Below, piece after piece: positions 1 to 59,266 of a stretch of DNA of 59,266 nucleotides; the first letter of the stretch is position 1, and each line of letters begins with the position of its first letter. Made by a program: the position numbers and the translations under genes. Origin of the DNA: an uncultured Desulfomonile sp. (GTDB lineage: Bacteria > Desulfobacterota > Desulfomonilia > Desulfomonilales > Desulfomonilaceae). The notes under the pieces are model-generated. The model was not told the DNA's origin and searched no databases. It saw only the letters and a program-made list of their open reading frames with translations. The DNA is taken from the NCBI GenBank assembly GCA_903896745.1, contig CAITZA010000047.1, positions 1 through 59,266 on the forward strand, in the 5' to 3' direction.

Positions 1-40
1 TATTGTTTATGACCATGAAGGAATGTTAGGAAAGAAAACG

Positions 41-220
41 ATGCAAAACGATAATGAAAAACTTGGGGACAAACTCGCCGGCAGTGAGAACGAAGTTTGT
101 GATGAACGGCGGGATTTCCTCAAGAAATGTGGTAAATTCGCCGCCTATTCGGCTCCAGTGATGGCTACGTTACTGTTATTCGACAGGAAAAAGGCTCACG
201 CCAACGGTAGCGCAAATTAG
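41..220 (+). CDS. Tiny Tat-signal-type protein, function unknown
   Basis: A 59-residue protein made almost only of a twin-arginine-like export signal. A polar N-terminus with many Asp/Glu/Asn is followed by RRDFLKKCGKF (about residues 24-34), a short hydrophobic stretch ending in MATLLLF, and an AHA site suited to signal peptidase I near residue 54. Only about five residues (NGSAN) would remain after cleavage. An AGGAAAG ribosome site lies six bases before the ATG at 41; the ATG at 23 lacks a properly spaced site. The next gene, 285 bases on, is a radical SAM protein, so a modified-peptide precursor is conceivable, but nothing in the sequence proves it. No function is assigned. It may instead be an anchor or a small membrane peptide. 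Confidence 0.6.
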   Translation: MQNDNEKLGDKLAGSENEVCDERRDFLKKCGKFAAYSAPVMATLLLFDRKKAHANGSAN

Positions 221-504
221 TCACCCGAGAGGCTTTAGCGCATTTAGAATAGCCATGCCTAGAATAACCGTTCTAACCGATGATCAAATGATTGGCCTAT
301 CATCTACAACATAGGCGCTCCATCTCAGCTTCGGTATTCCCACAGGAGCAGACTTTTGGCATTTGTTGTTTTGCTAGATGAAATTTACGCTAGCATTATG
401 ACATTCGGCCTAGCGCCATCATGTCAGATGGAAATCACCCGTATTTTCGTGTCCACGCACATCACTTTTTTGTCAATTCCAGCGCCTTATGCTAAAAATC
501 TGGA

Positions 505-2169
505 ATGACTTTGATACCGGAAAAAGGCGCTACTCGCAAAATCTGGCTGCATCAGCTACGCATAGCCCTGGTTTATCCGAATTCCTACAGCGTGGGTATG
601 TCAAACCTGGGTTTTCAGCATGTTTACCATACGCTCAATTCCTCTGAGAATTTTTTAGCCGAGCGATTCTTTTATGAACCCACTGTGTTCCAAGGATCCA
701 AAAGTTTTCCACAACTGTTATCAATCGAATCCTCCCGGCCACTACGCGATTTTCATGTCATTGCTTTCAGCCTTCCGTTTGAAAACGACTATCTTAACAT
801 TTCTATCATCCTTAAATCAGGTTCCATCGAACCATTGTCAAGGAATCGTAGTTCACGTGATCCGTTGATAATGGCTGGTGGTGTCTCTGTTTCCATGAAT
901 CCTGAACCACTGGCCAACTTTATGGACCTTGTTTACATAGGAGAAATCTCCGATGCGGATGCTCCTGACAGTCTGTTTCAAACACTTGCTAATGTGGTAG
1001 ATAAATTCCGTTGGAATGTGGAACGTGACTCTCTGAAATATGCTCTGAAGGAATGCCCCGGCGTTTATATTCCTGAGATTTACAATTTCAAAACCGATGA
1101 AAACGGAATCATAAGGTCGATAGAGGTCAATGAGGGTTTTCCGGAAACCGTTGCAGCTGTAAAAACCGATTGGCGTTTTTCAGACATACCTAAATCGGTA
1201 ATTTTTTCGCCCGAAACAGAGTTTTCCAATACATGTCTTGTGGAAATAAATCGTGGCTGCTCGAGGAGATGTCGTTTCTGCGCAGCTGGGTGGATTCACT
1301 CACCTGTTCGTTACAGGAGTTCTGACGATGTGAGGCGAGTAATTACCAACGCGATGGACTCCGGTTTCAGGCTTGGTCTTGTTGGTTCAGACCTGGCCGG
1401 TCACCCCGAACTGGAGAAAATAATCGAAATGATACTTGATAATAAGGGTGAGTTCTCTCTTTCTTCAATCAGGCCTGAAGGTCTGAGCCCATTCATGATC
1501 GAGGCGTTATTCCAAACAGGTCAAAAAACCGCAACACTCGCGCCTGAAACAGCCAGTCGAAGACTGAAAGGGGTCATAGGAAAAAAAATCCCCTCAGAAA
1601 CATTTTTCCGGAACATTGAACGCCTTGTAGATGTTGGCATACCAAATGTGAGGCTATACTTCATGATTGGTTTACCTACAGAATCGGATGATGATGTGCG
1701 CGATATAGTCGAATTTGTTCTTGACTGCCGCAAATTCTTCGTTGAAGCATCCCGAAAAAAGAAGCGTATCGGGACATTGTCGGTTCAGGTAAATCCATTT
1801 ATTCCCAAGCCATGGACACCTTTTCAATGGGCCTCAACGTCTGACAGAAAGTCTCTGGAAAGAAGAATTGACATCCTGCGGAAAGGACTGAAAAACACCA
1901 GCAACCTCTCCCTGAGAATTGAATATGGTCGGGAATTTTTTATACAGGCCTTGCTCTCGAGATGCGGCCGTGATCTGGGCGAGCTTCTTCTAAACGGCGT
2001 TTTTGGTAAGAAGTGGAGTTTGAGTGGCCTTCAAAAGGCTGGAGTAAATCTTGACAACCACTTATACAGGGAACGGGACGAGACTGAAATTTTCCCGTGG
2101 GACACTGTTGATCACGGCATATCAAGAAGCATATTATGGAAAGTCTACGAGGAATCGGTAAAATCCTGA
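505..2169 (+). CDS. Radical SAM protein, TIGR03960-like
   Basis: A 554-residue radical SAM enzyme of unknown substrate. The N-terminus has the RIALVYPNSYSVGMSNLGFQ type of opening seen in the TIGR03960 group, which looks like a degenerate cobalamin-binding (Rossmann) region. The iron-sulfur motif CSRRCRFC sits at C252, C256 and C259 and is followed by AAGWIHSPVRYRS, also characteristic. The TIM-barrel part continues to about residue 470. Many relatives carry or neighbour a DUF2344/TIGR03936 domain; that part is absent here. The ferredoxin gene begins 22 bases downstream and could supply electrons, so the two probably form one transcription unit. The ATG at 505 is the first in frame and matches the family start, though its ribosome site is weak. 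The family assignment is firm; the reaction is unknown. Confidence 0.85.
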   Translation: MTLIPEKGATRKIWLHQLRIALVYPNSYSVGMSNLGFQHVYHTLNSSENFLAERFFYEPTVFQGSKSFPQLLSIESSRPLRDFHVIAFSLPFENDYLNISIILKSGSIEPLSRNRSSRDPLIMAGGVSVSMNPEPLANFMDLVYIGEISDADAPDSLFQTLANVVDKFRWNVERDSLKYALKECPGVYIPEIYNFKTDENGIIRSIEVNEGFPETVAAVKTDWRFSDIPKSVIFSPETEFSNTCLVEINRGCSRRCRFCAAGWIHSPVRYRSSDDVRRVITNAMDSGFRLGLVGSDLAGHPELEKIIEMILDNKGEFSLSSIRPEGLSPFMIEALFQTGQKTATLAPETASRRLKGVIGKKIPSETFFRNIERLVDVGIPNVRLYFMIGLPTESDDDVRDIVEFVLDCRKFFVEASRKKKRIGTLSVQVNPFIPKPWTPFQWASTSDRKSLERRIDILRKGLKNTSNLSLRIEYGREFFIQALLSRCGRDLGELLLNGVFGKKWSLSGLQKAGVNLDNHLYRERDETEIFPWDTVDHGISRSILWKVYEESVKS

Positions 2170-2191
2170 ATATTTTAAGAAGGTTCAAACC

Positions 2192-2377
2192 ATGTACATC
2201 CCGGTCATAAACATGAAAAAATGTGATAATTGTAAAGCCTGCGCTTATATTTGCCCCAAAAATGTTTTTGACGCTGATTCGGAAACAATAGTCGTATCTG
2301 ATCAGACCCGATGCAATGGGTGCCAGGCCTGTGTAGCCGAGTGCCCTCAAGGAGCCATCAGGCTTGATGAATATTAG
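2192..2377 (+). CDS. Two-[4Fe-4S] ferredoxin
   Basis: A 61-residue bacterial-type ferredoxin. It has two complete cluster motifs, CDNCKACAYICP (about residues 11-22) and CNGCQACVAECP (about 41-52), each CxxCxxCxxxCP, so it should carry two low-potential [4Fe-4S] clusters and act as a soluble electron carrier. The length is normal for this class. AGAAGG lies about eight bases before the ATG. It follows the radical SAM gene by 22 bases on the same strand, which suggests co-transcription and a role as its reductant; this link is inferred from position only. Confidence 0.9.
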   Translation: MYIPVINMKKCDNCKACAYICPKNVFDADSETIVVSDQTRCNGCQACVAECPQGAIRLDEY

Positions 2378-2516
2378 CAGGAGCGTTGTTGAATGGAAAA
2401 CCTCATTGATAATGATTCCTTTTTATGTTTTATAGAGAATCGAATGATGTGGATCATGCCTCGCCATGGTCATCAAATGCTGTCAGGTTTTAGTATGGAG
2501 AAAATGGAGGGAAAGG

Positions 2517-3035
2517 ATGTCTGACAAGAACTCGGTTGTCGGTGTTTATGAAACCCATGAACTGGCTGAGAATGCGGTCAAGGAGCTCCAGAAATCTGGT
2601 TTTGACATGAAAAAGCTGTCAATCGTTGGGAAGGATTATCATACCGAAGAGCACGTGGTTGGTTATTACAACCTTGGTGAGCGGATGAAATCCTGGGGCA
2701 AGCTAGGCGCTTTCTGGGGCGGTATATGGGGGTTTCTGTTCGGCGCAGCCTTTTTCTTCATTCCGGGTGTAGGTCCTGTTGCGGTGGGTGGGCCGCTGGT
2801 TAGCTGGATCGTCGGAGCTCTTGAAGGAGCAGTTGTTGTCGGTGGACTCAGCGCCCTCGGCGCCGGTCTCTTCAGCATCGGTATTCCGAAAGACAGCATA
2901 ATAAAATATGAAACCCAGATCAAAGCCGACAAGTTCGTTGTTGTAACTCATGGAACAGAAGATGAAATGAAACACGCCTATGAGATTCTCAACAAAACAG
3001 AAGCAGTCGAAATCAATCAGCATTCCCAGGCGTAA
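2517..3035 (+). CDS. YflT/DUF1269-like general stress membrane protein
   Basis: A 172-residue protein that opens with VVGVYETHELAENAVKELQKSGFDMKKLSIVG, the pattern of the YflT (heat-induced stress) domain. The middle (about residues 60-125) is a Gly/Ala/Phe-rich membrane region with two hydrophobic hairpins, and the C-terminus returns to a small alpha/beta segment (KADKFVVVTHG). The ATG at 2517 was chosen because GGAGGGAAAGG precedes it directly; an upstream in-frame start at 2466 has no such site. The architecture resembles DUF1269-type proteins found in stress-related operons. The molecular role is unknown. It converges on the perR-like gene and is separated from it by a strong hairpin at 3078-3105. 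Confidence 0.8.
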   Translation: MSDKNSVVGVYETHELAENAVKELQKSGFDMKKLSIVGKDYHTEEHVVGYYNLGERMKSWGKLGAFWGGIWGFLFGAAFFFIPGVGPVAVGGPLVSWIVGALEGAVVVGGLSALGAGLFSIGIPKDSIIKYETQIKADKFVVVTHGTEDEMKHAYEILNKTEAVEINQHSQA

Positions 3036-3077
3036 TCAATCCTCGGACTGGGGCCGGTTGGTTACAATAATTCAATA

Positions 3078-3105
3078 AACACTCCGGAATCGAGTCCGGA
3101 GTGTT
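3078..3105. terminator. Perfect 11-bp hairpin between convergent genes
   Basis: AACACTCCGGA and TCCGGAGTGTT pair perfectly around a six-base loop. It lies 42 bases after the YflT-like stop codon and about 83 bases from the stop of the converging perR-like gene. There is no long T run on either side (TTTATTG on the minus strand is the nearest), so it may stop transcription only partially or serve as a 3'-end stabiliser for both genes. Confidence 0.6.
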
Positions 3106-3188
3106 AATGCCTTTCTGACAATTAGTTGTCTGGCGACCTGAAGGTAACCGGGGAATTGATTCAGGCGCCGCTTAATGAGGGGGTTCAG

Positions 3189-3656
3189 TTATTGCGCGGA
3201 TGAACGGATTGAAAACACTTTGTTCTTATTCTTCGCATCACACTTCGAGCATACCCCTACAAACTGTGACGCCTTCAGCTTTAGGGATCCCCAGCCTGTC
3301 ACGTCCTCCGGTAGCGCCAGACTGTCAAATTCGGGCCATAAAAAGTCTGTAATATTATTGCACTCCGTACAGATGACATGGTGATGTGGTGAAAGATCGG
3401 CGTCGAAACGGGACCTGTCATCAACTACCGCAACCTTGAACAGCAATCCCCACCTCTCGAGCGACGAAAGTGTCCTGTAAACAGTGTCCAGAGATATGGT
3501 CGGGAGCTTTGCCCGGACTGAGTGATAGATGTCCTCAGCTGACGGATGCTCCTTGCTCTGTATTGCCACCTTATATATTTCAAGGCGTTGCGGAGTGACC
3601 TTGATCCTGTGCTCTCTGCACACTTTCCTGAAATGCTCTACGCTATCGCTTTTCAC
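3189..3656 (-). CDS. perR: Fur-family regulator, PerR type
   Basis: A 155-residue metal-dependent DNA-binding repressor of the Fur family. The winged helix covers about residues 10-85 (VTPQRLEIY, SLDTVYRTLSSLERWGLL). The metal-sensing part has HPSAEDIY (equivalent of PerR His37), RFDAD (the Asp at the PerR Asp85 position, where Fur usually has Glu), HHH, and TDF. CTEC and CSKC form the structural zinc site. This set of ligands is what distinguishes the peroxide sensor PerR from Fur, by established knowledge of B. subtilis PerR. The gene stands alone on the minus strand. Two palindromes in its upstream region (3679-3696 and 3721-3739) suggest autoregulation. Fur versus PerR remains an inference from the ligands. 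Confidence 0.85.
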   Translation of the reverse strand: MKSDSVEHFRKVCREHRIKVTPQRLEIYKVAIQSKEHPSAEDIYHSVRAKLPTISLDTVYRTLSSLERWGLLFKVAVVDDRSRFDADLSPHHHVICTECNNITDFLWPEFDSLALPEDVTGWGSLKLKASQFVGVCSKCDAKNKNKVFSIRSSAQ

Positions 3657-3678
3657 TTGAAATCAAACCCGCCGTTTC

Positions 3679-3696
3679 GCAAAATTGTAATTTTGC
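3679..3696. promoter_or_regulatory. Palindrome upstream of perR, candidate operator
   Basis: GCAAAATT-GT-AATTTTGC is a perfect 8-bp inverted repeat 22 bases before the perR-like start codon. AT-rich palindromes of this size are typical of Fur/PerR boxes, although the sequence is not a textbook Per box. Confidence 0.5.
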
Positions 3697-3720
3697 TAAT
3701 GATTGATTTTTAAGAGATGA

Positions 3721-3739
3721 TTGTCAAACATTTTGACAA
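3721..3739. promoter_or_regulatory. Second palindrome upstream of perR
   Basis: TTGTCAAA-CAT-TTTGACAA is a perfect 8-bp inverted repeat. Its centre lies about 42 bases (four helical turns) from the centre of the 3679-3696 palindrome. Each arm also contains TTGTCA/TTGACA, so on either strand it could overlap a -35 element. It lies between perR and the end of the dehydratase gene. Confidence 0.5.
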
Positions 3740-3854
3740 CCTCCGAATTACAGTGGCGCCTGTGAGGGTTACCCTGGTAATGGCCAACCAAAAAGGACAC
3801 TTGATCATTTTGCCTGATTTAACTGGCATCCTGATATGTTAACTTCCTCGGGGG

Positions 3855-5051
3855 TTAACCTTTGCGGAGCATATCAAGGAAGTTGTCGATTTGTTTCTCG
3901 AGCGTCTCTACTGAATACTGCCGGGTATCATTCTGATCCGCCTCGATTATCACACCCGGAATTCCGGTGATTTCGGTTACCGCGGCCCGGACCTCCTGAA
4001 CATCCTGTGAAATCCATTTGCAGCTTCGATTGGAATGGTAAAGGAATCCGTCAAGCTGATAGTTCCTTGCGAGGTCCACGTAGTTATCAACGCGCGATTT
4101 GAAATGCAGGTTGAAGGTGTACAGGTACTGTTTTGTCCAGTCTGTCAAGGGATCGTCCTGGCTGACTGCGAGTTTGCTCCATGCCCATGTATAGATGGAG
4201 GTTACCAGAGCGGCGCCTCGATCGCCGAGAAAAGTTGACAGCCTCCCCAGTTCAGGCCATATAGGGAGATTATCCCAGAAAAGCCGGTATTTCTCGTTCT
4301 TTACTGCGCTTATACCAGCGGCCGAACGTTCCTCAAGTTCGTCTATGAGACCGGAATAGAAGTCTACAGCTATTTGGGTCCCCCTCTGTGACACCATTGG
4401 GAACATGGCGATAAACTGATCAAAAACCGTAATGGGAGCTGGCCTTTTCATACCTAGTTCAAGCATACGGGTCCACAAATCCGACGCCTCACCGGATAAT
4501 CGTATCGTTTCCTTGAACATGGCTTCATCAAGCTTCCTGCCGGTCATTTCTTCGAGACGGCCCATGAGATCCACTAGCTGGGCTCTGACATACTTTTCAG
4601 CCTCAATGTCTGCAGCGCCATCATCGGAGTGCGGAACATCAATCAGGATCATTGGCGCAGAGTACATCCTGCCAAGCACTTCGAACCATTTCGTCAGAGT
4701 GCCGCATTGACAGTTTGAAACCAGGATGAGGTCGGGTTTTGGCAATCCCCACGTGGGACTGATCCCTGCCTTGATCGAACCAAGGTCGCAACGGGCGTAT
4801 GAACAGAGATCCATCGAGTATCCCATCCCTTCAGCGGCTGCGGAAACCTCCGCTGCCATCTTACGGGCGCCAACTATCGCCGCATGGTTTTCGGGATAAA
4901 CTGGGAACATGTCCAGCGCATAAAGCATCTCTACCGGTGTAAAAACATTACAATAGACTACTTTTTTGTTGTTTTGCCGCGCCATGTGGGCAGCGGTAAA
5001 ATATTCGGTTGTGACTTTTTTTATTTGTTTAAGGGACTTTATCGGCTCCAT
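3855..5051 (-). CDS. 2-Hydroxyacyl-CoA dehydratase / benzoyl-CoA reductase-type subunit
   Basis: A 398-residue protein of the HGD-D family, which includes 2-hydroxyglutaryl-CoA dehydratase and class I benzoyl-CoA reductase subunits. These enzymes hold a [4Fe-4S] cluster per subunit and do radical-type dehydration or ring reduction after ATP-driven electron transfer. The opening (VVYCNVFTPVEMLYALDMFPVYPEN) is typical. Three cysteine sites expected for the cluster are visible: CSYARC, SNCQCGT and NRSCKW. The length is close to that of BcrC/HgdB-type subunits. It lies 147 bases downstream of a second subunit on the same strand, so the two probably pair. No BcrA/HgdC-type activator ATPase is adjacent. 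The substrate cannot be read from sequence. Confidence 0.85.
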   Translation of the reverse strand: MEPIKSLKQIKKVTTEYFTAAHMARQNNKKVVYCNVFTPVEMLYALDMFPVYPENHAAIVGARKMAAEVSAAAEGMGYSMDLCSYARCDLGSIKAGISPTWGLPKPDLILVSNCQCGTLTKWFEVLGRMYSAPMILIDVPHSDDGAADIEAEKYVRAQLVDLMGRLEEMTGRKLDEAMFKETIRLSGEASDLWTRMLELGMKRPAPITVFDQFIAMFPMVSQRGTQIAVDFYSGLIDELEERSAAGISAVKNEKYRLFWDNLPIWPELGRLSTFLGDRGAALVTSIYTWAWSKLAVSQDDPLTDWTKQYLYTFNLHFKSRVDNYVDLARNYQLDGFLYHSNRSCKWISQDVQEVRAAVTEITGIPGVIIEADQNDTRQYSVETLEKQIDNFLDMLRKG

Positions 5052-5198
5052 TAAAATGATTCTCCAGATTTATGCCAGGTTAATGATTATTCTTGACCGC
5101 TCTCAAAGAATTTCGGGATGATGGCTTTGAACTTTTTTCAGTCAATGGATGGAACTGTCTCTGTAAACAGTGGTTTGTGTAAACTTCCCTCTTTTGGC

Positions 5199-6329
5199 CT
5201 ACATCTCCATTCCCAGCATCTCGCGGAAAGCTTCGAGTCTGAGTTTTAGCTGACCAACAGAAAAGCTCCTCGCCGATGTCTCAAGAACCAGATTGGGGAT
5301 GGATTCATTTTTCAAGGCATTCACAAAGTCCGGAGTGTCAAAAGCCGCCGCCTCACAGAATTTTGGATTTAGCAGGATGACACCACTTGCCTGAGACTTC
5401 TTGACCCTTTCAAGAAAGCCATTTACCAGACCTGTTGGTTCGACATGGTAACCAGTATAGGGAATTGTGGCCAGACTTCGGTCCGCCAATGCCTCAAAAG
5501 GATCGCCATTCGTCACGCCTTCTACCATGACAGCCCTATGGCCTGCCGCTGTTTCGTCTTCGGCCAGACACATGCCAAGCTCGTCCATGATTCCGGATAA
5601 CTGAGGCGGATCCCAAACCTTGCCTTTAAGGTATACTGCAGCCAAATCGCTCTCGGTGTTTTCAGGACAATCCCATGGCAAAGCCTTCATCCATTCCAAA
5701 TGTTTGGATCGGTCCGAACGCGATGCCGACACGAAAAGTGATCGCAGCAGGGTAACTGTCCAAACATCTGGAGAAGATCGGTGCTTTAAAAAAGCTCTCC
5801 TGAGCAAAGCCCTGCTCTTTTCGTAAAGCTTCAGGCTCTCAGCAAGCCTCTCGGTATCAGGCAAATTCCCCGTCAAACCGCAAGCCCATTCGTAAAGTCG
5901 CCGGTATTCTGTGATCAGGTAATCGCGAGCTCCCTCAAATTCCAGTCTTTTCGGCAGCCTTAATAATTCTGAAGGCTTATCAGGGAAGAGTCTTTTCCAT
6001 AGGTGGCTGAGGTTTCTAGTGGAATCACACACGTAAGGTATGACCAGGGCGTCAATAATATCCAGTTTACCTGAAAGCCCCAGGTCCAGGGTTCCCATCA
6101 CGTGCGAACAGGTATATCCCGGGATATGGGCCTGAGCCATGGACACTGCGCTTGAGGCCCCCTCTATGGATACGGGAAAAGCGCCGGACGCATGGAGTAT
6201 TTCCTCGGGAACATCAGGCGCCAAATGTCCTATGACCACGCCTGCTGCTGATTCCTTAAAACGCCTGGCCTCCTGCCATTGATCATTTATAATATCCTGA
6301 AACGGTTTCCAGGGATCACCGGATGTCAT
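5199..6329 (-). CDS. Second 2-hydroxyacyl-CoA dehydratase / benzoyl-CoA reductase-type subunit
   Basis: A 376-residue HGD-D family protein. It contains EEILHASGAFPVSI near the N-terminus and the three classical cysteine motifs in order: TCSHVMGTLDLGL, YVCDSTRNL and PKFCEAAAFDTPDF. The C-terminal GQLKLRLEAFREML also fits the family. The start at 6329 has an ideal AGGAGG site seven bases upstream; a longer reading to 6530 would overlap unrelated sequence and is rejected. It precedes the 398-residue subunit in the same direction, and the pair probably forms a heterodimer. As in other members the enzyme would need an activase with ATP and ferredoxin; the ferredoxin at 2.2 kb could serve, but that is a guess. 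Confidence 0.85.
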   Translation of the reverse strand: MTSGDPWKPFQDIINDQWQEARRFKESAAGVVIGHLAPDVPEEILHASGAFPVSIEGASSAVSMAQAHIPGYTCSHVMGTLDLGLSGKLDIIDALVIPYVCDSTRNLSHLWKRLFPDKPSELLRLPKRLEFEGARDYLITEYRRLYEWACGLTGNLPDTERLAESLKLYEKSRALLRRAFLKHRSSPDVWTVTLLRSLFVSASRSDRSKHLEWMKALPWDCPENTESDLAAVYLKGKVWDPPQLSGIMDELGMCLAEDETAAGHRAVMVEGVTNGDPFEALADRSLATIPYTGYHVEPTGLVNGFLERVKKSQASGVILLNPKFCEAAAFDTPDFVNALKNESIPNLVLETSARSFSVGQLKLRLEAFREMLGMEM

Positions 6330-6436
6330 CAAATCCTCCTGGTAATATTGTGAAGCCGGCCTGCTGCGCCAACATGCGCCAATGTTATCATCAAACCATT
6401 GAAATCGACAACATTTTTGGGCACTCCGGGACTTTC

Positions 6437-8653
6437 TTACCCCAAACGTCGCTTCCGGATGAAAACAAGGGCAGCCCCAATTCCCAAGACCGCAAAACAG
6501 ACCTGAGGAATCCAGGCCCAGACAACACATGGCCGGAACGCCATCTCGATGTCGGTCACACCCGGCGCCACTATCACCCCAAGATAAAAATCATTAACCT
6601 GAACCACCTGGAGCGGCGAATCCCCGTTCCACGCCTTCCATGAGGGATGATACTGTCGGCTCAGAAACAGTAAGGTTTCTCCTTCAAAACTTTCAGGTTT
6701 CACATGGATATAATCGTCAAAGGATTTTTCCGTCCGGGAATTCAGCCTGATCTGATCGTCCAGCGAGCCTGTTACCAATACCTGACACCCATCGTAAGAA
6801 AAATTCCTGAGTTGAGCCATCATCGCAGGCGCTTTGTTCCTGCGGTAGAACAGAATGCCCTGCGTTTCATGTACTTTGCTGAATTGATAGCTATGTATAG
6901 GCGTCTTTGAAACAAGAAGGTTGATTCCTGAATATGAAATAGCGTCAGAATCTATCTTTGAGTCTGATTCAATATATCCGAACCATCGACCAAAAGTGTG
7001 GGCGCCTTTATCGCTTAATCCCAAAATAATTTGTTGAAAGCGACGTGATGAAAGTGAATCGTAACTGAACGGACTGTTGACTCCAAGCATTATCTCATGA
7101 TTTGGCGGTATGAATCCGGCAAGTTCCGGTCCGATTTTTCCGTACCGATATCCCTTGGATTCCTTCACAAGCGCTTCCGTAAGCGGTGAGGATTGCACGA
7201 TGGCGCCAACCGGACGCACGAGCTGTAGCTGAAATCCGTAGGCAAAAACGCCAAGGATTCCCAGAAAGGTCATCATGAAAACGGCAATCTTTGGCATGGA
7301 TATGGCCATCGCTATCCCTGCAGTCGTTGCCAGGGATAGAAAAGCGTAACCAGGATTCACCGCGCCCGGTTCATGAATGGTGAGCATGGCCATCAGAGCC
7401 AGAGGGATAATGGAAGAGATGATTGCCATACGTGGATGGGATGTTCCCCCCCGAATCAGTCGTTCCATCCCGTAACCCGCTAACAGAAACGCCGGAATAA
7501 TGGCGGCGGACAACGGCAGATAGCGCGAAAAACAAAATCCCGCGTAGTCAACAAGCAGCAGGTACGCCGGTTTCCAGACCGTAGAAATAAAGCAAATCAT
7601 CACAAATGCTTGCCACGGCCAGAGTTTTTTCCATTGACCGTCAGGGACAGTCAACAGGGAAAGAGTGAAGTATAATGGCGTCAGACTGAGGCCGTTAAAC
7701 TCAAAGGGATAGCTCCTGTGGATGGGATTACCAAACCAGAAGGCGTCATAACATAGACCCAAAAAAAATCCTAAATCCTTGATGCCATGAATTTTTGGCA
7801 AAGAGGCCAGAAAAAAAACGTGATCAGCGTTAACCCTGTCTGACTGCCCTGCTGTAAAGCCCAGATCGATGTATACCGGCAATGCGCAGATCAAGCCGAA
7901 AAGGGTTGCTGCACAGAGCAGTCCCGCAACTTCCAGCTTTTCGAAGGTTTTGCTATTAGACCTCCAGAACAGCAGGAGAGTATATGTCAGAATTACATAG
8001 CCAGTGGCTACAACGCTTTGGGGATATGCGGTCATCAGGAGGCTGTAAACTCCGAAGGACAGCCCGGTTGCCACAACGAAGGACCTCTTATGAAAAAGTG
8101 CGGTAATCAGCCAGAGCAGGCACAGCGCCCAGCAAACAGGCGATAGGAACATGACAAAAGTCAGCCAGTATGATGACGGAACCCCACATGACAAGCCTAT
8201 TGATAAGACCAGACATGTCACCGGGTGAAAATCAACACGTTTCAGAAAAAGAAAACAGAATACTCCGGTTAGAATTACCGTGATTGCGGTGAAAATGGAG
8301 TAGAAAACGAAAGCGTTTGTTATAAACAGTGAGAGCAGGAAGGCGATCGGGTAGGCCCGGCTAAAACCAGAAAGATGTATTGCCGGACGTCCTAGCTGAT
8401 TGTGAGGATTCCAGGTAGTCAACCAGGAATGGCGTGCGCCATTCAGGTGGAGTTCAATTTCCGGCATATAGGCCGAACTCTGGTCTGAAAACTTCCGGTT
8501 CTCAGGACTGCAGTCAACGCCATCAGCCATACCCGTAAGTTCCAGATTGTTGCAATGCGGATAAATGACCTCCCCCAAAAATATTATTCTTGCGAGAAAC
8601 AATGCCTGGATAAGCATCAAGGCAAGAAAAGCTATTCTGTAACCATTTCCCAT
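6437..8653 (-). CDS. Large polytopic membrane protein, YfhO-like
   Basis: About 738 residues with a dozen or so hydrophobic segments over the first 500 residues, then a soluble C-terminal part and a last membrane helix followed by RKRRLG. The C-terminal section (LLFLSRQYHPSWKAWNGDSPLQVVQVNDFYLGVIV, then GVTDIEMAFRP) matches the signature of YfhO-like proteins, which sit in the GT-C glycosyltransferase superfamily and are linked to cell-envelope glycosylation. The start at 8653 follows the end of the upstream gene by 50 bases; the longest reading, from 8809, would overlap that gene by 106 bases. The ribosome site is weak, so the start is uncertain. It shares the strand and probably the transcript with the next membrane protein. 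Confidence 0.75.
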   Translation of the reverse strand: MGNGYRIAFLALMLIQALFLARIIFLGEVIYPHCNNLELTGMADGVDCSPENRKFSDQSSAYMPEIELHLNGARHSWLTTWNPHNQLGRPAIHLSGFSRAYPIAFLLSLFITNAFVFYSIFTAITVILTGVFCFLFLKRVDFHPVTCLVLSIGLSCGVPSSYWLTFVMFLSPVCWALCLLWLITALFHKRSFVVATGLSFGVYSLLMTAYPQSVVATGYVILTYTLLLFWRSNSKTFEKLEVAGLLCAATLFGLICALPVYIDLGFTAGQSDRVNADHVFFLASLPKIHGIKDLGFFLGLCYDAFWFGNPIHRSYPFEFNGLSLTPLYFTLSLLTVPDGQWKKLWPWQAFVMICFISTVWKPAYLLLVDYAGFCFSRYLPLSAAIIPAFLLAGYGMERLIRGGTSHPRMAIISSIIPLALMAMLTIHEPGAVNPGYAFLSLATTAGIAMAISMPKIAVFMMTFLGILGVFAYGFQLQLVRPVGAIVQSSPLTEALVKESKGYRYGKIGPELAGFIPPNHEIMLGVNSPFSYDSLSSRRFQQIILGLSDKGAHTFGRWFGYIESDSKIDSDAISYSGINLLVSKTPIHSYQFSKVHETQGILFYRRNKAPAMMAQLRNFSYDGCQVLVTGSLDDQIRLNSRTEKSFDDYIHVKPESFEGETLLFLSRQYHPSWKAWNGDSPLQVVQVNDFYLGVIVAPGVTDIEMAFRPCVVWAWIPQVCFAVLGIGAALVFIRKRRLG

Positions 8654-8703
8654 CGGATGATTCCACTCGGCGCCAAAGGTTCTGGAACCAGGGCGCTGGC
8701 ACG

Positions 8704-10302
8704 TCAAAATAATGACTCTCGAGGCGCTTCTTTCCGCGTAAGCAAATGGTATCCTGGCGGAAGCCCAGCGTTCCAGACTTCCTGAAAATTGCGGGTGATA
8801 AAATCCCACACCAGAGGATGTGTATTCATGAAACGAAACTCATCCCGACCGTCCACCGCTTCATCGCCAATAATGACAACCCTGAGATCTGACTTTTCCA
8901 TGTCTGATATCATGCGCCTTTGTTGTTTTTCCGTGGCCGGATGGAAAAAATATATTTCCCAAACGGGAGATTTCCTGTTCAGCGCTGGATACATGCCAGG
9001 CCAGTGCGGAGCAAAAAAAGCATCGCTCACGTTTTCTGTCCGGCCCTCTAGAATCTGGCGCATGTTCCCCAGCAGACGGGCCTGATCGGAGATTACCCAA
9101 AGAATATCCCTGCCCATCTTGACCTCCTGGAAATGATGTCCTGCCTGTTTGCTTTTCAGGTAGTGATAATAGTCATGCGCCCACAATCCTGAAAAAATTC
9201 CAGCGATAATGAAAAAAATCGTGTTGATTCTCACGGTTCTTATTTTGTCCAATCCGATAGCTTTTGGTATTGAAATCAAGGCGATAGCCAATGGTGGCAT
9301 GACCTGGGCCAGATGCCCCATATCAGCCCTCGAAAACGCATGATGTTGATAGAAAAACCCCACCACTGCGCTTGCGATCAAAACGCTGTTTCCAGACCAG
9401 AACCCTGGGCCGGATAGCATTGTCATAACAATGGTTGTTCCAAAGAAAATAGGCATAGCCAGAAAGCATATTGACCCGAACGTCTGAAACGCCGCTTGCG
9501 GCACATCGAGGCTAGTAGACGTCAGTAATTGTGGTATTACTCTCCACGGCCAGGGAACCGGCAGCGGAATGTTCGTTCCGTTTCTCGATACTGACATGAC
9601 TGATTCGATGACAGATTCTAATAAACCCGGATAAAACAGGATTAGCGTTAATATGGGGGAAAAACCGGTCAGTATGCCGGCAATCAATGCAGACAGATTT
9701 CCAGCCATAGGGATTGATTCCGTCTTGAACCAAATCATTGCAATCAGCAACATGAAGGACAGCAAAACATAAAGCGCATGGTTTGGGCCAAAGAATCCTG
9801 CCAAACCAATAAAAACCCCGCTGGCAAAAAGCCTTGCAAGGTTCGGTTTTTCTATTGTTAAAACAGCAAAATATACGGCCATCATGGTGATTGATGATTC
9901 GAAAAGCTTATGCCGGGGGAACATCCATACGGTTAGAAGTATCCCGAAGAGAAACAGGCAGGTTTTGTTGGAAAATATCCTGCTGGCAAGCATCAGGCCG
10001 AAAATGAGCCCTATGGCCTGAAACATGGCGTTTGACATTCTCAGGCTGACAATGCCCGGACCGGTCAGATGCATCCACAGGGATGACCAGTAGTAACGTC
10101 CGGGAAAATACGACTGAAAATCCCTTACAGGAACCTGTCCAGCAAGCGTGGCTTCAGCCCCATACCACAGAAATCCCTCATCAGCCGGATTGAATCCGAT
10201 GCGGCCTTCGATAAGGACAACTCCCCCTGCCAACAGAATTGAAACAATGGATATGTATAATAAAGACGTGGCTTTCGATAGTGCGCCTGGCCCCAGATTC
10301 AA
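8704..10302 (-). CDS. GT-C-type membrane glycosyltransferase
   Basis: A 532-residue polytopic membrane protein. After a first helix it has FNPADEGFLWYGAEATLAGQVPVRDFQSYFPGRYYW, a loop typical of dolichyl-phosphate-mannose-transferase-like (PMT/ArnT) GT-C enzymes in which the acidic DE pair serves catalysis or metal binding. About ten further helices follow, and a soluble C-terminal domain of about 120 residues. The start is TTG at 10302, with GGGGGGA about eight bases upstream; no ATG fits better. It is followed by the YfhO-like gene, which suggests a two-gene unit for transferring sugars to a lipid or protein in the envelope. The donor and acceptor are unknown. Confidence 0.7.
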   Translation of the reverse strand: MNLGPGALSKATSLLYISIVSILLAGGVVLIEGRIGFNPADEGFLWYGAEATLAGQVPVRDFQSYFPGRYYWSSLWMHLTGPGIVSLRMSNAMFQAIGLIFGLMLASRIFSNKTCLFLFGILLTVWMFPRHKLFESSITMMAVYFAVLTIEKPNLARLFASGVFIGLAGFFGPNHALYVLLSFMLLIAMIWFKTESIPMAGNLSALIAGILTGFSPILTLILFYPGLLESVIESVMSVSRNGTNIPLPVPWPWRVIPQLLTSTSLDVPQAAFQTFGSICFLAMPIFFGTTIVMTMLSGPGFWSGNSVLIASAVVGFFYQHHAFSRADMGHLAQVMPPLAIALISIPKAIGLDKIRTVRINTIFFIIAGIFSGLWAHDYYHYLKSKQAGHHFQEVKMGRDILWVISDQARLLGNMRQILEGRTENVSDAFFAPHWPGMYPALNRKSPVWEIYFFHPATEKQQRRMISDMEKSDLRVVIIGDEAVDGRDEFRFMNTHPLVWDFITRNFQEVWNAGLPPGYHLLTRKEAPRESLF

Positions 10303-10959
10303 TATCTGTTCCCCCCGTTTATATTTATGTAGTGGCTACTGAAACAAACCCGGCGTCTCTGATGATAATACGCCCCCCACAATCCTCAGGCCCAAATTTA
10401 CAGCACTACAGGTCTGAAATCAAACAATTTGGCAATATAGGCGAACATGATTTTTATGGCGCTTTCGGTCGGAGCGGATGATGACCATGTCAATTTAACA
10501 CATGTTAGTGGAACTGAATGTTGGCACCACCTCTACGGAATGGGAAACCAATTCTTCTTGAGGCTTCTCCAGAAACTTCACTGTATTTGAAAAGAAATGA
10601 CCCTATAAATTGGACTTACAAATGAATGATGACTTCCCAAAAGCATGTTCAATTACAATAAAAAATACTGTTACAAATGTTTTTAGGATATTATAATCAC
10701 CAGAATATTCTCATACATGTAGAAATCATTCCACGCTATCTGTTGACAACCCCATCGACAAGGTAGTTGATTAACATTTTTATTACCGTCTTTTCAGCGC
10801 CTTATGCAAACTGCCTTATAATAAGCAAGCCGTCCTTATAATATTTGTGCATACGCAGAACAACAGGCTTTGGTTCATGTCATCGATCAGACACGATTTT
10901 CGAAATACAGAAACCTATCAACAGTGGACAGGCGCCTTGCCTTCTCCGGAGGATGTTCC
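10303..10959. other. Long divergent intergenic region
   Basis: 657 bases between a minus-strand and a plus-strand gene; it must hold both promoters. I see two copies of CCTTATAATA (10814-10823 and 10835-10844), each containing a perfect TATAAT, but neither has a good -35 at the usual distance. A third TATAAT lies near 10692. There is no convincing gene or hairpin; the open frames here have no ribosome site or family pattern. Confidence 0.5.
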
Positions 10960-13900
10960 ATGAAAATCAAATTGTTTGGCAAACTGATCGGGATGTTAAT
11001 CGTTTTCTGGTCTGCAGCGGTCATGGGTCATTCCGAAAGTGAGGCGGTAAGAATGACTCACGAGGCCAAAAACATTTTCGACAAGGCAATTTCCAGGGAA
11101 GATTATCAGCGAGCCGACCGAAAATATGAAGAAGCATTGAGGATATTCCAAACGCTCAAGTCAGAATATGGGCTTTATTACTGTTATGTATCACGCGGGC
11201 TGATTCAACGCAAACTTGGCGATTACCAGAGCGCCTTAGAACATTATGAGAAGGCTCTTGCCCTTTCCCAGAGGATCGGTGACACCAAAAGAGAAGCAAT
11301 CACGCTGAGGGATATAGGTTTTATTCACAGATCCAGAAGCCAGTATGAAAGGGCATTGGAATACTATGAAAAAGCATTGACACTATGCCGAAAAATCAGC
11401 GATTCCAACCTGGAGGCAAGTATCCTTGATTTCACCGGATCTGCCTACACTTCTCTGGGGATGTATCATCAGGCATTGGAATTCCACGCTAAGGCATTAC
11501 AAATTTACAGGAAGGCTGGGAGTCAGATTGGAGAGGCCTCTGCGTTGAGCAATACGGGTTTGGCGCACAGGTATTTGGGCGCTTACGACAAGGCCATGGA
11601 ATATTACATGAATGCTTTGACTGTAGCTCAAAAGGGGCATCCTGTCGGGTCAAACGCTTCAATACTTGACAACATTGCAACGGTCCACAGTTTAACGGGA
11701 AATTATGAAAAAGCATACGAAACGTACCAACGTGCTCTCTCTGCCAGGAAAAAGTTCGGAGATGTCCAGGGGGAAGGTGTCACACTTAACAATATTGGCA
11801 GGGTACATTATTTTCGTGGTGAATTTGCAGCGGCTTTGGAAAAATATGACAACGCTCTGACAATTTTTGTAAAAATCGGTGACATGAGAGAAGAAGGCAA
11901 TACGTTGAAAAACAAGGGACTGGTATATACCGCTAGAGGTGAGCACGGTCCGGCTTTGGAAATGTATGAGCGTTCACTGGACATCTCGCGTAAAATTGGC
12001 GACGTAAGGGTCGAGGGCATTAATCTTACCAGCATGGGGCGTGTTTATTATTATTTAGGCGAATATTCCAAGGCATTGGATCTTTTCGAAAAATCTTCGA
12101 CTATATTCAGAAATATTGGAGACGTTACTGAAGAGGGCCTCACCCTGGACTACATGGGTCAGCTTTATTCTTCGTGGGGCCAACATGCGAAGGCTTTGTC
12201 GGTTTACAACAATTCACTTGACATGGCGAAAAAAATCGGCAGCAGAAATTTGGAAGGAGCAAGCCTGACGAATATTGGGGCAACCTATCTGCAGATGGGC
12301 AGAGTTGATGATGCGCTTCACAACTTTCGTGAATCTATGCGGCTAAACAAGACTATTGGTGTTCCAACAGAGGGCGTCAATGATCGGATCGGAAATCTTT
12401 ATTTGGACATGGGACAAATTGCTGAGGCGGAAGGCTTTGTGTTGGAGGCTGGGAGCGAATCCTCCCTGGGAAGGCTCTCGTTGTTAAAATCGGACTATCC
12501 GGGAGCTAAATCACATTATGAAAAGGCTCTTTCCGGGGCTGAAAAATCCAGAAACAGTGATGATCTTTTTTGCGCATACATGGGGCTTGGCCAAGTCTGT
12601 GAAGCCTCTGAGGATTATATTGTTGCAAAAGATTACTACGAAAAAGGTATGCGGCTCATAGAAGAGATTAGGTCAGGTCTTATGCCATCAGAGCGAAAAA
12701 ATTTCTTCGAGGTTAAAATTAAAGGTTTTCATCGTTCAGATGCCGCCAAAGGAATCACCCGTGTTGAAATGAAACTGAACCAAGGGTCTAACAGCATCGA
12801 TTCTAGCGAAGTAACCAGAGCCAGAGCCTTTTCAGACAACATATCCCAGCGATCTCGTGGTGGTTACGCGGGAATTGCCAGGGATGTACTGGAAAAGGAA
12901 GAGGTTCTTGCCTCCAGAGTGGCAGCGCTGAGAAAAGAACTCTCCCAAACGGACAAAGACACGCAGTTGGCGCGTTACGAAAACCTCCAAAAGGCCATCA
13001 AATCTTCAGAATCAGATCTTCGGGCCTTTGTGGAAGTACTTTGGAAACAAAACCCCGCTTACGCGGCAATAAAATATCCACGACCGGTCAGCTTGAAAGA
13101 ATCTGCCCTAAAATCTGGTGAATGCGCCGTGATTTTTGATGTTTCCAGCCAGGGCGTTGGAGTGAAACTCGTTCGAAACAAGCAAATTATGGAAACTTTT
13201 TTCAAGAAATGGGACAAGAAAGATCTCGAAAATGATGTGAAAAAGTTCCGAGAGCCTTTTGAGAAGCTTCGTTTCAATGAATTTGACCCTGAACTTGGTA
13301 AAACCCTGTATAAGAAACTATTGCTAAGAGTGTTAGTCGATCTTCCCAAAGGGACTCCGCTTGTCATAGTTCCTGATGGAATCCTTGCTCTCCTGCCATT
13401 TGAAGCCCTGGTTACCGGAGGCAATGTCAACTGGAAAAAAAGCGCGTATGGAATCGATAATCCTGAGGGTCTGTCCTACCTTGGGGACGAACATCCCATA
13501 AGTTACTATCAATCCATAACGGCGCTGACTCTGGTGAGAACTATGGGAAATTCCGACAAACCCAAGGACAAACTTCTCGTTATTGCTGATCCCGTTTTTG
13601 CCATGAAGGATGATAGAGCCCAGCAAGCTGGATCAGCGAACTTGTCTGAACGCGATAAAGAAAAAAATATTCAGTTAATGCGCACAATAGAGGACGTCAG
13701 CCAGGGGGCTTTAAGTTTCGGACGACTTCCGGAAACCGGAGTCCTGGCGGAGAATCTAAGCAAAATGTTTGGCGTAAATTGCGTTTCCCTAACCGGCTTA
13801 CTTGCCAACAAGGAAGATTTCCTCAACAGGATTGCTCCCCAAATGGAGCAATTTGGCAACATAATCTTTGCCACCCACGGAGTAATGTCCACTCACATCC

Positions 13901-14292
13901 CTGGTCTGATGGAACCATTTCTTGCACTAAGCATGACCCCTCCAGGAACTGATGGTTTCCTGAAAATGTCCGACATATTGTCCCTGAAAATGAATGCTGA
14001 TGTGGTTGCATTAACCGCTTGTCAATCAGGCCTTGGTCAAGAACTTTCCGGCGAGGGAGTAATGAGCATGGGAAGGGCATTCCAATACATAGGATCAAAA
14101 TCGGTTTTAATGTCCCTTTGGGCGGTTGAGGAAAAATCTGCAGTTGCCCTGGCAGAAAAATTCTTCAAATACCGCAAGGATGGAAAATCCAAACTGGAAT
14201 CATTGAAAGCAGCCAGAGATGATATACGGAATTCAGGATTTGGCCATCCCTTCTTCTGGAGCGCATTCATACTGGTGGGGGAGACCGATTAA
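10960..14292 (+). CDS. Exported TPR-CHAT protein (caspase-like), copy 1
   Basis: A 1110-residue protein. Residues 1-23 are a signal peptide (MKIKLFGK, a hydrophobic core, then AAVMG). Residues of about 35-590 are a continuous array of tetratricopeptide repeats with the 40-residue spacing of TPR_12 (recurring G-x-Y-x-x-ALEYYEKAL and KIGD elements). A coiled region follows, then a C-terminal CHAT domain (about 710-1110), a caspase-fold peptidase family. The catalytic pair is present: His973 in ATHG and Cys1021 in TACQSG. The start at 10960 has CCGGAGGA directly upstream; the longer frame from 10870 would bury the signal peptide. Its paralogue lies at 16.4-19.5 kb, convergent, with a cyclase gene between. 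It should act outside the cytoplasm. The target is unknown. Confidence 0.85.
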   Translation: MKIKLFGKLIGMLIVFWSAAVMGHSESEAVRMTHEAKNIFDKAISREDYQRADRKYEEALRIFQTLKSEYGLYYCYVSRGLIQRKLGDYQSALEHYEKALALSQRIGDTKREAITLRDIGFIHRSRSQYERALEYYEKALTLCRKISDSNLEASILDFTGSAYTSLGMYHQALEFHAKALQIYRKAGSQIGEASALSNTGLAHRYLGAYDKAMEYYMNALTVAQKGHPVGSNASILDNIATVHSLTGNYEKAYETYQRALSARKKFGDVQGEGVTLNNIGRVHYFRGEFAAALEKYDNALTIFVKIGDMREEGNTLKNKGLVYTARGEHGPALEMYERSLDISRKIGDVRVEGINLTSMGRVYYYLGEYSKALDLFEKSSTIFRNIGDVTEEGLTLDYMGQLYSSWGQHAKALSVYNNSLDMAKKIGSRNLEGASLTNIGATYLQMGRVDDALHNFRESMRLNKTIGVPTEGVNDRIGNLYLDMGQIAEAEGFVLEAGSESSLGRLSLLKSDYPGAKSHYEKALSGAEKSRNSDDLFCAYMGLGQVCEASEDYIVAKDYYEKGMRLIEEIRSGLMPSERKNFFEVKIKGFHRSDAAKGITRVEMKLNQGSNSIDSSEVTRARAFSDNISQRSRGGYAGIARDVLEKEEVLASRVAALRKELSQTDKDTQLARYENLQKAIKSSESDLRAFVEVLWKQNPAYAAIKYPRPVSLKESALKSGECAVIFDVSSQGVGVKLVRNKQIMETFFKKWDKKDLENDVKKFREPFEKLRFNEFDPELGKTLYKKLLLRVLVDLPKGTPLVIVPDGILALLPFEALVTGGNVNWKKSAYGIDNPEGLSYLGDEHPISYYQSITALTLVRTMGNSDKPKDKLLVIADPVFAMKDDRAQQAGSANLSERDKEKNIQLMRTIEDVSQGALSFGRLPETGVLAENLSKMFGVNCVSLTGLLANKEDFLNRIAPQMEQFGNIIFATHGVMSTHIPGLMEPFLALSMTPPGTDGFLKMSDILSLKMNADVVALTACQSGLGQELSGEGVMSMGRAFQYIGSKSVLMSLWAVEEKSAVALAEKFFKYRKDGKSKLESLKAARDDIRNSGFGHPFFWSAFILVGETD

Positions 14293-14481
14293 GCCGATCT
14301 GATTTCCACTGATTCCGAGCCTGGAAGATCATTTAATTCGTTAAACTGGATGCTTGGATATGCAATCCGTTAATGCGGTGTTTCATGTGTTTGTATCCCA
14401 AACAGATCAGATGTTTTCACAATTGTGTTATCATACACAACGGATAAAAAACTCGTGAAAACCTGGGAAATAGCTGGGCCT

Positions 14482-16098
14482 ATGGACGCTGCGAACAAAA
14501 AATATGCTTTAAGGCTGTTGGTTGTCATACATGTGATCAACGCTTTAATAAACATTCTTGGCGCATCAATTACGTTTGTATGGTTTTCACATCTTCAACC
14601 CGGTCTAACAGGTGGTGGTGACTTAATCGCTCTTCGCGATCGGGCAATTTTTTCTCTGGTGTTAGTTAGCTTGCTTTCTGCCATAGGCTTGCCGATCGAA
14701 CTAAGATGGCTGGGGGCTCTGGTAAAACAGTTAAACTGTCTTAAGAACGCTTATAGCGATAACAAACATGATTCAGAGGAATTTCTCAGACACAACGATC
14801 TTGTGACAAGACTCATAAACGTCCCTATCAAGCTATCGCTGCTAAACCTTGGGTTGTGGGCAACTTCAGGGGTAATATTCGCTGTAGCGCCATTCATTTT
14901 TCCGGAATACTGTCCATGGGATGAGGATTCAGCTGCCAAAATATCGGCCTGGTCATTTTTCTTGGGCGCTCCCATAGTAATCGTGCTTGGTTACTTCGTT
15001 TCCGAGTTCTGGATTCGCAAAACTGTTGAGGGCATTTTTCCGGCCGGCTCATTGCTCGGCCGACCGCATGGCGCTGGCATGAATGCGTTTCCGAGGCTTC
15101 TAATTGTAACGCTAATGATTGGTATAATGCCTCCGGCTCTTATTAGCCATGTAACCTTGAGACAGATTGCAGACATTCGCAATGGCTTTCAGTCTATTGA
15201 CAGTTTTCTAGTCCAGATGCCAGTGGCAATAAACTTTCTACTCTGCCTGACAGTTGTTCTGGCGGTCATTCTGTCAGCATTTTTGGCTCACAGTATATCG
15301 GAACCCTTGCGAAAAACCGAAATAGGCATGAGAAGGATTGGGACTGGGGATCTCGAGGCAAGAGTAAAAGTGGTTTCTCGTGACGAAATTGGCTCCATGG
15401 GGGAAGGGTTTAACATGATGGCGGAGGGACTCAAGGAACGGGCCTATATAAGGGAAACTTTTGGAAGCTACCTGAGCGATGAGATTGTTAGGGAAATACT
15501 TCATTCACCTGACGGCGGCAAACTTGGGGGAGAACTGAGAAACATAACCATACTGGTTTCGGACTTGCGAGGTTTTACGCCGTTGACCGAATCCTTGGAA
15601 CCGCACATTGTAGTAGGTTTGCTAAACCGTTACTTTGAAAGAATGACCGACGTCATTATTTCTCACTCTGGGATCATTGATGAATTTGTGGGGGATGGCA
15701 TCCTTGTTTTTTTTGGCGCTCCTCAGCCATTGCAGAATCATGAGCAGGCCGCTGTCTTCTGCGCTATCGAAATGCAGGAAGCCCTAAAGAGAATGAACCA
15801 GGAAAATCGGTCCGCTAACTTGCCCGAACTGCGCATGGGAATCGGCGTGAACTCAGGGGAAGTGATAGTAGGCAATATCGGGTCTGACAAACGCAAGAAA
15901 TACGGGGCAGTAGGAAGTCCCATAAACATCGCTTTTCGAGTTCAAAGCCTTGCTGGAGCAGGAGAAATTATCATTACCCCCTCTGTCTATGAGCGCCTGG
16001 ACTCCGTCGAAGCCACAGAAACAAGAGAAACCACCTTGAAAGGATTTGACAAGACTATTGTTCTTCGGAGTGTGTTTTCGCTTACCCACAGAAGCTAG
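14482..16098 (+). CDS. Membrane class III nucleotidyl cyclase with HAMP domain
   Basis: About 538 residues. Six hydrophobic helices fill residues 1-270. A HAMP domain (about 270-330, EPLRKTEIGMRRIGTGDLEARV) follows, then a class III cyclase domain (about 350-535). The two metal-binding aspartates are visible, Asp361 in VSDLRGFT and Asp405 in FVGDGILVFFG, as are the transition-state residues Asn482 and Arg486. The base-selecting positions are unusual: Glu401 where adenylyl cyclases have Lys, and Ser479 where they usually have Asp or Thr, so cGMP as well as cAMP must be considered. It makes the second messenger in the cytoplasm in response to a membrane signal. A GTG at 14425 would give 19 more residues; neither start has a strong ribosome site. 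It lies between two TPR-CHAT genes. Confidence 0.85.
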   Translation: MDAANKKYALRLLVVIHVINALINILGASITFVWFSHLQPGLTGGGDLIALRDRAIFSLVLVSLLSAIGLPIELRWLGALVKQLNCLKNAYSDNKHDSEEFLRHNDLVTRLINVPIKLSLLNLGLWATSGVIFAVAPFIFPEYCPWDEDSAAKISAWSFFLGAPIVIVLGYFVSEFWIRKTVEGIFPAGSLLGRPHGAGMNAFPRLLIVTLMIGIMPPALISHVTLRQIADIRNGFQSIDSFLVQMPVAINFLLCLTVVLAVILSAFLAHSISEPLRKTEIGMRRIGTGDLEARVKVVSRDEIGSMGEGFNMMAEGLKERAYIRETFGSYLSDEIVREILHSPDGGKLGGELRNITILVSDLRGFTPLTESLEPHIVVGLLNRYFERMTDVIISHSGIIDEFVGDGILVFFGAPQPLQNHEQAAVFCAIEMQEALKRMNQENRSANLPELRMGIGVNSGEVIVGNIGSDKRKKYGAVGSPINIAFRVQSLAGAGEIIITPSVYERLDSVEATETRETTLKGFDKTIVLRSVFSLTHRS

Positions 16099-16186
16099 AG
16101 CTCATCCCCTGAAATTGCAGCACAATCGCGACCCCGTTGGGCCCCGGACTTTTGAGCCAGTTTGGAAAAAGTAGGTCAAAAACTAA

Positions 16187-16402
16187 TTGTTTTTAGTCGT
16201 TTCGTTATTGATGTGCTCTCCGGCTCATGGTTTTGAGGCTCATTGCATGGTAATCCAAGATGCCGAGATGCGCTACGACATCATCAATCATTACAGGATG
16301 AAGGAACATAAGAGCATTTCACTTTGCGACTGGGATTCCAGAATGGCAGGCGCCGTACATGCAGCAATCCTGCAAGAGCCGAATTGCAGAATCGTAGCTT
16401 AA
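16187..16402 (+). CDS. Possible small secreted protein
   Basis: A 71-codon frame starting with TTG right after a stop codon. It begins with a hydrophobic, signal-like stretch (MFLVVSLLMCSPAHG) and contains four cysteines. It ends 31 bases from the stop of the converging second CHAT gene. There is only a weak AGTAGG upstream and I recognise no family, so it may be chance. If real, it would be a small exported protein inside the CHAT-cyclase locus. Confidence 0.25.
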   Translation: MFLVVSLLMCSPAHGFEAHCMVIQDAEMRYDIINHYRMKEHKSISLCDWDSRMAGAVHAAILQEPNCRIVA

Positions 16403-16433
16403 CGATACGATGTTGGCGAGGCATCGACTTGGT

Positions 16434-19400
16434 CTAGTTTGAGGCCTCTCCTACAAGTACGAAGCCAGACCAGAAATATGGGTGATTGTACCCCTCATTG
16501 CGTATGTCTTTCCTCGCAAGCTGAAGGGCCTCGAGTTTTGTTTTACCCTCTTTACGATATTTGAAGAATTTTTCTGTCATTTTAACAGCAGAGGCTTCTT
16601 CAACCTCCCACAAGGTCATTAAGACCGATTTGGCCCCAGCGTACTGGAATGCCCGTCCCATGCTCATCACCCCCTCTCCGGAAATGTCCCTGCCAAGCGC
16701 TGTCTGGCATGCCGTAAGCGCAACCACATCAGCATTCATTTTAAGGGACAGGATGTCAGACATTTTCAGGAAGCCGTCTGTTCCCGGAGGTATCATTGTG
16801 AGCGCAAGGAAAGGTTCCATCAAGCCCGGAATTTTTGTCCCCATAGCTCCATGAGTAGCAAAAACCACACTTCCGAAGCTTTCCATAGCAGGCCCCGCCA
16901 TGGCCATGAAATCAGCTTTGGTGGCTTCCAAACCCTTGAGTACCAGGCAGTCCGTTCCATACATTCTTGCGAGGTGATCAGCAAGGTCAGATGTGCCTTG
17001 GAGTCGGGTCAATCTAAATTTTCCGTCGGTACTGTCTTCGATTGTCCGCATAAGCTCGATGGCGTCGCGACGGCCAGTGACCGCAATCCTGGCCTCGGTT
17101 CGGTTTTGAGCCCTTCTGTCAGTCATTTCAAAAACAGGATCAGCTATGACTGCGATCCTGCCTGCGGGCTTCAAGCCTGAACCAAAAGTCCTCACCAGCG
17201 TTAGCGCAGTGAGCGACTGGTAATATGTCAGTGAATGATCGTCACCCAAGAATGTTAGCCCAGCAGGACCAGGAAACCCGAGCGCTCCTTTTTCCCAGAA
17301 AACCTGTCCACCAGTTACCAGGGCTTCAAAAGGGAGTATGGCTAAGGCTCCATCCGGCACAATTATTAAGGGAGTATACTGTGGAACATCACTTAATATT
17401 TCACCTAGAAGTCTGTCATAAATCTGTCGGCCCAATTCATGGTCAAAATCGACAAATCTTAATTCCTCAAGGGGAGCTCTGAATTTTATAATAGACCTTT
17501 CAAGATCCTCTTGTTTCCAGTTTATGTAAACGGATTTTATTAAATGCTTCCCTTGCAGGAGTTTCACGCTCACGCCATCGTCACAAACATCGAACAGGAT
17601 GGCATGTTCGTGAGAATGGATTCCCGCATCTCTCAGAGTGATAGGTTTGGGATATTTTGCGGCGGCGTACAACGGATACGTCTTCCACAGATTCTCCACA
17701 AAGCGTTCAAACTCTGACGTGCGCCTGGCGCATGCCCGTGAAAGATTATCAAATTTCTCGGGTTGTTTTTCCCTGTCAGTTCGGGAAAGATCCTTTTTCA
17801 GGGCTGCGATTGAATTGGCTAGCTCTTGCTCTTGAAGCGATATTTCTTGAGGCATTTTAGCTGCGCCGGTAGCGTTGGCCTGGCAAAGATGATCAGCGAA
17901 AGCTCTTGCTTTAGTCATTTCTCCCGGAGAGATGCTTTGTTCGGGTTGATTGAGTTTCATCAGGATACGAACCAGACCTTTGGCCGGATCAGATCTTGAA
18001 AAACCTCCCATTTTGAAATCGAAAAAATTTTTTCGTTCTGCAGGCAATGTTGCGGATCTGATTTCCTCTGTCAGTCTGAGGGCTTTTTCGTAAAACTCCC
18101 TGGCTTTCAGAAGATCTCCAGCGCACTCATAAGATCTCCCGAGACCAGCGCTTCCAACAAACATCAAATCAGCGTTGTTACTCTTTTCTGCAAGTTCCAG
18201 CGTTTTCTCGTAGGCCAGGGTTGCAGCTGCAAGATCATTTTTTAGCAGCGCAATTCTGCCACGCGTAGCATCATAAACACCCTGACCGGCAAGTAACTCA
18301 GCCCTCTGAAGATCATTTTTATCCAGGAGAAAATTTACGAGTTGATCTCTGGTCAATGAAGATGGGACGTTAATTTCCTCTTTAATCCTCATCGCTTTGA
18401 GGAAGGTCTTTTCAGCCTCTTCCGTCCTGCCCATAGCCCCCAGCGTATAGGCGACGTTTGTCATCATCATGCTGGCGTCGGATTTGTTTCCTATCTGGAG
18501 GCATATATCCAGGGAGCTGTTGTATGCATCCAAAGCCTTGGAAAACTGACCCAGCTTCACGTAGACACTTGCCATATTCTGACGTGAACCGGACGCTCCT
18601 ATCAAATCACCAGTTTTCTCCTGTCCCGTCAGAGATTTGGAATAGTATTCAAGGGCCTCGGAATACTGGCCCATAGCAGAGAGGGAAACTCCTATGTTGT
18701 TGGTAGCCTTGTGTGCAGCGAAAAGATCTCCCATGCTGTCCAGACGGTTGAGAGCCTGCTCGAAATATTCTATGGATTTGGGATATTGGCCCATTTCCTG
18801 ATACACCTGACCTATATTGTTCATGGTGATTCCCTCACTTCCCACATCTCCGAGGCTTCTTTTCATTTCGAGCGATTTTTCATAATATTCCAGAGATTCC
18901 GGATAATTCGCCTGGCGATTTTGTATATAGCCCAAAGAATCAAGACAAGCCGCTTCCACCACGCGGCTTCCCGATTTACGGCTCTTTGCGAGGGATTCGG
19001 AAAAAAGTGACCTGGCTTTGGAGAAGTCACTTAGAGCGACATGGACATTGCCCTGATTATTAAGTGTTAAGGCCTCTCCCTCAACATTTTTAAGGCTACG
19101 ATGAATTTTTAGGGACTTGTCGAAATAATCCAGTGATTCACGATAGGCGGAAGTGTAATAGTGGGCTGACCCCAGATTATCAAGATTGATGGCCTGCCCA
19201 TTGAGGTCACCAACTTTTTTCATCATGCCTAATGAGCGGTTGGCAAAATCGATGGATTTCGCATAGTCGCTCAGGCTAAGCCATACCTTGCCGGAAAACA
19301 ATAATGAATAGGCCTTACCTTTCGTATCTCCCGCCCTGTCAAAATGTACGTAGGCCTGTTGAAGCCCGTCAAGAGACCGTGTAAGGTCATCTCTGGTTTT

Positions 19401-19532
19401 TGCCGTCCTGATTCTGTCTATAGCCGACATGAGAAGTTCTGATCCCTTCCTGTCGGTCTGAGCCATACAGTCACAATTGCATGTCACGCTCAGAACCACG
19501 GCTATTACAAATATGAATCCGAATTGTTTCAT
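16434..19532 (-). CDS. Exported TPR-CHAT protein (caspase-like), copy 2
   Basis: A 1032-residue paralogue of the protein encoded at 10.96-14.29 kb with the same order of parts: signal peptide (about residues 1-24, hydrophobic core then CMAQ), a TPR array (about 35-510, with ALEYYSKSL, SLEYYEKSL and GD/NNIG elements), a helical linker and a CHAT domain (about 630-1032). The catalytic pair is His894 in ATHG and Cys942 in TACQT, 48 residues apart exactly as in copy 1. The last 130 residues are very similar in both copies, for example GTDGFLKMSDILSLKMNADV is shared, while the TPR parts differ more. This suggests a duplication in which sensing diverged and the effector stayed constant. A palindrome at 19587-19608 lies upstream. 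Confidence 0.85.
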   Translation of the reverse strand: MKQFGFIFVIAVVLSVTCNCDCMAQTDRKGSELLMSAIDRIRTAKTRDDLTRSLDGLQQAYVHFDRAGDTKGKAYSLLFSGKVWLSLSDYAKSIDFANRSLGMMKKVGDLNGQAINLDNLGSAHYYTSAYRESLDYFDKSLKIHRSLKNVEGEALTLNNQGNVHVALSDFSKARSLFSESLAKSRKSGSRVVEAACLDSLGYIQNRQANYPESLEYYEKSLEMKRSLGDVGSEGITMNNIGQVYQEMGQYPKSIEYFEQALNRLDSMGDLFAAHKATNNIGVSLSAMGQYSEALEYYSKSLTGQEKTGDLIGASGSRQNMASVYVKLGQFSKALDAYNSSLDICLQIGNKSDASMMMTNVAYTLGAMGRTEEAEKTFLKAMRIKEEINVPSSLTRDQLVNFLLDKNDLQRAELLAGQGVYDATRGRIALLKNDLAAATLAYEKTLELAEKSNNADLMFVGSAGLGRSYECAGDLLKAREFYEKALRLTEEIRSATLPAERKNFFDFKMGGFSRSDPAKGLVRILMKLNQPEQSISPGEMTKARAFADHLCQANATGAAKMPQEISLQEQELANSIAALKKDLSRTDREKQPEKFDNLSRACARRTSEFERFVENLWKTYPLYAAAKYPKPITLRDAGIHSHEHAILFDVCDDGVSVKLLQGKHLIKSVYINWKQEDLERSIIKFRAPLEELRFVDFDHELGRQIYDRLLGEILSDVPQYTPLIIVPDGALAILPFEALVTGGQVFWEKGALGFPGPAGLTFLGDDHSLTYYQSLTALTLVRTFGSGLKPAGRIAVIADPVFEMTDRRAQNRTEARIAVTGRRDAIELMRTIEDSTDGKFRLTRLQGTSDLADHLARMYGTDCLVLKGLEATKADFMAMAGPAMESFGSVVFATHGAMGTKIPGLMEPFLALTMIPPGTDGFLKMSDILSLKMNADVVALTACQTALGRDISGEGVMSMGRAFQYAGAKSVLMTLWEVEEASAVKMTEKFFKYRKEGKTKLEALQLARKDIRNEGYNHPYFWSGFVLVGEASN

Positions 19533-19586
19533 GGCAGATCTCTGAACATGGTGAGTAAAGCTATATCCGGGTTAATGTGGGAAACT

Positions 19587-19608
19587 CCGGGAAATTGGCA
19601 ATTCCCGG
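19587..19608. promoter_or_regulatory. Inverted repeat upstream of the second CHAT gene
   Basis: CCGGGAA and TTCCCGG form a 7-bp inverted repeat with an eight-base spacer, centred about 66 bases before the start codon at 19532. The position suits an operator, but no regulator can be named. Confidence 0.35.
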
Positions 19609-19675
19609 TGAGAATCCCTGACAAGCCTTTGATAAAACGGAATCAGTCCATGAAAAAAGATTGGTAAATGTCAGA

Positions 19676-19734
19676 GCCGGCATTTGGTTTTGATTTCCTG
19701 CATGCTCAAAAAACATGCGATCAGAAATGCCGGC
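19676..19734. repeat. Long nested hairpin, intergenic
   Basis: GCCGGCATTT (19676-19685) pairs perfectly with AAATGCCGGC (19725-19734), and inside it GCATG (19700-19704) pairs with CATGC (19714-19718). It lies 46 bases after the stop of the nucleotide-sugar dehydrogenase on the minus strand. There is no T run after either arm, so it is not a standard intrinsic terminator. It could protect the 3' end of the transcript or be a repeat-family element. Confidence 0.5.
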
Positions 19735-19779
19735 GCAAAATATTCTGATTCAAGGTTTGATTATTTTCTTGTGTTGAGT

Positions 19780-21411
19780 CTATTTTTTGTAAAGTTTCTT
19801 GAGCCTGTTAATGTGACCCCTGCCTAAACCTTTCACTTCGCAACCTAGTTCGAAATAGCGCTTGATGGAATTATCATCCAGCATCCCGAAGCAGTCGATC
19901 ACCGCCATTGGCGCCCCTACGCCATTGAAAATGTCATCCGGATTCATATCCCTGAAACATTTGTGAGGAACTGCTAGGATAATCACATCAGCGCCCTTCA
20001 GCGCAGCGGCCAGATCGCTTTCAACAGTCAGCTCCTTCAGGCGTTTTTGATTCCTGAAAAAACGGGCCTTACTCTTTCCGGGAGTTGGGTAAGAGTCCTG
20101 CGCCTCGAATTCCCACCAGTGATCAACATAGGGATCATGAACACAAATATCTGCCCCCATTTCCGCCAGCCTGCGCACGATGACTTCAGAGCCGCTATAC
20201 CTGGTGTCCCCTACGTCTTCCCTATAGGAAGCGCCGAGGATAGTAACTTTCGAGGCAGCGATGTATCTGCCCATGTTTCTCAGGGCATCCCTGGCTAGCT
20301 CTGCAACATGAAGCGCCCTGCTATCATTAATATTGATGGCCATGGGCGTAATTTTAAACAGGTCATCCTGAAAACCAAGTAAATGCTTGTATGCCCATAC
20401 ACCCAGCCCACCATCTTTTGGCAGACAATATCCCCCTATTCCAGGGCCGGGGAATATCATGTTCGAGTGAGTCGGACGAACCTTGATGGCGTTAATGACC
20501 TTGATCAGGTCAACTCCGTTGCGTTCAGAGAACAGACTCCATTCATTCAGGAACGCCAAAATTGTCGCCCTGAAACTGTTCTCAACTATTTTTGCAGTTT
20601 CTGATTCAATCGGTCTGTCCAAAACGGTCAACGGAAAATTTTCCGTATCTATGACTTCACTGAGGAATCTTGACACCCTTTCTCGAGATGTCTCGTTGAT
20701 ACCACTGCATACCCGCCAGAAGTTTCGAACCGAAGAAACATAATTTGCGCCGGGCATGACCCGCTCATAACTATGCGCCAAAACTGGCTCACTGGTAATA
20801 CCCCTGGACTTGAACGCCTTCGAAATGAGTGGATAGGCGACCTGTTCCGTCGTTCCCGGAGGCACTGTAGTTTCTATTAGCACAAGCGCATCGGGCTTTA
20901 TTTTTTCTCCAATGATTTCAAGAGATTTCTCAAGGTCATCAAGCTGCACATACCCGGTGGCGACATCTGCCAACGATTCTTTTATGTAGTCGCATTGCAC
21001 ATCAACAACGACCACATCCGCAAGACGAAGGGCTTCATATGTAAACGAAGCAGTGAGAGTCTTTTTTTCATTAACACATCTGCCAATAAGCTCATCTACC
21101 TCCGGGTCTTCCGATTTCATGGGTGTGACGCCCCTGTTAATAATTTGTATTTTCCAAAAACTTCTGGAGCTCGGTCTTTGCATTCCAATTACAAATTTTC
21201 CGGATCGGCCCGAAGCGTCCTCTGAATCAGCGATCACCGCCGCCATGACCGCTCCCACAAAACCCAGTCCCACAACGACAACTATCTCCCTCCCCAATTC
21301 CTTGTTATAACTCGCAAGCTTTTCCAGCCGCTCATATTCGGCGCTGTAATCCTGTTCATCCGGAAGGGGAAATTTTTCTCCATCAGGGCTTATTGAGAAT
21401 TCTTTGTTCAT
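19780..21411 (-). CDS. Nucleotide-sugar dehydrogenase (UDP-glucose/GDP-mannose dehydrogenase family)
   Basis: A 543-residue NAD-dependent enzyme that oxidises the C6 hydroxyl of a nucleotide sugar to a uronate in two steps. The NAD-binding motif VVGLGFVGAVMAA lies at about residues 46-58, after a 45-residue N-terminal extension. ETTVPPGTTE, VENSFRATILAFLNEW and the active-site cysteine motif GGYCLPKD follow, then the C-terminal UDP-binding domain. The overall pattern is closer to UDP-N-acetyl-mannosaminuronate/UDP-N-acetyl-glucosaminuronate dehydrogenases than to plain UDP-glucose dehydrogenase, but the substrate is not certain. It is longer than the usual 430 residues because of the N-terminal extension and inserts. 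AAGGAAAA precedes the ATG. It probably feeds surface polysaccharide synthesis. Confidence 0.85.
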   Translation of the reverse strand: MNKEFSISPDGEKFPLPDEQDYSAEYERLEKLASYNKELGREIVVVVGLGFVGAVMAAVIADSEDASGRSGKFVIGMQRPSSRSFWKIQIINRGVTPMKSEDPEVDELIGRCVNEKKTLTASFTYEALRLADVVVVDVQCDYIKESLADVATGYVQLDDLEKSLEIIGEKIKPDALVLIETTVPPGTTEQVAYPLISKAFKSRGITSEPVLAHSYERVMPGANYVSSVRNFWRVCSGINETSRERVSRFLSEVIDTENFPLTVLDRPIESETAKIVENSFRATILAFLNEWSLFSERNGVDLIKVINAIKVRPTHSNMIFPGPGIGGYCLPKDGGLGVWAYKHLLGFQDDLFKITPMAININDSRALHVAELARDALRNMGRYIAASKVTILGASYREDVGDTRYSGSEVIVRRLAEMGADICVHDPYVDHWWEFEAQDSYPTPGKSKARFFRNQKRLKELTVESDLAAALKGADVIILAVPHKCFRDMNPDDIFNGVGAPMAVIDCFGMLDDNSIKRYFELGCEVKGLGRGHINRLKKLYKK

Positions 21412-21666
21412 TTGTTTTCCTTAATAAAAGTTATTAAGACCTTTTTGACCCTTGATTTTAGTTGGGCCACCGGCATTACGAAGACTTGTACGCCACCTCG
21501 ATCAGTTTCAGGAAAAGCCGTTTTACGAAATCATATTCAAAGGTGTTTCATGCACAGGATAAAATGGCTCAATCTGTTTAGTCAAGGACAAAAAGCCGTT
21601 GAAGACCGCATGGGTATGTGTTATTTTAAAAGATTAATTGCTCACCTACAGTAATTCGGAGGAATT

Positions 21667-24144
21667 ATGGAACCGAAATATAATCCTGAAGTTATCGAGC
21701 GCAAATGGCAATTTTTTTGGGAAAAAGAGGAAATTTTCAAAGTGGAGCTTGATAATGCCAAGAGTAAATATTACTTGCTGGAGATGTTCCCATATCCGTC
21801 AGGCCGCATACACATGGGGCATGTGAGAAATTACTGCATTGGCGATGTGGTAGCCAGGTTCAGAATGTCCCAGGGATTTAATGTGCTCCATCCAATGGGT
21901 TGGGATGCGTTTGGCATGCCTGCTGAGAACGCAGCTATAAAACACGGATCACACCCTGCAGTATGGACCATAAATAATATTAAAGAGATGCGACGCCAAC
22001 TCAAGAGGATAGGCTTATCTTATGACTGGAGCCGTGAGATTGCAACGTGCCATCCGGAATACTACAGATGGGAACAGTGGCTATTCATAAGAATGATGGA
22101 AAGAGGCCTGGTTTACCGGAAAAAATCCATCGTAAACTATTGTGAACCTTGCGCGACGGTTCTTGCAAATGAGCAGGTAGAAGACGGCCAATGCTGGAGA
22201 TGCGGAACCAATGTAATTCAGCGCGAACAGGATGGATGGTTTTTCAAGATTACGGCGTACGCCCAGGAGTTGCTCGAAAAATGCGATGAATTGTCAGGCT
22301 GGCCGGAGAAAGTGCTTACCATGCAGCGTAACTGGATTGGTAGAAGTGAGGGAGCGCGCATACTGTTTCAGCTTGAGAATTCTGACGACTCGATAGAAGT
22401 ATTTACTACACGACCGGACACTCTTTACGGGGCAACTTTCATGAGTTTGGCCCCTGAACACCCATTGTGCCTCAAACTCTCAAGGGGAACCTCACAAGAA
22501 GCGGCAGTCCAGAAATTTGTCAACGAAGCCCTTACTCAGGACTGGCAGACCCGTGTGGGAGAGAATGCAGAAAAAAAGGGCGTGTTTTTGGGGGCTTACT
22601 GTCTGAATCCTCTCACGGGCAGAAGAATGCCAATTTATAGCGCCAACTTTGTGCTTTTTGATTATGGAACCGGAGCTGTAATGGCCGTTCCTGCGCATGA
22701 TCAAAGGGACTTCGAATTTGCGAGAAAGTATGGGTTGGATATTGTGGTGGTCATACAGCCAGATGGAGAAATCCTGAATGCTGGGTCCATGACCGAAGCA
22801 TACGTTGATGAAGGCTTTCTTGTAAATTCCGGCGAATTTGACGGGACTGACAATATAAGCGCCAAGAGATCCGTTTCTCAAAAGCTTGAGTCTATGGGAA
22901 GAGGCGGTTTAACAATAAACTATCGGATACGGGATTGGGGGATATCGCGTCAGAGGTATTGGGGGGCGCCCATACCAATCATTCATTGCGAAAATTGTGG
23001 GATAGTTCCAGCGCCGGATGATCAGTTACCCGTAGTATTGCCAACGGACATCGATTTTCCTGCTAGTGGCCGTTCTCCATTGCCGGAATTGGACTGGTGG
23101 GTAAACGTAACATGCCCGAAATGCGGCATACCGGCCAAAAGGGAAACCGACACCATGGACACGTTTGTCGAGTCATCCTGGTATTTTGACCGATACACAT
23201 GCCCAAGATTCGATGGTGGGATACTAAACCCCAAAGAGCTAGGCTACTGGGTCCCTGTTGATCAATATATCGGTGGGATTGAACACGCTATTCTGCATCT
23301 TCTTTATTCCCGTTTTTTCACCAAAGCCTTAAGAGATCTCGGAATCAAATCGCAGGATGAACCCTTCCGGAACCTGCTTACACAGGGCATGGTAATCAAG
23401 GACGGGGCCAAGATGTCAAAATCAAAGGGTAATGTAGTAGATCCTGAAGAGCTTATTGACAAATATGGTTGCGATACGGTGCGTCTGTTCTGCCTTTTTG
23501 CGGCGCCTCCGGAAAGAGATCTTGAATGGACATCAGAGGGCGTTGAGGGAGCGGCACGCTTTCTGAACAGGGTTTGGAATCTCGTTTACCTATTCAAGGA
23601 CCTCCATTTCCCTAAACATATTTCCGATCAATCAGATATTGCACGTTCGATCAGACGCTTGACACACAAGACTCTCAAAAAAGTCACTGACGACATAAAC
23701 AACAGATTCAGGTTCAATACCGCAATTGCTGCAATCATGGAATTCTCGAATGAACTGGGGAAGATTTCACCAAGGGACACTATGGCTTCAAATGACCTGA
23801 CAGAGGCTGTTTACTCGGCGGTCAGGTCTCTTGTGTTCATGTTATCCCCATTCACGCCGCATTTTGCAGAAGAGTTATGGGAAAACCTCGGAGGGAAAAG
23901 CGGCATGACAAGGATCGCCTGGCCGACCTATGACGAGGCATTTCTTGTAGAAGATTCCCTGCTGATCATTGTTCAGGTAAACGGAAAAAAACGATCTGAA
24001 ATAAATGTGCCTGTCGATGCAACCGAAGATCAGATTAAACAGATGGCCTTGGCCGAACTCAACGTCCAGAAGTTCATTGAGGGTAAGACTATCCGAAAAA
24101 TGATCGTTGTTCCAGGAAAGCTTCTGAATATAGTGGTAGGTTAA
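21667..24144 (+). CDS. leuS: Leucyl-tRNA synthetase
   Basis: An 825-residue class Ia synthetase that charges tRNA-Leu. The HIGH-type motif [12 protein letters not shown] is at about residues 41-52. The editing domain with [12 protein letters not shown] is in the middle (about 235-245). WYFDRYTCP lies near 505. The KMSKS motif is exact at residues 582-586. The C-terminal anticodon-binding region ends normally, and the length is standard for bacteria. GGAGGAATT lies directly before the ATG. lptE follows by 141 bases on the same strand, an order that is common in Proteobacteria (leuS-lptE-holA); holA is missing here. Confidence 0.98.
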
Positions 24145-24285
24145 AGAGTAAATTTATCTGGCAATAAATCGCCAGTCTTGATAAGAGTCCGGTTGAAAAG
24201 TATTTCGAACCTGATTTCCATGAAGAACACCAATAGATATTACAAACAGTTATATGAATTTGCTTAACTGAGCTAGTCCAACATA

Positions 24286-24906
24286 ATGAGATTTTTTCGT
24301 AATATTAATTGTAGCCGAAAAACTCTCAAAAAAAATTTTTTATGCCGGTTACGCGTACGCCTTTATCAGGAGTCATCAAATTACGGTTTAAGACCGGTTC
24401 TTAGACTTTTTGCATCAGTCTTTATTTTAATTATAATTTCCGGATGCGGTTATAGATTCAGTGGTTCCAGAAGCGAGTCTCCCTTTCCTCCCAATTTGAA
24501 AACGCTTTCTATTGAAAGCGCAATCAACAATACGGTTGTTACAGGAATTGAGACTGAACTCACAAACGAGCTCAGACGTGAATATTCTCTTGGGACGTCG
24601 ATGAAGCTCGTTCCTGAAGGAGCTGACGCAACGCTAAAGACCAGTATCATCTCGTATGAGGACACGCCCTCCGCATATCGGGCGGACGGCAAGGAACTAA
24701 CGCGAATCGGAGTGCTTAAAGTTAACACTTCATTGATAAAGAGTCAGGACAAACAGGCGCTTTGGAAAAAGGACCTGTCTTCGTCCTATACGTATACGGT
24801 CACTGATTCGATAGCAGGAACTCTTTCAAACCGGCGTAAGGCCATTTCCCAGATGATAAGGGATCTGACCCCCAGAATTCACAGAGCCATGTATGACAAT
24901 TTCTGA
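24286..24906 (+). CDS. lptE: LPS-assembly lipoprotein LptE
   Basis: A 206-residue lipoprotein. The hydrophobic segment FASVFILIIISGCGYRF ends in a lipobox with Cys near residue 56. The following GYRFSG, the alpha/beta body (TLSIESAINNTVVTGIETELTNELRREY) and LVPEGADATLKTSIISYEDTPSAYRADG fit the LptE/RlpB family, which plugs the LptD barrel and delivers lipopolysaccharide to the outer surface. The signal part is unusually long because about 35 charged residues precede the hydrophobic core; no better start is in frame, so translation may start at a non-ATG codon further in. The position after leuS supports the call. Confidence 0.85.
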   Translation: MRFFRNINCSRKTLKKNFLCRLRVRLYQESSNYGLRPVLRLFASVFILIIISGCGYRFSGSRSESPFPPNLKTLSIESAINNTVVTGIETELTNELRREYSLGTSMKLVPEGADATLKTSIISYEDTPSAYRADGKELTRIGVLKVNTSLIKSQDKQALWKKDLSSSYTYTVTDSIAGTLSNRRKAISQMIRDLTPRIHRAMYDNF

Positions 24907-24997
24907 ACAGATATCTATTCCCAGGACCTCAGGCTTTATTGACATGACACCATCCAATGAATCCGCCTCATCATAATAATTGCCAGAAAAAATTATT

Positions 24998-25456
24998 ATG
25001 CAAATAAATGAACAACGCAATTATTACCTGCTCATTGTAATTATTTCGGCCCTGTTTGTTTATGTTGCCGGTCACTTCCAGGCTCTGACAAATCAATATG
25101 TGATTAACGATGATGTTCGTCAGCAGATTTACTCGATGCAACGATGACAGGATCCTGATCTGTTCCGGGATGACGTGTTGACCAGGTATGCGGAGAACTA
25201 CGTTCCGATAGGGGTAAAATCCATCTACTATGCCTTTGCCGGAGTTATGAATCCAGTTCAGTTCCCAAAGGTTGTGACAGGTTTTCTGTTTATAATCAAC
25301 GCCGTGTTACTCTTTTTTATTGGATGCAGGTTTGATGACAATTTTACCGCGCTCAACTTTTCGATCGGGTCCCTCTTATTCAATTTAATGAACTCTGTGA
25401 AAATGGAAAAGAACTCATTGGAGTCAAAACGCAGTCACATTTTCGGAGTTGCTTGA
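24998..25456 (+). pseudogene. Broken GT-C-type membrane protein with in-frame TGA
   Basis: From ATG 24998 the frame gives a first membrane helix (YYLLIVIISALFVYVAG) then NDDVRQQIYSMQR and a TGA at 25145-25147. The same frame continues with QDPDLFRDDVLTRYAENYVP, the known continuation of this membrane protein type (NDDVRQ...MQxxQDPxLF...YAxxYVP). Where relatives often have Trp (TGG) there is TGA. A second hydrophobic stretch follows, and the frame ends at 25456 without the several hundred residues expected, so the 3' part is also lost. The nonsense codon plus missing C-terminus argue for decay rather than stop-codon readthrough. It occupies the place where holA often follows lptE. Confidence 0.65.
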
Positions 25457-25480
25457 CAGAAACACTTATTGGGGAATATT
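25453..25480 (+). promoter_or_regulatory. Candidate promoter of mdh
   Basis: A perfect TTGACA at 25453-25458 is followed after 16 bases by AATATT, a poor -10. It lies 80 bases before mdh, at the end of the pseudogene. The -35 is good and the -10 weak. Confidence 0.35.
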
Positions 25481-25537
25481 TGGTTAAGATAAATCCTTTT
25501 TTTATTCCGCTATAAAATCAACGGGGAGGTTTCAGAC

Positions 25538-26473
25538 ATGCAGAGGAAAAAAATTACGGTTATCGGCGCCGGAAACGTTGGCGCTTCTGTTGCGGCGTAT
25601 GCTTCAGCCCAGGAATTGGGGGACATAGTAATAGTTGATATTCTTGAGGGAATACCCCAGGGAAAGGGCTTGGACATGTACGAGACTACTCCGGTCCTGG
25701 GAGTGGATACGAAGGTCTCAGGAGTAAACGACTATGAATCGACCGCCGACAGTGATCTGATCATTATTACTGCTGGTATAGCGCGCAAACCTGGCATGAG
25801 TAGGGATGACCTTCTTTCCACTAACGTCCGTATCGTAGGAGAGGTAAGTGAGAAAGCGGCCAAATATTCGCCCAACGCTATAATGATTATCGTCTCAAAC
25901 CCCTTGGATGCAATGGTCTATACAGCCTGGAAGAAGTCTGGATTCGATCCGAGAAAAATTATCGGCATGGCCGGTGTTTTGGATACCGCTCGTTTCAGGA
26001 CCTTTATTGCTGAAGAAATTGGGGTTTCAGTAGAAGATATTAACGCGCTGGTGCTTGGAGGTCACGGAGATACTATGGTTCCCCTCACCCGTTACTGTTT
26101 TGTTGGTGGGGTTCCAATAACAAAATTTATGTCAGAGTCTCGACTGGAAGAGTTGGTACAAAGAACGAGACAGGGCGGAGCAGAAATCGTCGGGCTTTTA
26201 AAGACCGGGAGCGCGTATTACGCGCCTGCGGCGTCAGCGGTTCAAATGGCAAAATCAGTCCTGCAGGACAAGAAAAGACTTCTGCCAGTAGCCGCTTATC
26301 TCAATGGAGAATATGGCGAAACAGGAATATTTGTCGGCGTTCCAGCAGTATTGGGAACTTCTGGTGTTGAAAAAGTTATCGAGGTTGACCTGACTCCAGA
26401 AGAAAAAACTGCATTTCAGAAATCCGTGGATGCCGTTAAGGGCCTTGTTGTGGAGGTTGACCGTTTTCTGTAA
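25538..26473 (+). CDS. mdh: Malate dehydrogenase, LDH-like type
   Basis: A 311-residue NAD-dependent dehydrogenase interconverting malate and oxaloacetate. The N-terminal Rossmann motif is VIGAGNVGASVA. The dinucleotide-binding Asp is in IVDILEG. AGIARKPGMSRDDLL provides the substrate-binding Arg pair of the malate-specific loop (lactate dehydrogenases have Gln there). VSNPLDAM, the catalytic GGHGDTMVPL and the length all match the tetrameric LDH-like malate dehydrogenases. GGGGAGG lies eight bases before the ATG. A hairpin terminator at 26578-26611 suggests it is a single-gene transcript. Confidence 0.95.
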   Translation: MQRKKITVIGAGNVGASVAAYASAQELGDIVIVDILEGIPQGKGLDMYETTPVLGVDTKVSGVNDYESTADSDLIIITAGIARKPGMSRDDLLSTNVRIVGEVSEKAAKYSPNAIMIIVSNPLDAMVYTAWKKSGFDPRKIIGMAGVLDTARFRTFIAEEIGVSVEDINALVLGGHGDTMVPLTRYCFVGGVPITKFMSESRLEELVQRTRQGGAEIVGLLKTGSAYYAPAASAVQMAKSVLQDKKRLLPVAAYLNGEYGETGIFVGVPAVLGTSGVEKVIEVDLTPEEKTAFQKSVDAVKGLVVEVDRFL

Positions 26474-26958
26474 AACCTGTGGGAAAAAGTTAAACATAAT
26501 AAGTTTCTTGTTGATAGGCTTTTTGGCCTGCATATTGCATATCTATAGGTAACAAACGACTCCTAATCCATACCCTCAGCCCTCCTTGAAAATAAGGTGG
26601 GCTATTTTTTTATTCATTTATGCTGTTATTTATGCAAGTTAGCCTGCGACTGCCAGATACGCGCCAGGATATTGTCAAAAGACACTTGGTTAATTTTTGC
26701 GCTATAGTAAATTGCCATAGATCATGAAACTGAGACAAAAACATCCAAGAACACTTTTTCCAAACCTTAACATATCGAATAGCTTGATCATTGTTTCAGT
26801 GCGAAACATTTTCGATGCGCTGATTACTTTTTTCACAGTGAATGATTCAGATTTACCCGATCTCAACCGTCATGTTGGTTCGTGAAGTCATTACCATGAT
26901 AATATGATGATCGACTAAGGTCCGATTAATGTTTCAACCTTTTTGAAAGGCATCCAAT
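26474..26958. other. Intergenic region between mdh and miaB
   Basis: 485 bases. The first part carries the mdh terminator (26578-26611). The rest is AT-rich and must include the miaB promoter, but I cannot point to a convincing -35/-10 pair. No further gene or RNA is recognisable. Confidence 0.5.
26578..26611 (+). terminator. Intrinsic terminator after mdh
   Basis: AGCCCTCCTT and AAGGTGGGCT pair with one T-T mismatch around a six-base loop, followed by ATTTTTTTA. Confidence 0.85.
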
Positions 26959-28314
26959 TTGACTCCTGGAACTTACTACATAGAAACTTATGGCTGTCAG
27001 ATGAATGTTCACGACTCCGAGATAATGTCGGCCCTCATGGAAAGCATCGACTTCAGTTTAACGACCGATGAGAAGACAGCTGATGTCGTAATCATCAACA
27101 CGTGCGCCATAAGAGGGAAATCACAACACAAAGTTTACAGCGCGCTTGGGCGATTTAGACAAACAAGGAAAAACAACCCCAACCTTGTCATAGTCGTTGC
27201 CGGCTGCGTGGCTCAACAGGAGCGCGAAGCGCTGCTAAAAAAATCTGAGCTTGTGGATCTTGTCCTGGGAACTCACCAGATTGCAGAATTGCCTGTTATG
27301 GTTGAGAAAATCAGACGGGAAAGAGTGCGGATTACAAAAACAGATTTTTCACGAGACGTTCAATCCCTTGGAATAAAGGGTGTTCATCCGAAAAAAAATC
27401 AGGTTTGTTCATTTTTGACAATCATGCAGGGGTGCTCGAATTTTTGCTCGTACTGCGTTGTCCCGTTCACCAGGGGGCCTGAACAAAGCAGGCCTCTAGA
27501 CGAAATACTCGAAGAGGCCCACTGGCTGGTTTCAAACGGAATCAAGGAAATAACTCTGCTAGGGCAAAATGTGAATGCTTACGGTCTCGATCTTGGCAGC
27601 AGAGGCGCCGGTTTTTGTACTCTTCTTGAGTCACTTAACAATATTATAGGATTGCAAAGAATACGATTCACAACTTCTCATCCGAAGGATTTTGATGAAA
27701 ATGTCATAGATGCAATGGCTTCCATGGACAAGGTGTGCGAACATATTCACCTACCCATCCAAAGCGGTTCTGACTCAATACTTGAATCCATGAGAAGAAA
27801 ATATACTAAGAGCGAATATTTTTCCAAGATAGAGGCGTTGCGCGACAAATTACCTGGCGCGGCCATAACAACTGACATAATCGTGGGCTTTCCTGGTGAG
27901 ACGGAACAGGATTTTAGGGACACGATTTCTACTCTTGACCAAATAAAATACGATCAAATTTTTTCGTTCAAATATTCGGTCAGACCGAGAACTGCCGCTG
28001 AGACTTTCCCGGACCATGTTTCCGAAGACATAAAGAAAGACAGGTTAGCTCAGGTTCACGAACTTCAGGACAAAATCACGAGCGAGTATCACAAATCCAT
28101 GGAAGCCTCGACTGTCGAGGTTTTAGTGGAAAAAGATCCTTCAGGACCATCGGGACAGGCTTCCGGGAGAACCAGGACCAACAAAATCGTTAATTTTGAA
28201 TCTCCGATAACGGATCTGGTGGGGTTGACGGTGAAAGTGAGAATATTGGAAGGGCTTAAACATTCCTTACGTGGAAAACTGCTCCAGGAATCCTTAAATA
28301 AGAAGTCTATCTAA
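26959..28314 (+). CDS. miaB: tRNA-2-methylthio-N6-dimethylallyladenosine synthase MiaB
   Basis: A 451-residue methylthiotransferase that adds the methylthio group to i6A37 of tRNAs. The N-terminal UPF0004 domain has ETYGCQMNVHDSE, NTCAIRGK and VAGCVAQQE, giving the three cysteines of the auxiliary cluster. The radical SAM motif CSNFCSYC follows near residue 160, then TTDIIVGFPGET, and a C-terminal TRAM domain (about 375-445). The start is TTG at 26959 with GAAAGG about nine bases upstream; the family N-terminus is matched exactly. Its 3' end overlaps that of the converging glycerate kinase gene by eight bases. Confidence 0.95.
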   Translation: MTPGTYYIETYGCQMNVHDSEIMSALMESIDFSLTTDEKTADVVIINTCAIRGKSQHKVYSALGRFRQTRKNNPNLVIVVAGCVAQQEREALLKKSELVDLVLGTHQIAELPVMVEKIRRERVRITKTDFSRDVQSLGIKGVHPKKNQVCSFLTIMQGCSNFCSYCVVPFTRGPEQSRPLDEILEEAHWLVSNGIKEITLLGQNVNAYGLDLGSRGAGFCTLLESLNNIIGLQRIRFTTSHPKDFDENVIDAMASMDKVCEHIHLPIQSGSDSILESMRRKYTKSEYFSKIEALRDKLPGAAITTDIIVGFPGETEQDFRDTISTLDQIKYDQIFSFKYSVRPRTAAETFPDHVSEDIKKDRLAQVHELQDKITSEYHKSMEASTVEVLVEKDPSGPSGQASGRTRTNKIVNFESPITDLVGLTVKVRILEGLKHSLRGKLLQESLNKKSI

Positions 28315-29485
28315 TCTGTTGTTTATTTGCGCCAATTGAGAGCGTCATCCCTGCCCGAAGCATAAGACCTGATCTGAAGGCCGCTTTTTCTATTAGTTTT
28401 TCGGCCTGAAACAGGCAATCTTCCAGGCTTATCGGTCCGGGAGCGATACTGGCAATCGCGTGAATACCGTTTCGCAGGATGTTTTCGGCGCCTTCTCCCA
28501 GACTACCTGATAAACAGATAGCGACTTTATCATATTTTTTGGCCAACTCTCCCACCCCCGATGGCGCCTTGCCAAACGATGTCTGGCTATCTGTCCGTCC
28601 TTCTCCAGTAACTATGAGATCCGCTTCCCTAACAAGATTTTCCATTCCGGTGGCCTCCAGCACTATCTGGACACCCGGCTTGAGAACTGCGTCCGTAAAA
28701 AACAATAGGCCGGCGCCCATTCCTCCAGCGGCTCCAGCTCCGGGAATGTTGGCCACATCTCGCCCCGTTGTTGCAAAAGCTATTTTAGCGAAATTCATCA
28801 ACGCGCTATCTAGTTCACTGATCATCTCCGGAGTGGCGCCCTTTTGTGGACCGTAGATTACAGAAGCTCCATTCGGTCCATACAGGGGGTTGTCAACGTC
28901 ACACGCAACCGTTATCTGTGTCATTTTGAGGCGAGGATCTACCTGTGAAAGGTCAATCCTGTGAAGATTTTTCAGCGCCGCTCCTCCTGGAGGAAGACTC
29001 TCACCAGCCTTGTTCATGAACCTGAAGCCAAGAGCTTCAGCCATTCCCGCGCCCCCATCGTTTGTGGCGCTCCCCCCAAGTCCCAGAATAATTTTCATGT
29101 ACCCTCGATCCATCGCCACTCTGATAAGCTGACCTACGCCGAATGAAGATGTCACTCGAGGGTTCCGTTTCGTCTCGAGAACCAGACTCAACCCTGAAGC
29201 CGCAGCCATTTCAATGACTGCGGTTTGCCCATCTCCCAAGACACCCCAAACAGATTGAACCGCAGCCCCATCGGGCCCTCTGACCCACGACTGAAAAACC
29301 CTTCCACCAGTGGCGCAAACCATCGCCTCAACTGTTCCCTCTCCCCCATCGGCAATCGGGATTTTGTGAATTGATGCTCCCTCAAAAACTCTGACAAGTC
29401 CTTTTTCCATCGCATTGGCTACCTGAGTTGAAGACAGGCTTCCCTTATATGAGTCAGGGGCAATAAGTATTTGCATGTTCTTCAT
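28307..29485 (-). CDS. glxK: Glycerate 2-kinase (GarK/GlxK family)
   Basis: About 392 residues. It phosphorylates glycerate with ATP to 2-phosphoglycerate and links glyoxylate or serine carbon to lower glycolysis. Family hallmarks are IAPDSYKGSLSS at the N-terminus, PIADGGEGTVEAM, GLGGSATNDGGAGMAEALG, CDVDNPLYGPNGA, GAGAAGGMGAGLLFF and VTGEGRTDSQTSFGKAP. The ATG at 29485 (MKNMQ) gives the usual start; a 13-residue longer form from 29524 is possible. The gene ends inside the last codons of miaB on the other strand, an eight-base tail-to-tail overlap. Confidence 0.92.
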   Translation of the reverse strand: MKNMQILIAPDSYKGSLSSTQVANAMEKGLVRVFEGASIHKIPIADGGEGTVEAMVCATGGRVFQSWVRGPDGAAVQSVWGVLGDGQTAVIEMAAASGLSLVLETKRNPRVTSSFGVGQLIRVAMDRGYMKIILGLGGSATNDGGAGMAEALGFRFMNKAGESLPPGGAALKNLHRIDLSQVDPRLKMTQITVACDVDNPLYGPNGASVIYGPQKGATPEMISELDSALMNFAKIAFATTGRDVANIPGAGAAGGMGAGLLFFTDAVLKPGVQIVLEATGMENLVREADLIVTGEGRTDSQTSFGKAPSGVGELAKKYDKVAICLSGSLGEGAENILRNGIHAIASIAPGPISLEDCLFQAEKLIEKAAFRSGLMLRAGMTLSIGANKQQIR

Positions 29486-29812
29486 ATTCTTTATTTGTTT
29501 TCTCTCGGAATTTGATTGGATCATGAAAGCTTTTCACGTCGGGGGAAATTTTTGCAGGGTTTTGTATTTGGGATTTCCAGAAGCAGGCATTTTCTGTTAA
29601 AACATAAAAAGAAGCCCGACCGATGGGGTCGAGCTGGGAGACGCCGTCAAGCGGCCGGGCTCACTAAATTGAAAGGCCGTGTGGACAGTGGGTTCTCTTA
29701 ACCTGTGCTAGCTGTGATCCGGATGTTTATTAATTTTTCAACGGTTGTGATCTCCGGATCGTGTGTTTGAGTTCCCTTACTGCTCACCGGCCTGACAAAA
29801 CCAGTTTACTGT
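29486..29812. other. Intergenic region between glycerate kinase and outer-membrane protein 1
   Basis: 327 bases. It contains the terminator of the outer-membrane protein gene (29606-29635) and, nearer the kinase, the space for the kinase promoter. Nothing else is recognisable. Confidence 0.5.
29606..29635 (-). terminator. Intrinsic terminator of outer-membrane protein 1
   Basis: On the minus strand AGCTCGACC pairs with GGTCGGGCT (one G-T pair) followed by TCTTTTT. It lies about 180 bases after the stop. Its 3' arm, GGTCGGGCT, closely resembles that of the terminator of the paralogous gene near 56.98 kb. Confidence 0.8.
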
Positions 29813-30877
29813 TTAGAATATGAATCCTAGTTCAGCAAAACCGCCATCTATCGTGTAGTTTAGAGCGTAATCCAGCTGATTCTTGTTTTGATTGATATAT
29901 CTGTAGCCACCTTTCAGATAACCCCATCTTCCATAATTAAGGGGTATTGAGTATCGGCCACCAAGTTGAACGTCCCAGGCGGTCACATTGTCGGCAAACA
30001 TCGCTGTGGCTCTGTTGTCGAAGGAGAAGGTCCCTCCGGTAGAGGAAGTCATCACACATTTCTGGAGCTCAAGCCCTACAGAAACAGTGTCCATGCTTTT
30101 GCTGAAAGTGTTGGCTTGCCATCCGCAGTTAATGCATCCCGCATCAATCCTGTCGTCTGTGTGCATCCAGCCACCAAAAACACTTAGCATGGTGTTGCAG
30201 GTTTTGATCGCGTCGTAGAGTAAGCCAACCTGATAGTAACCGTGCTGCCAGCGCGTTGTGATCATATTGCCATTGTTGTAAAGATAGGGGGTGTAACTTC
30301 CCTGTGTGAATCCAAAGTAAAAGGAGTCCTGGACCCAGCCGCCACCCTTGGTTTCGTTGCCAAGCGCCCAGAATCTCACCGACCAGCGTGGTCTGAACTG
30401 ATAGCGAGCGTCAACTGCAGGCAAGACCTGGTAGCCTGGAAGCTGTAGGCTGTCGGAGAAACTCGGGTTATTGTTGAATCCTGAGTAATAGCCCCACCAC
30501 CAGTTCTGGTTCATATTCGGCCACGAAATGTTTCCACGAAGTCTTGCAAACAAGGCCTGAGCGCCTATCTGCCATTGTCCGACCTGTGGCGTAGGGAGAA
30601 TACAGGTTGGTGGTTGAAACCCGGGTGAACAAATTGTTTGGATAGGTGGTTTGACTTTTGTTATGAGGGCCGGTGGCGCCCCATAATAAGAGGCGCCTGC
30701 GGTGCGCCGGGCTTTGGTCGGTTGAACAATCGGGGTCGTCGCTGCGCTTGTTTGATTCGGCTTGAGCAGAATTTCAAGCGATTCATCAGGCCCTGCTGCC
30801 CAACAAACATTAAAAAGACAGGTTGATACTAAAATAACTAGACATACCAACGGCGTAAAAGGGATTCTTCTCAACAT
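29813..30877 (-). CDS. Outer-membrane beta-barrel-type protein, paralogue 1
   Basis: A 354-residue exported protein. The signal peptide covers about residues 1-28 (MLRRIPF, hydrophobic core, CWA-A). A low-complexity Pro/Thr/Ala linker follows up to about residue 95. The rest alternates polar and aromatic residues in short strands and ends with GGFAELGFIF, a C-terminal Phe as needed for Bam-dependent insertion into the outer membrane. It has the same layout and ending as the protein encoded at 57.1-58.1 kb: FARLRG/FARVHG, a run of strands such as YQFRPRWSVRFW, then LKGGYRY. GGGAGGAAGGG precedes the ATG. The family is not one I can name; porin or surface protein is inferred. Confidence 0.8.
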   Translation of the reverse strand: MLRRIPFTPLVCLVILVSTCLFNVCWAAGPDESLEILLKPNQTSAATTPIVQPTKARRTAGASYYGAPPALITKVKPPIQTICSPGFQPPTCILPTPQVGQWQIGAQALFARLRGNISWPNMNQNWWWGYYSGFNNNPSFSDSLQLPGYQVLPAVDARYQFRPRWSVRFWALGNETKGGGWVQDSFYFGFTQGSYTPYLYNNGNMITTRWQHGYYQVGLLYDAIKTCNTMLSVFGGWMHTDDRIDAGCINCGWQANTFSKSMDTVSVGLELQKCVMTSSTGGTFSFDNRATAMFADNVTAWDVQLGGRYSIPLNYGRWGYLKGGYRYINQNKNQLDYALNYTIDGGFAELGFIF

Positions 30878-30910
30878 ACCCTTCCTCCCAGCTCAAAATG
30901 TTGAAATTCC

Positions 30911-30938
30911 CTTTATCTGTTGGATTAATTTCTGTCAA
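30911..30938 (-). promoter_or_regulatory. Candidate promoter of outer-membrane protein 1
   Basis: On the minus strand TTGACA (30933-30938) is followed after 16 bases by ATAAAG. It lies 34 bases before the start codon. The paralogous gene at 58.1 kb has a promoter of the same design. Confidence 0.5.
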
Positions 30939-31168
30939 GCAAAAAAGATATGTTTTTATCAATAGGTTAAATTTATTTTCAAGAAACAGGTCTATGCTCT
31001 TACAAAGCAATCGGTTTCAAACCATTGTAATACATACATAATACCATGACTAATACTGACACAGACAGCGCGCATTTCTATCGCGTCTACGCCGTATTGA
31101 CAGGCCTGAAAAAATGTATTATTGCTATCTAACCATAACTACTAATGTTTCTCGTTTTTTGTCCAGCG

Positions 31169-31185
31169 CCTGACCTGAGGTCAGG
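31169..31185. promoter_or_regulatory. Palindrome upstream of dacB (G+C-rich)
   Basis: CCTGACCT-G-AGGTCAGG is a perfect 8-bp inverted repeat around one base, 53 bases before the dacB start. It looks like an operator for a dimeric regulator. Confidence 0.5.
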
Positions 31186-31192
31186 TATCAAT

Positions 31193-31209
31193 ATATGTTA
31201 TTAACATAT
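31193..31209. promoter_or_regulatory. Palindrome upstream of dacB (A+T-rich)
   Basis: ATATGTTA-T-TAACATAT is a perfect 8-bp inverted repeat around one base. Its centre is 24 bases from that of the neighbouring G+C-rich palindrome, and it lies 29 bases before the start codon, overlapping any promoter or the 5' end of the message. Confidence 0.5.
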
Positions 31210-31238
31210 TGTTTTATTTGAACAACAAGGCAATAAAC

Positions 31239-32765
31239 ATGATATCATCAGTTAATCATCAGACTTCTATTCCGATTACCAAAATGGATTGCAATCGCAA
31301 TTCAACGCGCAGCCCAGAGAAAACTCGATATGTTAGCATTATACTATATCTTATTAATATCTTGACATTATTTCATGTTATTAATTTTTACGCATACGCG
31401 CAGACGCCTGCCTTTAATCGTGAGCTTAAATCAATAATTGATAGAGAACTTCAAGATGACATGCTTGTTTCGGTCCGTGTTTCGGAATTGGGTTCCGGGT
31501 CGGTTTTAATGGAAATGAATCCTGACTTGCCTCTCGTTCCAGCATCAACGATGAAGGTTGTGACGAGCGCGTGCGCGCTGAGCGCCTTAGGGGCTGATTT
31601 CTGTTTTCCAACTACTGTTTATGCGGATGGAATGAAAGGCTCTTCAGTAGAAAATCTGTACGTTAAGGGAACCGGGGACCCCCATTTTGTGACAGAAGAC
31701 CTTTTCCTGCTGGCGCGCATGATCAAGGACAGGGGGTTGCTAGAGGTGCGCGGTTCCATAGTGGTTGATGATTCCTTTTTTCTGCCTGGAAAGCCACTAG
31801 ATGAGAACGAGGATCTTGGCATACGCGCCTACCATGCGCCCTACAGCGCATTGTCCCTAAATTTTAATTCCCTCAAGGTGTTGGCGATTCCGGCCACGAA
31901 TGTGGGGCATTCGGCGAGGGTAATTCTGGATCCTGCGAGTCAGTTCGCTTCACTCAAATCGAATGTCAGAACTGTTGAGGGTTCTAGGGCCGGTCAGTTG
32001 GAGATCAACAAAACAATTGACGCGTCCGAGCGCGAAACAATATCGGTAAGTGGTTCCATCGGTGTGGAAGCGCAGGCGAGAGGAAGGTACGTGAATATAT
32101 CTAATCCTTCCGTGTATTTTGGTTATACATTGAAAGAATTTTTACAGCGTGAAGGAATCAAGTTCAATGGCGCAATCACAAGATCAAGAGTTAATGATTC
32201 TGCGACATTGATCTGCGAATACACCTCCAAACCTGTTAGTTCTGTAGTTTACTGGCTCAATAAATTTAGCAATAACTTCATGGCTGAACAAATTTGTCTG
32301 ACATTGGGAGCGAAAGCATACGGAGTCCCGGGCACAAGAGAAAAGGGTCTGGATGTTCTCAAGCGCTATCTGCTCAACTGCGGAGTTCCTGAATCGAATT
32401 TTTCTCTTTCGGACGCTTCTGGGTTGTCTCGAGGCAACAAGGTAAGCGCGTCAGTCCTTGTGAAAGTTCTTCAGGTTGCAGTTGGCGACTTCAATTATGG
32501 CCCCGAATATTTGTCATCCTTCGCAGTTTCGGGTGTGGATGGCACTCTAAAGGACAAGTTTAATGATGATTCCATGCGTCGCAGGATAAGGGCCAAGACG
32601 GGCACATTGAGAGGCGTTAGCGCCCTGGCGGGATACGGGGTGGCCAGAGACGGTAAGATACTCGTCTTCTCAGTGATTGTTAATTCAACCAAGGCAAAGG
32701 GGTTTCTGGATCAGGCGGAAAAAATAACTCGCGCGATCCTGAATACCAAGTTTGATAAAAAATAG
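31239..32765 (+). CDS. dacB: D-alanyl-D-alanine carboxypeptidase/endopeptidase, PBP4 (DacB) family
   Basis: A 508-residue periplasmic class C penicillin-binding protein that trims or cuts peptidoglycan peptides. A signal-like hydrophobic segment ending in YAYAQ lies at about residues 30-56. The active-site SxxK is PASTMKV. The second motif, SNN in KFSNNFMAEQ, and the third, KTG in RAKTGTLRGVSALAGY, are in place, with the PBP4-specific insert between the first two (VEGSRAG, GSIGVEA). ATG 31239 is preceded by AAGG; TTG 31209 and ATG 31284 are alternatives. Two palindromes just upstream suggest regulation. The 3' end overlaps a terminator that serves gltX. Confidence 0.9.
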   Translation: MISSVNHQTSIPITKMDCNRNSTRSPEKTRYVSIILYLINILTLFHVINFYAYAQTPAFNRELKSIIDRELQDDMLVSVRVSELGSGSVLMEMNPDLPLVPASTMKVVTSACALSALGADFCFPTTVYADGMKGSSVENLYVKGTGDPHFVTEDLFLLARMIKDRGLLEVRGSIVVDDSFFLPGKPLDENEDLGIRAYHAPYSALSLNFNSLKVLAIPATNVGHSARVILDPASQFASLKSNVRTVEGSRAGQLEINKTIDASERETISVSGSIGVEAQARGRYVNISNPSVYFGYTLKEFLQREGIKFNGAITRSRVNDSATLICEYTSKPVSSVVYWLNKFSNNFMAEQICLTLGAKAYGVPGTREKGLDVLKRYLLNCGVPESNFSLSDASGLSRGNKVSASVLVKVLQVAVGDFNYGPEYLSSFAVSGVDGTLKDKFNDDSMRRRIRAKTGTLRGVSALAGYGVARDGKILVFSVIVNSTKAKGFLDQAEKITRAILNTKFDKK

Positions 32766-32790
32766 GACAATCGAAACTATCGATTGTCCT
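32755..32790 (-). terminator. Intrinsic terminator of gltX overlapping the dacB stop
   Basis: AGGACAATCGA pairs perfectly with TCGATTGTCCT (11 bp, five-base loop). On the minus strand it is followed by ATTTTTTATC, so it terminates gltX; on the plus strand there is no T run. The T run lies over the last codons of dacB. Confidence 0.8.
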
Positions 32791-32817
32791 ACCCTGATTT
32801 TGAGCCAGATAAAAATT

Positions 32818-34323
32818 CTATTTATTTACCAAGCCTTTAGCCGATCTTAATCTATTGACCACCCTTGTCTTTCCAACAATGTCCAGTAGCTCAAACAGTC
32901 CCGGGCCTACGGAAGAACCGGAAACCGCCGTCCTGGCAGCGTTGATAATCAACCCGGCCTTAATTTCTTTCTTATCTGCAAAAGACCGGAACACTTCCTC
33001 AAGGGCGCTCGAATTATAATCCTCAAGCTGTTCAATCTCATCAGCAAGTTCTGGTAGAAAAAAAGCAAGGCGGTCGTCGCATTTCAGATTTTTCTTCACA
33101 GCTTTTTCATCGAACTCAAAATCATCGCTGAAATAGGCTCTACCCCTGGATGAAAAGTCTTCCAGCGTCAAGAAACGTGATCTAATCAAATCAATGGTTT
33201 TCTGAAACCATTGTTTTTGACCGGTTTCGTAAGACTCGTTCCATAGCTCTTTGGCAACCAGTTCTTCTTTCACGTACGGGAAAAGCTCTTCGATAGGCAT
33301 GGTTCTAAGATAAGTCGAATTGAAATGAATAGCTTTAGGGTCTGTCCAATTTTTGGAGTCCCCTGGGGTATAGTTGAAGATGGAGTTGGCCCTGTTTATA
33401 CGACTAAGATCAAATGCTTTAATCAGCTCGTCCCTTGAAAAAAATTCCTGTCCATCAGGACCCGACCAACCCAGAAGCGCCATAAAATTACACAGGGCCC
33501 AAGGAAGGAATCCCCTGTTTTTATAATATGCTATTGTAACAGACTCACCATGAACCCTCTTGGAGAGCTTGGCTTTCTTGTTATCCAGAGTCAGCGGCAT
33601 GTGGGCAAATATAGGGGGAACAACACCCAGGGCCTCATAGATCAGAACCTGTTTTGGGGTATTAGCAAGCCCGTCAGCGCCTCTGATGACATGGCTGATC
33701 CTATCCAGGGTGTCATCAACGGCGTTTGAGAGAATATAAAGTGGAGAGCCGTCCGAGCGTAATATTACGAAGTCTTCTATGTCAGCGGCCCTTTTTTCCA
33801 TGCGACCATAGACAGCGTCATCAAAAACTATTGTTGAGTCGGAATCTCGCGGGACTTTAAACCTTACTACGAAAGAATCATTGTTTCTTAATCTGTTTTC
33901 AATTTCATCCTGGTCAAGTTTGCGGCATCGACCATCATACATGAAGGCGACTTTTTGTTTTTCAGCATCATTACGTTGAGCCTCCAGGTCTTCTTTCGAG
34001 CAGAAACACCTGTAAGCGTTCCCAGTAGCCAAAAGTCCGGATGCCGCCTCCGAATGTTTTTTCAGGTTATGCGACTGAAAATACGGCCCTTCGTCCCAAT
34101 TCAGACCTAGCCAATGAAGGCCATCGAGAATTTCCTGGACTGATTCGGTTGTGGAACGCTCAGCGTCCGTATCTTCTATCCTGAGGATAAACACACCGTC
34201 ATTTTTTCTGGCCCATAGCCAGTTATAGAGAGCTGTCCGGGCGCCCCCCAAATGTAAATATCCTGTTGGCGATGGCGCAAATCGCACCCGTGTCTGAACT
34301 GCATTACTTGATTGATCGTTCAT
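32818..34323 (-). CDS. gltX: Glutamyl-tRNA synthetase
   Basis: A 501-residue class Ib synthetase that charges tRNA-Glu (and possibly tRNA-Gln). The HIGH-type motif is in RFAPSPTGYLHLGGARTALYNWL, the Glu-binding RIEDTD follows, and the KMSKS equivalent is KLSKR in NKKAKLSKRVHGES, where an extra Val sits between KR and HG. Length and ending are normal. ATG 34323 was chosen; it lies 11 bases after the stop of the hydrolase gene, which suggests translational coupling because there is no strong ribosome site of its own. A terminator follows at 32755-32790. Confidence 0.96.
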   Translation of the reverse strand: MNDQSSNAVQTRVRFAPSPTGYLHLGGARTALYNWLWARKNDGVFILRIEDTDAERSTTESVQEILDGLHWLGLNWDEGPYFQSHNLKKHSEAASGLLATGNAYRCFCSKEDLEAQRNDAEKQKVAFMYDGRCRKLDQDEIENRLRNNDSFVVRFKVPRDSDSTIVFDDAVYGRMEKRAADIEDFVILRSDGSPLYILSNAVDDTLDRISHVIRGADGLANTPKQVLIYEALGVVPPIFAHMPLTLDNKKAKLSKRVHGESVTIAYYKNRGFLPWALCNFMALLGWSGPDGQEFFSRDELIKAFDLSRINRANSIFNYTPGDSKNWTDPKAIHFNSTYLRTMPIEELFPYVKEELVAKELWNESYETGQKQWFQKTIDLIRSRFLTLEDFSSRGRAYFSDDFEFDEKAVKKNLKCDDRLAFFLPELADEIEQLEDYNSSALEEVFRSFADKKEIKAGLIINAARTAVSGSSVGPGLFELLDIVGKTRVVNRLRSAKGLVNK

Positions 34324-34334
34324 GAGAGAAAATT

Positions 34335-34973
34335 TCACACTCCAGCCGTCGGATCTAGTATTATAACCGGTTTCTTGGAGATACTCCCAAATTCGTTCCG
34401 GTTCTCGAAGGTTCCCACTATATCTCCACAATGCATCGGCACCACATAGTCAGTATTTATCATAGAGGCGGCTTCACCTGCCTGTTTCACGGTCATGGTG
34501 TAAGTGCCTCCGACCGGCAACAGGGCTACGTTTGCCCTGACCTCGGCCATTTCCGGAATCTTGTCGGTATCGCCGCTGTGATAGATTCGAACTCCGTCAA
34601 TCTCGACAACATAACCTAACCATCCGTTTTTTTGGGGATGGAAGTCTTTGTCTATATTGTATGCCGGGTATGCTTCGACATTGATGTCACCAACATTAAT
34701 TGATTGGCCTGGCCTAATTTCCCTGAATGACGCTCCAAAATTGGCCTTGCAATCCGCTGGACCTATAATTACGGTTGAAGGCTTCCGAATCAGGGCTATG
34801 TCTTCAATAGACAGGTGGTCAAAATGACTGTGCGTTATACAAACAAGGTCCGCTGGTTTTGGATTTTTAAGTTTCCACGGGTCAATGTAAACAGTTGCTT
34901 TTTCTCCATCAATTCTGAAGCTGGCATGGCCCAGCCAGACTATTTTTTCTTTGATAAAGGACTCGAGATTCAT
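34335..34973 (-). CDS. Metallo-beta-lactamase-fold hydrolase, UlaG-like
   Basis: A 212-residue protein. The opening IVWLGHASFRIDG and DPWKLKNPKPADLVCITHSHFDHLS, then YHSGDTDKIPEM and VPMHCGD, give the metal ligands of the metallo-beta-lactamase fold in the UlaG/UPF0173 type. Such proteins hydrolyse lactones, phosphodiesters or other small substrates with a two-metal site. The substrate is unknown. It is directly upstream of gltX with an 11-base gap and probably shares its transcript. Confidence 0.85.
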   Translation of the reverse strand: MNLESFIKEKIVWLGHASFRIDGEKATVYIDPWKLKNPKPADLVCITHSHFDHLSIEDIALIRKPSTVIIGPADCKANFGASFREIRPGQSINVGDINVEAYPAYNIDKDFHPQKNGWLGYVVEIDGVRIYHSGDTDKIPEMAEVRANVALLPVGGTYTMTVKQAGEAASMINTDYVVPMHCGDIVGTFENRNEFGSISKKPVIILDPTAGV

Positions 34974-35174
34974 TTTATTTCTCTCCCAATAAGGTTAGTT
35001 AAGATTCGTTCTTCATCAGGAATTATTTTTGCAAAAAGAGACATGAATATGTTCATGACCAAAAACTGTTTTTTGTTTAAACTATACCCCAGAAAATTGT
35101 TGGATACTTGCTTCAGCATCGAAAAAAATCCTAAATGAGAGCATCACCTCGTTTTGCTCAGAGTTGGAGTTACA

Positions 35175-35492
35175 ATGAGAGAAAAAAACCAGCGAAAAAA
35201 AAACTTTCCAGAAACCGTTACACGCTCTAACAACGACATGAAAATGATAATTACCGGCCTGGGAATAGTCGCGCTTTTCATCCTCATTGGTTACATCAGC
35301 CTGGAATCAAATATGAGGGAAACCAAACCGAAAAACAGGGGGCCAGTGAAGGACCCCAAAAAGTTTGGTCTTCTCGAGAAGAATTGCTCCAGGCATTTTT
35401 TGGTTTCGCTGGCCCTCGGCGTCAGACTCCCGCCGGGGCAAAATGCCATCGCACAGTGTCCTGAGAAGAGGAACAAACTCAGTCTTGCATGA
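35175..35492 (+). CDS. Small single-helix membrane protein, unknown
   Basis: A 105-residue frame. A basic N-terminus (MREKNQRKKNF) is followed by one hydrophobic helix (MIITGLGIVALFILIGYI, about residues 28-45) and a polar, basic C-terminus with two cysteines. A GGAG lies about eight bases upstream of the ATG at 35175. I recognise no family. The C-terminal third is of ordinary composition and might be chance read-through of a shorter real gene. Confidence 0.4.
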   Translation: MREKNQRKKNFPETVTRSNNDMKMIITGLGIVALFILIGYISLESNMRETKPKNRGPVKDPKKFGLLEKNCSRHFLVSLALGVRLPPGQNAIAQCPEKRNKLSLA

Positions 35493-35742
35493 AAATGTTT
35501 CATGACTCAGGAATTCTCGGCGAATTCAAACAGTCGCATAAAAAACCCATCAGACGGGCTTATCGGGATGTCCTGGCCGTTACCTGACGGGGTTCAAAAG
35601 AGCGATAGTTTAGTATATAGTAACCGAAGAGGGTTGAAAATAAAAATCTTAAAAGTTATTCAAGGCATAACTGGCAAACATTTCGTTCGAATTGACTGAA
35701 ACTTCTCTATTGCGGACAATTTCTGAAAGGGGATCAATATAA

Positions 35743-36426
35743 ATGCGGGCTATTTTCAGCTCACTCTTTCGTTTTTTTTTGACAGGCGTGGCTTCCCTGC
35801 TACCGTTTATGGTGACAATTTTTGTGGTAAGCTGGATAGTGAAAATAGCTGACGCCTATGTTGGTCCGAGTAGCGCCTTTGGACAATTTCTCGCGACCAT
35901 AGTGAGTCCGGAATACAAGATCCCGGGCTACCTCGGTGGCTACATGGTAGTTGTGCTCGTCATAATAATTTTAGGGTTCCTGATTACCAGGGCAACGGTG
36001 GTGAAATTGCACAAGGCTCTCAACGCCATTGTGTCGCGTATCCCTCTCGTGGGAAAAATTTATTCGGCTGTAGACCAGGCCGTCGATTTATTTGGTCAGA
36101 AAGGAAACTCCGGATTAGAGAAATTCGGCGGAGTAGGACAAGTGCGGCTTGGTAACGTCACGGCCTTATGCCTTTTGACCTCGTCCCAACACTACATCAT
36201 GGCTGATGGTAAGGAACATGTGCTGGTATTCATTCCCAACTCGCCAATTCCCGCCACCGGTTTTAATGTGTTGGTTCCGGTAGAGGATTTTAGGCCTTTG
36301 GACATGCCGATGGAAGATCTGCTGAAACTTCTCATGTCACTTGGATTGTTAGGCCCTCAGGCTCTAGGCTCGCGAATTTCCCAAAAGCCCTGCCACATTG
36401 ATACAGACCAAAACATCAACAATTAA
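35743..36426 (+). CDS. DUF502 family membrane protein
   Basis: A 227-residue protein with two hydrophobic segments (about residues 8-30 and 65-85: LLPFMVTIFVVSWIV and MVVVLVIIILGFLI) separated by a short loop with GPS. SRIPLVGKIYSAVDQAVDLF, FIPNSPIPATGFNVLVPVEDF and PMEDLLKLLMSLG are typical of the DUF502 family (bacteria and plant COV proteins). The function is not established. GAAAGGGGATC precedes the ATG. It sits 84 bases before the AmpG-like transporter in the same direction. Confidence 0.88.
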   Translation: MRAIFSSLFRFFLTGVASLLPFMVTIFVVSWIVKIADAYVGPSSAFGQFLATIVSPEYKIPGYLGGYMVVVLVIIILGFLITRATVVKLHKALNAIVSRIPLVGKIYSAVDQAVDLFGQKGNSGLEKFGGVGQVRLGNVTALCLLTSSQHYIMADGKEHVLVFIPNSPIPATGFNVLVPVEDFRPLDMPMEDLLKLLMSLGLLGPQALGSRISQKPCHIDTDQNINN

Positions 36427-36510
36427 TTAAAGTACTTTTTATAACCCTTGAATTTGTGTATTATCCGGTCTCCTAATGCCCTGTATGGGGCTTTGGACAT
36501 CGGAGACGCC

Positions 36511-37719
36511 ATGAAGTTGAACCGAAAACTTGTCTTGGTTTCAATACTTTACTTTGCAGAAGGTTTTCCTTTCGGGATAATTGAACAGACATTTCCTGTA
36601 TATTTCAGAATACATGGCATGAGCCTTATCGATCTGGGAATTCTAAGTCTGGTTAGCGTTCCTTATGCCTTGAAATTCCTCTGGGCGCCAGCGGTAGATT
36701 TTATTGGCGCCAGGCGTCACTGGATATCTGCGGCCCAGTTTCTCATGGCGGCATCGATAATCATTTTGCTCCCAATGGACCCAGCTTCCCCAACTACCCT
36801 TTTCTGGACAATGCTTCTCACTTTTTCTGTTCTTTCGGCAACTCAAGATATTGCGATTGACGCCTATACAATTGAGTTACTCAGTTCGTCAGAAATGGGA
36901 ATTGCCAATGGTTTCAGGCAGGCTGCCTATAGGGTTGCGCTAGTGCTGTCCGGTGGAGTTTTCATTGCGTTGGGTGGCTGGATGGGGTGGCAATTTACAT
37001 ATTTTATTGCAGCCGGTGGACTGGCTATTTGCGGACTGATTTCCCTGCGCCTGCCGCATATAGAAGTCCAGCGGCCTCGGTTTTCGTTCAAATCATTAGG
37101 CGCCCCCATTCAGGATTTGCTTAAAAGACCGAGTGTCGTGCAGGTCGCCTGTTTTATTTTACTTTTCAAACTCGGGGACCTGGCAATCGGGCCCATGGTA
37201 AGGCCATTCTGGCTTGATCAGGGTCTTACAACCACAGAAATAGGTTTGATCACAGGATCGATAGGAGTTGTTGCAGGAATAGCAGGCGCGTTGATGGGCG
37301 GATTATTCATGACCAGATACGGCATTTTCAAGGGATTATGGTTCCTTGGACTTTGGCAATCCCTAAGCAATCTGTCTTACGCCGTGGTGGCCGCATACCC
37401 GGGCTTTGGCGCCTCTGGTATTTATGTGGCTTCATTTTTTGAGTCCTTTTGTGGCGGTCTGGGCACTTCAGCCTTTCTGGCGTTCTTGATGAGCATTTGT
37501 CAGAAGGAGTTTTCGGCCACCCAATATGCGCTGCTATCAGCTCTTTTCAGAATTTCAGGAACAATTGCAGGCTCCCTGAGTGGCTGGGCGACTCAGGATA
37601 TAGGCTATGCATACTATTTTGTATGGACATTTGTTCTTTCGTTGCCGGCATTCCTTTTTGTCAGAAGCGCCAGGGGGTGGATACCGGCCTACGGTAGCCC
37701 GGAAAAGTCTTCTGACTGA
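36511..37719 (+). CDS. Major facilitator transporter, AmpG/PAT-like
   Basis: A 402-residue protein with about 12 membrane helices. SILYFAEGFPFGI at the N-terminus, SVPYALKFLWAPAVDF and ATQDIAIDAYTIELL are the signatures of the AmpG (peptidoglycan-acetyl transporter) branch. AmpG permeases import anhydro-muropeptides for cell-wall recycling; whether this one does so is unproven. The start at 36511 has GGAG eight bases upstream and matches the first helix; a longer frame from 36448 was rejected. Upstream is a DUF502 gene. It converges on the permease gene at 37774. Confidence 0.85.
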   Translation: MKLNRKLVLVSILYFAEGFPFGIIEQTFPVYFRIHGMSLIDLGILSLVSVPYALKFLWAPAVDFIGARRHWISAAQFLMAASIIILLPMDPASPTTLFWTMLLTFSVLSATQDIAIDAYTIELLSSSEMGIANGFRQAAYRVALVLSGGVFIALGGWMGWQFTYFIAAGGLAICGLISLRLPHIEVQRPRFSFKSLGAPIQDLLKRPSVVQVACFILLFKLGDLAIGPMVRPFWLDQGLTTTEIGLITGSIGVVAGIAGALMGGLFMTRYGIFKGLWFLGLWQSLSNLSYAVVAAYPGFGASGIYVASFFESFCGGLGTSAFLAFLMSICQKEFSATQYALLSALFRISGTIAGSLSGWATQDIGYAYYFVWTFVLSLPAFLFVRSARGWIPAYGSPEKSSD

Positions 37720-37773
37720 TTACCACGAAAATATCAATCATGTAATCTTGGCTAACTTATTCTGGCCAGGGGT

Positions 37774-38925
37774 CTATCCCAGGTGTCTCAACCCATCCGC
37801 AATCGGCAGACGGCTTACCCTGATGGCTGGAGGCAGAGCCGCAAGCAGTCCCACTGCCAGAGACACCAAAAGAATAAGCCCCAATGTGCTATGGGTTACC
37901 TCAAATACCGGTAGAAAAGCTTTCAGCTGGTTCTGAAAAATGATCCCGCCCGGAAACGTCAGAACCGCTCCCAGTAAACCCCCAGTAAAAGCCAAAGCTA
38001 CTGATTCACCGCAAATCAGTCCAAAAATAAAAATTGGACCAAAACCTAATGTTTTGAGTACAGCAAACTCTCCGGAACGTTCCCTTGCAGTCATTGCCAT
38101 GGTATTTGCCAAAACAATCAGTATGATTCCAATTACCACAATTGATATGATTTGAACCGCCCCGATAATGGCTTCCGTCATTGAGACAAAACCCATTTGA
38201 AATGCTTTCTCGGTCTCGGTAAGTGTTTCAGCGAGGGAATTTTTGAACAATGAATCAATGTCCTGTGAAATTTCAGGGGCTTTGTCTGGATCTTTAACTT
38301 TTACCATATACCACCCGGCCTTGTTGGCCAGATCGGGTGAACTCTTTTTAAGGGCTTCATTCAAAAAATCGTAGCGAAAAAAGAAAGCTGTCTCGTCAGT
38401 ATTTTTTTGAGCGCCTTTGTAAACCCCTACTAGCGTAAGCTCTATCTTTCCCGGATAAATTGTGCCCTGTAATGGAATAACATCCCCTATTTTCCACCCA
38501 AATCTATCGACCAGCGCCTTGCCGGCTATCGCTGCGTTTCTGTCTTTTTCAAAAGCCTTTTTTTCATCTACCGTGAGCAGGAACTCAGGATACATATCGA
38601 GGTAATCAAGCCCATTGATAGCAAACTGGGGAAAAAAGTTTTTCTTGTCTTTGTAGACTCCGCCATACCATAGCCCGTACCCAACTCCGCTCACACCATG
38701 AACCTGCGATATTTTGTTACGGTATGAAAGTGGCAGGGAGTAAATAAGAGATATCTTGTTTCTTGTCACCAATCGATTGACTGAGGATGTTTCAACCCCA
38801 ATATACCATGCCCCGATCAGTGTCTGCAAAATGCCAAAGGCCAGCATCGCTATCGACACACCCAGGAGAGTCAGCGCTGAGCGCAATCTGCTTCTGAAGA
38901 CGTTTCTGATAATCAGTCTTATCAA
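37774..38925 (-). CDS. FtsX/MacB-type ABC transporter permease
   Basis: A 383-residue protein with an N-terminal helix (SALTLLGVSIAMLAFGIL), a large extracytoplasmic domain of about 210 residues (MacB-PCD type: GKALVDRFGWKIGDVIPL, LTLVGVYKG) and three C-terminal helices with MAMTARERSGEFAVLKTLGF and the closing PAIRVSRLPIADGLRHL. This topology belongs to type VII ABC systems such as MacB or LolCE, which move substrates across the periplasm. No ATPase gene adjoins; a dynamin-like GTPase gene ends two bases upstream. The ATPase may be encoded elsewhere. Confidence 0.85.
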   Translation of the reverse strand: MIRLIIRNVFRSRLRSALTLLGVSIAMLAFGILQTLIGAWYIGVETSSVNRLVTRNKISLIYSLPLSYRNKISQVHGVSGVGYGLWYGGVYKDKKNFFPQFAINGLDYLDMYPEFLLTVDEKKAFEKDRNAAIAGKALVDRFGWKIGDVIPLQGTIYPGKIELTLVGVYKGAQKNTDETAFFFRYDFLNEALKKSSPDLANKAGWYMVKVKDPDKAPEISQDIDSLFKNSLAETLTETEKAFQMGFVSMTEAIIGAVQIISIVVIGIILIVLANTMAMTARERSGEFAVLKTLGFGPIFIFGLICGESVALAFTGGLLGAVLTFPGGIIFQNQLKAFLPVFEVTHSTLGLILLVSLAVGLLAALPPAIRVSRLPIADGLRHLG

Positions 38926-38927
38926 TC

Positions 38928-40724
38928 TCAGACTTTCTCATCAATTGGGAGGTCGGGCGTTTTTGAGCAAAATAACTGTTTGATACGGTATAGTTTATTC
39001 ACGGAATTTGAAATACGTTCCACATTGCCTTTTATTTCCATTGAAATTTGTTTCGCCTGACTTTCAACAGCCTTGTCCATGACGTTCAAGACATGAATGG
39101 CCAAATAATCAGATCTCTTACGCAGTTTTTTTATTCGCCTGCCTGACAACCAGGTGATCAAAAGCAGCTCCACAAGAACCAGAGCCAATAAGGCTGTGAA
39201 ACCGTCAGGGCCGAACAACCCGGAGGCTAAAGCAATCAACGCCCACACAGACCCTATCAAGTCAAAGTCATTGAATATTTTCATGATAGAGTCCTGCCCG
39301 GAAAAACGGACAAATAACAACCCTAACGGAATACACAAAATCAGGATTTGAATAAACCTCAAAAAAATGGAACTGATTTTTTTGGCGCCTGGGTCGTTTT
39401 TTTTTGACAACAGCGTCAGGAACTCTTCTACCACATTTGAACCTGTAACAACAAAATCGTTTGGCTTTGTCTGGCTGATTCGCCCCAAAGAACCAAGCAT
39501 TGCTTCAGAATTGATTCTGGCTTCAATACTACTTATTCTCTCGATCCATGGGCCGCTCAATGTAGCTAGAACTTCCCTGATTTTAGCCGAGACCTGGTCT
39601 GCATATCCTTCGTTTTCAACATAAAATCGTCCTGTCAATAATCTCATGACAAGTTTGACGGAAGAAATTGAATTGTCTGTGCGGAGCAAATATTCAAAAA
39701 TGGCGGAAGAAATTTTTTGTTTGTTGAGCTCGTTACTGCCCATCACTTTGGGCCAGTCATTTTCCTGCGTTATTTCAGCAACTGTTTGGATGGCTTGCAG
39801 TTTCAAATCGGGTTTTGCCTGTTCATAAATTCTGTCAAACAGGCGCCGGGACTTGTGAAACAAATTCAGGAACTTTATACTTTCAACTTCTTTGGAATTT
39901 CGTCTGGCCATGATGAATTCCCTGAACCTGGAAAATTCTTCACTCAAGAATTTGTCTTTGAGAATAGTGGTGAATTCTTCATGACCTGACAGGGAAAAAA
40001 CCCGTGGGTTGTTTATTTTGGCTTCTGTTTTAAGATGAAAGATGAAATCTCCCAAAGCTTCTTTCAGTCTTGAATATTTGTCTGAACAAGTATTATCAAG
40101 CAACTGGTCTGATTTGTTGAACACAAAACTGAAATTGTTTTGATGAGAGTTAGATTTCTTGATAAATTCAAAAAAAGTGGCATTAGCGTATTTTTCCGGA
40201 CTGACCACCCAAATTATCATGTCCAGATTTGGTAATATTTTCAATGTAGTTTGTTCATTCTTATTGTCATGACTGTCAAAATCCGGCAAATCCACAATTA
40301 TTAGATCTCTTATGATGTCTATCTGATGAGTGGCGTCTGGTTCCCTGAAAAGCTCGTCACCCCGGTAAAAAGACGTAATAGCATCCTGATGCCTGTATAG
40401 AACAGCCCTGTCTGTATAAGGACGTCTGTCTGACGCAAGTGAAATTTCTCTCTGCGCTAACGCATTAATCAACGTAGACTTTCCAACCCCTGTGCCTCCG
40501 ACAAAACCCATTACAATGGTGAATTTTGTAAGTTTCGTCTTGGCCAGAAGCTCCATCGCCTGATCTTGAAACGCTTTGTTATCAGATGCGCCCAAAAGAT
40601 CGGGACCTTCTGAATCGAGAAATCCATTTAGCCGTTCGATCGATTTTGCCAGGGTTGAACAGTCCACAACATTTTCTAACTGATTAGTAATCTGAGAGTC
40701 TCTTGAGTGGGGTATGGCGTTCAA
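38928..40724 (-). CDS. Dynamin-like/HSR1-type GTPase with two membrane helices
   Basis: A 598-residue protein. The P-loop is GFVGGTGVGKSTLINAL (about residues 72-88). The G3 motif reads DLPDFDS with Asp instead of the usual Gly, as in one branch of bacterial dynamin-like GTPases, followed by IIWVVSPEKYAN. The G4 motif is NKSD. A long helical middle (about 290-450) precedes two hydrophobic segments (ILILCIPLGLLFV and LLALVLVELLLITWL, about 460-540) and a coiled tail. It probably binds and remodels the inner membrane. The start is TTG with a weak ribosome site. The permease follows by two bases, so the two are surely co-translated. Confidence 0.8.
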   Translation of the reverse strand: MNAIPHSRDSQITNQLENVVDCSTLAKSIERLNGFLDSEGPDLLGASDNKAFQDQAMELLAKTKLTKFTIVMGFVGGTGVGKSTLINALAQREISLASDRRPYTDRAVLYRHQDAITSFYRGDELFREPDATHQIDIIRDLIIVDLPDFDSHDNKNEQTTLKILPNLDMIIWVVSPEKYANATFFEFIKKSNSHQNNFSFVFNKSDQLLDNTCSDKYSRLKEALGDFIFHLKTEAKINNPRVFSLSGHEEFTTILKDKFLSEEFSRFREFIMARRNSKEVESIKFLNLFHKSRRLFDRIYEQAKPDLKLQAIQTVAEITQENDWPKVMGSNELNKQKISSAIFEYLLRTDNSISSVKLVMRLLTGRFYVENEGYADQVSAKIREVLATLSGPWIERISSIEARINSEAMLGSLGRISQTKPNDFVVTGSNVVEEFLTLLSKKNDPGAKKISSIFLRFIQILILCIPLGLLFVRFSGQDSIMKIFNDFDLIGSVWALIALASGLFGPDGFTALLALVLVELLLITWLSGRRIKKLRKRSDYLAIHVLNVMDKAVESQAKQISMEIKGNVERISNSVNKLYRIKQLFCSKTPDLPIDEKV

Positions 40725-40785
40725 GGCGTTACGAGGAAAGAGCCAGCCTTGCCTGAGAGAAGTGGCTCAGACAAAGCAATTGTAA

Positions 40786-41151
40786 TTACCACGGAATTTT
40801 AACAACTTCAGAATCCTTGCATTCCGCATCCAGTGGTCTTAACCACGGGAACCATATCGGGATAGGCTTGAGAGACAAGCAAGGGGCCTTAAATTCGAAC
40901 GCTTGGTTACAACCGGGCAAACATACCGAGAATGTCCCAAGGCTTACCCAAGGTAAGACATGAAATTCAGTCTTAATCAATGTGGGCCATATTGGTAAAT
41001 CGAATGGTATTGCAACAGGACCAACCGTCTCTGGAGGAGGTGGCTTATCCGGCAAACAGGGTCTCGGAAGTGTATTTCCCGCCATACATACATAAGGAGC
41101 CAGTAACAGCAGAGCCATCATTATGACAAACAATTTCTTGAATCTGTTCAT
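40786..41151 (-). CDS. Small secreted Pro/Cys-rich protein, unknown
   Basis: A 121-residue protein with a clear signal peptide (MNRFKKLFVIMMALLLLAP, cleavage near CMA-G). The mature part has six to seven cysteines and many prolines and tryptophans (LPDKPPPPETVGPV, FPWLRPLDAEC). AGGAGAGAGAG precedes the ATG, so the start is secure. No family is recognised. It is a single gene on the minus strand, 61 bases from the GTPase start; periplasmic or cell-surface location is inferred. Confidence 0.7.
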   Translation of the reverse strand: MNRFKKLFVIMMALLLLAPYVCMAGNTLPRPCLPDKPPPPETVGPVAIPFDLPIWPTLIKTEFHVLPWVSLGTFSVCLPGCNQAFEFKAPCLSLKPIPIWFPWLRPLDAECKDSEVVKIPW

Positions 41152-41330
41152 CTCTCTCTCCTAATCGGCATTACCGATTGAGGCGCCGAACGACATAAAA
41201 AAATAATATACTAGGGTTATGCTACCATGCCAGGATATGGAAAGTCAATCCGGCTTACGCGTTTTGGCGCTGCACAACCCCGAAGGATTGTCCTGCCTGA
41301 ATCTTATCCAATTCGACCAGTTTTTTTCTT

Positions 41331-41374
41331 AAAAATTAAAAAAAGATCGACAACTCCATGAATCGTCGATCTTT
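41331..41374 (-). terminator. Intrinsic terminator of ppdK
   Basis: On the minus strand AAAGATCGAC and GTCGATCTTT form a perfect 10-bp stem with a 13-base loop, followed by TTTTAATTTTT. It lies about 35 bases after the ppdK stop codon. Confidence 0.85.
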
Positions 41375-41408
41375 CAAATAACCTCTTTAAAGGAAATTAC
41401 ATTAGCTA

Positions 41409-44216
41409 TTACAGTTGCTTGGACTTGTAATCAACCTGCTGTTTCTTTTCCAGCAGGGTGGCGTGCGCTGCCGCAAGCCTGGCTATCGGAACTCTGGGGC
41501 CTGAACATGACACGTAGTTCAACCCTATGTTGTGGCAGAACTGTATGGATGCAGGATGTCCACCGTGCTCCCCGCAAATACCAATCTTCAGATTCGGGTT
41601 GGTTGTTCTTCCGGAACTTACCGCCATCTTCATCAACGCCCCAACTCCAACCGTATCGAGAGATTCGAATGGGTTGGCGGGTAGAAGTCCCGCTTCCTGA
41701 TAGAATGGCAGGAACTTGTTTTCAGCGTCTTCACGGCTGAAAGAGAATGTCGCCTGAGTAAGATCATTTGTTCCAAACGAGAAGAACTCTGCAACTTCCG
41801 CAATGCTTTGAGCCGTTACGCAGGCCCTGACAACCTCAATCATTGAACCGAACTTGAATTTTAGCTTCAGATTGTTTGCAGATTCTATTTCGGCCTGGCA
41901 TTCATCGACATATTTCTTGACCCAGCGAAGTTCCTTGTGTGAGCAGACTTGGGGGACCATAATTTCGGGAAACACCTCAAATCCCTCTTTCATACATTCA
42001 GCAGTAGCTTCGAGAATGGCCTGAATCTGCATCTGGTAGATTTCCGGATAGGTTATGCCCAGACGCACTCCCCTATGCCCCAGCATTGGGTTGATTTCCC
42101 TGAGGGTTCTCACCCTCTGAAGCATAAGTTTTCTTTTTGCCAGAGCTTTTTCAACCGTAACCGGGTCAAGAGCTGACAGGTTTAGCGGTAGCAGTGAAAG
42201 TCCTTCCAGATAGTGAGAATGGGCGTCAACATCTACTAGCCTGACTGCGTCCAGAAGTTCCTGAGCTGCTTTCTGTATTGAGCTCAATCTTTTAAGTTCT
42301 TCAAGCTGTTTTATTAAATCGTTTTCACTAGGCAAAAATTCGTGGATTGGTGGATCGAGGAGACGAATAGTCACTGGATAAGGTGACATGGCTTTGAGAA
42401 TAGCCTTGAAATCTGACCTCTGAATTGGAAGCAACTTGGCTAGGGCCTTTTTTCTGTCTTCAGGGGTTTCAGCCAGAATCATATCTACAACTTTGGGCAA
42501 TCTTTCAGCGGCGTTGAACATACGCTCAGTTCGGCAAAGTCCTATACCGACAGCTCCATATCCTCTTGACTTTTCAGCGTCTTCAGGAGTATCGGCGTTA
42601 GCCATGACACCAAGGCGCGCTATGTTGTCCGCCCAGCCCAGCAAAATGTTCAGGTGTTCGCTAAATTCTGGTTCAATGGTTGGAATTTCACCCAGATACA
42701 CATTACCGGTTCCACCATCGATCGTGATGATGTCTCCCTCGTGAATAACCTTGTCGCCTACAATGGCCAGTCTCTGTTCTGTTTGAACTACGATACCCTC
42801 AGCTCCGGCCACGCAGGGTTTTCCCATTCCACGCGCCACAACGGCAGCGTGTGAAGTCTTTCCACCTCGACTAGTTAGAATGCCTTGGGAAGCAAAAAAA
42901 CCATGTATGTCTTCCGGTTTTGTTTCTTCTCTGACCAGGATCACTTTTTCGCCCTGACGTCCTTCTGTTTCGGCCCTGTCGGCGTCGAATATACATCTAC
43001 CGGAAGCTGCGCCGGGCGAAGCCGGTAAGCCGGTTGCCAGAGGCGTAGCCTCATAGCTCGGGTCCAGCCCCGGATACAGTAATTGTTCCAAGTGTTCAGG
43101 GTTGATCCGTAATAAGGCCTCCTCTTTTGATAGTAACCCTTCTTCAACCATATCAACTGATGAACGAACCATAGCCTGGGCGTTCATTTTTCCATTTCGA
43201 GTCTGTAAACAGTACAGTATGCCCCTTTCAATCGTGAACTCAAAGTCCTGAACCTCTCGATAATGCTTTTCAAGCCTGTCCCTGAGTTCTTCCAACTGCT
43301 TGTAGAGCGAAGGCATCTCCTGCCCCATGGCTTGAATGGGTTTGGGAGTCCTTATTCCAGCAACGACGTCCTCTCCCTGAGCGTTCACCAGATACTCGCC
43401 AAACATCACGTTTTCACCATTGGCGGGGTCTCTTGTGAAACCAACACCGGTTCCACTGTCATTACCCATGTTACCAAACACCATGGCCACAATGTTCACC
43501 GCTGTTCCATTTGCCATGGCGGTAGTGATGTTAAATTCCCGGCGGTAATCAACAGCCCGTTTGCCGGACCACGAATTAAAAACAGCCTTGATCGCAATGG
43601 TTAACTGATCATAAACATCTTCCGGGAACGGCCTGAACGTCTGCTCGTAAACAACATTCAGAAATAGTTCGCTAATTTCCTTGAGATCCTCCGTGGTGAG
43701 GTCAACATCTGAAATGGCGCCGGTTTTAACCTTTACAGCTTCCAGGGTTTCATCAAAATACTGATCGGGAATGCCCATGGCGATTTTGCCGAAAAGCTGA
43801 ATGAATCGTCTATATGCGTCATATCCGAAACGCTCATTGCCGGTTTGAGCTATCAGGCCGTGGAGGGTATTCGAGTTAAGACCCAGGTTGAGGATTGTAT
43901 CCATCATTCCCGGCATGGACAAAGCTGAACCTGAGCGGACAGACACCAGTAAAGGATTTTCAGAGTCACCAAATATCTTGCCCGATTCTTTCTCGAGTTC
44001 TCTCATGTGCCCGATGACTTCTTCCATCATACCGGGAGGTAATTCTCCAACCCCAGAATCCAAATAACTCAAACAGGCTTCAGTAGTAATTACAAAGCCA
44101 GGCGGCACCTTGAGCCCTATCTGGGTCATTTCACAAAGACCCGCTCCCTTTCCGCCCAAGAGCTTCTTGTTCTTTCCGTCACCCTCTCGAAATGAGTATA
44201 CGAATTTTTGGCTCAT
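41409..44216 (-). CDS. ppdK: Pyruvate phosphate dikinase
   Basis: A 935-residue enzyme that interconverts pyruvate and phosphoenolpyruvate using ATP and phosphate; in anaerobes it serves gluconeogenesis or glycolysis. The N-terminal ATP-grasp part has LLGGKGAGLCEMTQIGLKVPPGFVI. The phosphohistidine domain has GGKTSHAAVVARGMGKPC with the swivelling His. The C-terminal TIM barrel has the PEP-site motifs RLLDPPIHEFLP, NPMLGHRGVRLG, SFGTNDLTQ and ICGEHGGHP. It is about 50 residues longer than usual because of an insertion between HEFLP and NPMLG. The ATG at 44216 has GGAGAGTGAG upstream; a 26-residue extension to 44294 is unlikely. Terminator at 41331-41374. Confidence 0.96.
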   Translation of the reverse strand: MSQKFVYSFREGDGKNKKLLGGKGAGLCEMTQIGLKVPPGFVITTEACLSYLDSGVGELPPGMMEEVIGHMRELEKESGKIFGDSENPLLVSVRSGSALSMPGMMDTILNLGLNSNTLHGLIAQTGNERFGYDAYRRFIQLFGKIAMGIPDQYFDETLEAVKVKTGAISDVDLTTEDLKEISELFLNVVYEQTFRPFPEDVYDQLTIAIKAVFNSWSGKRAVDYRREFNITTAMANGTAVNIVAMVFGNMGNDSGTGVGFTRDPANGENVMFGEYLVNAQGEDVVAGIRTPKPIQAMGQEMPSLYKQLEELRDRLEKHYREVQDFEFTIERGILYCLQTRNGKMNAQAMVRSSVDMVEEGLLSKEEALLRINPEHLEQLLYPGLDPSYEATPLATGLPASPGAASGRCIFDADRAETEGRQGEKVILVREETKPEDIHGFFASQGILTSRGGKTSHAAVVARGMGKPCVAGAEGIVVQTEQRLAIVGDKVIHEGDIITIDGGTGNVYLGEIPTIEPEFSEHLNILLGWADNIARLGVMANADTPEDAEKSRGYGAVGIGLCRTERMFNAAERLPKVVDMILAETPEDRKKALAKLLPIQRSDFKAILKAMSPYPVTIRLLDPPIHEFLPSENDLIKQLEELKRLSSIQKAAQELLDAVRLVDVDAHSHYLEGLSLLPLNLSALDPVTVEKALAKRKLMLQRVRTLREINPMLGHRGVRLGITYPEIYQMQIQAILEATAECMKEGFEVFPEIMVPQVCSHKELRWVKKYVDECQAEIESANNLKLKFKFGSMIEVVRACVTAQSIAEVAEFFSFGTNDLTQATFSFSREDAENKFLPFYQEAGLLPANPFESLDTVGVGALMKMAVSSGRTTNPNLKIGICGEHGGHPASIQFCHNIGLNYVSCSGPRVPIARLAAAHATLLEKKQQVDYKSKQL

Positions 44217-44528
44217 CTCACTCTCCAGTTCCATTATTGTCGCGCATTGACTTAATTCACCTCCAAAACTGAGGGAAAAAACACCAAAACCCACCCGAGG
44301 CCACTGGCCTTACTATTGTTTATTTTTAATACTGATCAATCTTGGCAGAATCGTACTAGTTTATCAAATAATGTTCATTCATATCAAATAAAACCTTAAC
44401 AACTTTTTGACAATCATCAACATTCAAAAAAATTTCTTTTTTGATTAAGGATTGGGCCTTGATTGTCTACAAGCAACTTTCGATCGATGCAAATCAATCA
44501 CTTAAGCATTTGAGGCTGTCGCCCATTT
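44217..44528. other. Intergenic region upstream of ppdK
   Basis: 312 AT-rich bases between ppdK and the stop of the activator gene. They contain a candidate ppdK promoter (44358-44387) and a run of A then T around 44430. No gene is recognisable. Confidence 0.5.
44358..44387 (-). promoter_or_regulatory. Candidate promoter of ppdK
   Basis: On the minus strand TTGATA (44382-44387) is separated by 18 bases from TAAACT (44358-44363), about 140 bases before the start codon. Both boxes are one or two bases off consensus. Confidence 0.4.
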
Positions 44529-46466
44529 TCATAAATGCTTGAGCAATCCTGGCTTGACTGACGGGAAAAGTTCAGCCCTTGTATGTGGCAAAAATAACGC
44601 TGCCATAAAATTGTCCATGTATGCGGGATCTTCAGATAACTCCACATTGGTCATTGCGCGTGCAATGTCACGGGATTTTTCCATCAAGCTTCTGTCAATG
44701 GCGGCAAGCCTGGCCCCTTTCAACGAAGAATTCCCTATAAAAAGGAATTTTTCCTTAGGAATGTCAGGCAAAAGACCAATATTAACAGAATGATCCAGGT
44801 TTATAAAACTTCCGAACGCGCCTGCAATGATGACTTTATCCAAATCATCCACAGATAGGCCTATTTTTTCCAATAGACACAGATAGCCTGAAAACATGGC
44901 TCCCTTGGCGCGGAGTATGTTGTCAAGATCAACTTCGCTCAGAGTTATATCCTCGCCCAAACCACTCTCTTTAGACCAGCATATCACATATTCATAGCCA
45001 CTCTTGCCCTTTCTTATTCGATTGGTGCTCAAATCGTGGGCAAACTTTCCATTTTGATTCAATATCCCGATAAGCAACATTTGCGACACAATATTGATAA
45101 TTCCTGAGCCGCAAATTCCTATTGCCGGTTTGCCATCGATAGTCTTTAACATTGGCTCCAATGTATCTGGATCGATCAAGATACCTTCTACTGCCCCTGG
45201 AGCGGCTCTCATACCGTATTGAAGGCCTCCGCCCTCGAACGCCGGACCAGCAGAGCATGATGCGGTCATCAGCAAGTCCTTGTTTCCTGCTACTATTTCG
45301 CCATTGGTCCCTATATCTATAAAAAGAGTCATTTCATCACTTTGCCACATACCGTTGGAAAGCACACCCGCTACTATGTCTCCACCAACATAGGATGCGA
45401 CTCCAGGAAATACCATTACGTACGACCCCGCGGGCATCTCCAGACCGAGCGAACGCGCTGAAACCGGCTCAACGTTTTGAGCTGCCGGCACATATGGGGT
45501 TTGCCGCAGAAACCTCGGATAAAGTCCCAGGAAAAGATGCGTCATAACCGTGTTTCCAGCAGCAACCATATAATTTATGGAATCACGCGGTTGTGAGCTC
45601 TTTTCAAGCAACTCTTCAATTATTTCGTTCAATCCCTTGACAACGTGTTGCTGGAGTCTATCCAATCCGTCGCGCTTCAAAGCAAATACAATTCTGCTAA
45701 TGACATCATCGCCCATGGATATTTGTGGATTGTACCGCGATGCTCGCGCTAGTACCGCTCCTGTTTCCAGATCTACCAATTCCCCCCAAAGGGATGTTGT
45801 GCCAATATCGATGGCCACTGCCAGCCGCGGCTTGGTTAGGTGACCAGGAGTGATCTTGATCAGTTTGTATAAATTGTTGTTGAGATGAGGAATTGGGTCA
45901 ACCCTCAAACATGCTGAAAACTTCCAATTATCTTTTCTGATTTCAGCGGGCAATTCCTTGAGGATTTCCAGGTCAGCGCTAACCGGAAAAATATCATGAT
46001 CGATTTTCAGAGTTCGAACGATTCTTTCATAGTCACTGGTATTATCTTCCAGCTTTGGAGCATCCGGGCTCATGAAAACCCTTATAGTCATAGGATCAAT
46101 CTGCGGAACGACGGGTGACTCCATTGGGGTCGCCATGGATATTTTTCTTTCCTGTTCGTCCCTTGGTATAACCTTTCGACCCACTTTGGATTTTGGAACT
46201 TCAATCAATAAATCCGAAATCACCCTAGATTGACAGGCAAGCACAAACCCCTCAGCCCTTGCAGCGGGATCTAGCTTCTCCATCGCCAAAGATGTTACTT
46301 TACCTTCAACTACTTTCACCTTGCATTGCGCACAGGCGCCCGATCCTCCGCAAGCTGCGGGAATAAAAACTCCGGCCTCCAAAGCAACATCAAGCAACAA
46401 CTGACCTGCCGGAACTTCTATGGTTATGTCGTCAGGAAGGAATCTTACCCTTCTTTTTTCAGGCAT
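44529..46466 (-). CDS. RACo-like reductive activator (2Fe-2S + ASKHA, DUF4445)
   Basis: About 645 residues. The N-terminal plant-type [2Fe-2S] ferredoxin domain (residues 1-90) has CGGSGACAQC and a later Cys in LACQSR. A linker follows, and from about residue 215 an ASKHA-type ATPase (AVAIDIGTTSLWGELVDL, FIDIGTNGEIVAG, GICGSGIINIVSQML, IIAGAFGSFINLDHSVNIGLLPD). This architecture is that of the activators which reduce oxidised cobalt in corrinoid proteins (RACo, RamA relatives), linked to methyltransferases and acetyl-CoA pathways. GGAGGCAAA precedes ATG 46466, so that start is preferred over 46481. No corrinoid protein or methyltransferase is encoded nearby. Confidence 0.88.
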   Translation of the reverse strand: MPEKRRVRFLPDDITIEVPAGQLLLDVALEAGVFIPAACGGSGACAQCKVKVVEGKVTSLAMEKLDPAARAEGFVLACQSRVISDLLIEVPKSKVGRKVIPRDEQERKISMATPMESPVVPQIDPMTIRVFMSPDAPKLEDNTSDYERIVRTLKIDHDIFPVSADLEILKELPAEIRKDNWKFSACLRVDPIPHLNNNLYKLIKITPGHLTKPRLAVAIDIGTTSLWGELVDLETGAVLARASRYNPQISMGDDVISRIVFALKRDGLDRLQQHVVKGLNEIIEELLEKSSQPRDSINYMVAAGNTVMTHLFLGLYPRFLRQTPYVPAAQNVEPVSARSLGLEMPAGSYVMVFPGVASYVGGDIVAGVLSNGMWQSDEMTLFIDIGTNGEIVAGNKDLLMTASCSAGPAFEGGGLQYGMRAAPGAVEGILIDPDTLEPMLKTIDGKPAIGICGSGIINIVSQMLLIGILNQNGKFAHDLSTNRIRKGKSGYEYVICWSKESGLGEDITLSEVDLDNILRAKGAMFSGYLCLLEKIGLSVDDLDKVIIAGAFGSFINLDHSVNIGLLPDIPKEKFLFIGNSSLKGARLAAIDRSLMEKSRDIARAMTNVELSEDPAYMDNFMAALFLPHTRAELFPSVKPGLLKHL

Positions 46467-46662
46467 TTTGCCTCCAGACATCGTGAGGGCAACAGCAACC
46501 CCCGATCAACTTGTTAATTTTGGCTAAAAAATTTACTATTATCAAAAAGAGGCCAAGTCGTATATACCCTTGCGCGTTAAGCGTCTAATTTTCATCTACA
46601 ACCATTTGGCCACGCTGTATTTATATCTTAACATAACCTAAGTGGCTTCGAATGAACAATAT

Positions 46663-47304
46663 ATGAAATTAAAAATATCGGAAATTTTTAGAAGCATACA
46701 AGGTGAGTCATCATTCATGGGGTTACCTTGCGTATTCATAAGGCTATCAGGTTGCAACCTTCGATGCCGGTATTGCGACACAGCCTATGCCTGGTCTGAA
46801 GGCTATGACATGCCAGTCTCGGAGATAGTCAGGGAAGTTCTCGAATTCAGGTGCGGGTTGACGCTAATCACCGGAGGAGAACCGCTCATACAGCCAAACT
46901 CCACACACCTCGCACAGGCGCTCATCGATCTTGGTCTCAAAACCCTTGTTGAGACTAATGGTTCGATAGACATTTCAAATCTGCCGGAAAAAACAATCAG
47001 AATTATTGATGTGAAATGCCCGGGAAGTGGTGAAGTGGATCAGTTTTACTGGGGAAACCTTGGTTTTTTGAAACCTTCAGACGAAGTAAAATTCGTCATC
47101 AGCAACAGGCATGACTATGAATGGACGAGAAATTTTGTTCACCAAAACCTTGCAGTTTTCTCGGGCCAGATATTGTTGTCAGCGGCTTTTGGCAAACTCG
47201 ATCCGAAGGAACTGGTTTCATGGATACTCGAGGATAATTTGAACGTGCGGTTTCAACTTCAGTTGCACAAAGTCATCTGGGAACCAACAAAAAGAAAAGT
47301 TTGA
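46663..47304 (+). CDS. queE: 7-Carboxy-7-deazaguanine synthase QueE
   Basis: A 213-residue radical SAM enzyme that converts 6-carboxytetrahydropterin to 7-carboxy-7-deazaguanine on the path to queuosine. The start SEIFRSIQGESSFMGLPCVFIRLSGCNLRCRYCDTAYAW is diagnostic (CxxxCxxC), with TGGEPLIQ and VETNGSI following. ATG 46663 matches the family start; a GTG at 46642 would add seven residues. Neither has a strong ribosome site. queC and queD are not in the window. It is divergent from the activator gene. Confidence 0.93.
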   Translation: MKLKISEIFRSIQGESSFMGLPCVFIRLSGCNLRCRYCDTAYAWSEGYDMPVSEIVREVLEFRCGLTLITGGEPLIQPNSTHLAQALIDLGLKTLVETNGSIDISNLPEKTIRIIDVKCPGSGEVDQFYWGNLGFLKPSDEVKFVISNRHDYEWTRNFVHQNLAVFSGQILLSAAFGKLDPKELVSWILEDNLNVRFQLQLHKVIWEPTKRKV

Positions 47305-47471
47305 TCTCCTGTGTTGATTGTGACGATTTGTTTTCTAATATCAGGAGGTGTTTATAAAAAGTAAGAATCTTTTTTCATCCGTTCGATTTACCGCTATCAT
47401 CATAATTTGCGGTGACAGGGAACAATGTTTAAAAATGTTAAAGTGAATTATTTAATACTGGAGGTAACTGC

Positions 47472-47501
47472 TTGACCAATTGCGCGTGAATATGCTAATA
47501 T
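47472..47501 (+). promoter_or_regulatory. Candidate promoter of the secreted 190-residue protein
   Basis: TTGACC (47472-47477), 18 bases, TAATAT (47496-47501), 75 bases before the ATG. Confidence 0.5.
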
Positions 47502-47576
47502 ACTTCATGGGTATAGTAATCACGGCGGAGAGCTGGATTCTTTGAGTTCAGCAGCTAAGTTCAAAAGGAGCTTTTG

Positions 47577-48149
47577 ATGAAAAAAATTTTTCTTTTCTTG
47601 ATAATGTCGAGCTTGATATGCTCTTCGCCCGGATCAGTTATGGCAGAGGAGGAAATCTATTGGGGAACCCTGCCATCACCAGAATCTGAAATAATTGATT
47701 CGGATTTTTCTCACAAATATGAAGGGCAAAAAGACTTTAGCCTCTTTCGAGACAAGAGTATATATGACGTATGGAAACCAGGGCTTTTTGATGACGAAGA
47801 GGATTCGGGCGCGGTCAGATCTCAACCAATTCAGGAACCGACTGCAGCGCCTCAGATAATTAACAGGGCTACTCCTGCGGCCCGACCCGAACTCAGCGCG
47901 CCGCCGAGAAATGTTGAATCCGCCAGACCTTCGTCTGCCCCTGCGGGTACGGCCCGGGTTTCTCCATCAACTCCCAAACAGGCTGAAACATCTCCAGGAA
48001 GCCAGGAAGCCGCCGTTGGGCCGGGCGCCGATCAAACTGAAAAGCCGGGAACCAAGAAAATGAGGTGGGGACAATCTGATAGCTCATCAACGCCATCAGA
48101 ACCCAAAACAAAATTTGAATGGGGTCAGAATAAGTCTGGCGCCCAGTGA
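47577..48149 (+). CDS. Secreted low-complexity protein, unknown
   Basis: A 190-residue protein. Signal peptide MKKIFLFLIMSSLICSSPGSVMA with cleavage before EEE. The mature part begins with EIYWGTLPSPESE, has SIYDVWKPGLFDDEED, then about 80 residues rich in Pro, Ala, Ser, Thr and Gln, and ends with two similar boxes, KMRWGQSDSSS and KFEWGQNKSG. The W-G-Q/T element thus occurs three times. AAAGGAG lies six bases before the ATG. A promoter and a terminator frame it as a single-gene unit. No family is recognised; a flexible envelope protein is likely. Confidence 0.7.
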   Translation: MKKIFLFLIMSSLICSSPGSVMAEEEIYWGTLPSPESEIIDSDFSHKYEGQKDFSLFRDKSIYDVWKPGLFDDEEDSGAVRSQPIQEPTAAPQIINRATPAARPELSAPPRNVESARPSSAPAGTARVSPSTPKQAETSPGSQEAAVGPGADQTEKPGTKKMRWGQSDSSSTPSEPKTKFEWGQNKSGAQ

Positions 48150-48220
48150 TATATGATTAAGGGTTTGGTTTGTATTCCAGATTTGTTTCATTGTAACGTT
48201 GCCGGATAACATTTAACTTA

Positions 48221-48258
48221 GGCCAGCTTTTTCATGATGAACATGGGCTGGCTTTTTC
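48221..48258 (+). terminator. Intrinsic terminator after the secreted protein
   Basis: GCCAGC (48222-48227) pairs with GCTGGC (48247-48252), followed by TTTTTC, about 75 bases after the stop codon. Confidence 0.65.
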
Positions 48259-48334
48259 ATTTGCTTTCGAGTTAATCGGCAAAATAAGCCATGGTTTAAA
48301 TTAGAAAGAGTCTGGTTCTAATATTTCAGCATTC

Positions 48335-48820
48335 ATGAACTTCCGGCGTAGATTCATTGAACCGTTTCTGCTCTCTGAGCACCCTCCATGGTTTGACGCG
48401 CGTGGCGTAGCCCTGGGTTTGCTTGTAGGTTTCGGATTCCCTTTAGGGCTTCAGTGGATTTCTTTGGGCCTGATCCGTTTGGGAATCAGATTTAACGTCA
48501 TTCTGGCCCTGGCTTTTACCTGGGTTAACAACCCGTTAACTGTCGCGCCTATGTACTGCGGTTATTATACAATCGGCGCCTCCATAATTGGAGGTTCATC
48601 AAGAGTCAGTTCAGAAACTTTCCTCCAGCTTATGTCCCCCATGTTTAATGCAGATGGTTTTTTGGAATCGTTTTATGGGTTGGGTCAAATCGGGTCCGAT
48701 ATTTTGATCAGATGGTCGATCGGAGCTGCGATTACAGGTCTATTTTTTGGCGTTTCAGGCTATATCTTCACATATTTTGTCCAGACCCATCGACAAAAGA
48801 AACGATGCCAACCTGATTAG
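48335..48820 (+). CDS. DUF2062 family membrane protein
   Basis: A 161-residue protein with three hydrophobic segments. The sequence EHPPWFDARGVALGLLVGFGFPLGLQ and the later TWVNNPLTVAPMYCGYYTIGA is the hallmark of DUF2062 (helix, then a conserved N-NPLT box). The function is unknown; some members neighbour glycosyltransferases. The gene stands alone, ending shortly before the converging nth gene. Confidence 0.85.
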   Translation: MNFRRRFIEPFLLSEHPPWFDARGVALGLLVGFGFPLGLQWISLGLIRLGIRFNVILALAFTWVNNPLTVAPMYCGYYTIGASIIGGSSRVSSETFLQLMSPMFNADGFLESFYGLGQIGSDILIRWSIGAAITGLFFGVSGYIFTYFVQTHRQKKRCQPD

Positions 48821-48852
48821 GTCTATCTGGAGCGGATCAGTTATGAAACCTC

Positions 48853-49542
48853 TTATCTATGCTTACCAACCCCAATTTTTGGACAAAAATCATTTATCAC
48901 ACATTTGGAGCACAAAGGGGAAATGGGCTTGCATACATTTTGCCCCCATGTAACAAGCAGGTCATTGTATTCTATCCAGTATTCTGTTGGGAGCTTGGCC
49001 CTCAAAGCCATCTCTGTCTGATCAGGAGTCTTGGTCTGAACGTAGCCCAGCCTGTTACTAATTCTGTGGACATGAGTGTCTACACATACTCCGAGCTTTC
49101 CATACCCGAGAGTGACAACGAGGTTAGCTGTTTTTCTTCCTACTCCCTTCAGTTTTAGTAGTTCATCTATCTCGTCCGGAACTTTCCCACCGTAACTGTT
49201 GATTATTTCTTCAGACACATGCCGCAAGGTTTTAGCCTTGGTCTTGTAAAAACCCACAGGGTAAATAAGTTCCTGGATTTGCGATTCGGTTAAAGCGAGT
49301 AAACCTTGTGGTTCGTCAATTTTAGAAAAAAGTCGCTTCGATGCCGCTCTTGTCGTCTCATCTTTTGTCCTCAATGACAGAATAGTGGTAACAAGCACCT
49401 CGTACGGCGACCTGCGTTTGCGGGATATTTCGGTCACTATTGGCAGCCCCAAACCCTCAGACGCTGTTCTGAGCATGGTTACAGTCAGGTCAATATCAAT
49501 GGAAATGACGACCTCCAGATTTTTTTGAGCACAAATTTGCAT
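48853..49542 (-). CDS. nth: Endonuclease III (DNA glycosylase/AP lyase)
   Basis: About 229 residues. It removes oxidised pyrimidines and cuts abasic sites in base excision repair. SPYEVLVTTILSLRTKD, the helix-hairpin-helix with the catalytic Lys (LKGVGRKTANLV), the catalytic Asp in VDTHVHR and the [4Fe-4S] site C-x6-C-x2-C-x5-C near the C-terminus are all present. The N-terminus has about 20 residues more than usual. The first ATG at 49542 has no clear ribosome site, whereas GGAGG sits inside the frame 27 bases on without an ATG, GTG or TTG behind it, so the start is uncertain (ATG 49476 is another option). Confidence 0.93.
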   Translation of the reverse strand: MQICAQKNLEVVISIDIDLTVTMLRTASEGLGLPIVTEISRKRRSPYEVLVTTILSLRTKDETTRAASKRLFSKIDEPQGLLALTESQIQELIYPVGFYKTKAKTLRHVSEEIINSYGGKVPDEIDELLKLKGVGRKTANLVVTLGYGKLGVCVDTHVHRISNRLGYVQTKTPDQTEMALRAKLPTEYWIEYNDLLVTWGQNVCKPISPLCSKCVINDFCPKIGVGKHR

Positions 49543-49694
49543 TCGCCTGCAGAAGAATTCAGCCCCGGTTTTCGTTCAAAAAGTATCTTGCCCGACATCA
49601 ACCAACGGCCATTAATCCTGCATTATGTCAGCTCAGTTTTTTGTCCGAAACCCTAAATACGCCAAGTTTACTGATTAAGTTACTTCCAGTTTTA

Positions 49695-50660
49695 TCAGTA
49701 ATTAAGCCCTACCTTGCTTCTCACATCTTTCAAGGTTGAAGCAGCTATGGCTCGAGCCTTTTCTGCGCCCCGGGCCAAAACCGTTTTGATGTAACCAGGG
49801 TCTTGCATCAATCTGGTTTTTGTCTCCCTGCTATCCTTGAAGTAGTCCCAAAGAATGCCTACAAGTTCTTTTTTTAATGTCCCGTAAGCCGCGCCCCCTT
49901 CCAGATACAGTCTATTTACCTCTTGTACCCTATCGTTTGGGGCAAAATGGCGGTATATCTGGAATAAATTGCAGTTTTCCGGATCCTTGGGCTCATCTAC
50001 AGGCGTTGAATCTGTCTTGATACTCATTACTTTCTTTTTCAGCGCCTTTTCATCCAGGAAGATTTCGATAGTGTTGTCGTATGACTTTGACATCTTTTGT
50101 CCATCAACTCCTGGAACTGTTGCGACATCATCGTTGATTTCACCCTCAGGCACGACAAAAGTATCGCCGTACATGGAGTTAAATTTGATGGCGATATCTC
50201 TGGTGACTTCAATGTGCTGTTTCTGGTCTTTACCTACCGGCACTATGTTGGCCTGATAGAGCAGGATGTCAGCCGCCATAAGAACCGGATAAGCAAACAA
50301 CCCGTGATTGGGCGAAATCCCCTTGGCGATTTTATCTTTATATGAATGACACCGTTCGAGTAACCCCATTGGTGTGATGCAGGTTAAAATCCAGGTTAAT
50401 TCCGTAACTTCCGGAACGTCAGATTGAACCCAAAAAAAACATTTCTCAGGATCCAGGCCCAATGCAAGAAAGTCGGAGGCAACGTCAAGAGTGCCCTCGG
50501 CAAGCTTTTTCCCATCCGACACACTGGTCATTGCATGATAATTCACAATAAAAACATAAAGTTCTGACCGGTTCATATAAGAAATCATCGGCTTCATCAT
50601 GGCAAGATAGTTTCCCAAATGAAGAGATCCGCTTGGTTGAATTCCCGACAATATTTTCAA
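49695..50660 (-). CDS. trpS: Tryptophanyl-tRNA synthetase
   Basis: A 321-residue class Ic synthetase. The family start, KILSGIQPSGSLHLGNYLAMM, follows immediately after a TTG at 50660 that has AAAGGGGAT eight bases upstream, so TTG is taken as start; the open frame upstream to 50903 does not resemble the family. The HIGH-type motif is in GSLHLGNY. The KMSKS motif is QKMSKSYDN. GKDQKQHIEVTRDIA and the length are typical. The gene is on the minus strand, divergent from the VTT-domain gene. Confidence 0.95.
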   Translation of the reverse strand: MKILSGIQPSGSLHLGNYLAMMKPMISYMNRSELYVFIVNYHAMTSVSDGKKLAEGTLDVASDFLALGLDPEKCFFWVQSDVPEVTELTWILTCITPMGLLERCHSYKDKIAKGISPNHGLFAYPVLMAADILLYQANIVPVGKDQKQHIEVTRDIAIKFNSMYGDTFVVPEGEINDDVATVPGVDGQKMSKSYDNTIEIFLDEKALKKKVMSIKTDSTPVDEPKDPENCNLFQIYRHFAPNDRVQEVNRLYLEGGAAYGTLKKELVGILWDYFKDSRETKTRLMQDPGYIKTVLARGAEKARAIAASTLKDVRSKVGLNY

Positions 50661-50937
50661 ATCTAATCCCCTTTCGACATTAAGCGAACAGCCTCTTGCC
50701 TCATAGCTCCTGATAAAGCTGAAGTCAGAGTTTATTCGGATCATTTTTTCTGGTAACTTATGATCATTACTATAAATCATTTTCGTGGTCAACGCGCAGG
50801 AAAGCTGCGAAAAAAGAAAGACTACAACCTGATGAGGAAAGTAATGGTGGTTTGAAACCCGTAATTCGGGTGGACAGATACAAATTAAAAAGATATAACC
50901 CATTTCCTGTTGGGCATGACGAACGACTAACTGAGAG

Positions 50938-51540
50938 GTGCATGAAACTTTGAATATAGTTAGAAGGTTATATGATTGGGTGCTGTCATGGGCTCATAGC
51001 AGGTATGGTGTGCCGGCCTTGTTTGTCTTATCATTTGCTGAATCGTCTTTCTTTCCGATACCTCCAGATGTTTTGTTAATGGCTTTGGCTATTTCCAGAC
51101 CCAGAAAATCTTTTTACTACGCCTTGGTATGCACCGTGGCTTCAGTCCTTGGAGGCATGTTCGGGTATTTGATAGGCGTAGAGTTTATAGATGTTGTTGG
51201 CTACAGGATAATAGAGTTTTACAATCTCCAACATCAATACGAGGTTGTAGGAAAGCTTTATGAGCAGAATGCGTTTTGGGCTGTTTTTACCGCTGGACTG
51301 ACCCCGATCCCTTACAAGCTCTTCACAATTGCCGGCGGAGCGTTCAAAATTGATTTTACCGTTTTTGTCTTAGCCTCGATATTTGGAAGGGCTTCAAGAT
51401 TTTTCATGGTCGGAGCCCTGATTTACTTTTTCGGTCCTCCAATAAGGACATTCATCGATAAGTATTTTAACATCATGGTAGTGGTTTTTACGATACTATT
51501 GATAGGCGGTTTCGTGGTGATAAAGTACCTGGTCAAATAA
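50938..51540 (+). CDS. VTT-domain (DedA/YqaA-like) membrane protein
   Basis: A 200-residue protein with about four to five hydrophobic segments. LSFAESSFFPIPPDVLLMALAI, ASVLGGMFGYLIG and TAGLTPIPYKLFTIAGGAFKIDFTVFVLASIFGRASRFFMVG match the YqaA branch of the DedA/VTT superfamily, which is linked to lipid carrier flipping and membrane homeostasis. The start codon is GTG 50938 or TTG 50950; GAGAGG lies near both. It precedes the CMD-like gene by 31 bases, suggesting a shared transcript. Confidence 0.85.
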   Translation: MHETLNIVRRLYDWVLSWAHSRYGVPALFVLSFAESSFFPIPPDVLLMALAISRPRKSFYYALVCTVASVLGGMFGYLIGVEFIDVVGYRIIEFYNLQHQYEVVGKLYEQNAFWAVFTAGLTPIPYKLFTIAGGAFKIDFTVFVLASIFGRASRFFMVGALIYFFGPPIRTFIDKYFNIMVVVFTILLIGGFVVIKYLVK

Positions 51541-51571
51541 TACATATATTGCCTGACAGGAGTGTTAAAAA

Positions 51572-51889
51572 ATGTATCTGCCTGATATTTTCAAAACGTT
51601 TCTGGAGAATCATGGAGAAATAGCAGAGGCTTATCAGAAAGCCGGAATGCTTTGTTCAAAGGCTGGACCAATTAGTGAAAAAAATCAGCATCTCATCCAG
51701 CTCGGCATAGCTGTGGGTTTGGGATCAAAGGGCGGGGTAAGGTCTCACGCTCGACGGGCAAAAGATTCGGGGGCAACTGACCAGGAGATTATGCAAGCTG
51801 TTCTCCTGGCCGCTCCAATTGTAGGGTTTCCAGCCATGATGGCGTCTTACGGTTGGGTCAGGGAATCCCTGACACCCCATAAGGATTAA
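51572..51889 (+). CDS. Carboxymuconolactone decarboxylase-like (CMD/AhpD fold) protein
   Basis: A 105-residue all-helical protein of the CMD family: ISEKNQHLIQLGIAVGLGSKGGVRSHARRAKDSGATDQEIMQAVLLAAPIVGFPAM. In peroxidase members (AhpD) a CxxC precedes the His; here the positions read SKGG, so the redox pair is absent and a disulfide peroxidase role is unlikely. ACAGGAGTG lies eight bases before the ATG. The substrate is unknown. Confidence 0.85.
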   Translation: MYLPDIFKTFLENHGEIAEAYQKAGMLCSKAGPISEKNQHLIQLGIAVGLGSKGGVRSHARRAKDSGATDQEIMQAVLLAAPIVGFPAMMASYGWVRESLTPHKD

Positions 51890-51933
51890 CCCGTGTTTTT
51901 TGATATAGTGAAGGGTCGCAATATCACTACGAT

Positions 51934-52710
51934 CTAGCGACCTTTCCAAACCGGCTTTCTTTTTTCCAGGAAACAGGATATCCCCTCCTGGGCATCTTCT
52001 GCCATCAAATTTAGCGTTATTACATTCGTTGCGTACTGGTATGCCTTATCCCGGTCCATATCAATCTGATTGTAAAAGGCGTTTTTCCCAATCGATAGAG
52101 TTAGGGGGCTAGCTTGACAAATTGACCTGGCCATTTCCATGGCCGCATTTTCAAGCTCGGACTCTTCTACCACTTTGTTTATAAGACCGTGTTGCATGGC
52201 CTCCTGAGCGGTGATCAATCTACCTGTCACAAGCATTTCCATGGCCATTTTCCTTCCCACAACCCTTGTCAGGGCAACCATGGGGGTAGTACAGAAGAGG
52301 CCTATTTTTACCCCCGGCGTTCCAAATCTGGATGTAGAAGTTCCAACGGCAAGATCACACTGTGCGACTAACTGACATCCACCGGCTGTGGCTATTCCAT
52401 GTACCTGCGCTATCACTATTTGAGGTATTTCGCTAATAAGTATCATCATCTTTGAACATTGCTCAAAAATGGATTTGTATTCGGATGAATCGCCTCCGAC
52501 CATTTCCCTGAGATTGTGGCCCGAACAGAAATGCTTGCCGGTAGCCCTTATGACTATTACCTTTGCGGAGCGCTGATTTCGAAAATCCTCGAACGCCCCG
52601 GTAAGTTCCGCGATCATGTTTTTGGATAACGCATTGATTGTCGCTGGCGAATTGAGGGTTATGATTCCTATTTCGCCATCAGTATCCACCAAGATGTCCT
52701 TGTAATCCAC
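51934..52710 (-). CDS. Crotonase-fold (enoyl-CoA hydratase/isomerase family) protein lacking catalytic Glu pair
   Basis: A 258-residue crotonase homologue. FCSGHNLREM and the oxyanion-hole region HGIATAGGCQLVAQCDLAV and FGTPGVKIGLFCTTP are clear. The two glutamates of enoyl-CoA hydratase (rat Glu144 and Glu164 positions) are Gln113 and Gly133 here, so ordinary hydration is unlikely. The pattern resembles the ECHDC3 branch, whose reaction is not settled. AAGGAGACGAAG lies before the ATG. It converges with the CMD-like gene (44-base gap). Confidence 0.88.
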   Translation of the reverse strand: MDYKDILVDTDGEIGIITLNSPATINALSKNMIAELTGAFEDFRNQRSAKVIVIRATGKHFCSGHNLREMVGGDSSEYKSIFEQCSKMMILISEIPQIVIAQVHGIATAGGCQLVAQCDLAVGTSTSRFGTPGVKIGLFCTTPMVALTRVVGRKMAMEMLVTGRLITAQEAMQHGLINKVVEESELENAAMEMARSICQASPLTLSIGKNAFYNQIDMDRDKAYQYATNVITLNLMAEDAQEGISCFLEKRKPVWKGR

Positions 52711-52904
52711 CGCTTCGTCTCCTTATTCTGTTTTTGGTTAAGCAGTACTCGCTTGACAAAACATCACGACTTCTGAAAAGAAAAACGATACAGGTTCCGT
52801 GTCTAAAACCCATGCATAAACGGATAAGGCCATAAGACAGGTTAACACATGAAGTTCATTGCTAGAAGATCATTACGAATGTTTTTAAAAAATGGACTGT
52901 TAAA

Positions 52905-53681
52905 TTGACCCCCTTCAAGCAAACTGTTATCAGATCCGGTGTAACTCCGGTAACCTTTGTACTGATGATGTTCTTCCTGCATAATTCCTGTAGCTGCGCA
53001 TGGTCGATAAGCCCTTTTAACAACAGTGTTTCCACCAACCAGTCCATACCCGATCAAGGCTTAAATAGAGCGCGATCAGAACTGGAAAAAAGACAGTATG
53101 CTGCAGCGGTAAAAAGCTTGACTGACACCATAAAGTTACGCCCTGACCTCGCGGAAGCCTATTACCTTCGCGCCAGGTCACTGGATATGATGGGGCAGCC
53201 AATGCGCGCGCTGAAAGACATAAACAAATATATTGAATTGAAACCACAAGATCCAAAAGGTTATGTGCTCAAGGGAGATATCAACAATTTCAATCTGGAC
53301 CATAGAGAGGCCCTGGAAAATTACAGCTTGGCCTTGAAACTGGATTCAAGGATGGTTAATGCCAGGGTCGGTCGGGGGTTGGCCTACGCCGCTCTCGAAA
53401 AATATGATCTGGCTATAAAAGATTATGAAGAAGTAATCAAAGAGAACAAACATCATCACGAGGCGTTAAGTAACCTCGGTATGGCTCTGGCGCTTTCGGG
53501 AAGGACAGAAGAAGCGATTCAAAAACTTTCTGATGCCCTGGCTCTTGAACGAGATCTCGATTGGCGATCCAGACTCAAGAAACTCATTGATGAAATCTCT
53601 CAAGCGTTACCTGGTTCATACCAACAGAACAAGTGGCCGTCCGGAAAAGCTCCAAATCAAATACGGGAAAAACCGTGGTAG
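52905..53681 (+). CDS. Tetratricopeptide repeat protein, probably exported
   Basis: About 258 residues. A hydrophobic N-terminal segment (VTFVLMMFFLHNSCSCAW) looks like a signal peptide or lipoprotein signal. From about residue 50 to 220 five TPRs follow (GLNRARSELEKRQYAAAVKSL, AEAYYLRARSLDMMGQPMRAL, PKGYVLKGDINNFNLDHREAL and so on). The start is TTG 52905, or ATG 52965 just inside the hydrophobic stretch; neither has a strong ribosome site. It would act as a protein-binding scaffold at the envelope. Partner unknown. Confidence 0.75.
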   Translation: MTPFKQTVIRSGVTPVTFVLMMFFLHNSCSCAWSISPFNNSVSTNQSIPDQGLNRARSELEKRQYAAAVKSLTDTIKLRPDLAEAYYLRARSLDMMGQPMRALKDINKYIELKPQDPKGYVLKGDINNFNLDHREALENYSLALKLDSRMVNARVGRGLAYAALEKYDLAIKDYEEVIKENKHHHEALSNLGMALALSGRTEEAIQKLSDALALERDLDWRSRLKKLIDEISQALPGSYQQNKWPSGKAPNQIREKPW

Positions 53682-53705
53682 AAAAGTCAGGCTATTTATC
53701 GCCAC

Positions 53706-55040
53706 TTAAGAGCCACTAACCGAAACAGGCTCACACAACAAACTACAGGCGCCAATGTTTCCAAAATACTGGAAGTCATTTCCTACTTCAATTAACTTGC
53801 CAAACAGGTCAATAACATTTCCAGCAATCGCTATACCCCTCACAGGATGTTCAATCGTCCCATTGGAAATCCTGAATCCGGACGCTCCAACTGAAAAATC
53901 GCCGCTAACAGGATTCGCAGTATGAAGACCCATGACTTCTGTAATCAACAAGCCGTTTGACATGACTTTCATCATTTGATCCAGGGTCAATTTGCCGGGC
54001 TCGATGAAAAAATTAGTAATTCCGCTAGTCGGCGGGGACTCAAAACCGGCTCGTCGACTGTTACCCGTAGAAGGTTGTGAGAACTTGGCTCCATAATACC
54101 GATCATAAAGCCACGACCTGACTTCTCCACCTTCTACAACAACCGTTTTCTGGGCAGGCGCCCCCTCTCCATCGAATCCAAAAGCAAGCTCGCCTCTCTC
54201 ATCCATACCGTCATCAATAATTCCAAGCTTTTCCGAAAAAAGTCTGGCTCCCCTGGTTATCAGGGGCGAAGCGGTTTTTTTGAAATGATTTTCCGCCACG
54301 AAAGAATTTGAGATAACCCCCAAGAAACCGGCTGCAGTCGTGTTTTCTAATATTACCGGCATCCTGTCTGATTTGATGGGGACGCCTCCGAGAGCTCCTA
54401 TGGCGCGTCTTGCCGCCTTTCTGGCTATCTGGCGAGGATCAATCCCAAGAGGGTCCCTATTCTGATCATACCAATATGAAGTTTCCTGCTCCCCGGATTC
54501 CTCTGCCATTAACTCCACCCATGCAGAACAAATTCCGGATTGACCCGAAATGTCAAGTCCGAAAGAATTTGCCATACGGACATGTGTGATGGAATCCACA
54601 TAACCGCTCGTCCTGGCGATCGAAATTCTTTTATCAAAAGCATAGGCTTCATTTTCAATGATCCTTGCGATCTCAATCTTGTCTCTTTCCGGCATAACAA
54701 GCAGGTGATCTTTCAGGAGGCCCGGCTTGAGTTCATAGTCGCTATAAGGTTTTGTGAAGCTTGCCGAATCGTCACGAGGCATCACAGTGGCTATATCTAG
54801 CGCATCAATTATTGTCTTTTCTATATTTTGAATTTCAGAAGAGGACGAAAAGGAAAAACCCGGTCGATAGTCCTTTATGACTCTAACAGCCATTCCCTTC
54901 AAATTGGATCTCTGGAGGGAATCAACTACGGAGCCTTTTACCTCAACCCTGAAACTTTGAGACGTGGTCAAGAAAATCTCCCAAGAATCTACTCGTTGTT
55001 TTGATATAAATGTCTTTGCATAATCCATGATGTCAGGCAT
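53706..55040 (-). CDS. pmbA: PmbA/TldE subunit of the TldD/E metalloprotease
   Basis: About 444 residues. It lacks the HExxxH zinc motif of TldD, so it is the TldE/PmbA partner, which together with TldD processes peptides such as microcins and antitoxins. SFRVEVKGSVVDSLQRSNLKGMAVRVI at the N-terminus and the C-terminal GLLITEVMGLHTANPVSGDFSVGASGFRI are family signatures. ATG 55040 with GAGAGG about eight bases upstream is preferred over the TTG at 55058. tldD is not in the window. Confidence 0.92.
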   Translation of the reverse strand: MPDIMDYAKTFISKQRVDSWEIFLTTSQSFRVEVKGSVVDSLQRSNLKGMAVRVIKDYRPGFSFSSSSEIQNIEKTIIDALDIATVMPRDDSASFTKPYSDYELKPGLLKDHLLVMPERDKIEIARIIENEAYAFDKRISIARTSGYVDSITHVRMANSFGLDISGQSGICSAWVELMAEESGEQETSYWYDQNRDPLGIDPRQIARKAARRAIGALGGVPIKSDRMPVILENTTAAGFLGVISNSFVAENHFKKTASPLITRGARLFSEKLGIIDDGMDERGELAFGFDGEGAPAQKTVVVEGGEVRSWLYDRYYGAKFSQPSTGNSRRAGFESPPTSGITNFFIEPGKLTLDQMMKVMSNGLLITEVMGLHTANPVSGDFSVGASGFRISNGTIEHPVRGIAIAGNVIDLFGKLIEVGNDFQYFGNIGACSLLCEPVSVSGS

Positions 55041-55165
55041 TGTCGATTCCTCTCTCAAGTCCGGGTATCAAATTTTGGTTGTTCGCCATTACTATTAATT
55101 CATATCTCCAGGATCATCAACAGGATTGAAAACCCCTGTATTGAAAAATTTGTTCAGGGACAATC

Positions 55166-55194
55166 TTGACAGAAAAAGGATTCTCCTTTAATAT
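55166..55194 (+). promoter_or_regulatory. Strong promoter ahead of a leader RNA
   Basis: TTGACA (55166-55171), 17 bases, TAATAT (55189-55194). Both boxes are near perfect, so transcription should start at about 55201. Confidence 0.7.
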
Positions 55195-55210
55195 CGATAC
55201 AGAGGCAAAA

Positions 55211-55279
55211 ATGGTCAGCCAGTGCGAATCATCCTATTATTTTTATTTTAGCAACAGGATAGAGGCGCGTCTTCGCTGA
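55211..55279 (+). CDS. Possible aromatic-rich leader peptide
   Basis: A 22-residue frame, MVSQCESSYYFYFSNRIEAR and two more, with AGAGG five bases before the ATG and only about ten bases after the predicted transcription start. It contains five aromatic codons in a row (Tyr-Tyr-Phe-Tyr-Phe). A leader peptide sensing aromatic aminoacyl-tRNA would look like this, but AT-rich DNA also produces such codons by chance. Confidence 0.3.
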   Translation: MVSQCESSYYFYFSNRIEARLR

Positions 55280-55307
55280 CTGTAACTATATCATATTATT
55301 ACAAAAA

Positions 55308-55332
55308 GCGGAGCGCAAACTCCGCTTTTTTT
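55308..55332 (+). terminator. Intrinsic terminator between leader and GNAT fusion gene
   Basis: GCGGAG pairs with CTCCGC around CGCAAA, followed by seven T. The stem extends as A-T pairs (AAAA with TTTT). On the minus strand the preceding A run would likewise give a T run, so it may work both ways. Confidence 0.85.
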
Positions 55333-55384
55333 GTTTTATGAAATGAGGTTCCCGGTTTTGCCTGGAACCATTTGAGGATTCAAC

Positions 55385-56962
55385 ATGAATGAACCAGCCA
55401 TAGACATTCTTGAACCAGCCCGAAAAAGATTGGGATTATCCGAAAAACTAAGTCTGATAAACTTGATTAGCGATGGCTTGCGTCATGATTCAGACAGTTC
55501 GCCTGTTTTTTCGGACCTTTTTCGTGAACTGGAAACTCTGGTCCATATCACAGTTTCCGGGGCCAAGGTTGATCGCCTCGAGGCTGATTACTCCAGAAAA
55601 GGTTTCAAGCACCTGGAGATCAATGCTGAGACTGGGGAGAATCTTGCACGATTAAATATGCTGTATCTAAAAAAACCCTTGCCCTGCTACTACCTGGTTT
55701 ATGTTGAAGTCGCGTCACCATTCCGCAAGAAAGGATTGGGAAATCTTATCCTCAAGGAATTTAGGGACTTTCTTCTGGAAAAATCTGCCGTCGGGGTTTT
55801 GGACAACATAATTCCGAAAGATGACCCAACTTTTGATATTTACCTCAAACTTGACTGGAAACCTTTGTGCGACATAACTGGTTATTTTGAAAATGGCCAT
55901 TCAGAAACTTACATGGTCTATTTACCACCGGCGTTTGCTGGAAAAGATGTTAAGGATTCGCTCGTCAAACTGGTACATCATCTTGTGAGAAAACGGCCTG
56001 CGATTGATATGCGTGACAACGAACTCATGGTGCAGCGCACTATCGAGGAATTCAAGGATCTTTATTCAGCTCTTCTGATGTATTTCGAAGATCAGATAAT
56101 TGAAGGAAACACCGATTCAGTTATGCGTTTCATGTTCACCAGGTTTGTCACAAAATTACTCGGGTTTCGCAGGAGAATTTCCAAATTGCTCGGTTACACC
56201 GGTGGTGAGTCCATGGAACAGATCCCGCTCCATCCGGAGATTCGCAACATCATGGCTCAATCTTACGCTCCGAGGGAATTCAGAAGTAAACTGACTTTCA
56301 TCACTGGAGACAAGGAACTCTGGTTGATTTTACCTGAAGCCCTGAAAAATCATCCGGCAAGGTTCATTGAAGCTCTAAACAATTATCAGAGACCGTCATT
56401 GGCTTCCTGGTTGGTTGCAAATGGAAAGTCCTCGGCTTCAGATTTGACTCTTGGCGATCTGATAGATTTGGGGTTTGATCCCACCCGTCTCAAGGAATTG
56501 TCGCTCGACGGACAGGAATACATATTTGAACGCATACAGGGGCAAATGGTCGAGAACACCGACCTTAAAATGGAACTTCTGGAACTGGCCGAACGAAAAA
56601 TGAGTTCTCTTAAAATAAAAAATACGAATGTGAGGATAAACAAACCGCTATTGGTGATCAAAGATAGAGGCAATGGGTACATCCTGCGGAAAAAGGTCGA
56701 AGGCATTCATTGGGAAGAAGCTGTCGAGCAATTACAAACATCTCCAGAATTGAAGGAACTCAATTCGGGCATGCGCCTTGACCGAATGATCAAGAAACTG
56801 ACCACCAAGACCTTTGAAAAAATCCAGAGCATGGTTGGCAAAGACATAGGGCAGGTCATAGACCCGGCGGGTTTCTTCGTTTCCTGGGATATAGCGGGTA
56901 ACAGGCCCAGGCTTGTTGTAGACATGGGTGGAGTCTATTTTGAAAATATGTGGATATCGTAA
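55385..56962 (+). CDS. GNAT-fold protein with large unknown C-terminal region
   Basis: A 525-residue protein. At about residues 90-175 there is a GNAT acetyltransferase-like core: YYLVYVEVASPFRKKGLGNLIL carries the acetyl-CoA pyrophosphate loop (R-K-K-G-L-G), followed by KEFRDFLLEKSA. About 60 residues precede it. The remaining 350 residues are mostly helical and charged, contain LTLGDLIDLGFDP, DRMIKKLTTKTFEKIQSMVGKD and end in VDMGGVYFENMWIS, and belong to no family I recognise. TTGAGGATT lies before the ATG. It sits downstream of a promoter-leader-terminator unit, so its expression may be attenuated. A terminator of the opposite gene follows directly. Confidence 0.75.
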   Translation: MNEPAIDILEPARKRLGLSEKLSLINLISDGLRHDSDSSPVFSDLFRELETLVHITVSGAKVDRLEADYSRKGFKHLEINAETGENLARLNMLYLKKPLPCYYLVYVEVASPFRKKGLGNLILKEFRDFLLEKSAVGVLDNIIPKDDPTFDIYLKLDWKPLCDITGYFENGHSETYMVYLPPAFAGKDVKDSLVKLVHHLVRKRPAIDMRDNELMVQRTIEEFKDLYSALLMYFEDQIIEGNTDSVMRFMFTRFVTKLLGFRRRISKLLGYTGGESMEQIPLHPEIRNIMAQSYAPREFRSKLTFITGDKELWLILPEALKNHPARFIEALNNYQRPSLASWLVANGKSSASDLTLGDLIDLGFDPTRLKELSLDGQEYIFERIQGQMVENTDLKMELLELAERKMSSLKIKNTNVRINKPLLVIKDRGNGYILRKKVEGIHWEEAVEQLQTSPELKELNSGMRLDRMIKKLTTKTFEKIQSMVGKDIGQVIDPAGFFVSWDIAGNRPRLVVDMGGVYFENMWIS

Positions 56963-56970
56963 CCATCCAT

Positions 56971-57000
56971 AAAAAAAAAGCCCGACCCATTAGTCGGACT
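56971..57000 (-). terminator. Intrinsic terminator of outer-membrane protein 2
   Basis: On the minus strand AGTCCGAC pairs with GTCGGGCT (one G-T pair) followed by nine T. A further segment at 57023-57030 (GCCCGACC on the minus strand) could pair with GGTCGGGC instead and would disrupt the terminator stem. Its 3' arm closely resembles that of the terminator of the paralogous gene at 29.6 kb. Confidence 0.8.
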
Positions 57001-57086
57001 TTGGAGGGTATTAAAATTTTCAGGTCGGGCAAATAATCGGGGGAGGTTTGGGGGCTAAAACCGGCTCATTCCTGTTGAATCAACTT

Positions 57087-58085
57087 CTAAAACATGAACC
57101 CGACTTGAACGAAAGCGCCATCGAGTGTAGTGTTAAGCGCATCGTGTTTGATATCTTTCTGAAAGTATGAATATTTGTAGCCACCTTTAACAAAACCGAA
57201 CCGGCCTGATTTTATCGGTATCATATAGTTGAGCGCTGTCTCCGCATCAAATCCGAAACTGTCGCTCAAAAAAGCTATGTCAGCCTTGCAACTCAGAGCC
57301 AAAGTGTTACCACGCCAATTCTTCAAAGCTTTCTCAAACTCCAGACCTACCACCGCAAGGTTTCGTGAATCATCCCATGTCAGCGCGTTCGTGGCCCCGG
57401 CAACGCTTCCTACCGTTATCTTGTCCTGAATATACATCCACTCAGCAAACAGATTCGTCCTGCTACTGGGATTATTTATCAAGTTAAACCCTACACCTGC
57501 GCGATGTTCAAAACGTTCCCACCTCGAGAATATAGGCGTCTGTGAGGCAAATAACTGTCCCGCAAAAGTGAACTGACTGGTGTTGTTTCCAGAAGCGTCC
57601 ATTTTTATAGGAGTAAAAGAATACCTTAGCGAAAACTTTGGACGCAACTGATACGCTGCTTCAACAGACCACACGATATTACCGGATTTCCTAAAACCTA
57701 GGTTGTCATTGAAATCTGCCGGACTTCCGGTAAAAGCCGCGCCAGCCAGACCGCGTCGAGCTTCTCCATGAACTCTGGCAAATAATACTTTGGGTCCGGC
57801 AACGAACTGTCCCTGAGCAGGAACCGGTAAAAGGTTATCCTGCGCCCAATTCATCGGATTAAATCTCGACATACCGTCGAGTCCCCCCATGATTGAAGGC
57901 TTGACTTTTGTTGTAATTGGCTCCGCCGGCTTCACTTTCGATATCGCCTTATAACCCGAAGACGCATCCATGGAAGCCGCCATCTGATCATAGCTCATCA
58001 TGGCAGACTCCGCCAAGGCAAGCGATGCGGACCAAGCTACAATAAACGTCCACACAAACAACAACTTTGCACATTTTCTTAACAT
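57087..58085 (-). CDS. Outer-membrane beta-barrel-type protein, paralogue 2
   Basis: A 332-residue exported protein. Signal peptide MLRKCAKLLFVWTFIVAWSASLALA. After a linker of about 75 residues, a repeat of short amphipathic strands begins (GPKVLFARVHGEA, YQLRPKFSLRYSF, RAGVGFNL, LFAEWMYI) and ends with GAFVQVGFMF, the terminal Phe of outer-membrane barrels. The order and the ends match the protein at 29.8-30.9 kb, so the two are paralogues 27 kb apart. GGGAGG lies before ATG 58085; the longer frame to 58175 has no support. A porin-like role is inferred. Confidence 0.8.
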   Translation of the reverse strand: MLRKCAKLLFVWTFIVAWSASLALAESAMMSYDQMAASMDASSGYKAISKVKPAEPITTKVKPSIMGGLDGMSRFNPMNWAQDNLLPVPAQGQFVAGPKVLFARVHGEARRGLAGAAFTGSPADFNDNLGFRKSGNIVWSVEAAYQLRPKFSLRYSFTPIKMDASGNNTSQFTFAGQLFASQTPIFSRWERFEHRAGVGFNLINNPSSRTNLFAEWMYIQDKITVGSVAGATNALTWDDSRNLAVVGLEFEKALKNWRGNTLALSCKADIAFLSDSFGFDAETALNYMIPIKSGRFGFVKGGYKYSYFQKDIKHDALNTTLDGAFVQVGFMF

Positions 58086-58544
58086 AACACCCTCCCTCAG
58101 GGTTCTAATGTGTTGCAAGACGGAGATTAAACTGTTTTTATTTTTTGTCAATAAAAAAGTAAATATCAAAGGCATGTTATGCTAAAAAGCTAGAAAATAG
58201 TTTAAAAAGAAACATGGCCGATGTCGCTAGACTCCCTTAGAGAGCCGGTTTAAGCAATTATACGCGCCGCGTAGTCGCAGCAACAACTTTAGCATTTCAT
58301 TCCAACCAACAGTTATTACACGTCATAATTTTTTGGGCTAGATTGTAGGGAACCGTGGAGCGCCGAGCAATCTCTTGGGGAGAAAAGACGGGCAGGGTTT
58401 CACGAAGGACGGGTTACGGTATTCAGATACGCTTTTACAACAGATGGCCCCAGTCAGGTTGTGACATGACCAAAGCTACTGTAATAACACCGAAAAGTTA
58501 AACATTAACTTACGGGGAATTCGACTGGAAACCGGACTACAAAA
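58086..58544. other. Intergenic region upstream of outer-membrane protein 2
   Basis: 459 bases. The left end holds the outer-membrane gene's promoter. Between about 58335 and 58440 the plus strand is G-rich, with AGATTG (58340-58345) able to pair with CAATCT (58368-58373) and a short ACGCG-C-CGCGT palindrome near 58262. I recognise no RNA family or gene. Confidence 0.4.
58124..58151 (-). promoter_or_regulatory. Promoter of outer-membrane protein 2
   Basis: On the minus strand TTGACA (58146-58151), 16 bases, TAATCT (58124-58129), about 39 bases before the start codon. Confidence 0.6.
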
Positions 58545-59266
58545 TTACATCTGTCTGTAATAATTTGCGGGAAGAGATTTGTCCGACTTCGCAAAAATTG
58601 GGTACGACCTGTAACCCCATTTCTGCAAACGAAACTTTGCAGCGGTCCACAAGACTCCTAACCCGTAGATGACAGAGCGTTTGAAGTTGATCGAGGAGGC
58701 TTCGGGGAAATAACGGGTGGGGCATGAAATTTCTCCAACACTAAAATTGAAGAAGATAGCCTGTGCGATCATTTCATTATCGAAAAGGAAATCGTCTGAA
58801 TTTTCGTTAAGAGGTAGGGTTTCTAGACATTTTCTTGAAAAGGCTCTGTATCCGGAATGGAATTCAGACAGCTTGGAGCCGATGATAAAATTCTCCGCCA
58901 AAGTGAGAAATCTGTTGAAAATATATTTGTATAGCGGCATGCCGCCGGATCTGGCCTTGCCCCCAAGAATTCTCGAGCCCAACACTAGTTCGTATTCTTC
59001 GGATACGATCATAGCCGCCATGGCGGGGACCAGTTTGGGTGAATATTGATAGTCGGGATGCAGCATGACTATCACATCCGCTCCATATTTAAGGGCTTCA
59101 CGATAGCAAGTCTTTTGATTTCTTCCGTAACCGTAATTCCGATCGTGAAGAAACACCTTTATTCCAAGCTGTTTTGCCAATTCCACAGTGGCGTCGGAAG
59201 AAAAGTCATCAACCAGCAATATATCATCAACAACCTGGGCATCTAGTTCAGCAATTGTTTTCCTCA
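58545..59266 (-). CDS. Family-2 glycosyltransferase, 5' end cut by the window
   Basis: At least 240 residues, open at the right edge; the frame continues upstream of any internal start (KTIAELDAQVVDDILLVDDFSSD). The GT-A signature LLVDDFSSDATVELA, then DRNYGYGRNQKTCYREALKYGADVIVMLHPDYQYSP, LGSRILGGKA and EFHSGYRAFSR are typical of dolichol-phosphate-mannose-synthase-like enzymes that transfer sugar from a nucleotide donor to a lipid carrier. The DxD-like metal site is HPD. The substrate is unknown. It faces left and is separated from the outer-membrane gene by 459 bases. Confidence 0.85.
   Translation of the reverse strand, partial: RKTIAELDAQVVDDILLVDDFSSDATVELAKQLGIKVFLHDRNYGYGRNQKTCYREALKYGADVIVMLHPDYQYSPKLVPAMAAMIVSEEYELVLGSRILGGKARSGGMPLYKYIFNRFLTLAENFIIGSKLSEFHSGYRAFSRKCLETLPLNENSDDFLFDNEMIAQAIFFNFSVGEISCPTRYFPEASSINFKRSVIYGLGVLWTAAKFRLQKWGYRSYPIFAKSDKSLPANYYRQM

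Follow-up and report, generated by a model that had tools for sequence, protein, structure and literature searches.

The window, by which we mean the whole stretch of 59,266 nucleotides that was analysed, belongs to a Desulfomonilaceae MAG and carries two genes for TPR-CHAT proteins with that of a membrane class III nucleotidyl cyclase between them (Table 1). Open reading frames and domain searches agree with the layout given in the original prediction, that is, CHAT (plus strand), membrane cyclase (plus) and CHAT (minus). CHAT 1 and the cyclase gene lie on the same strand with some 130-190 bp between them, and may be transcribed together. To the right of the block are the genes for UDP-glucose/GDP-mannose dehydrogenase and LeuRS, which are divergent neighbours in most genomes of the family, whilst the other 17 family genomes contain no relative of the gene to its left; the block thus sits at a synteny break. 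No clean ‘empty site’ could be found in relatives, as the left flank is without counterpart and they carry other genes there. Scans gave 21 promoter-like sites (14.3 +/- 3.9 in shuffles) and 12 terminator-like sites (10.0 +/- 3.8 in shuffles), figures from which little can be read, and an Rfam search returned no matches.

Table 1. Features of the CHAT-cyclase-CHAT block (positions within the window).
Feature	Position	Strand	Remarks
TPR-CHAT 1, 1110 aa, predicted exported	10960..14292	+	start ATG 10960, GGAGG upstream
CHAT 1 predicted signal sequence (MKIKLFGKLIGMLIVFWSAAVMG...)	10960..11040	+	hydropathy; sequence read directly
CHAT 1 CHAT domain	13291..14283	+	catalytic His codon 13876-13878, Cys codon 14020-14022
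Membrane class III nucleotidyl cyclase, Cya2-like guanylyl-type substrate residues	14425..16098	+	557 aa from GTG 14425
Cyclase: six predicted transmembrane helices, short loops, without periplasmic sensor domain	14515..15285	+	
Cyclase HAMP domain	15280..15435	+	
Class III cyclase catalytic domain	15538..16053	+	
TPR-CHAT 2, 1032 aa, predicted exported, convergent with cyclase gene	16434..19532	-	
CHAT 2 CHAT domain	16446..17438	-	catalytic His codon 16851-16853, Cys codon 16707-16709

The two proteases and the cyclase

Both TPR-CHAT proteins match the CHAT model PF12770 far above its curated cut-off of 24 bits (E=1.5e-48 and 5.4e-47; 166 and 161 bits), with the domain search placing TPR arrays ahead of the CHAT domain in each. 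A His-Cys dyad is present in both (ATHG and TACQ), 48 residues apart as the original prediction had it, but almost every TPR-CHAT of the family whose dyad could be located shows this spacing of 48 (48-50), so that it points to no special link between the two. The claim that their CHAT domains are alike and their TPR parts diverged also stands, at 62% and 33.5% identity, respectively. Hydropathy reveals an N-terminal hydrophobic signal sequence on both, such that they are expected to act, and most likely do work, outside of the cytoplasm, as predicted members of an exported, lineage-expanded TPR-CHAT family. We infer from sequence that they are cysteine peptidases, and what we say of their catalysis, export, substrate and partners is to be read in the same light. 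The domain search found no nucleotide-binding domain in either.

An AlphaFold2 model of the C-terminal half of CHAT 1 (pLDDT 82.9) was matched by Foldseek to Csx29, separase and SAVED-CHAT; as modelled, CHAT 1 has a caspase/separase-like fold. The best matches were to Csx29, the TPR-CHAT protein of type III-E CRISPR (Craspase; PDB 8eex, 7xsq, 8d9f; E about 1e-14, prob 1.0), which has the same order of TPR and CHAT and the same His-Cys dyad; identity, however, is only 12-15% with a TM of about 0.5, and the window CHATs are predicted to be exported and have a longer TPR array. No gene for Cas7-11 (gRAMP) is present among the window neighbours that were read. After the Craspase chains, the next match was the transmembrane anti-sigma factor DdvA (PDB 8rot, 8rw5; E=2e-10), but the window CHATs are without an anti-sigma domain. 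At two other loci of the family (L106 and L120), TPR-CHAT genes come after genes for an ECF sigma factor and a zf-HC2 anti-sigma factor.

The cyclase has a HAMP and a Guanylate_cyc domain (PF00211, 86 bits), and probably starts at ATG 14482, since alignments with relatives begin at residue ~20 of the longer frame. Its motifs VSDLRGF, FVGDG and PIN..R supply the metal-binding Asp residues and the transition-state Asn/Arg. The predicted topology leaves periplasmic loops of about 25, 17 and 25 aa, and no CHASE2 domain was found by domain search. When aligned to PDB 2w01 (Glu) and 6fht (E488K variant, Lys), it shows Glu, rather than the Lys of adenylyl cyclases, at the substrate position. The former structure is that of Cya2, the CHASE2-linked guanylyl cyclase of Synechocystis (PMC5995499); the two catalytic domains align end to end (E=9e-52) and have in common the specificity Glu (IDEFxGDGILV) and a YGxVG motif, whereas Cya2 has a CHASE2 sensor and the window enzyme six membrane helices with HAMP. 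Being Cya2-like, the window enzyme is probably a guanylyl cyclase and so probably makes cGMP. Its catalytic domain is predicted to be cytoplasmic, and would thus lie in a different compartment from the exported proteases.

Paralogues and conservation

Each window CHAT is closer to a paralogue (about 70%) on another contig of the same genome, C489, than to the other window CHAT, and the tree joins CHAT 1 with C489-A (support 98/89) and CHAT 2 with C489-B (100/99); the two are therefore not each other's closest relatives. The C489 pair is arranged in tandem and adjoins genes for a cNMP-binding Ser/Thr kinase and a PP2C phosphatase, with no cyclase beside it, and has no intergenic DNA in common with the window block.

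The original prediction proposed a search of genomes for the trio and its order: in our comparison set of 18 family genomes, one of this genus, it was found in one genome only. That genome has 16 CHAT hits and 7 cyclases in all; the two occur together solely on the contig of the window, and none of its other CHATs has a cyclase beside it. Nor was a CHAT found in the fetched flanks of any of 13 full-length family relatives of the window cyclase (39-64% identical), whose neighbours, where read, were MFS, glycerate-kinase-like, PilZ, VWA or M32 genes. Across the 18 genomes, a CHAT lies within 5 kb of just one non-CHASE2 cyclase in 129, the window's own, with 1.04-1.72 expected by chance, and a genome with as many genes of each kind would contain one or more such adjacencies about 6% of the time. 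For a cyclase to be flanked by CHATs on its two sides, the probability would be about 1e-4 under random and independent gene order, a figure that is weakened by the tendency of CHATs to come in pairs.

TPR-CHAT genes beside CHASE2 cyclases

Outside of the window, genes for CHASE2 sensor proteins, caspase-like proteases and OmpA-type proteins are frequent neighbours of TPR-CHAT genes. Within the family, three of ten CHASE2 cyclases adjoin a TPR-CHAT gene (0.10-0.17 expected, P=2e-4 to 7e-4); in other phyla a CHASE2 protein, detected by a home-made profile, is found at 8 of 47 CHAT loci (0.53 expected), with Pfam-confirmed CHASE2 cyclases at five of the 47. Adjacency above chance extends over Desulfomonilaceae, Desulfococcaceae, Elusimicrobia, Sphingomonadales, Rhodospirillales and Sterolibacterium, and at two loci (L086 and L087) cNMP-binding kinases accompany the CHAT and CHASE2-cyclase genes. 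Relatives with CHAT genes scattered and never near a cyclase had been named as telling against the original idea; the genes are indeed scattered, but they do come to lie near cyclases, those of the CHASE2 type.

The window has one feature of this association, in that an exported TPR-CHAT gene adjoins that of a class III cyclase, as it also does in Sphingobium (pMSHV), Sandarakinorhabdus and Niveispirillum. There, CHAT and CHASE2 cyclase are same-strand neighbours, accompanied in Sphingobium and Sandarakinorhabdus by a small extra gene and two-partner-secretion genes; the window has none of these. This genome encodes no CHASE2 protein, and in the tree the window CHATs are placed apart from the clade of those family CHATs that pair with CHASE2 cyclases.

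The small proteins encoded between CHAT and CHASE2 cyclase were given no name by NCBIfam, which returned only TPR/HAMP background; in several loci they look FecR-like by eye, though no model matched. Among five CHAT proteins of cyanobacteria that were checked for fusion to CHASE2, a conceivable arrangement, none showed it. In the literature searched, a body that leaves most subscription journals outside, no paper contains both ‘CHAT domain’ and ‘CHASE2’.

Readings of the locus

We favour, with moderate confidence, a reading in which the trio is a local accident, where an exported A+B pair of TPR-CHAT genes came to lie around the gene for a membrane guanylyl cyclase; relatives of this enzyme are widespread in the family, and their genes have unrelated neighbours. 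Less easily squared with an accident are the low probability of a CHAT on either flank, the possible co-transcription of CHAT 1 and the cyclase, the kinase and phosphatase genes beside the C489 pair, and the CHASE2 cyclases that accompany exported TPR-CHATs elsewhere. On the favoured account, the TPR array would bind a partner or ligand, which would free the His-Cys dyad of the CHAT domain, in the manner of Csx29, to cleave a protein of the envelope; the usual partners of the CHATs may be caspase-like C14-DUF4384 and OmpA-TPR proteins. The cyclase, for its part, would sense a membrane signal via its six-helix domain, to be relayed by HAMP into production of cGMP in the cytoplasm. The trio as such would then matter little. 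With regard to the combined protease and second-messenger system that was originally suggested, the idea fares poorly for the trio, given its chance-level adjacency and separate compartments, but gains ground more generally from the CHASE2 cyclases that adjoin TPR-CHATs and from the sister pair beside a cNMP-binding kinase.

A less likely, though serious, alternative is that the trio represents a working variant of the pairing between TPR-CHAT and sensor cyclase: the exported CHATs would sense an envelope signal and cut or bind a partner, so as to set the activity of the membrane cyclase, with a HAMP-type guanylyl cyclase replacing the CHASE2 enzyme and cGMP acting via the cNMP-binding kinase of C489. 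The above-chance adjacency in the family and other phyla speaks for this, as does the recurrence of such kinases beside the C489 pair and at L086 and L087; furthermore, in a genome without a CHASE2 protein another cyclase would have to serve. Set against it, the window cyclase exposes hardly anything on the periplasmic side that an exported protease could reach, no CHAT is present in the fetched flanks of its 13 relatives, and the CHATs associated with CHASE2 cyclases belong to another clade.

More speculatively still, we envisage an envelope module spread across phyla, wherein an exported TPR-CHAT protease might gate a membrane nucleotidyl cyclase, turning proteolytic sensing on the outside into cAMP/cGMP on the inside, to be read by cNMP-binding kinases; the window would then hold a variant whose cyclase, a HAMP guanylyl cyclase with six helices, substitutes for the usual CHASE2 enzyme. 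A precedent for an envelope protein signalling to membrane cyclases is provided by the CHASE2 cyclases CyaD1/CyaD2/CyaK of Sinorhizobium meliloti with the outer-membrane protein NsrA, as described in passages of PMC13001267 that mention no CHAT protease; the window cyclase differs in being without CHASE2.

Bacterial TPR-CHAT proteases are best studied in cytoplasmic CRISPR complexes. Should the CHAT-CHASE2 pairing prove functional, it would offer a protease of the envelope a hitherto undescribed means of controlling a cyclic-nucleotide signal, one that is amenable to testing in cultured bacteria.

We think it very improbable that the messenger made by the cyclase activates the CHAT proteases in the way that cyclic oligonucleotides activate the SAVED-CHAT protein (PDB 8tl0), itself named among SAVED-domain proteases (PMC11417357). 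That protein does tie a CHAT protease to a nucleotide second messenger, but the window CHATs have neither its SAVED domain nor any other nucleotide-binding domain, and both are predicted to be exported, away from the cytoplasmic catalytic domain of the cyclase. Least credible of all is a Pycsar-type defence island of cyclase and effectors: the catalytic domain does match PADLOC PycC models (best E=4e-22), but these match class III cyclases generally and Guanylate_cyc scores similarly, no adjacent gene among the neighbours read encodes a cNMP-binding TIR or membrane effector, and at its substrate positions the enzyme has the residues of Cya2, a guanylyl cyclase.

Layout and genomic setting of the trio

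Open reading frames and Pfam matches agree with the layout first proposed for this block, in which a membrane cyclase gene (HAMP plus Guanylate_cyc) follows one TPR-CHAT gene, CHAT1, on the plus strand and faces a second, CHAT2, on the minus strand; each CHAT protein consists of a long TPR array followed by the CHAT domain. Identity between the two is 62% in the CHAT domain and 33.5% in the TPR part, bearing out the described contrast between similar peptidase domains and diverged repeats. Both also have the expected His-Cys spacing of 48 residues, although this is uninformative on the pair, because nearly all Desulfomonilaceae TPR-CHATs in which a motif scan located the dyad have a spacing of 48-50.

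Taken as a unit, the trio is probably nothing unusual. The source genome, a Desulfomonilaceae MAG (4.07 Mb, 497 contigs, of which the window is C47), has 16 CHAT hits and seven class III cyclases, with the two together on no contig other than that of the window; it is the sole member of its genus among the 18 family genomes compared, which yielded 99 CHAT hits and 139 cyclases. Across these 18 genomes the proposed grouping does not recur: a CHAT lies within 5 kb of one of the 129 cyclases that lack CHASE2, which is at chance level (1.0-1.7 expected). The chance of some cyclase lying beside some CHAT in this genome alone is about 6%, and that of a cyclase being flanked on both sides about 1e-4, assuming independent CHAT placement; since CHATs come in pairs, the true value for flanking on both sides lies between these two figures.

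To the right of the block are UDP-glucose/GDP-mannose dehydrogenase and LeuRS genes (window 19780-24144), divergent neighbours in most family genomes, and the gene next on the left has no relative in the 17 other family genomes; synteny breaks at the block, just left of 19.78 kb. A hydrophobic signal sequence, as judged from hydropathy only, is present at the start of CHAT1 and CHAT2, as of most intact family TPR-CHATs; the two proteins are accordingly predicted to be exported, and the catalytic domain of the cyclase to be cytoplasmic. Given the near-chance adjacency, the synteny break and this predicted difference in compartment, we favour, with some reserve, an accidental neighbourhood as the most likely explanation of the trio.

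In the window cyclase, six predicted membrane helices precede HAMP and the class III domain; if the N-terminus is assumed to be inside, three loops face the periplasm, and these measure about 25, 17 and 25 residues. Among natural enzymes of solved structure, Synechocystis Cya2 comes nearest to it (E=9e-52); in Cya2, Glu makes a guanylyl cyclase and Glu->Lys an adenylyl cyclase. With this Glu conserved, the window enzyme is probably a guanylyl cyclase. Full-length relatives (39-64% identical) were read at 13 family loci, of which six had flanks of about 9 kb on each side and others were cut short by contig ends; no CHAT was found in any of these flanks, and the neighbours vary from place to place.

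Features of the window and of the compared loci (L-numbers, extracted loci with flanks)
Feature	Location	Strand	Remarks
2-hydroxyacyl-CoA dehydratase D-component-like genes (PF06050)	window 3855-6530		two, adjacent
CHAT1	window 10960 (ATG) to 14292	plus	GGAGG upstream of start
Membrane cyclase	window 14425 (GTG), or more likely 14482 (ATG), to 16098	plus	
CHAT2	window 19532 down to 16434	minus	
Second copy of A+B CHAT pair	L030 (G000:C489) 7646-17094	one strand	tandem
CHASE2 cyclase, TPR-CHAT, cNMP-binding + TIR protein	L166 5278-11860		side by side; Elusimicrobia
TPR-CHAT adjoining CHASE2-domain class III cyclase	L084, L086, L087, L161, L166, L170, L172, L197, L205, L206		several phyla
ECF sigma + zf-HC2 anti-sigma gene	L106 5293-10395; L120 5535-10568		directly upstream of TPR-CHAT
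~1700-aa TPR-CHAT	L025, L097, L100, L102, L105, L109, L113, L118, L121, L124, L126, L127		

CHASE2 cyclases beside CHAT genes

The original suggestion of a combined protease and second-messenger system is borne out in part: no trio is conserved in the family, but CHATs do adjoin CHASE2 cyclases elsewhere, and it is this association that merits follow-up. When GTDB genomes were scanned with a CHAT profile, six of the 47 loci from outside the family had a class III cyclase in the flanks (1.1 expected, P=6e-4), five of the six being CHASE2 cyclases. The family has only ten full CHASE2 proteins; a CHAT adjoins three of them, two of these in one genome, where 0.10-0.17 would be expected (P=2e-4 to 7e-4). 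Any CHASE2 protein is found at 8 of the 47 loci (0.53 expected), as counted with a profile built partly from those same loci; for L176, L189 and L190 among the eight, the assignment comes from this home-built profile alone, L170 and L172 are closely related, and the CHAT gene of L161 is fragmented. With the four Pfam-confirmed, non-redundant loci alone, the excess remains but is modest.

Such loci often include a small protein (DUF4384 or without assigned family), and some carry two-partner-secretion genes, as in Sphingobium and Sandarakinorhabdus. Plasmid records place a CHAT beside a CHASE2 cyclase in Sphingobium and Niveispirillum; retrieved with queries from such a locus, these are examples and no independent test. 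The domain composition of the cNMP-binding and TIR protein of L166 is that of a Pycsar TIR effector. Sinorhizobium CHASE2 cyclases are described as responding via an outer-membrane protein (PMC13001267), and therefore offer a precedent for an envelope protein that controls a membrane cyclase.

By analogy, the trio may be a substituted variant of this pairing, with a HAMP cyclase in place of the CHASE2 enzyme. We regard this as possible but doubtful: the window cyclase lacks CHASE2, no CHASE2 protein occurs anywhere in the source genome, and the family CHATs that are paired with CHASE2 cyclases belong to a different clade from those of the window. That the cyclase's messenger activates the CHATs directly is unlikely, as neither CHAT1 nor CHAT2 contains a nucleotide-binding domain and both are predicted to be exported.

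Paralogues, fold and neighbours of the CHAT proteins

In a maximum-likelihood tree, CHAT1 groups with one CHAT of C489, another contig of the same genome (98/89), and CHAT2 with the gene adjoining that partner (100/99), so that the pair, A (CHAT1-like) and B (CHAT2-like), is present twice in the genome. The C489 pair adjoins a cNMP-binding Ser/Thr kinase and a PP2C phosphatase, with no cyclase on that contig. Kinases resembling this one adjoin a CHAT and a CHASE2 cyclase in L086 and L087.

The C-terminal 500 residues of CHAT1, modelled with AlphaFold2 (pLDDT 82.9), have Csx29 of Craspase as their best fold match; DdvA, an anti-sigma factor, comes next, followed by separase and SAVED-CHAT. The sigma/anti-sigma arrangement in L106 and L120 could be a candidate DdvA-like or CASP-sigma-like link.

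Recurrent neighbours of family TPR-CHAT genes are caspase-like C14-DUF4384, OmpA-TPR and DUF4384 proteins; the C14 proteins repeatedly adjoin TPR-CHAT together with OmpA-TPR (L091, L093, L099, L104, L111, L112, L117, L026) and carry DUF4384 or, in L026, PDZ and an S41 protease. Twelve family genomes contain a TPR-CHAT of ~1700 aa with two conserved upstream genes; the His-Cys dyad is retained in some copies, and others have Tyr-Cys or Tyr-Ile, which suggests that catalysis has been lost in the latter.

Follow-up and report, generated by a model that had tools for sequence, protein, structure and literature searches.

A conserved Phe/Tyr leader peptide suggests attenuation control of a GNAT-domain gene family in Desulfobacterota

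The region ahead of a GNAT-domain gene in the window (the whole 59,266-nucleotide stretch of Desulfomonile sp. DNA analyzed here) is, we predict with high confidence, a ribosome-mediated transcription attenuator responding to charged Phe/Tyr tRNA. Its target, the gene behind it, would very probably be turned on by a shortage of phenylalanine or tyrosine. Conserved leaders, mutually exclusive pairings, similar leaders ahead of DAHP-synthase genes and linkage of the target to pheA together point to an attenuator of the pheL/trpL type with a new target. The reading frame, its aromatic codons, the exclusive pairings, the predicted terminator and the target gene are conserved in sequence comparisons; promoter use, ribosome stalling, derepression and the nature of the signal as Phe/Tyr we infer from the known mechanism. 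The features of the region are as follows.

55166 to 55194, forward strand: sigma-70-type promoter-like site, TTGACA-17-TAATAT, score 10/12; in most relatives, too, a TTGACA(A) box lies upstream of the leader
55201 to 55205, forward strand: Shine-Dalgarno-like AGAGG of the leader ORF, read from the sequence, at the predicted RNA 5' end
55211 to 55279, forward strand: leader peptide ORF MVSQCESSYYFYFSNRIEARLR with stop codon TGA; homologous leaders in relatives
55211 to 55234, forward strand: region 1, predicted to pair with region 2 (-25.0 kcal/mol)
55235 to 55249, forward strand: putative regulatory codons TAT TAT TTT TAT TTT (Tyr-Tyr-Phe-Tyr-Phe); Phe or Tyr in relatives
55256 to 55284, forward strand: region 2, including the leader stop codon; predicted partner of region 1 or, through 55266-55278, of region 3
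55306 to 55317, forward strand: region 3, the terminator 5' arm and part of its loop; predicted antiterminator 2:3, -16.2 kcal/mol
55303 to 55338, forward strand: predicted intrinsic terminator (3:4), stem 55303-55330 plus U-tract; stem kept in relatives
55385 to 56962, forward strand: the putatively regulated gene, encoding a 525-aa protein whose GNAT domain is N-terminal (about residues 74-180) and is followed by a C-terminal part of 340 aa
56977 to 57002, strand not assigned: hairpin behind the GNAT gene, with its T-run on the reverse strand as predicted; no forward-strand use is assigned

An earlier note, made from the letters of the region, had described a promoter motif, a 22-codon aromatic-rich frame and a strong terminator 53 bases before the GNAT gene, and all three are present. 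The promoter-like site consists of TTGACA (55166-55171), a 17-nt spacer and TAATAT (55189-55194) and is the top-scoring such site within its 6 kb, although promoter-like sites in general show no enrichment, with 13 against an expected 10.2. The leader ORF starts with an ATG at 55211, 5 nt behind the AGAGG, and ends with a TGA at 55277-55279; AGGAG-type sequences occupy the corresponding place in relatives. Codons 9-13 form the Tyr-Tyr-Phe-Tyr-Phe run; the 59 kb of the window, read in all six frames, contain no other run of five consecutive Phe or Tyr residues. Locally shuffled windows (60 trials) contained 0.3 aromatic mini-ORFs per window, and none with a terminator. The terminator stem has 11 pairs and a 6-nt loop, and 53 nt separate the end of its T-run from the ATG of the GNAT gene (55385). 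The predicted folding energy of the complete leader RNA is -41.9 kcal/mol, which corresponds to z = -4.3 relative to dinucleotide shuffles; taken separately, the stem around the aromatic codons reaches z = -3.2 and the terminator z = -4.8. At the gathering threshold no Rfam family matched the leader, and permissive thresholds gave nothing convincing and no T-box. Elsewhere in the vicinity, a small inverted repeat (GGTTCC/GGAACC, 55347-55369) lies ahead of the GNAT gene's own Shine-Dalgarno sequence, GAGGA (55374-55378); a gene for a PmbA/TldD-type protein (53706-55058, reverse strand) is divergent from the leader, and a TPR-repeat gene (52905-53681, forward strand) lies beyond it.

Three segments of the leader RNA can form mutually exclusive pairings: 1:2, 2:3 (the antiterminator) and 3:4 (the terminator). 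Across 24 leaders compared, cognate partners pair more strongly than swapped ones, both for 1:2 (mean -18.5 vs -14.8) and for 2:3 (mean -15.2 vs -12.6), and none of 20000 permutations reached the observed means, counts that serve as a guide and not as true probabilities because the relatives are not independent. The sequence of region 2 varies among these leaders (GCGTCTTCGCT, CTGCTGCGCT or TAGTGTGTG), yet the partners still match. When region 1 was masked, as it would be under a stalled ribosome, and the nascent RNA extended up to region 3, the 2:3 pairing folded in 21 of the 24; the three in which it did not fold on its own (L026, L030, L043) are near-identical to one another, and 1:2 pairing is weak in a few others (L024, L025). 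Masking region 2, which mimics a ribosome at the stop codon, allowed the terminator to form. Once the full-length RNA is folded to equilibrium while region 1 is masked, the terminator is no less stable than the antiterminator; the switch must therefore act during transcription, like known attenuators. In an alignment of 26 sequences the terminator pairs are kept in 99.6% of cells, and the stop codon of the window's leader lies within region 2. The distance from stop codon to terminator arm is 24-42 nt in the 24 leaders.

Searching with the leader DNA returned matches directly upstream of homologous GNAT genes in relatives, and a protein search located the GNAT gene in another 15 members of the family and in several distant genomes. 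Of 395 sampled genomes of the phylum, 30 have the gene. Within the family, the leader precedes the GNAT gene in 16 of the 16 genomes with a readable gene start (our own included), each time as an ORF of 20-24 codons that contains a Tyr/Phe run and ends in a stop codon ahead of a terminator. Beyond it, a Phe/Tyr leader stands before the gene or at the head of its operon in most homologs with readable upstream sequence, for example MNDFFLNPYYFYFYFYSGVCPD (L121) and MTERDYQFGLFYFYYFRNRSAFLCQGI (L125); LFFYF lies in the leader ahead of a fused form of the gene (L133), and FFFFFVF ahead of the adjacent upstream gene in L135. No leader is visible before the distant homologs L038, L044, L058, L120 and L136, and those of L117 and L127 are weak. 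Gene neighborhoods vary between genera, indicating that the leader travels with the GNAT gene. Two early matches of the DNA search (L014, L017) were set aside, as the T-rich run seems to have matched them by chance. The conservation of hairpin and frame in relatives, which the earlier note had named as a check on its attenuation reading, thus leaves that reading standing.

All 24 compared leaders have 20-24 codons and a Tyr/Phe run, in which 71 Tyr and 64 Phe account for most of 148 codons; a single Trp occurs in the 24 peptides together. Wherever two leaders both have Phe or Tyr in a column, codon position 1 is invariant, second positions differ only by the exchange of Tyr and Phe, and all third-position differences are synonymous, a pattern expected if selection acts on the aromatic residue, be it Phe or Tyr, and not on a fixed DNA word. 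Right behind the aromatic codons, 18 of the 24 leaders carry a Shine-Dalgarno-like AGGAGG run (at least 5/6 matches), a feature noted at L049, L050, L053, L054, L056, L110, L111 and L116; in one group of leaders an in-frame ATG, a further codon and the stop come next. Such a run might keep a ribosome over region 2 or let it restart there.

Aromatic leaders precede other genes as well. A covariance model trained on 23 GNAT leaders and three CoA-transferase leaders, the latter first spotted through their shared terminator, found further leaders in the window's family before CoA-transferase and DAHP-synthase genes. The CoA-transferase, a class III enzyme of the CaiB/BaiF type, is preceded by a leader of its own, which combines Phe-only runs, such as MVNTIRGFFCFFSFRRSTCVT, with the shared terminator (L009, L016, L018, L096, L097, L098). 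The DAHP-synthase leaders of relatives mostly carry Phe/Tyr/Trp runs such as MHQTRQFSASSYYYWWYFYFYPPEVGARS, and in several genomes that gene is followed by genes for prephenate dehydrogenase and EPSP synthase (names read by eye from the sequences). As the training set contained no DAHP-synthase leader, their recovery is an independent check of aromatic amino-acid attenuation. A protein search of the window's own genome located a DAHP synthase-pheA pair (L105, contig C216; DAHP synthase and chorismate mutase-prephenate dehydratase, confirmed by Pfam) preceded by a Phe/Tyr leader, MELFQFKFRFFYFCFYYYYVYLPMRSGLTA, and a CCATGGGC-type terminator; judged by its sequence, this leader is a canonical aromatic attenuator. 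The aromatic codons thus differ by target class: Phe before the CoA-transferase, Phe/Tyr before the GNAT gene and Phe/Tyr/Trp in most DAHP-synthase leaders. The covariance model found no second copy of the leader type in the own genome, its sole other match being to the terminator of this leader read on the opposite strand, and no close homolog of the Phe-leader CoA-transferase was found in that genome (31% identity at best), which is 95% complete. In the pheA region of L144 (G012), the gene is preceded by a GC-rich stem and by a frame, TVSGFFAFWRFFSLDPPG, that is Phe-rich and resembles a leader.

The target is assigned to the GNAT acyltransferase superfamily by its predicted fold and CoA-binding loop, and acyl-CoA-dependent transfer is its putative activity. 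The GNAT label is weak for the window sequence alone (Pfam E = 0.06) and sound for the family, in which Acetyltransf_1 is matched by 23 of 27 members (best E 7e-7). Foldseek likewise returned a GNAT fold (E 1e-4 to GNAT enzymes), and the CoA-binding loop R-x-x-G-x-G is present, with R114, G117 and G119 invariant or nearly so. Searches of PDB sequences with the protein and with the family profile gave a sub-threshold GNAT match only, and no NCBIfam family scored above cut-off for the protein. The C-terminal 340 residues are conserved and have no close solved relative. Folded alone, this part matched protein kinases only; all matches of the predicted fold for 55937-56959 (E 0.003, TM-score about 0.24) are below a safe threshold, and we do not claim a kinase-like domain. 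The part may be a degenerate kinase-like lobe, or the likeness may be due to chance.

Genomic context suggests where this protein acts. In family f9 (L129, L130, L131) the GNAT gene lies directly behind pheA; in L130 the order is aroA'-aroB'-aroD-aroE-aroA-aroK-aroC-pheA and then GNAT, with trpE and trpG further on. The first two genes encode 2-amino-3,7-dideoxy-D-threo-hept-6-ulosonate synthase and 3-dehydroquinate synthase II, aroK encodes shikimate kinase, and an aromatic leader, MDQLHHLNFSSGFYFYWFFYAGICPLPRADH, heads this shikimate operon. In two other families (L142, L143) the end of the GNAT gene overlaps the start of a CoA-transferase gene. A metallo-beta-lactamase-fold protein is fused to the GNAT protein in L133, L134 and L136 and is its neighbor in L135; by sequence, its nearest solved relative is PqsE, a 2-aminobenzoylacetyl-CoA thioesterase. 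Taken together, its regulation, its operons with pheA and the shikimate genes and its association with a CoA-transferase point to aromatic amino-acid metabolism as the probable field of the family, and the protein most likely acts in that of Phe/Tyr. Its step is probably CoA-dependent; CoA chemistry is plausible, as the links to a class III CoA-transferase and a PqsE-like hydrolase point to it. A role as a replacement for prephenate dehydratase was considered and ruled out, as the canonical enzyme (PheA) is also encoded in the nine genomes tested.

Alternatively, the GNAT protein could be unrelated to aromatic metabolism, the product of a starvation-response gene that borrows an attenuator and, for example, acetylates proteins or tRNA when charging falls. 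Throughout the window's family the gene is monocistronic and lies apart from aromatic genes, GNAT proteins act on many substrates, and the nine genomes examined keep a canonical PheA, so that this enzyme has not been replaced. The position of the gene beside pheA in the shikimate operon of family f9 weighs in the other direction, as do its operons with a CoA-transferase that elsewhere has a Phe leader of its own, and we regard a general starvation role as unlikely, albeit the most serious of the alternatives weighed here. On the side of aromatic metabolism, a more specific proposal is tentative: the GNAT protein, the CoA-transferase and the PqsE-like hydrolase might form an unrecognized CoA-linked route of Phe/Tyr supply or salvage in Desulfobacterota, for instance by aryl-acid activation, switched on by Phe/Tyr attenuation. 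We would sooner expect this route not to exist in that form than to exist.

The proposed regulation would operate as follows. RNA polymerase would start near 55201, and a ribosome would translate the 22-codon leader. Were charged Tyr- or Phe-tRNA scarce, the ribosome would stall at codons 9-13 (55235-55249) and cover region 1, so that 2:3 would pair, the terminator would not form and the GNAT gene would be transcribed. With charged tRNA plentiful, it would reach the stop codon in region 2 and block that region, allowing the 3:4 terminator to form. Without translation, 1:2 would form and the terminator would again win. As a counterpoint to this model, the predicted RNA start leaves the Shine-Dalgarno sequence of the leader at the extreme 5' end.

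The same switch RNA would be expected if the leader were an arrest peptide responding to a small molecule or to its nascent chain and not to uncharged Phe/Tyr tRNA, and in most leaders the aromatic codons are indeed followed by an Arg/Gly/Ser stretch as well as the purine run described above. Phe and Tyr nevertheless swap freely and the remaining peptide is variable, unlike in arrest peptides, and the aromatic codons differ among the three target classes; we therefore consider such a peptide very improbable. Slightly less credible still is the alternative offered in the earlier note, under which the 130-nt transcript would be an independent small RNA, with the mini-ORF and the nearness of the GNAT gene incidental. 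A promoter-like site of its own, a strong terminator and a stable fold would suit a small RNA, and the two would look alike in RNA-seq, where a terminated leader would itself accumulate. This idea is disfavored because the leader always lies ahead of, and on the same strand as, the same gene despite differing neighborhoods, because its coding signature, aromatic codons and mutually exclusive pairings are conserved and because the same architecture recurs ahead of DAHP-synthase operons. Least probable is control by translation coupling or some other leader effect: the 53-nt gap between terminator and gene, with its GGTTCC/GGAACC repeat (55347-55369) before the Shine-Dalgarno sequence, would allow it, but the aligned leaders retain their U-tract terminator, and it is the 5' arm of this terminator that region 2 pairs with in 2:3.

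Attenuation at the level of transcription is thus the reading we retain. The resemblance to amino-acid attenuation that the earlier note saw in the Tyr-Tyr-Phe-Tyr-Phe run is borne out by a leader peptide, aromatic codons, antiterminator and terminator that are conserved with the gene in many genera, and its suggestion of a new attenuation target gains from the conserved leader before the GNAT gene and the shared architecture of the DAHP-synthase operons. The mechanism itself is known; the target, its family and a regulon of this kind in Desulfobacterota appear unreported, as a literature search covering mainly openly accessible papers and little of the subscription literature returned no report of the leader, the target family or the regulon in the phylum. 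The attenuator shows to which signal a highly conserved 525-aa family, otherwise lacking annotation, would respond, and the probable assignment to aromatic metabolism makes the function of the family testable by growth and metabolite experiments. With it, Phe/Tyr attenuation in the phylum would cover at least three classes of genes.

Among known systems, the pheL-type attenuators of E. coli switch between alternative 1:2, 2:3 and 3:4 hairpins. The leader described here resembles those of E. coli pheL-pheA and pheST in combining a peptide rich in the regulating amino acid with alternative hairpins and an intrinsic terminator, and differs from them in its mixed Tyr and Phe codons and in its target, an uncharacterized GNAT-domain gene; attenuation in both E. 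coli systems senses charged Phe-tRNA (PMC11802643). In the aroR-aroF system of Corynebacterium glutamicum, the AroR leader carries Phe-Tyr-Phe before aroF, which encodes a DAHP synthase, and limitation of Phe is effective whereas that of Tyr is not (PMC11802643). Mixed Phe/Tyr codons before a gene are common to that system and ours, a likeness of layout only; the phylum is different and the target there is DAHP synthase. T-box and other Rfam leaders likewise regulate amino-acid genes in cis through a terminator and antiterminator, but the T-box has a tRNA-binding domain in the place of a translated leader, and the present leader has no convincing Rfam match. The layout described here recurs in the leaders of DAHP-synthase(-pheA) genes in the same family and in the own genome, which share the aromatic leader ORF and the terminator with a GC stem and, in the relatives, also the Shine-Dalgarno-like run after the aromatic codons; most of the relatives' leaders differ in containing Trp, and the DAHP-synthase leaders precede canonical biosynthetic genes.
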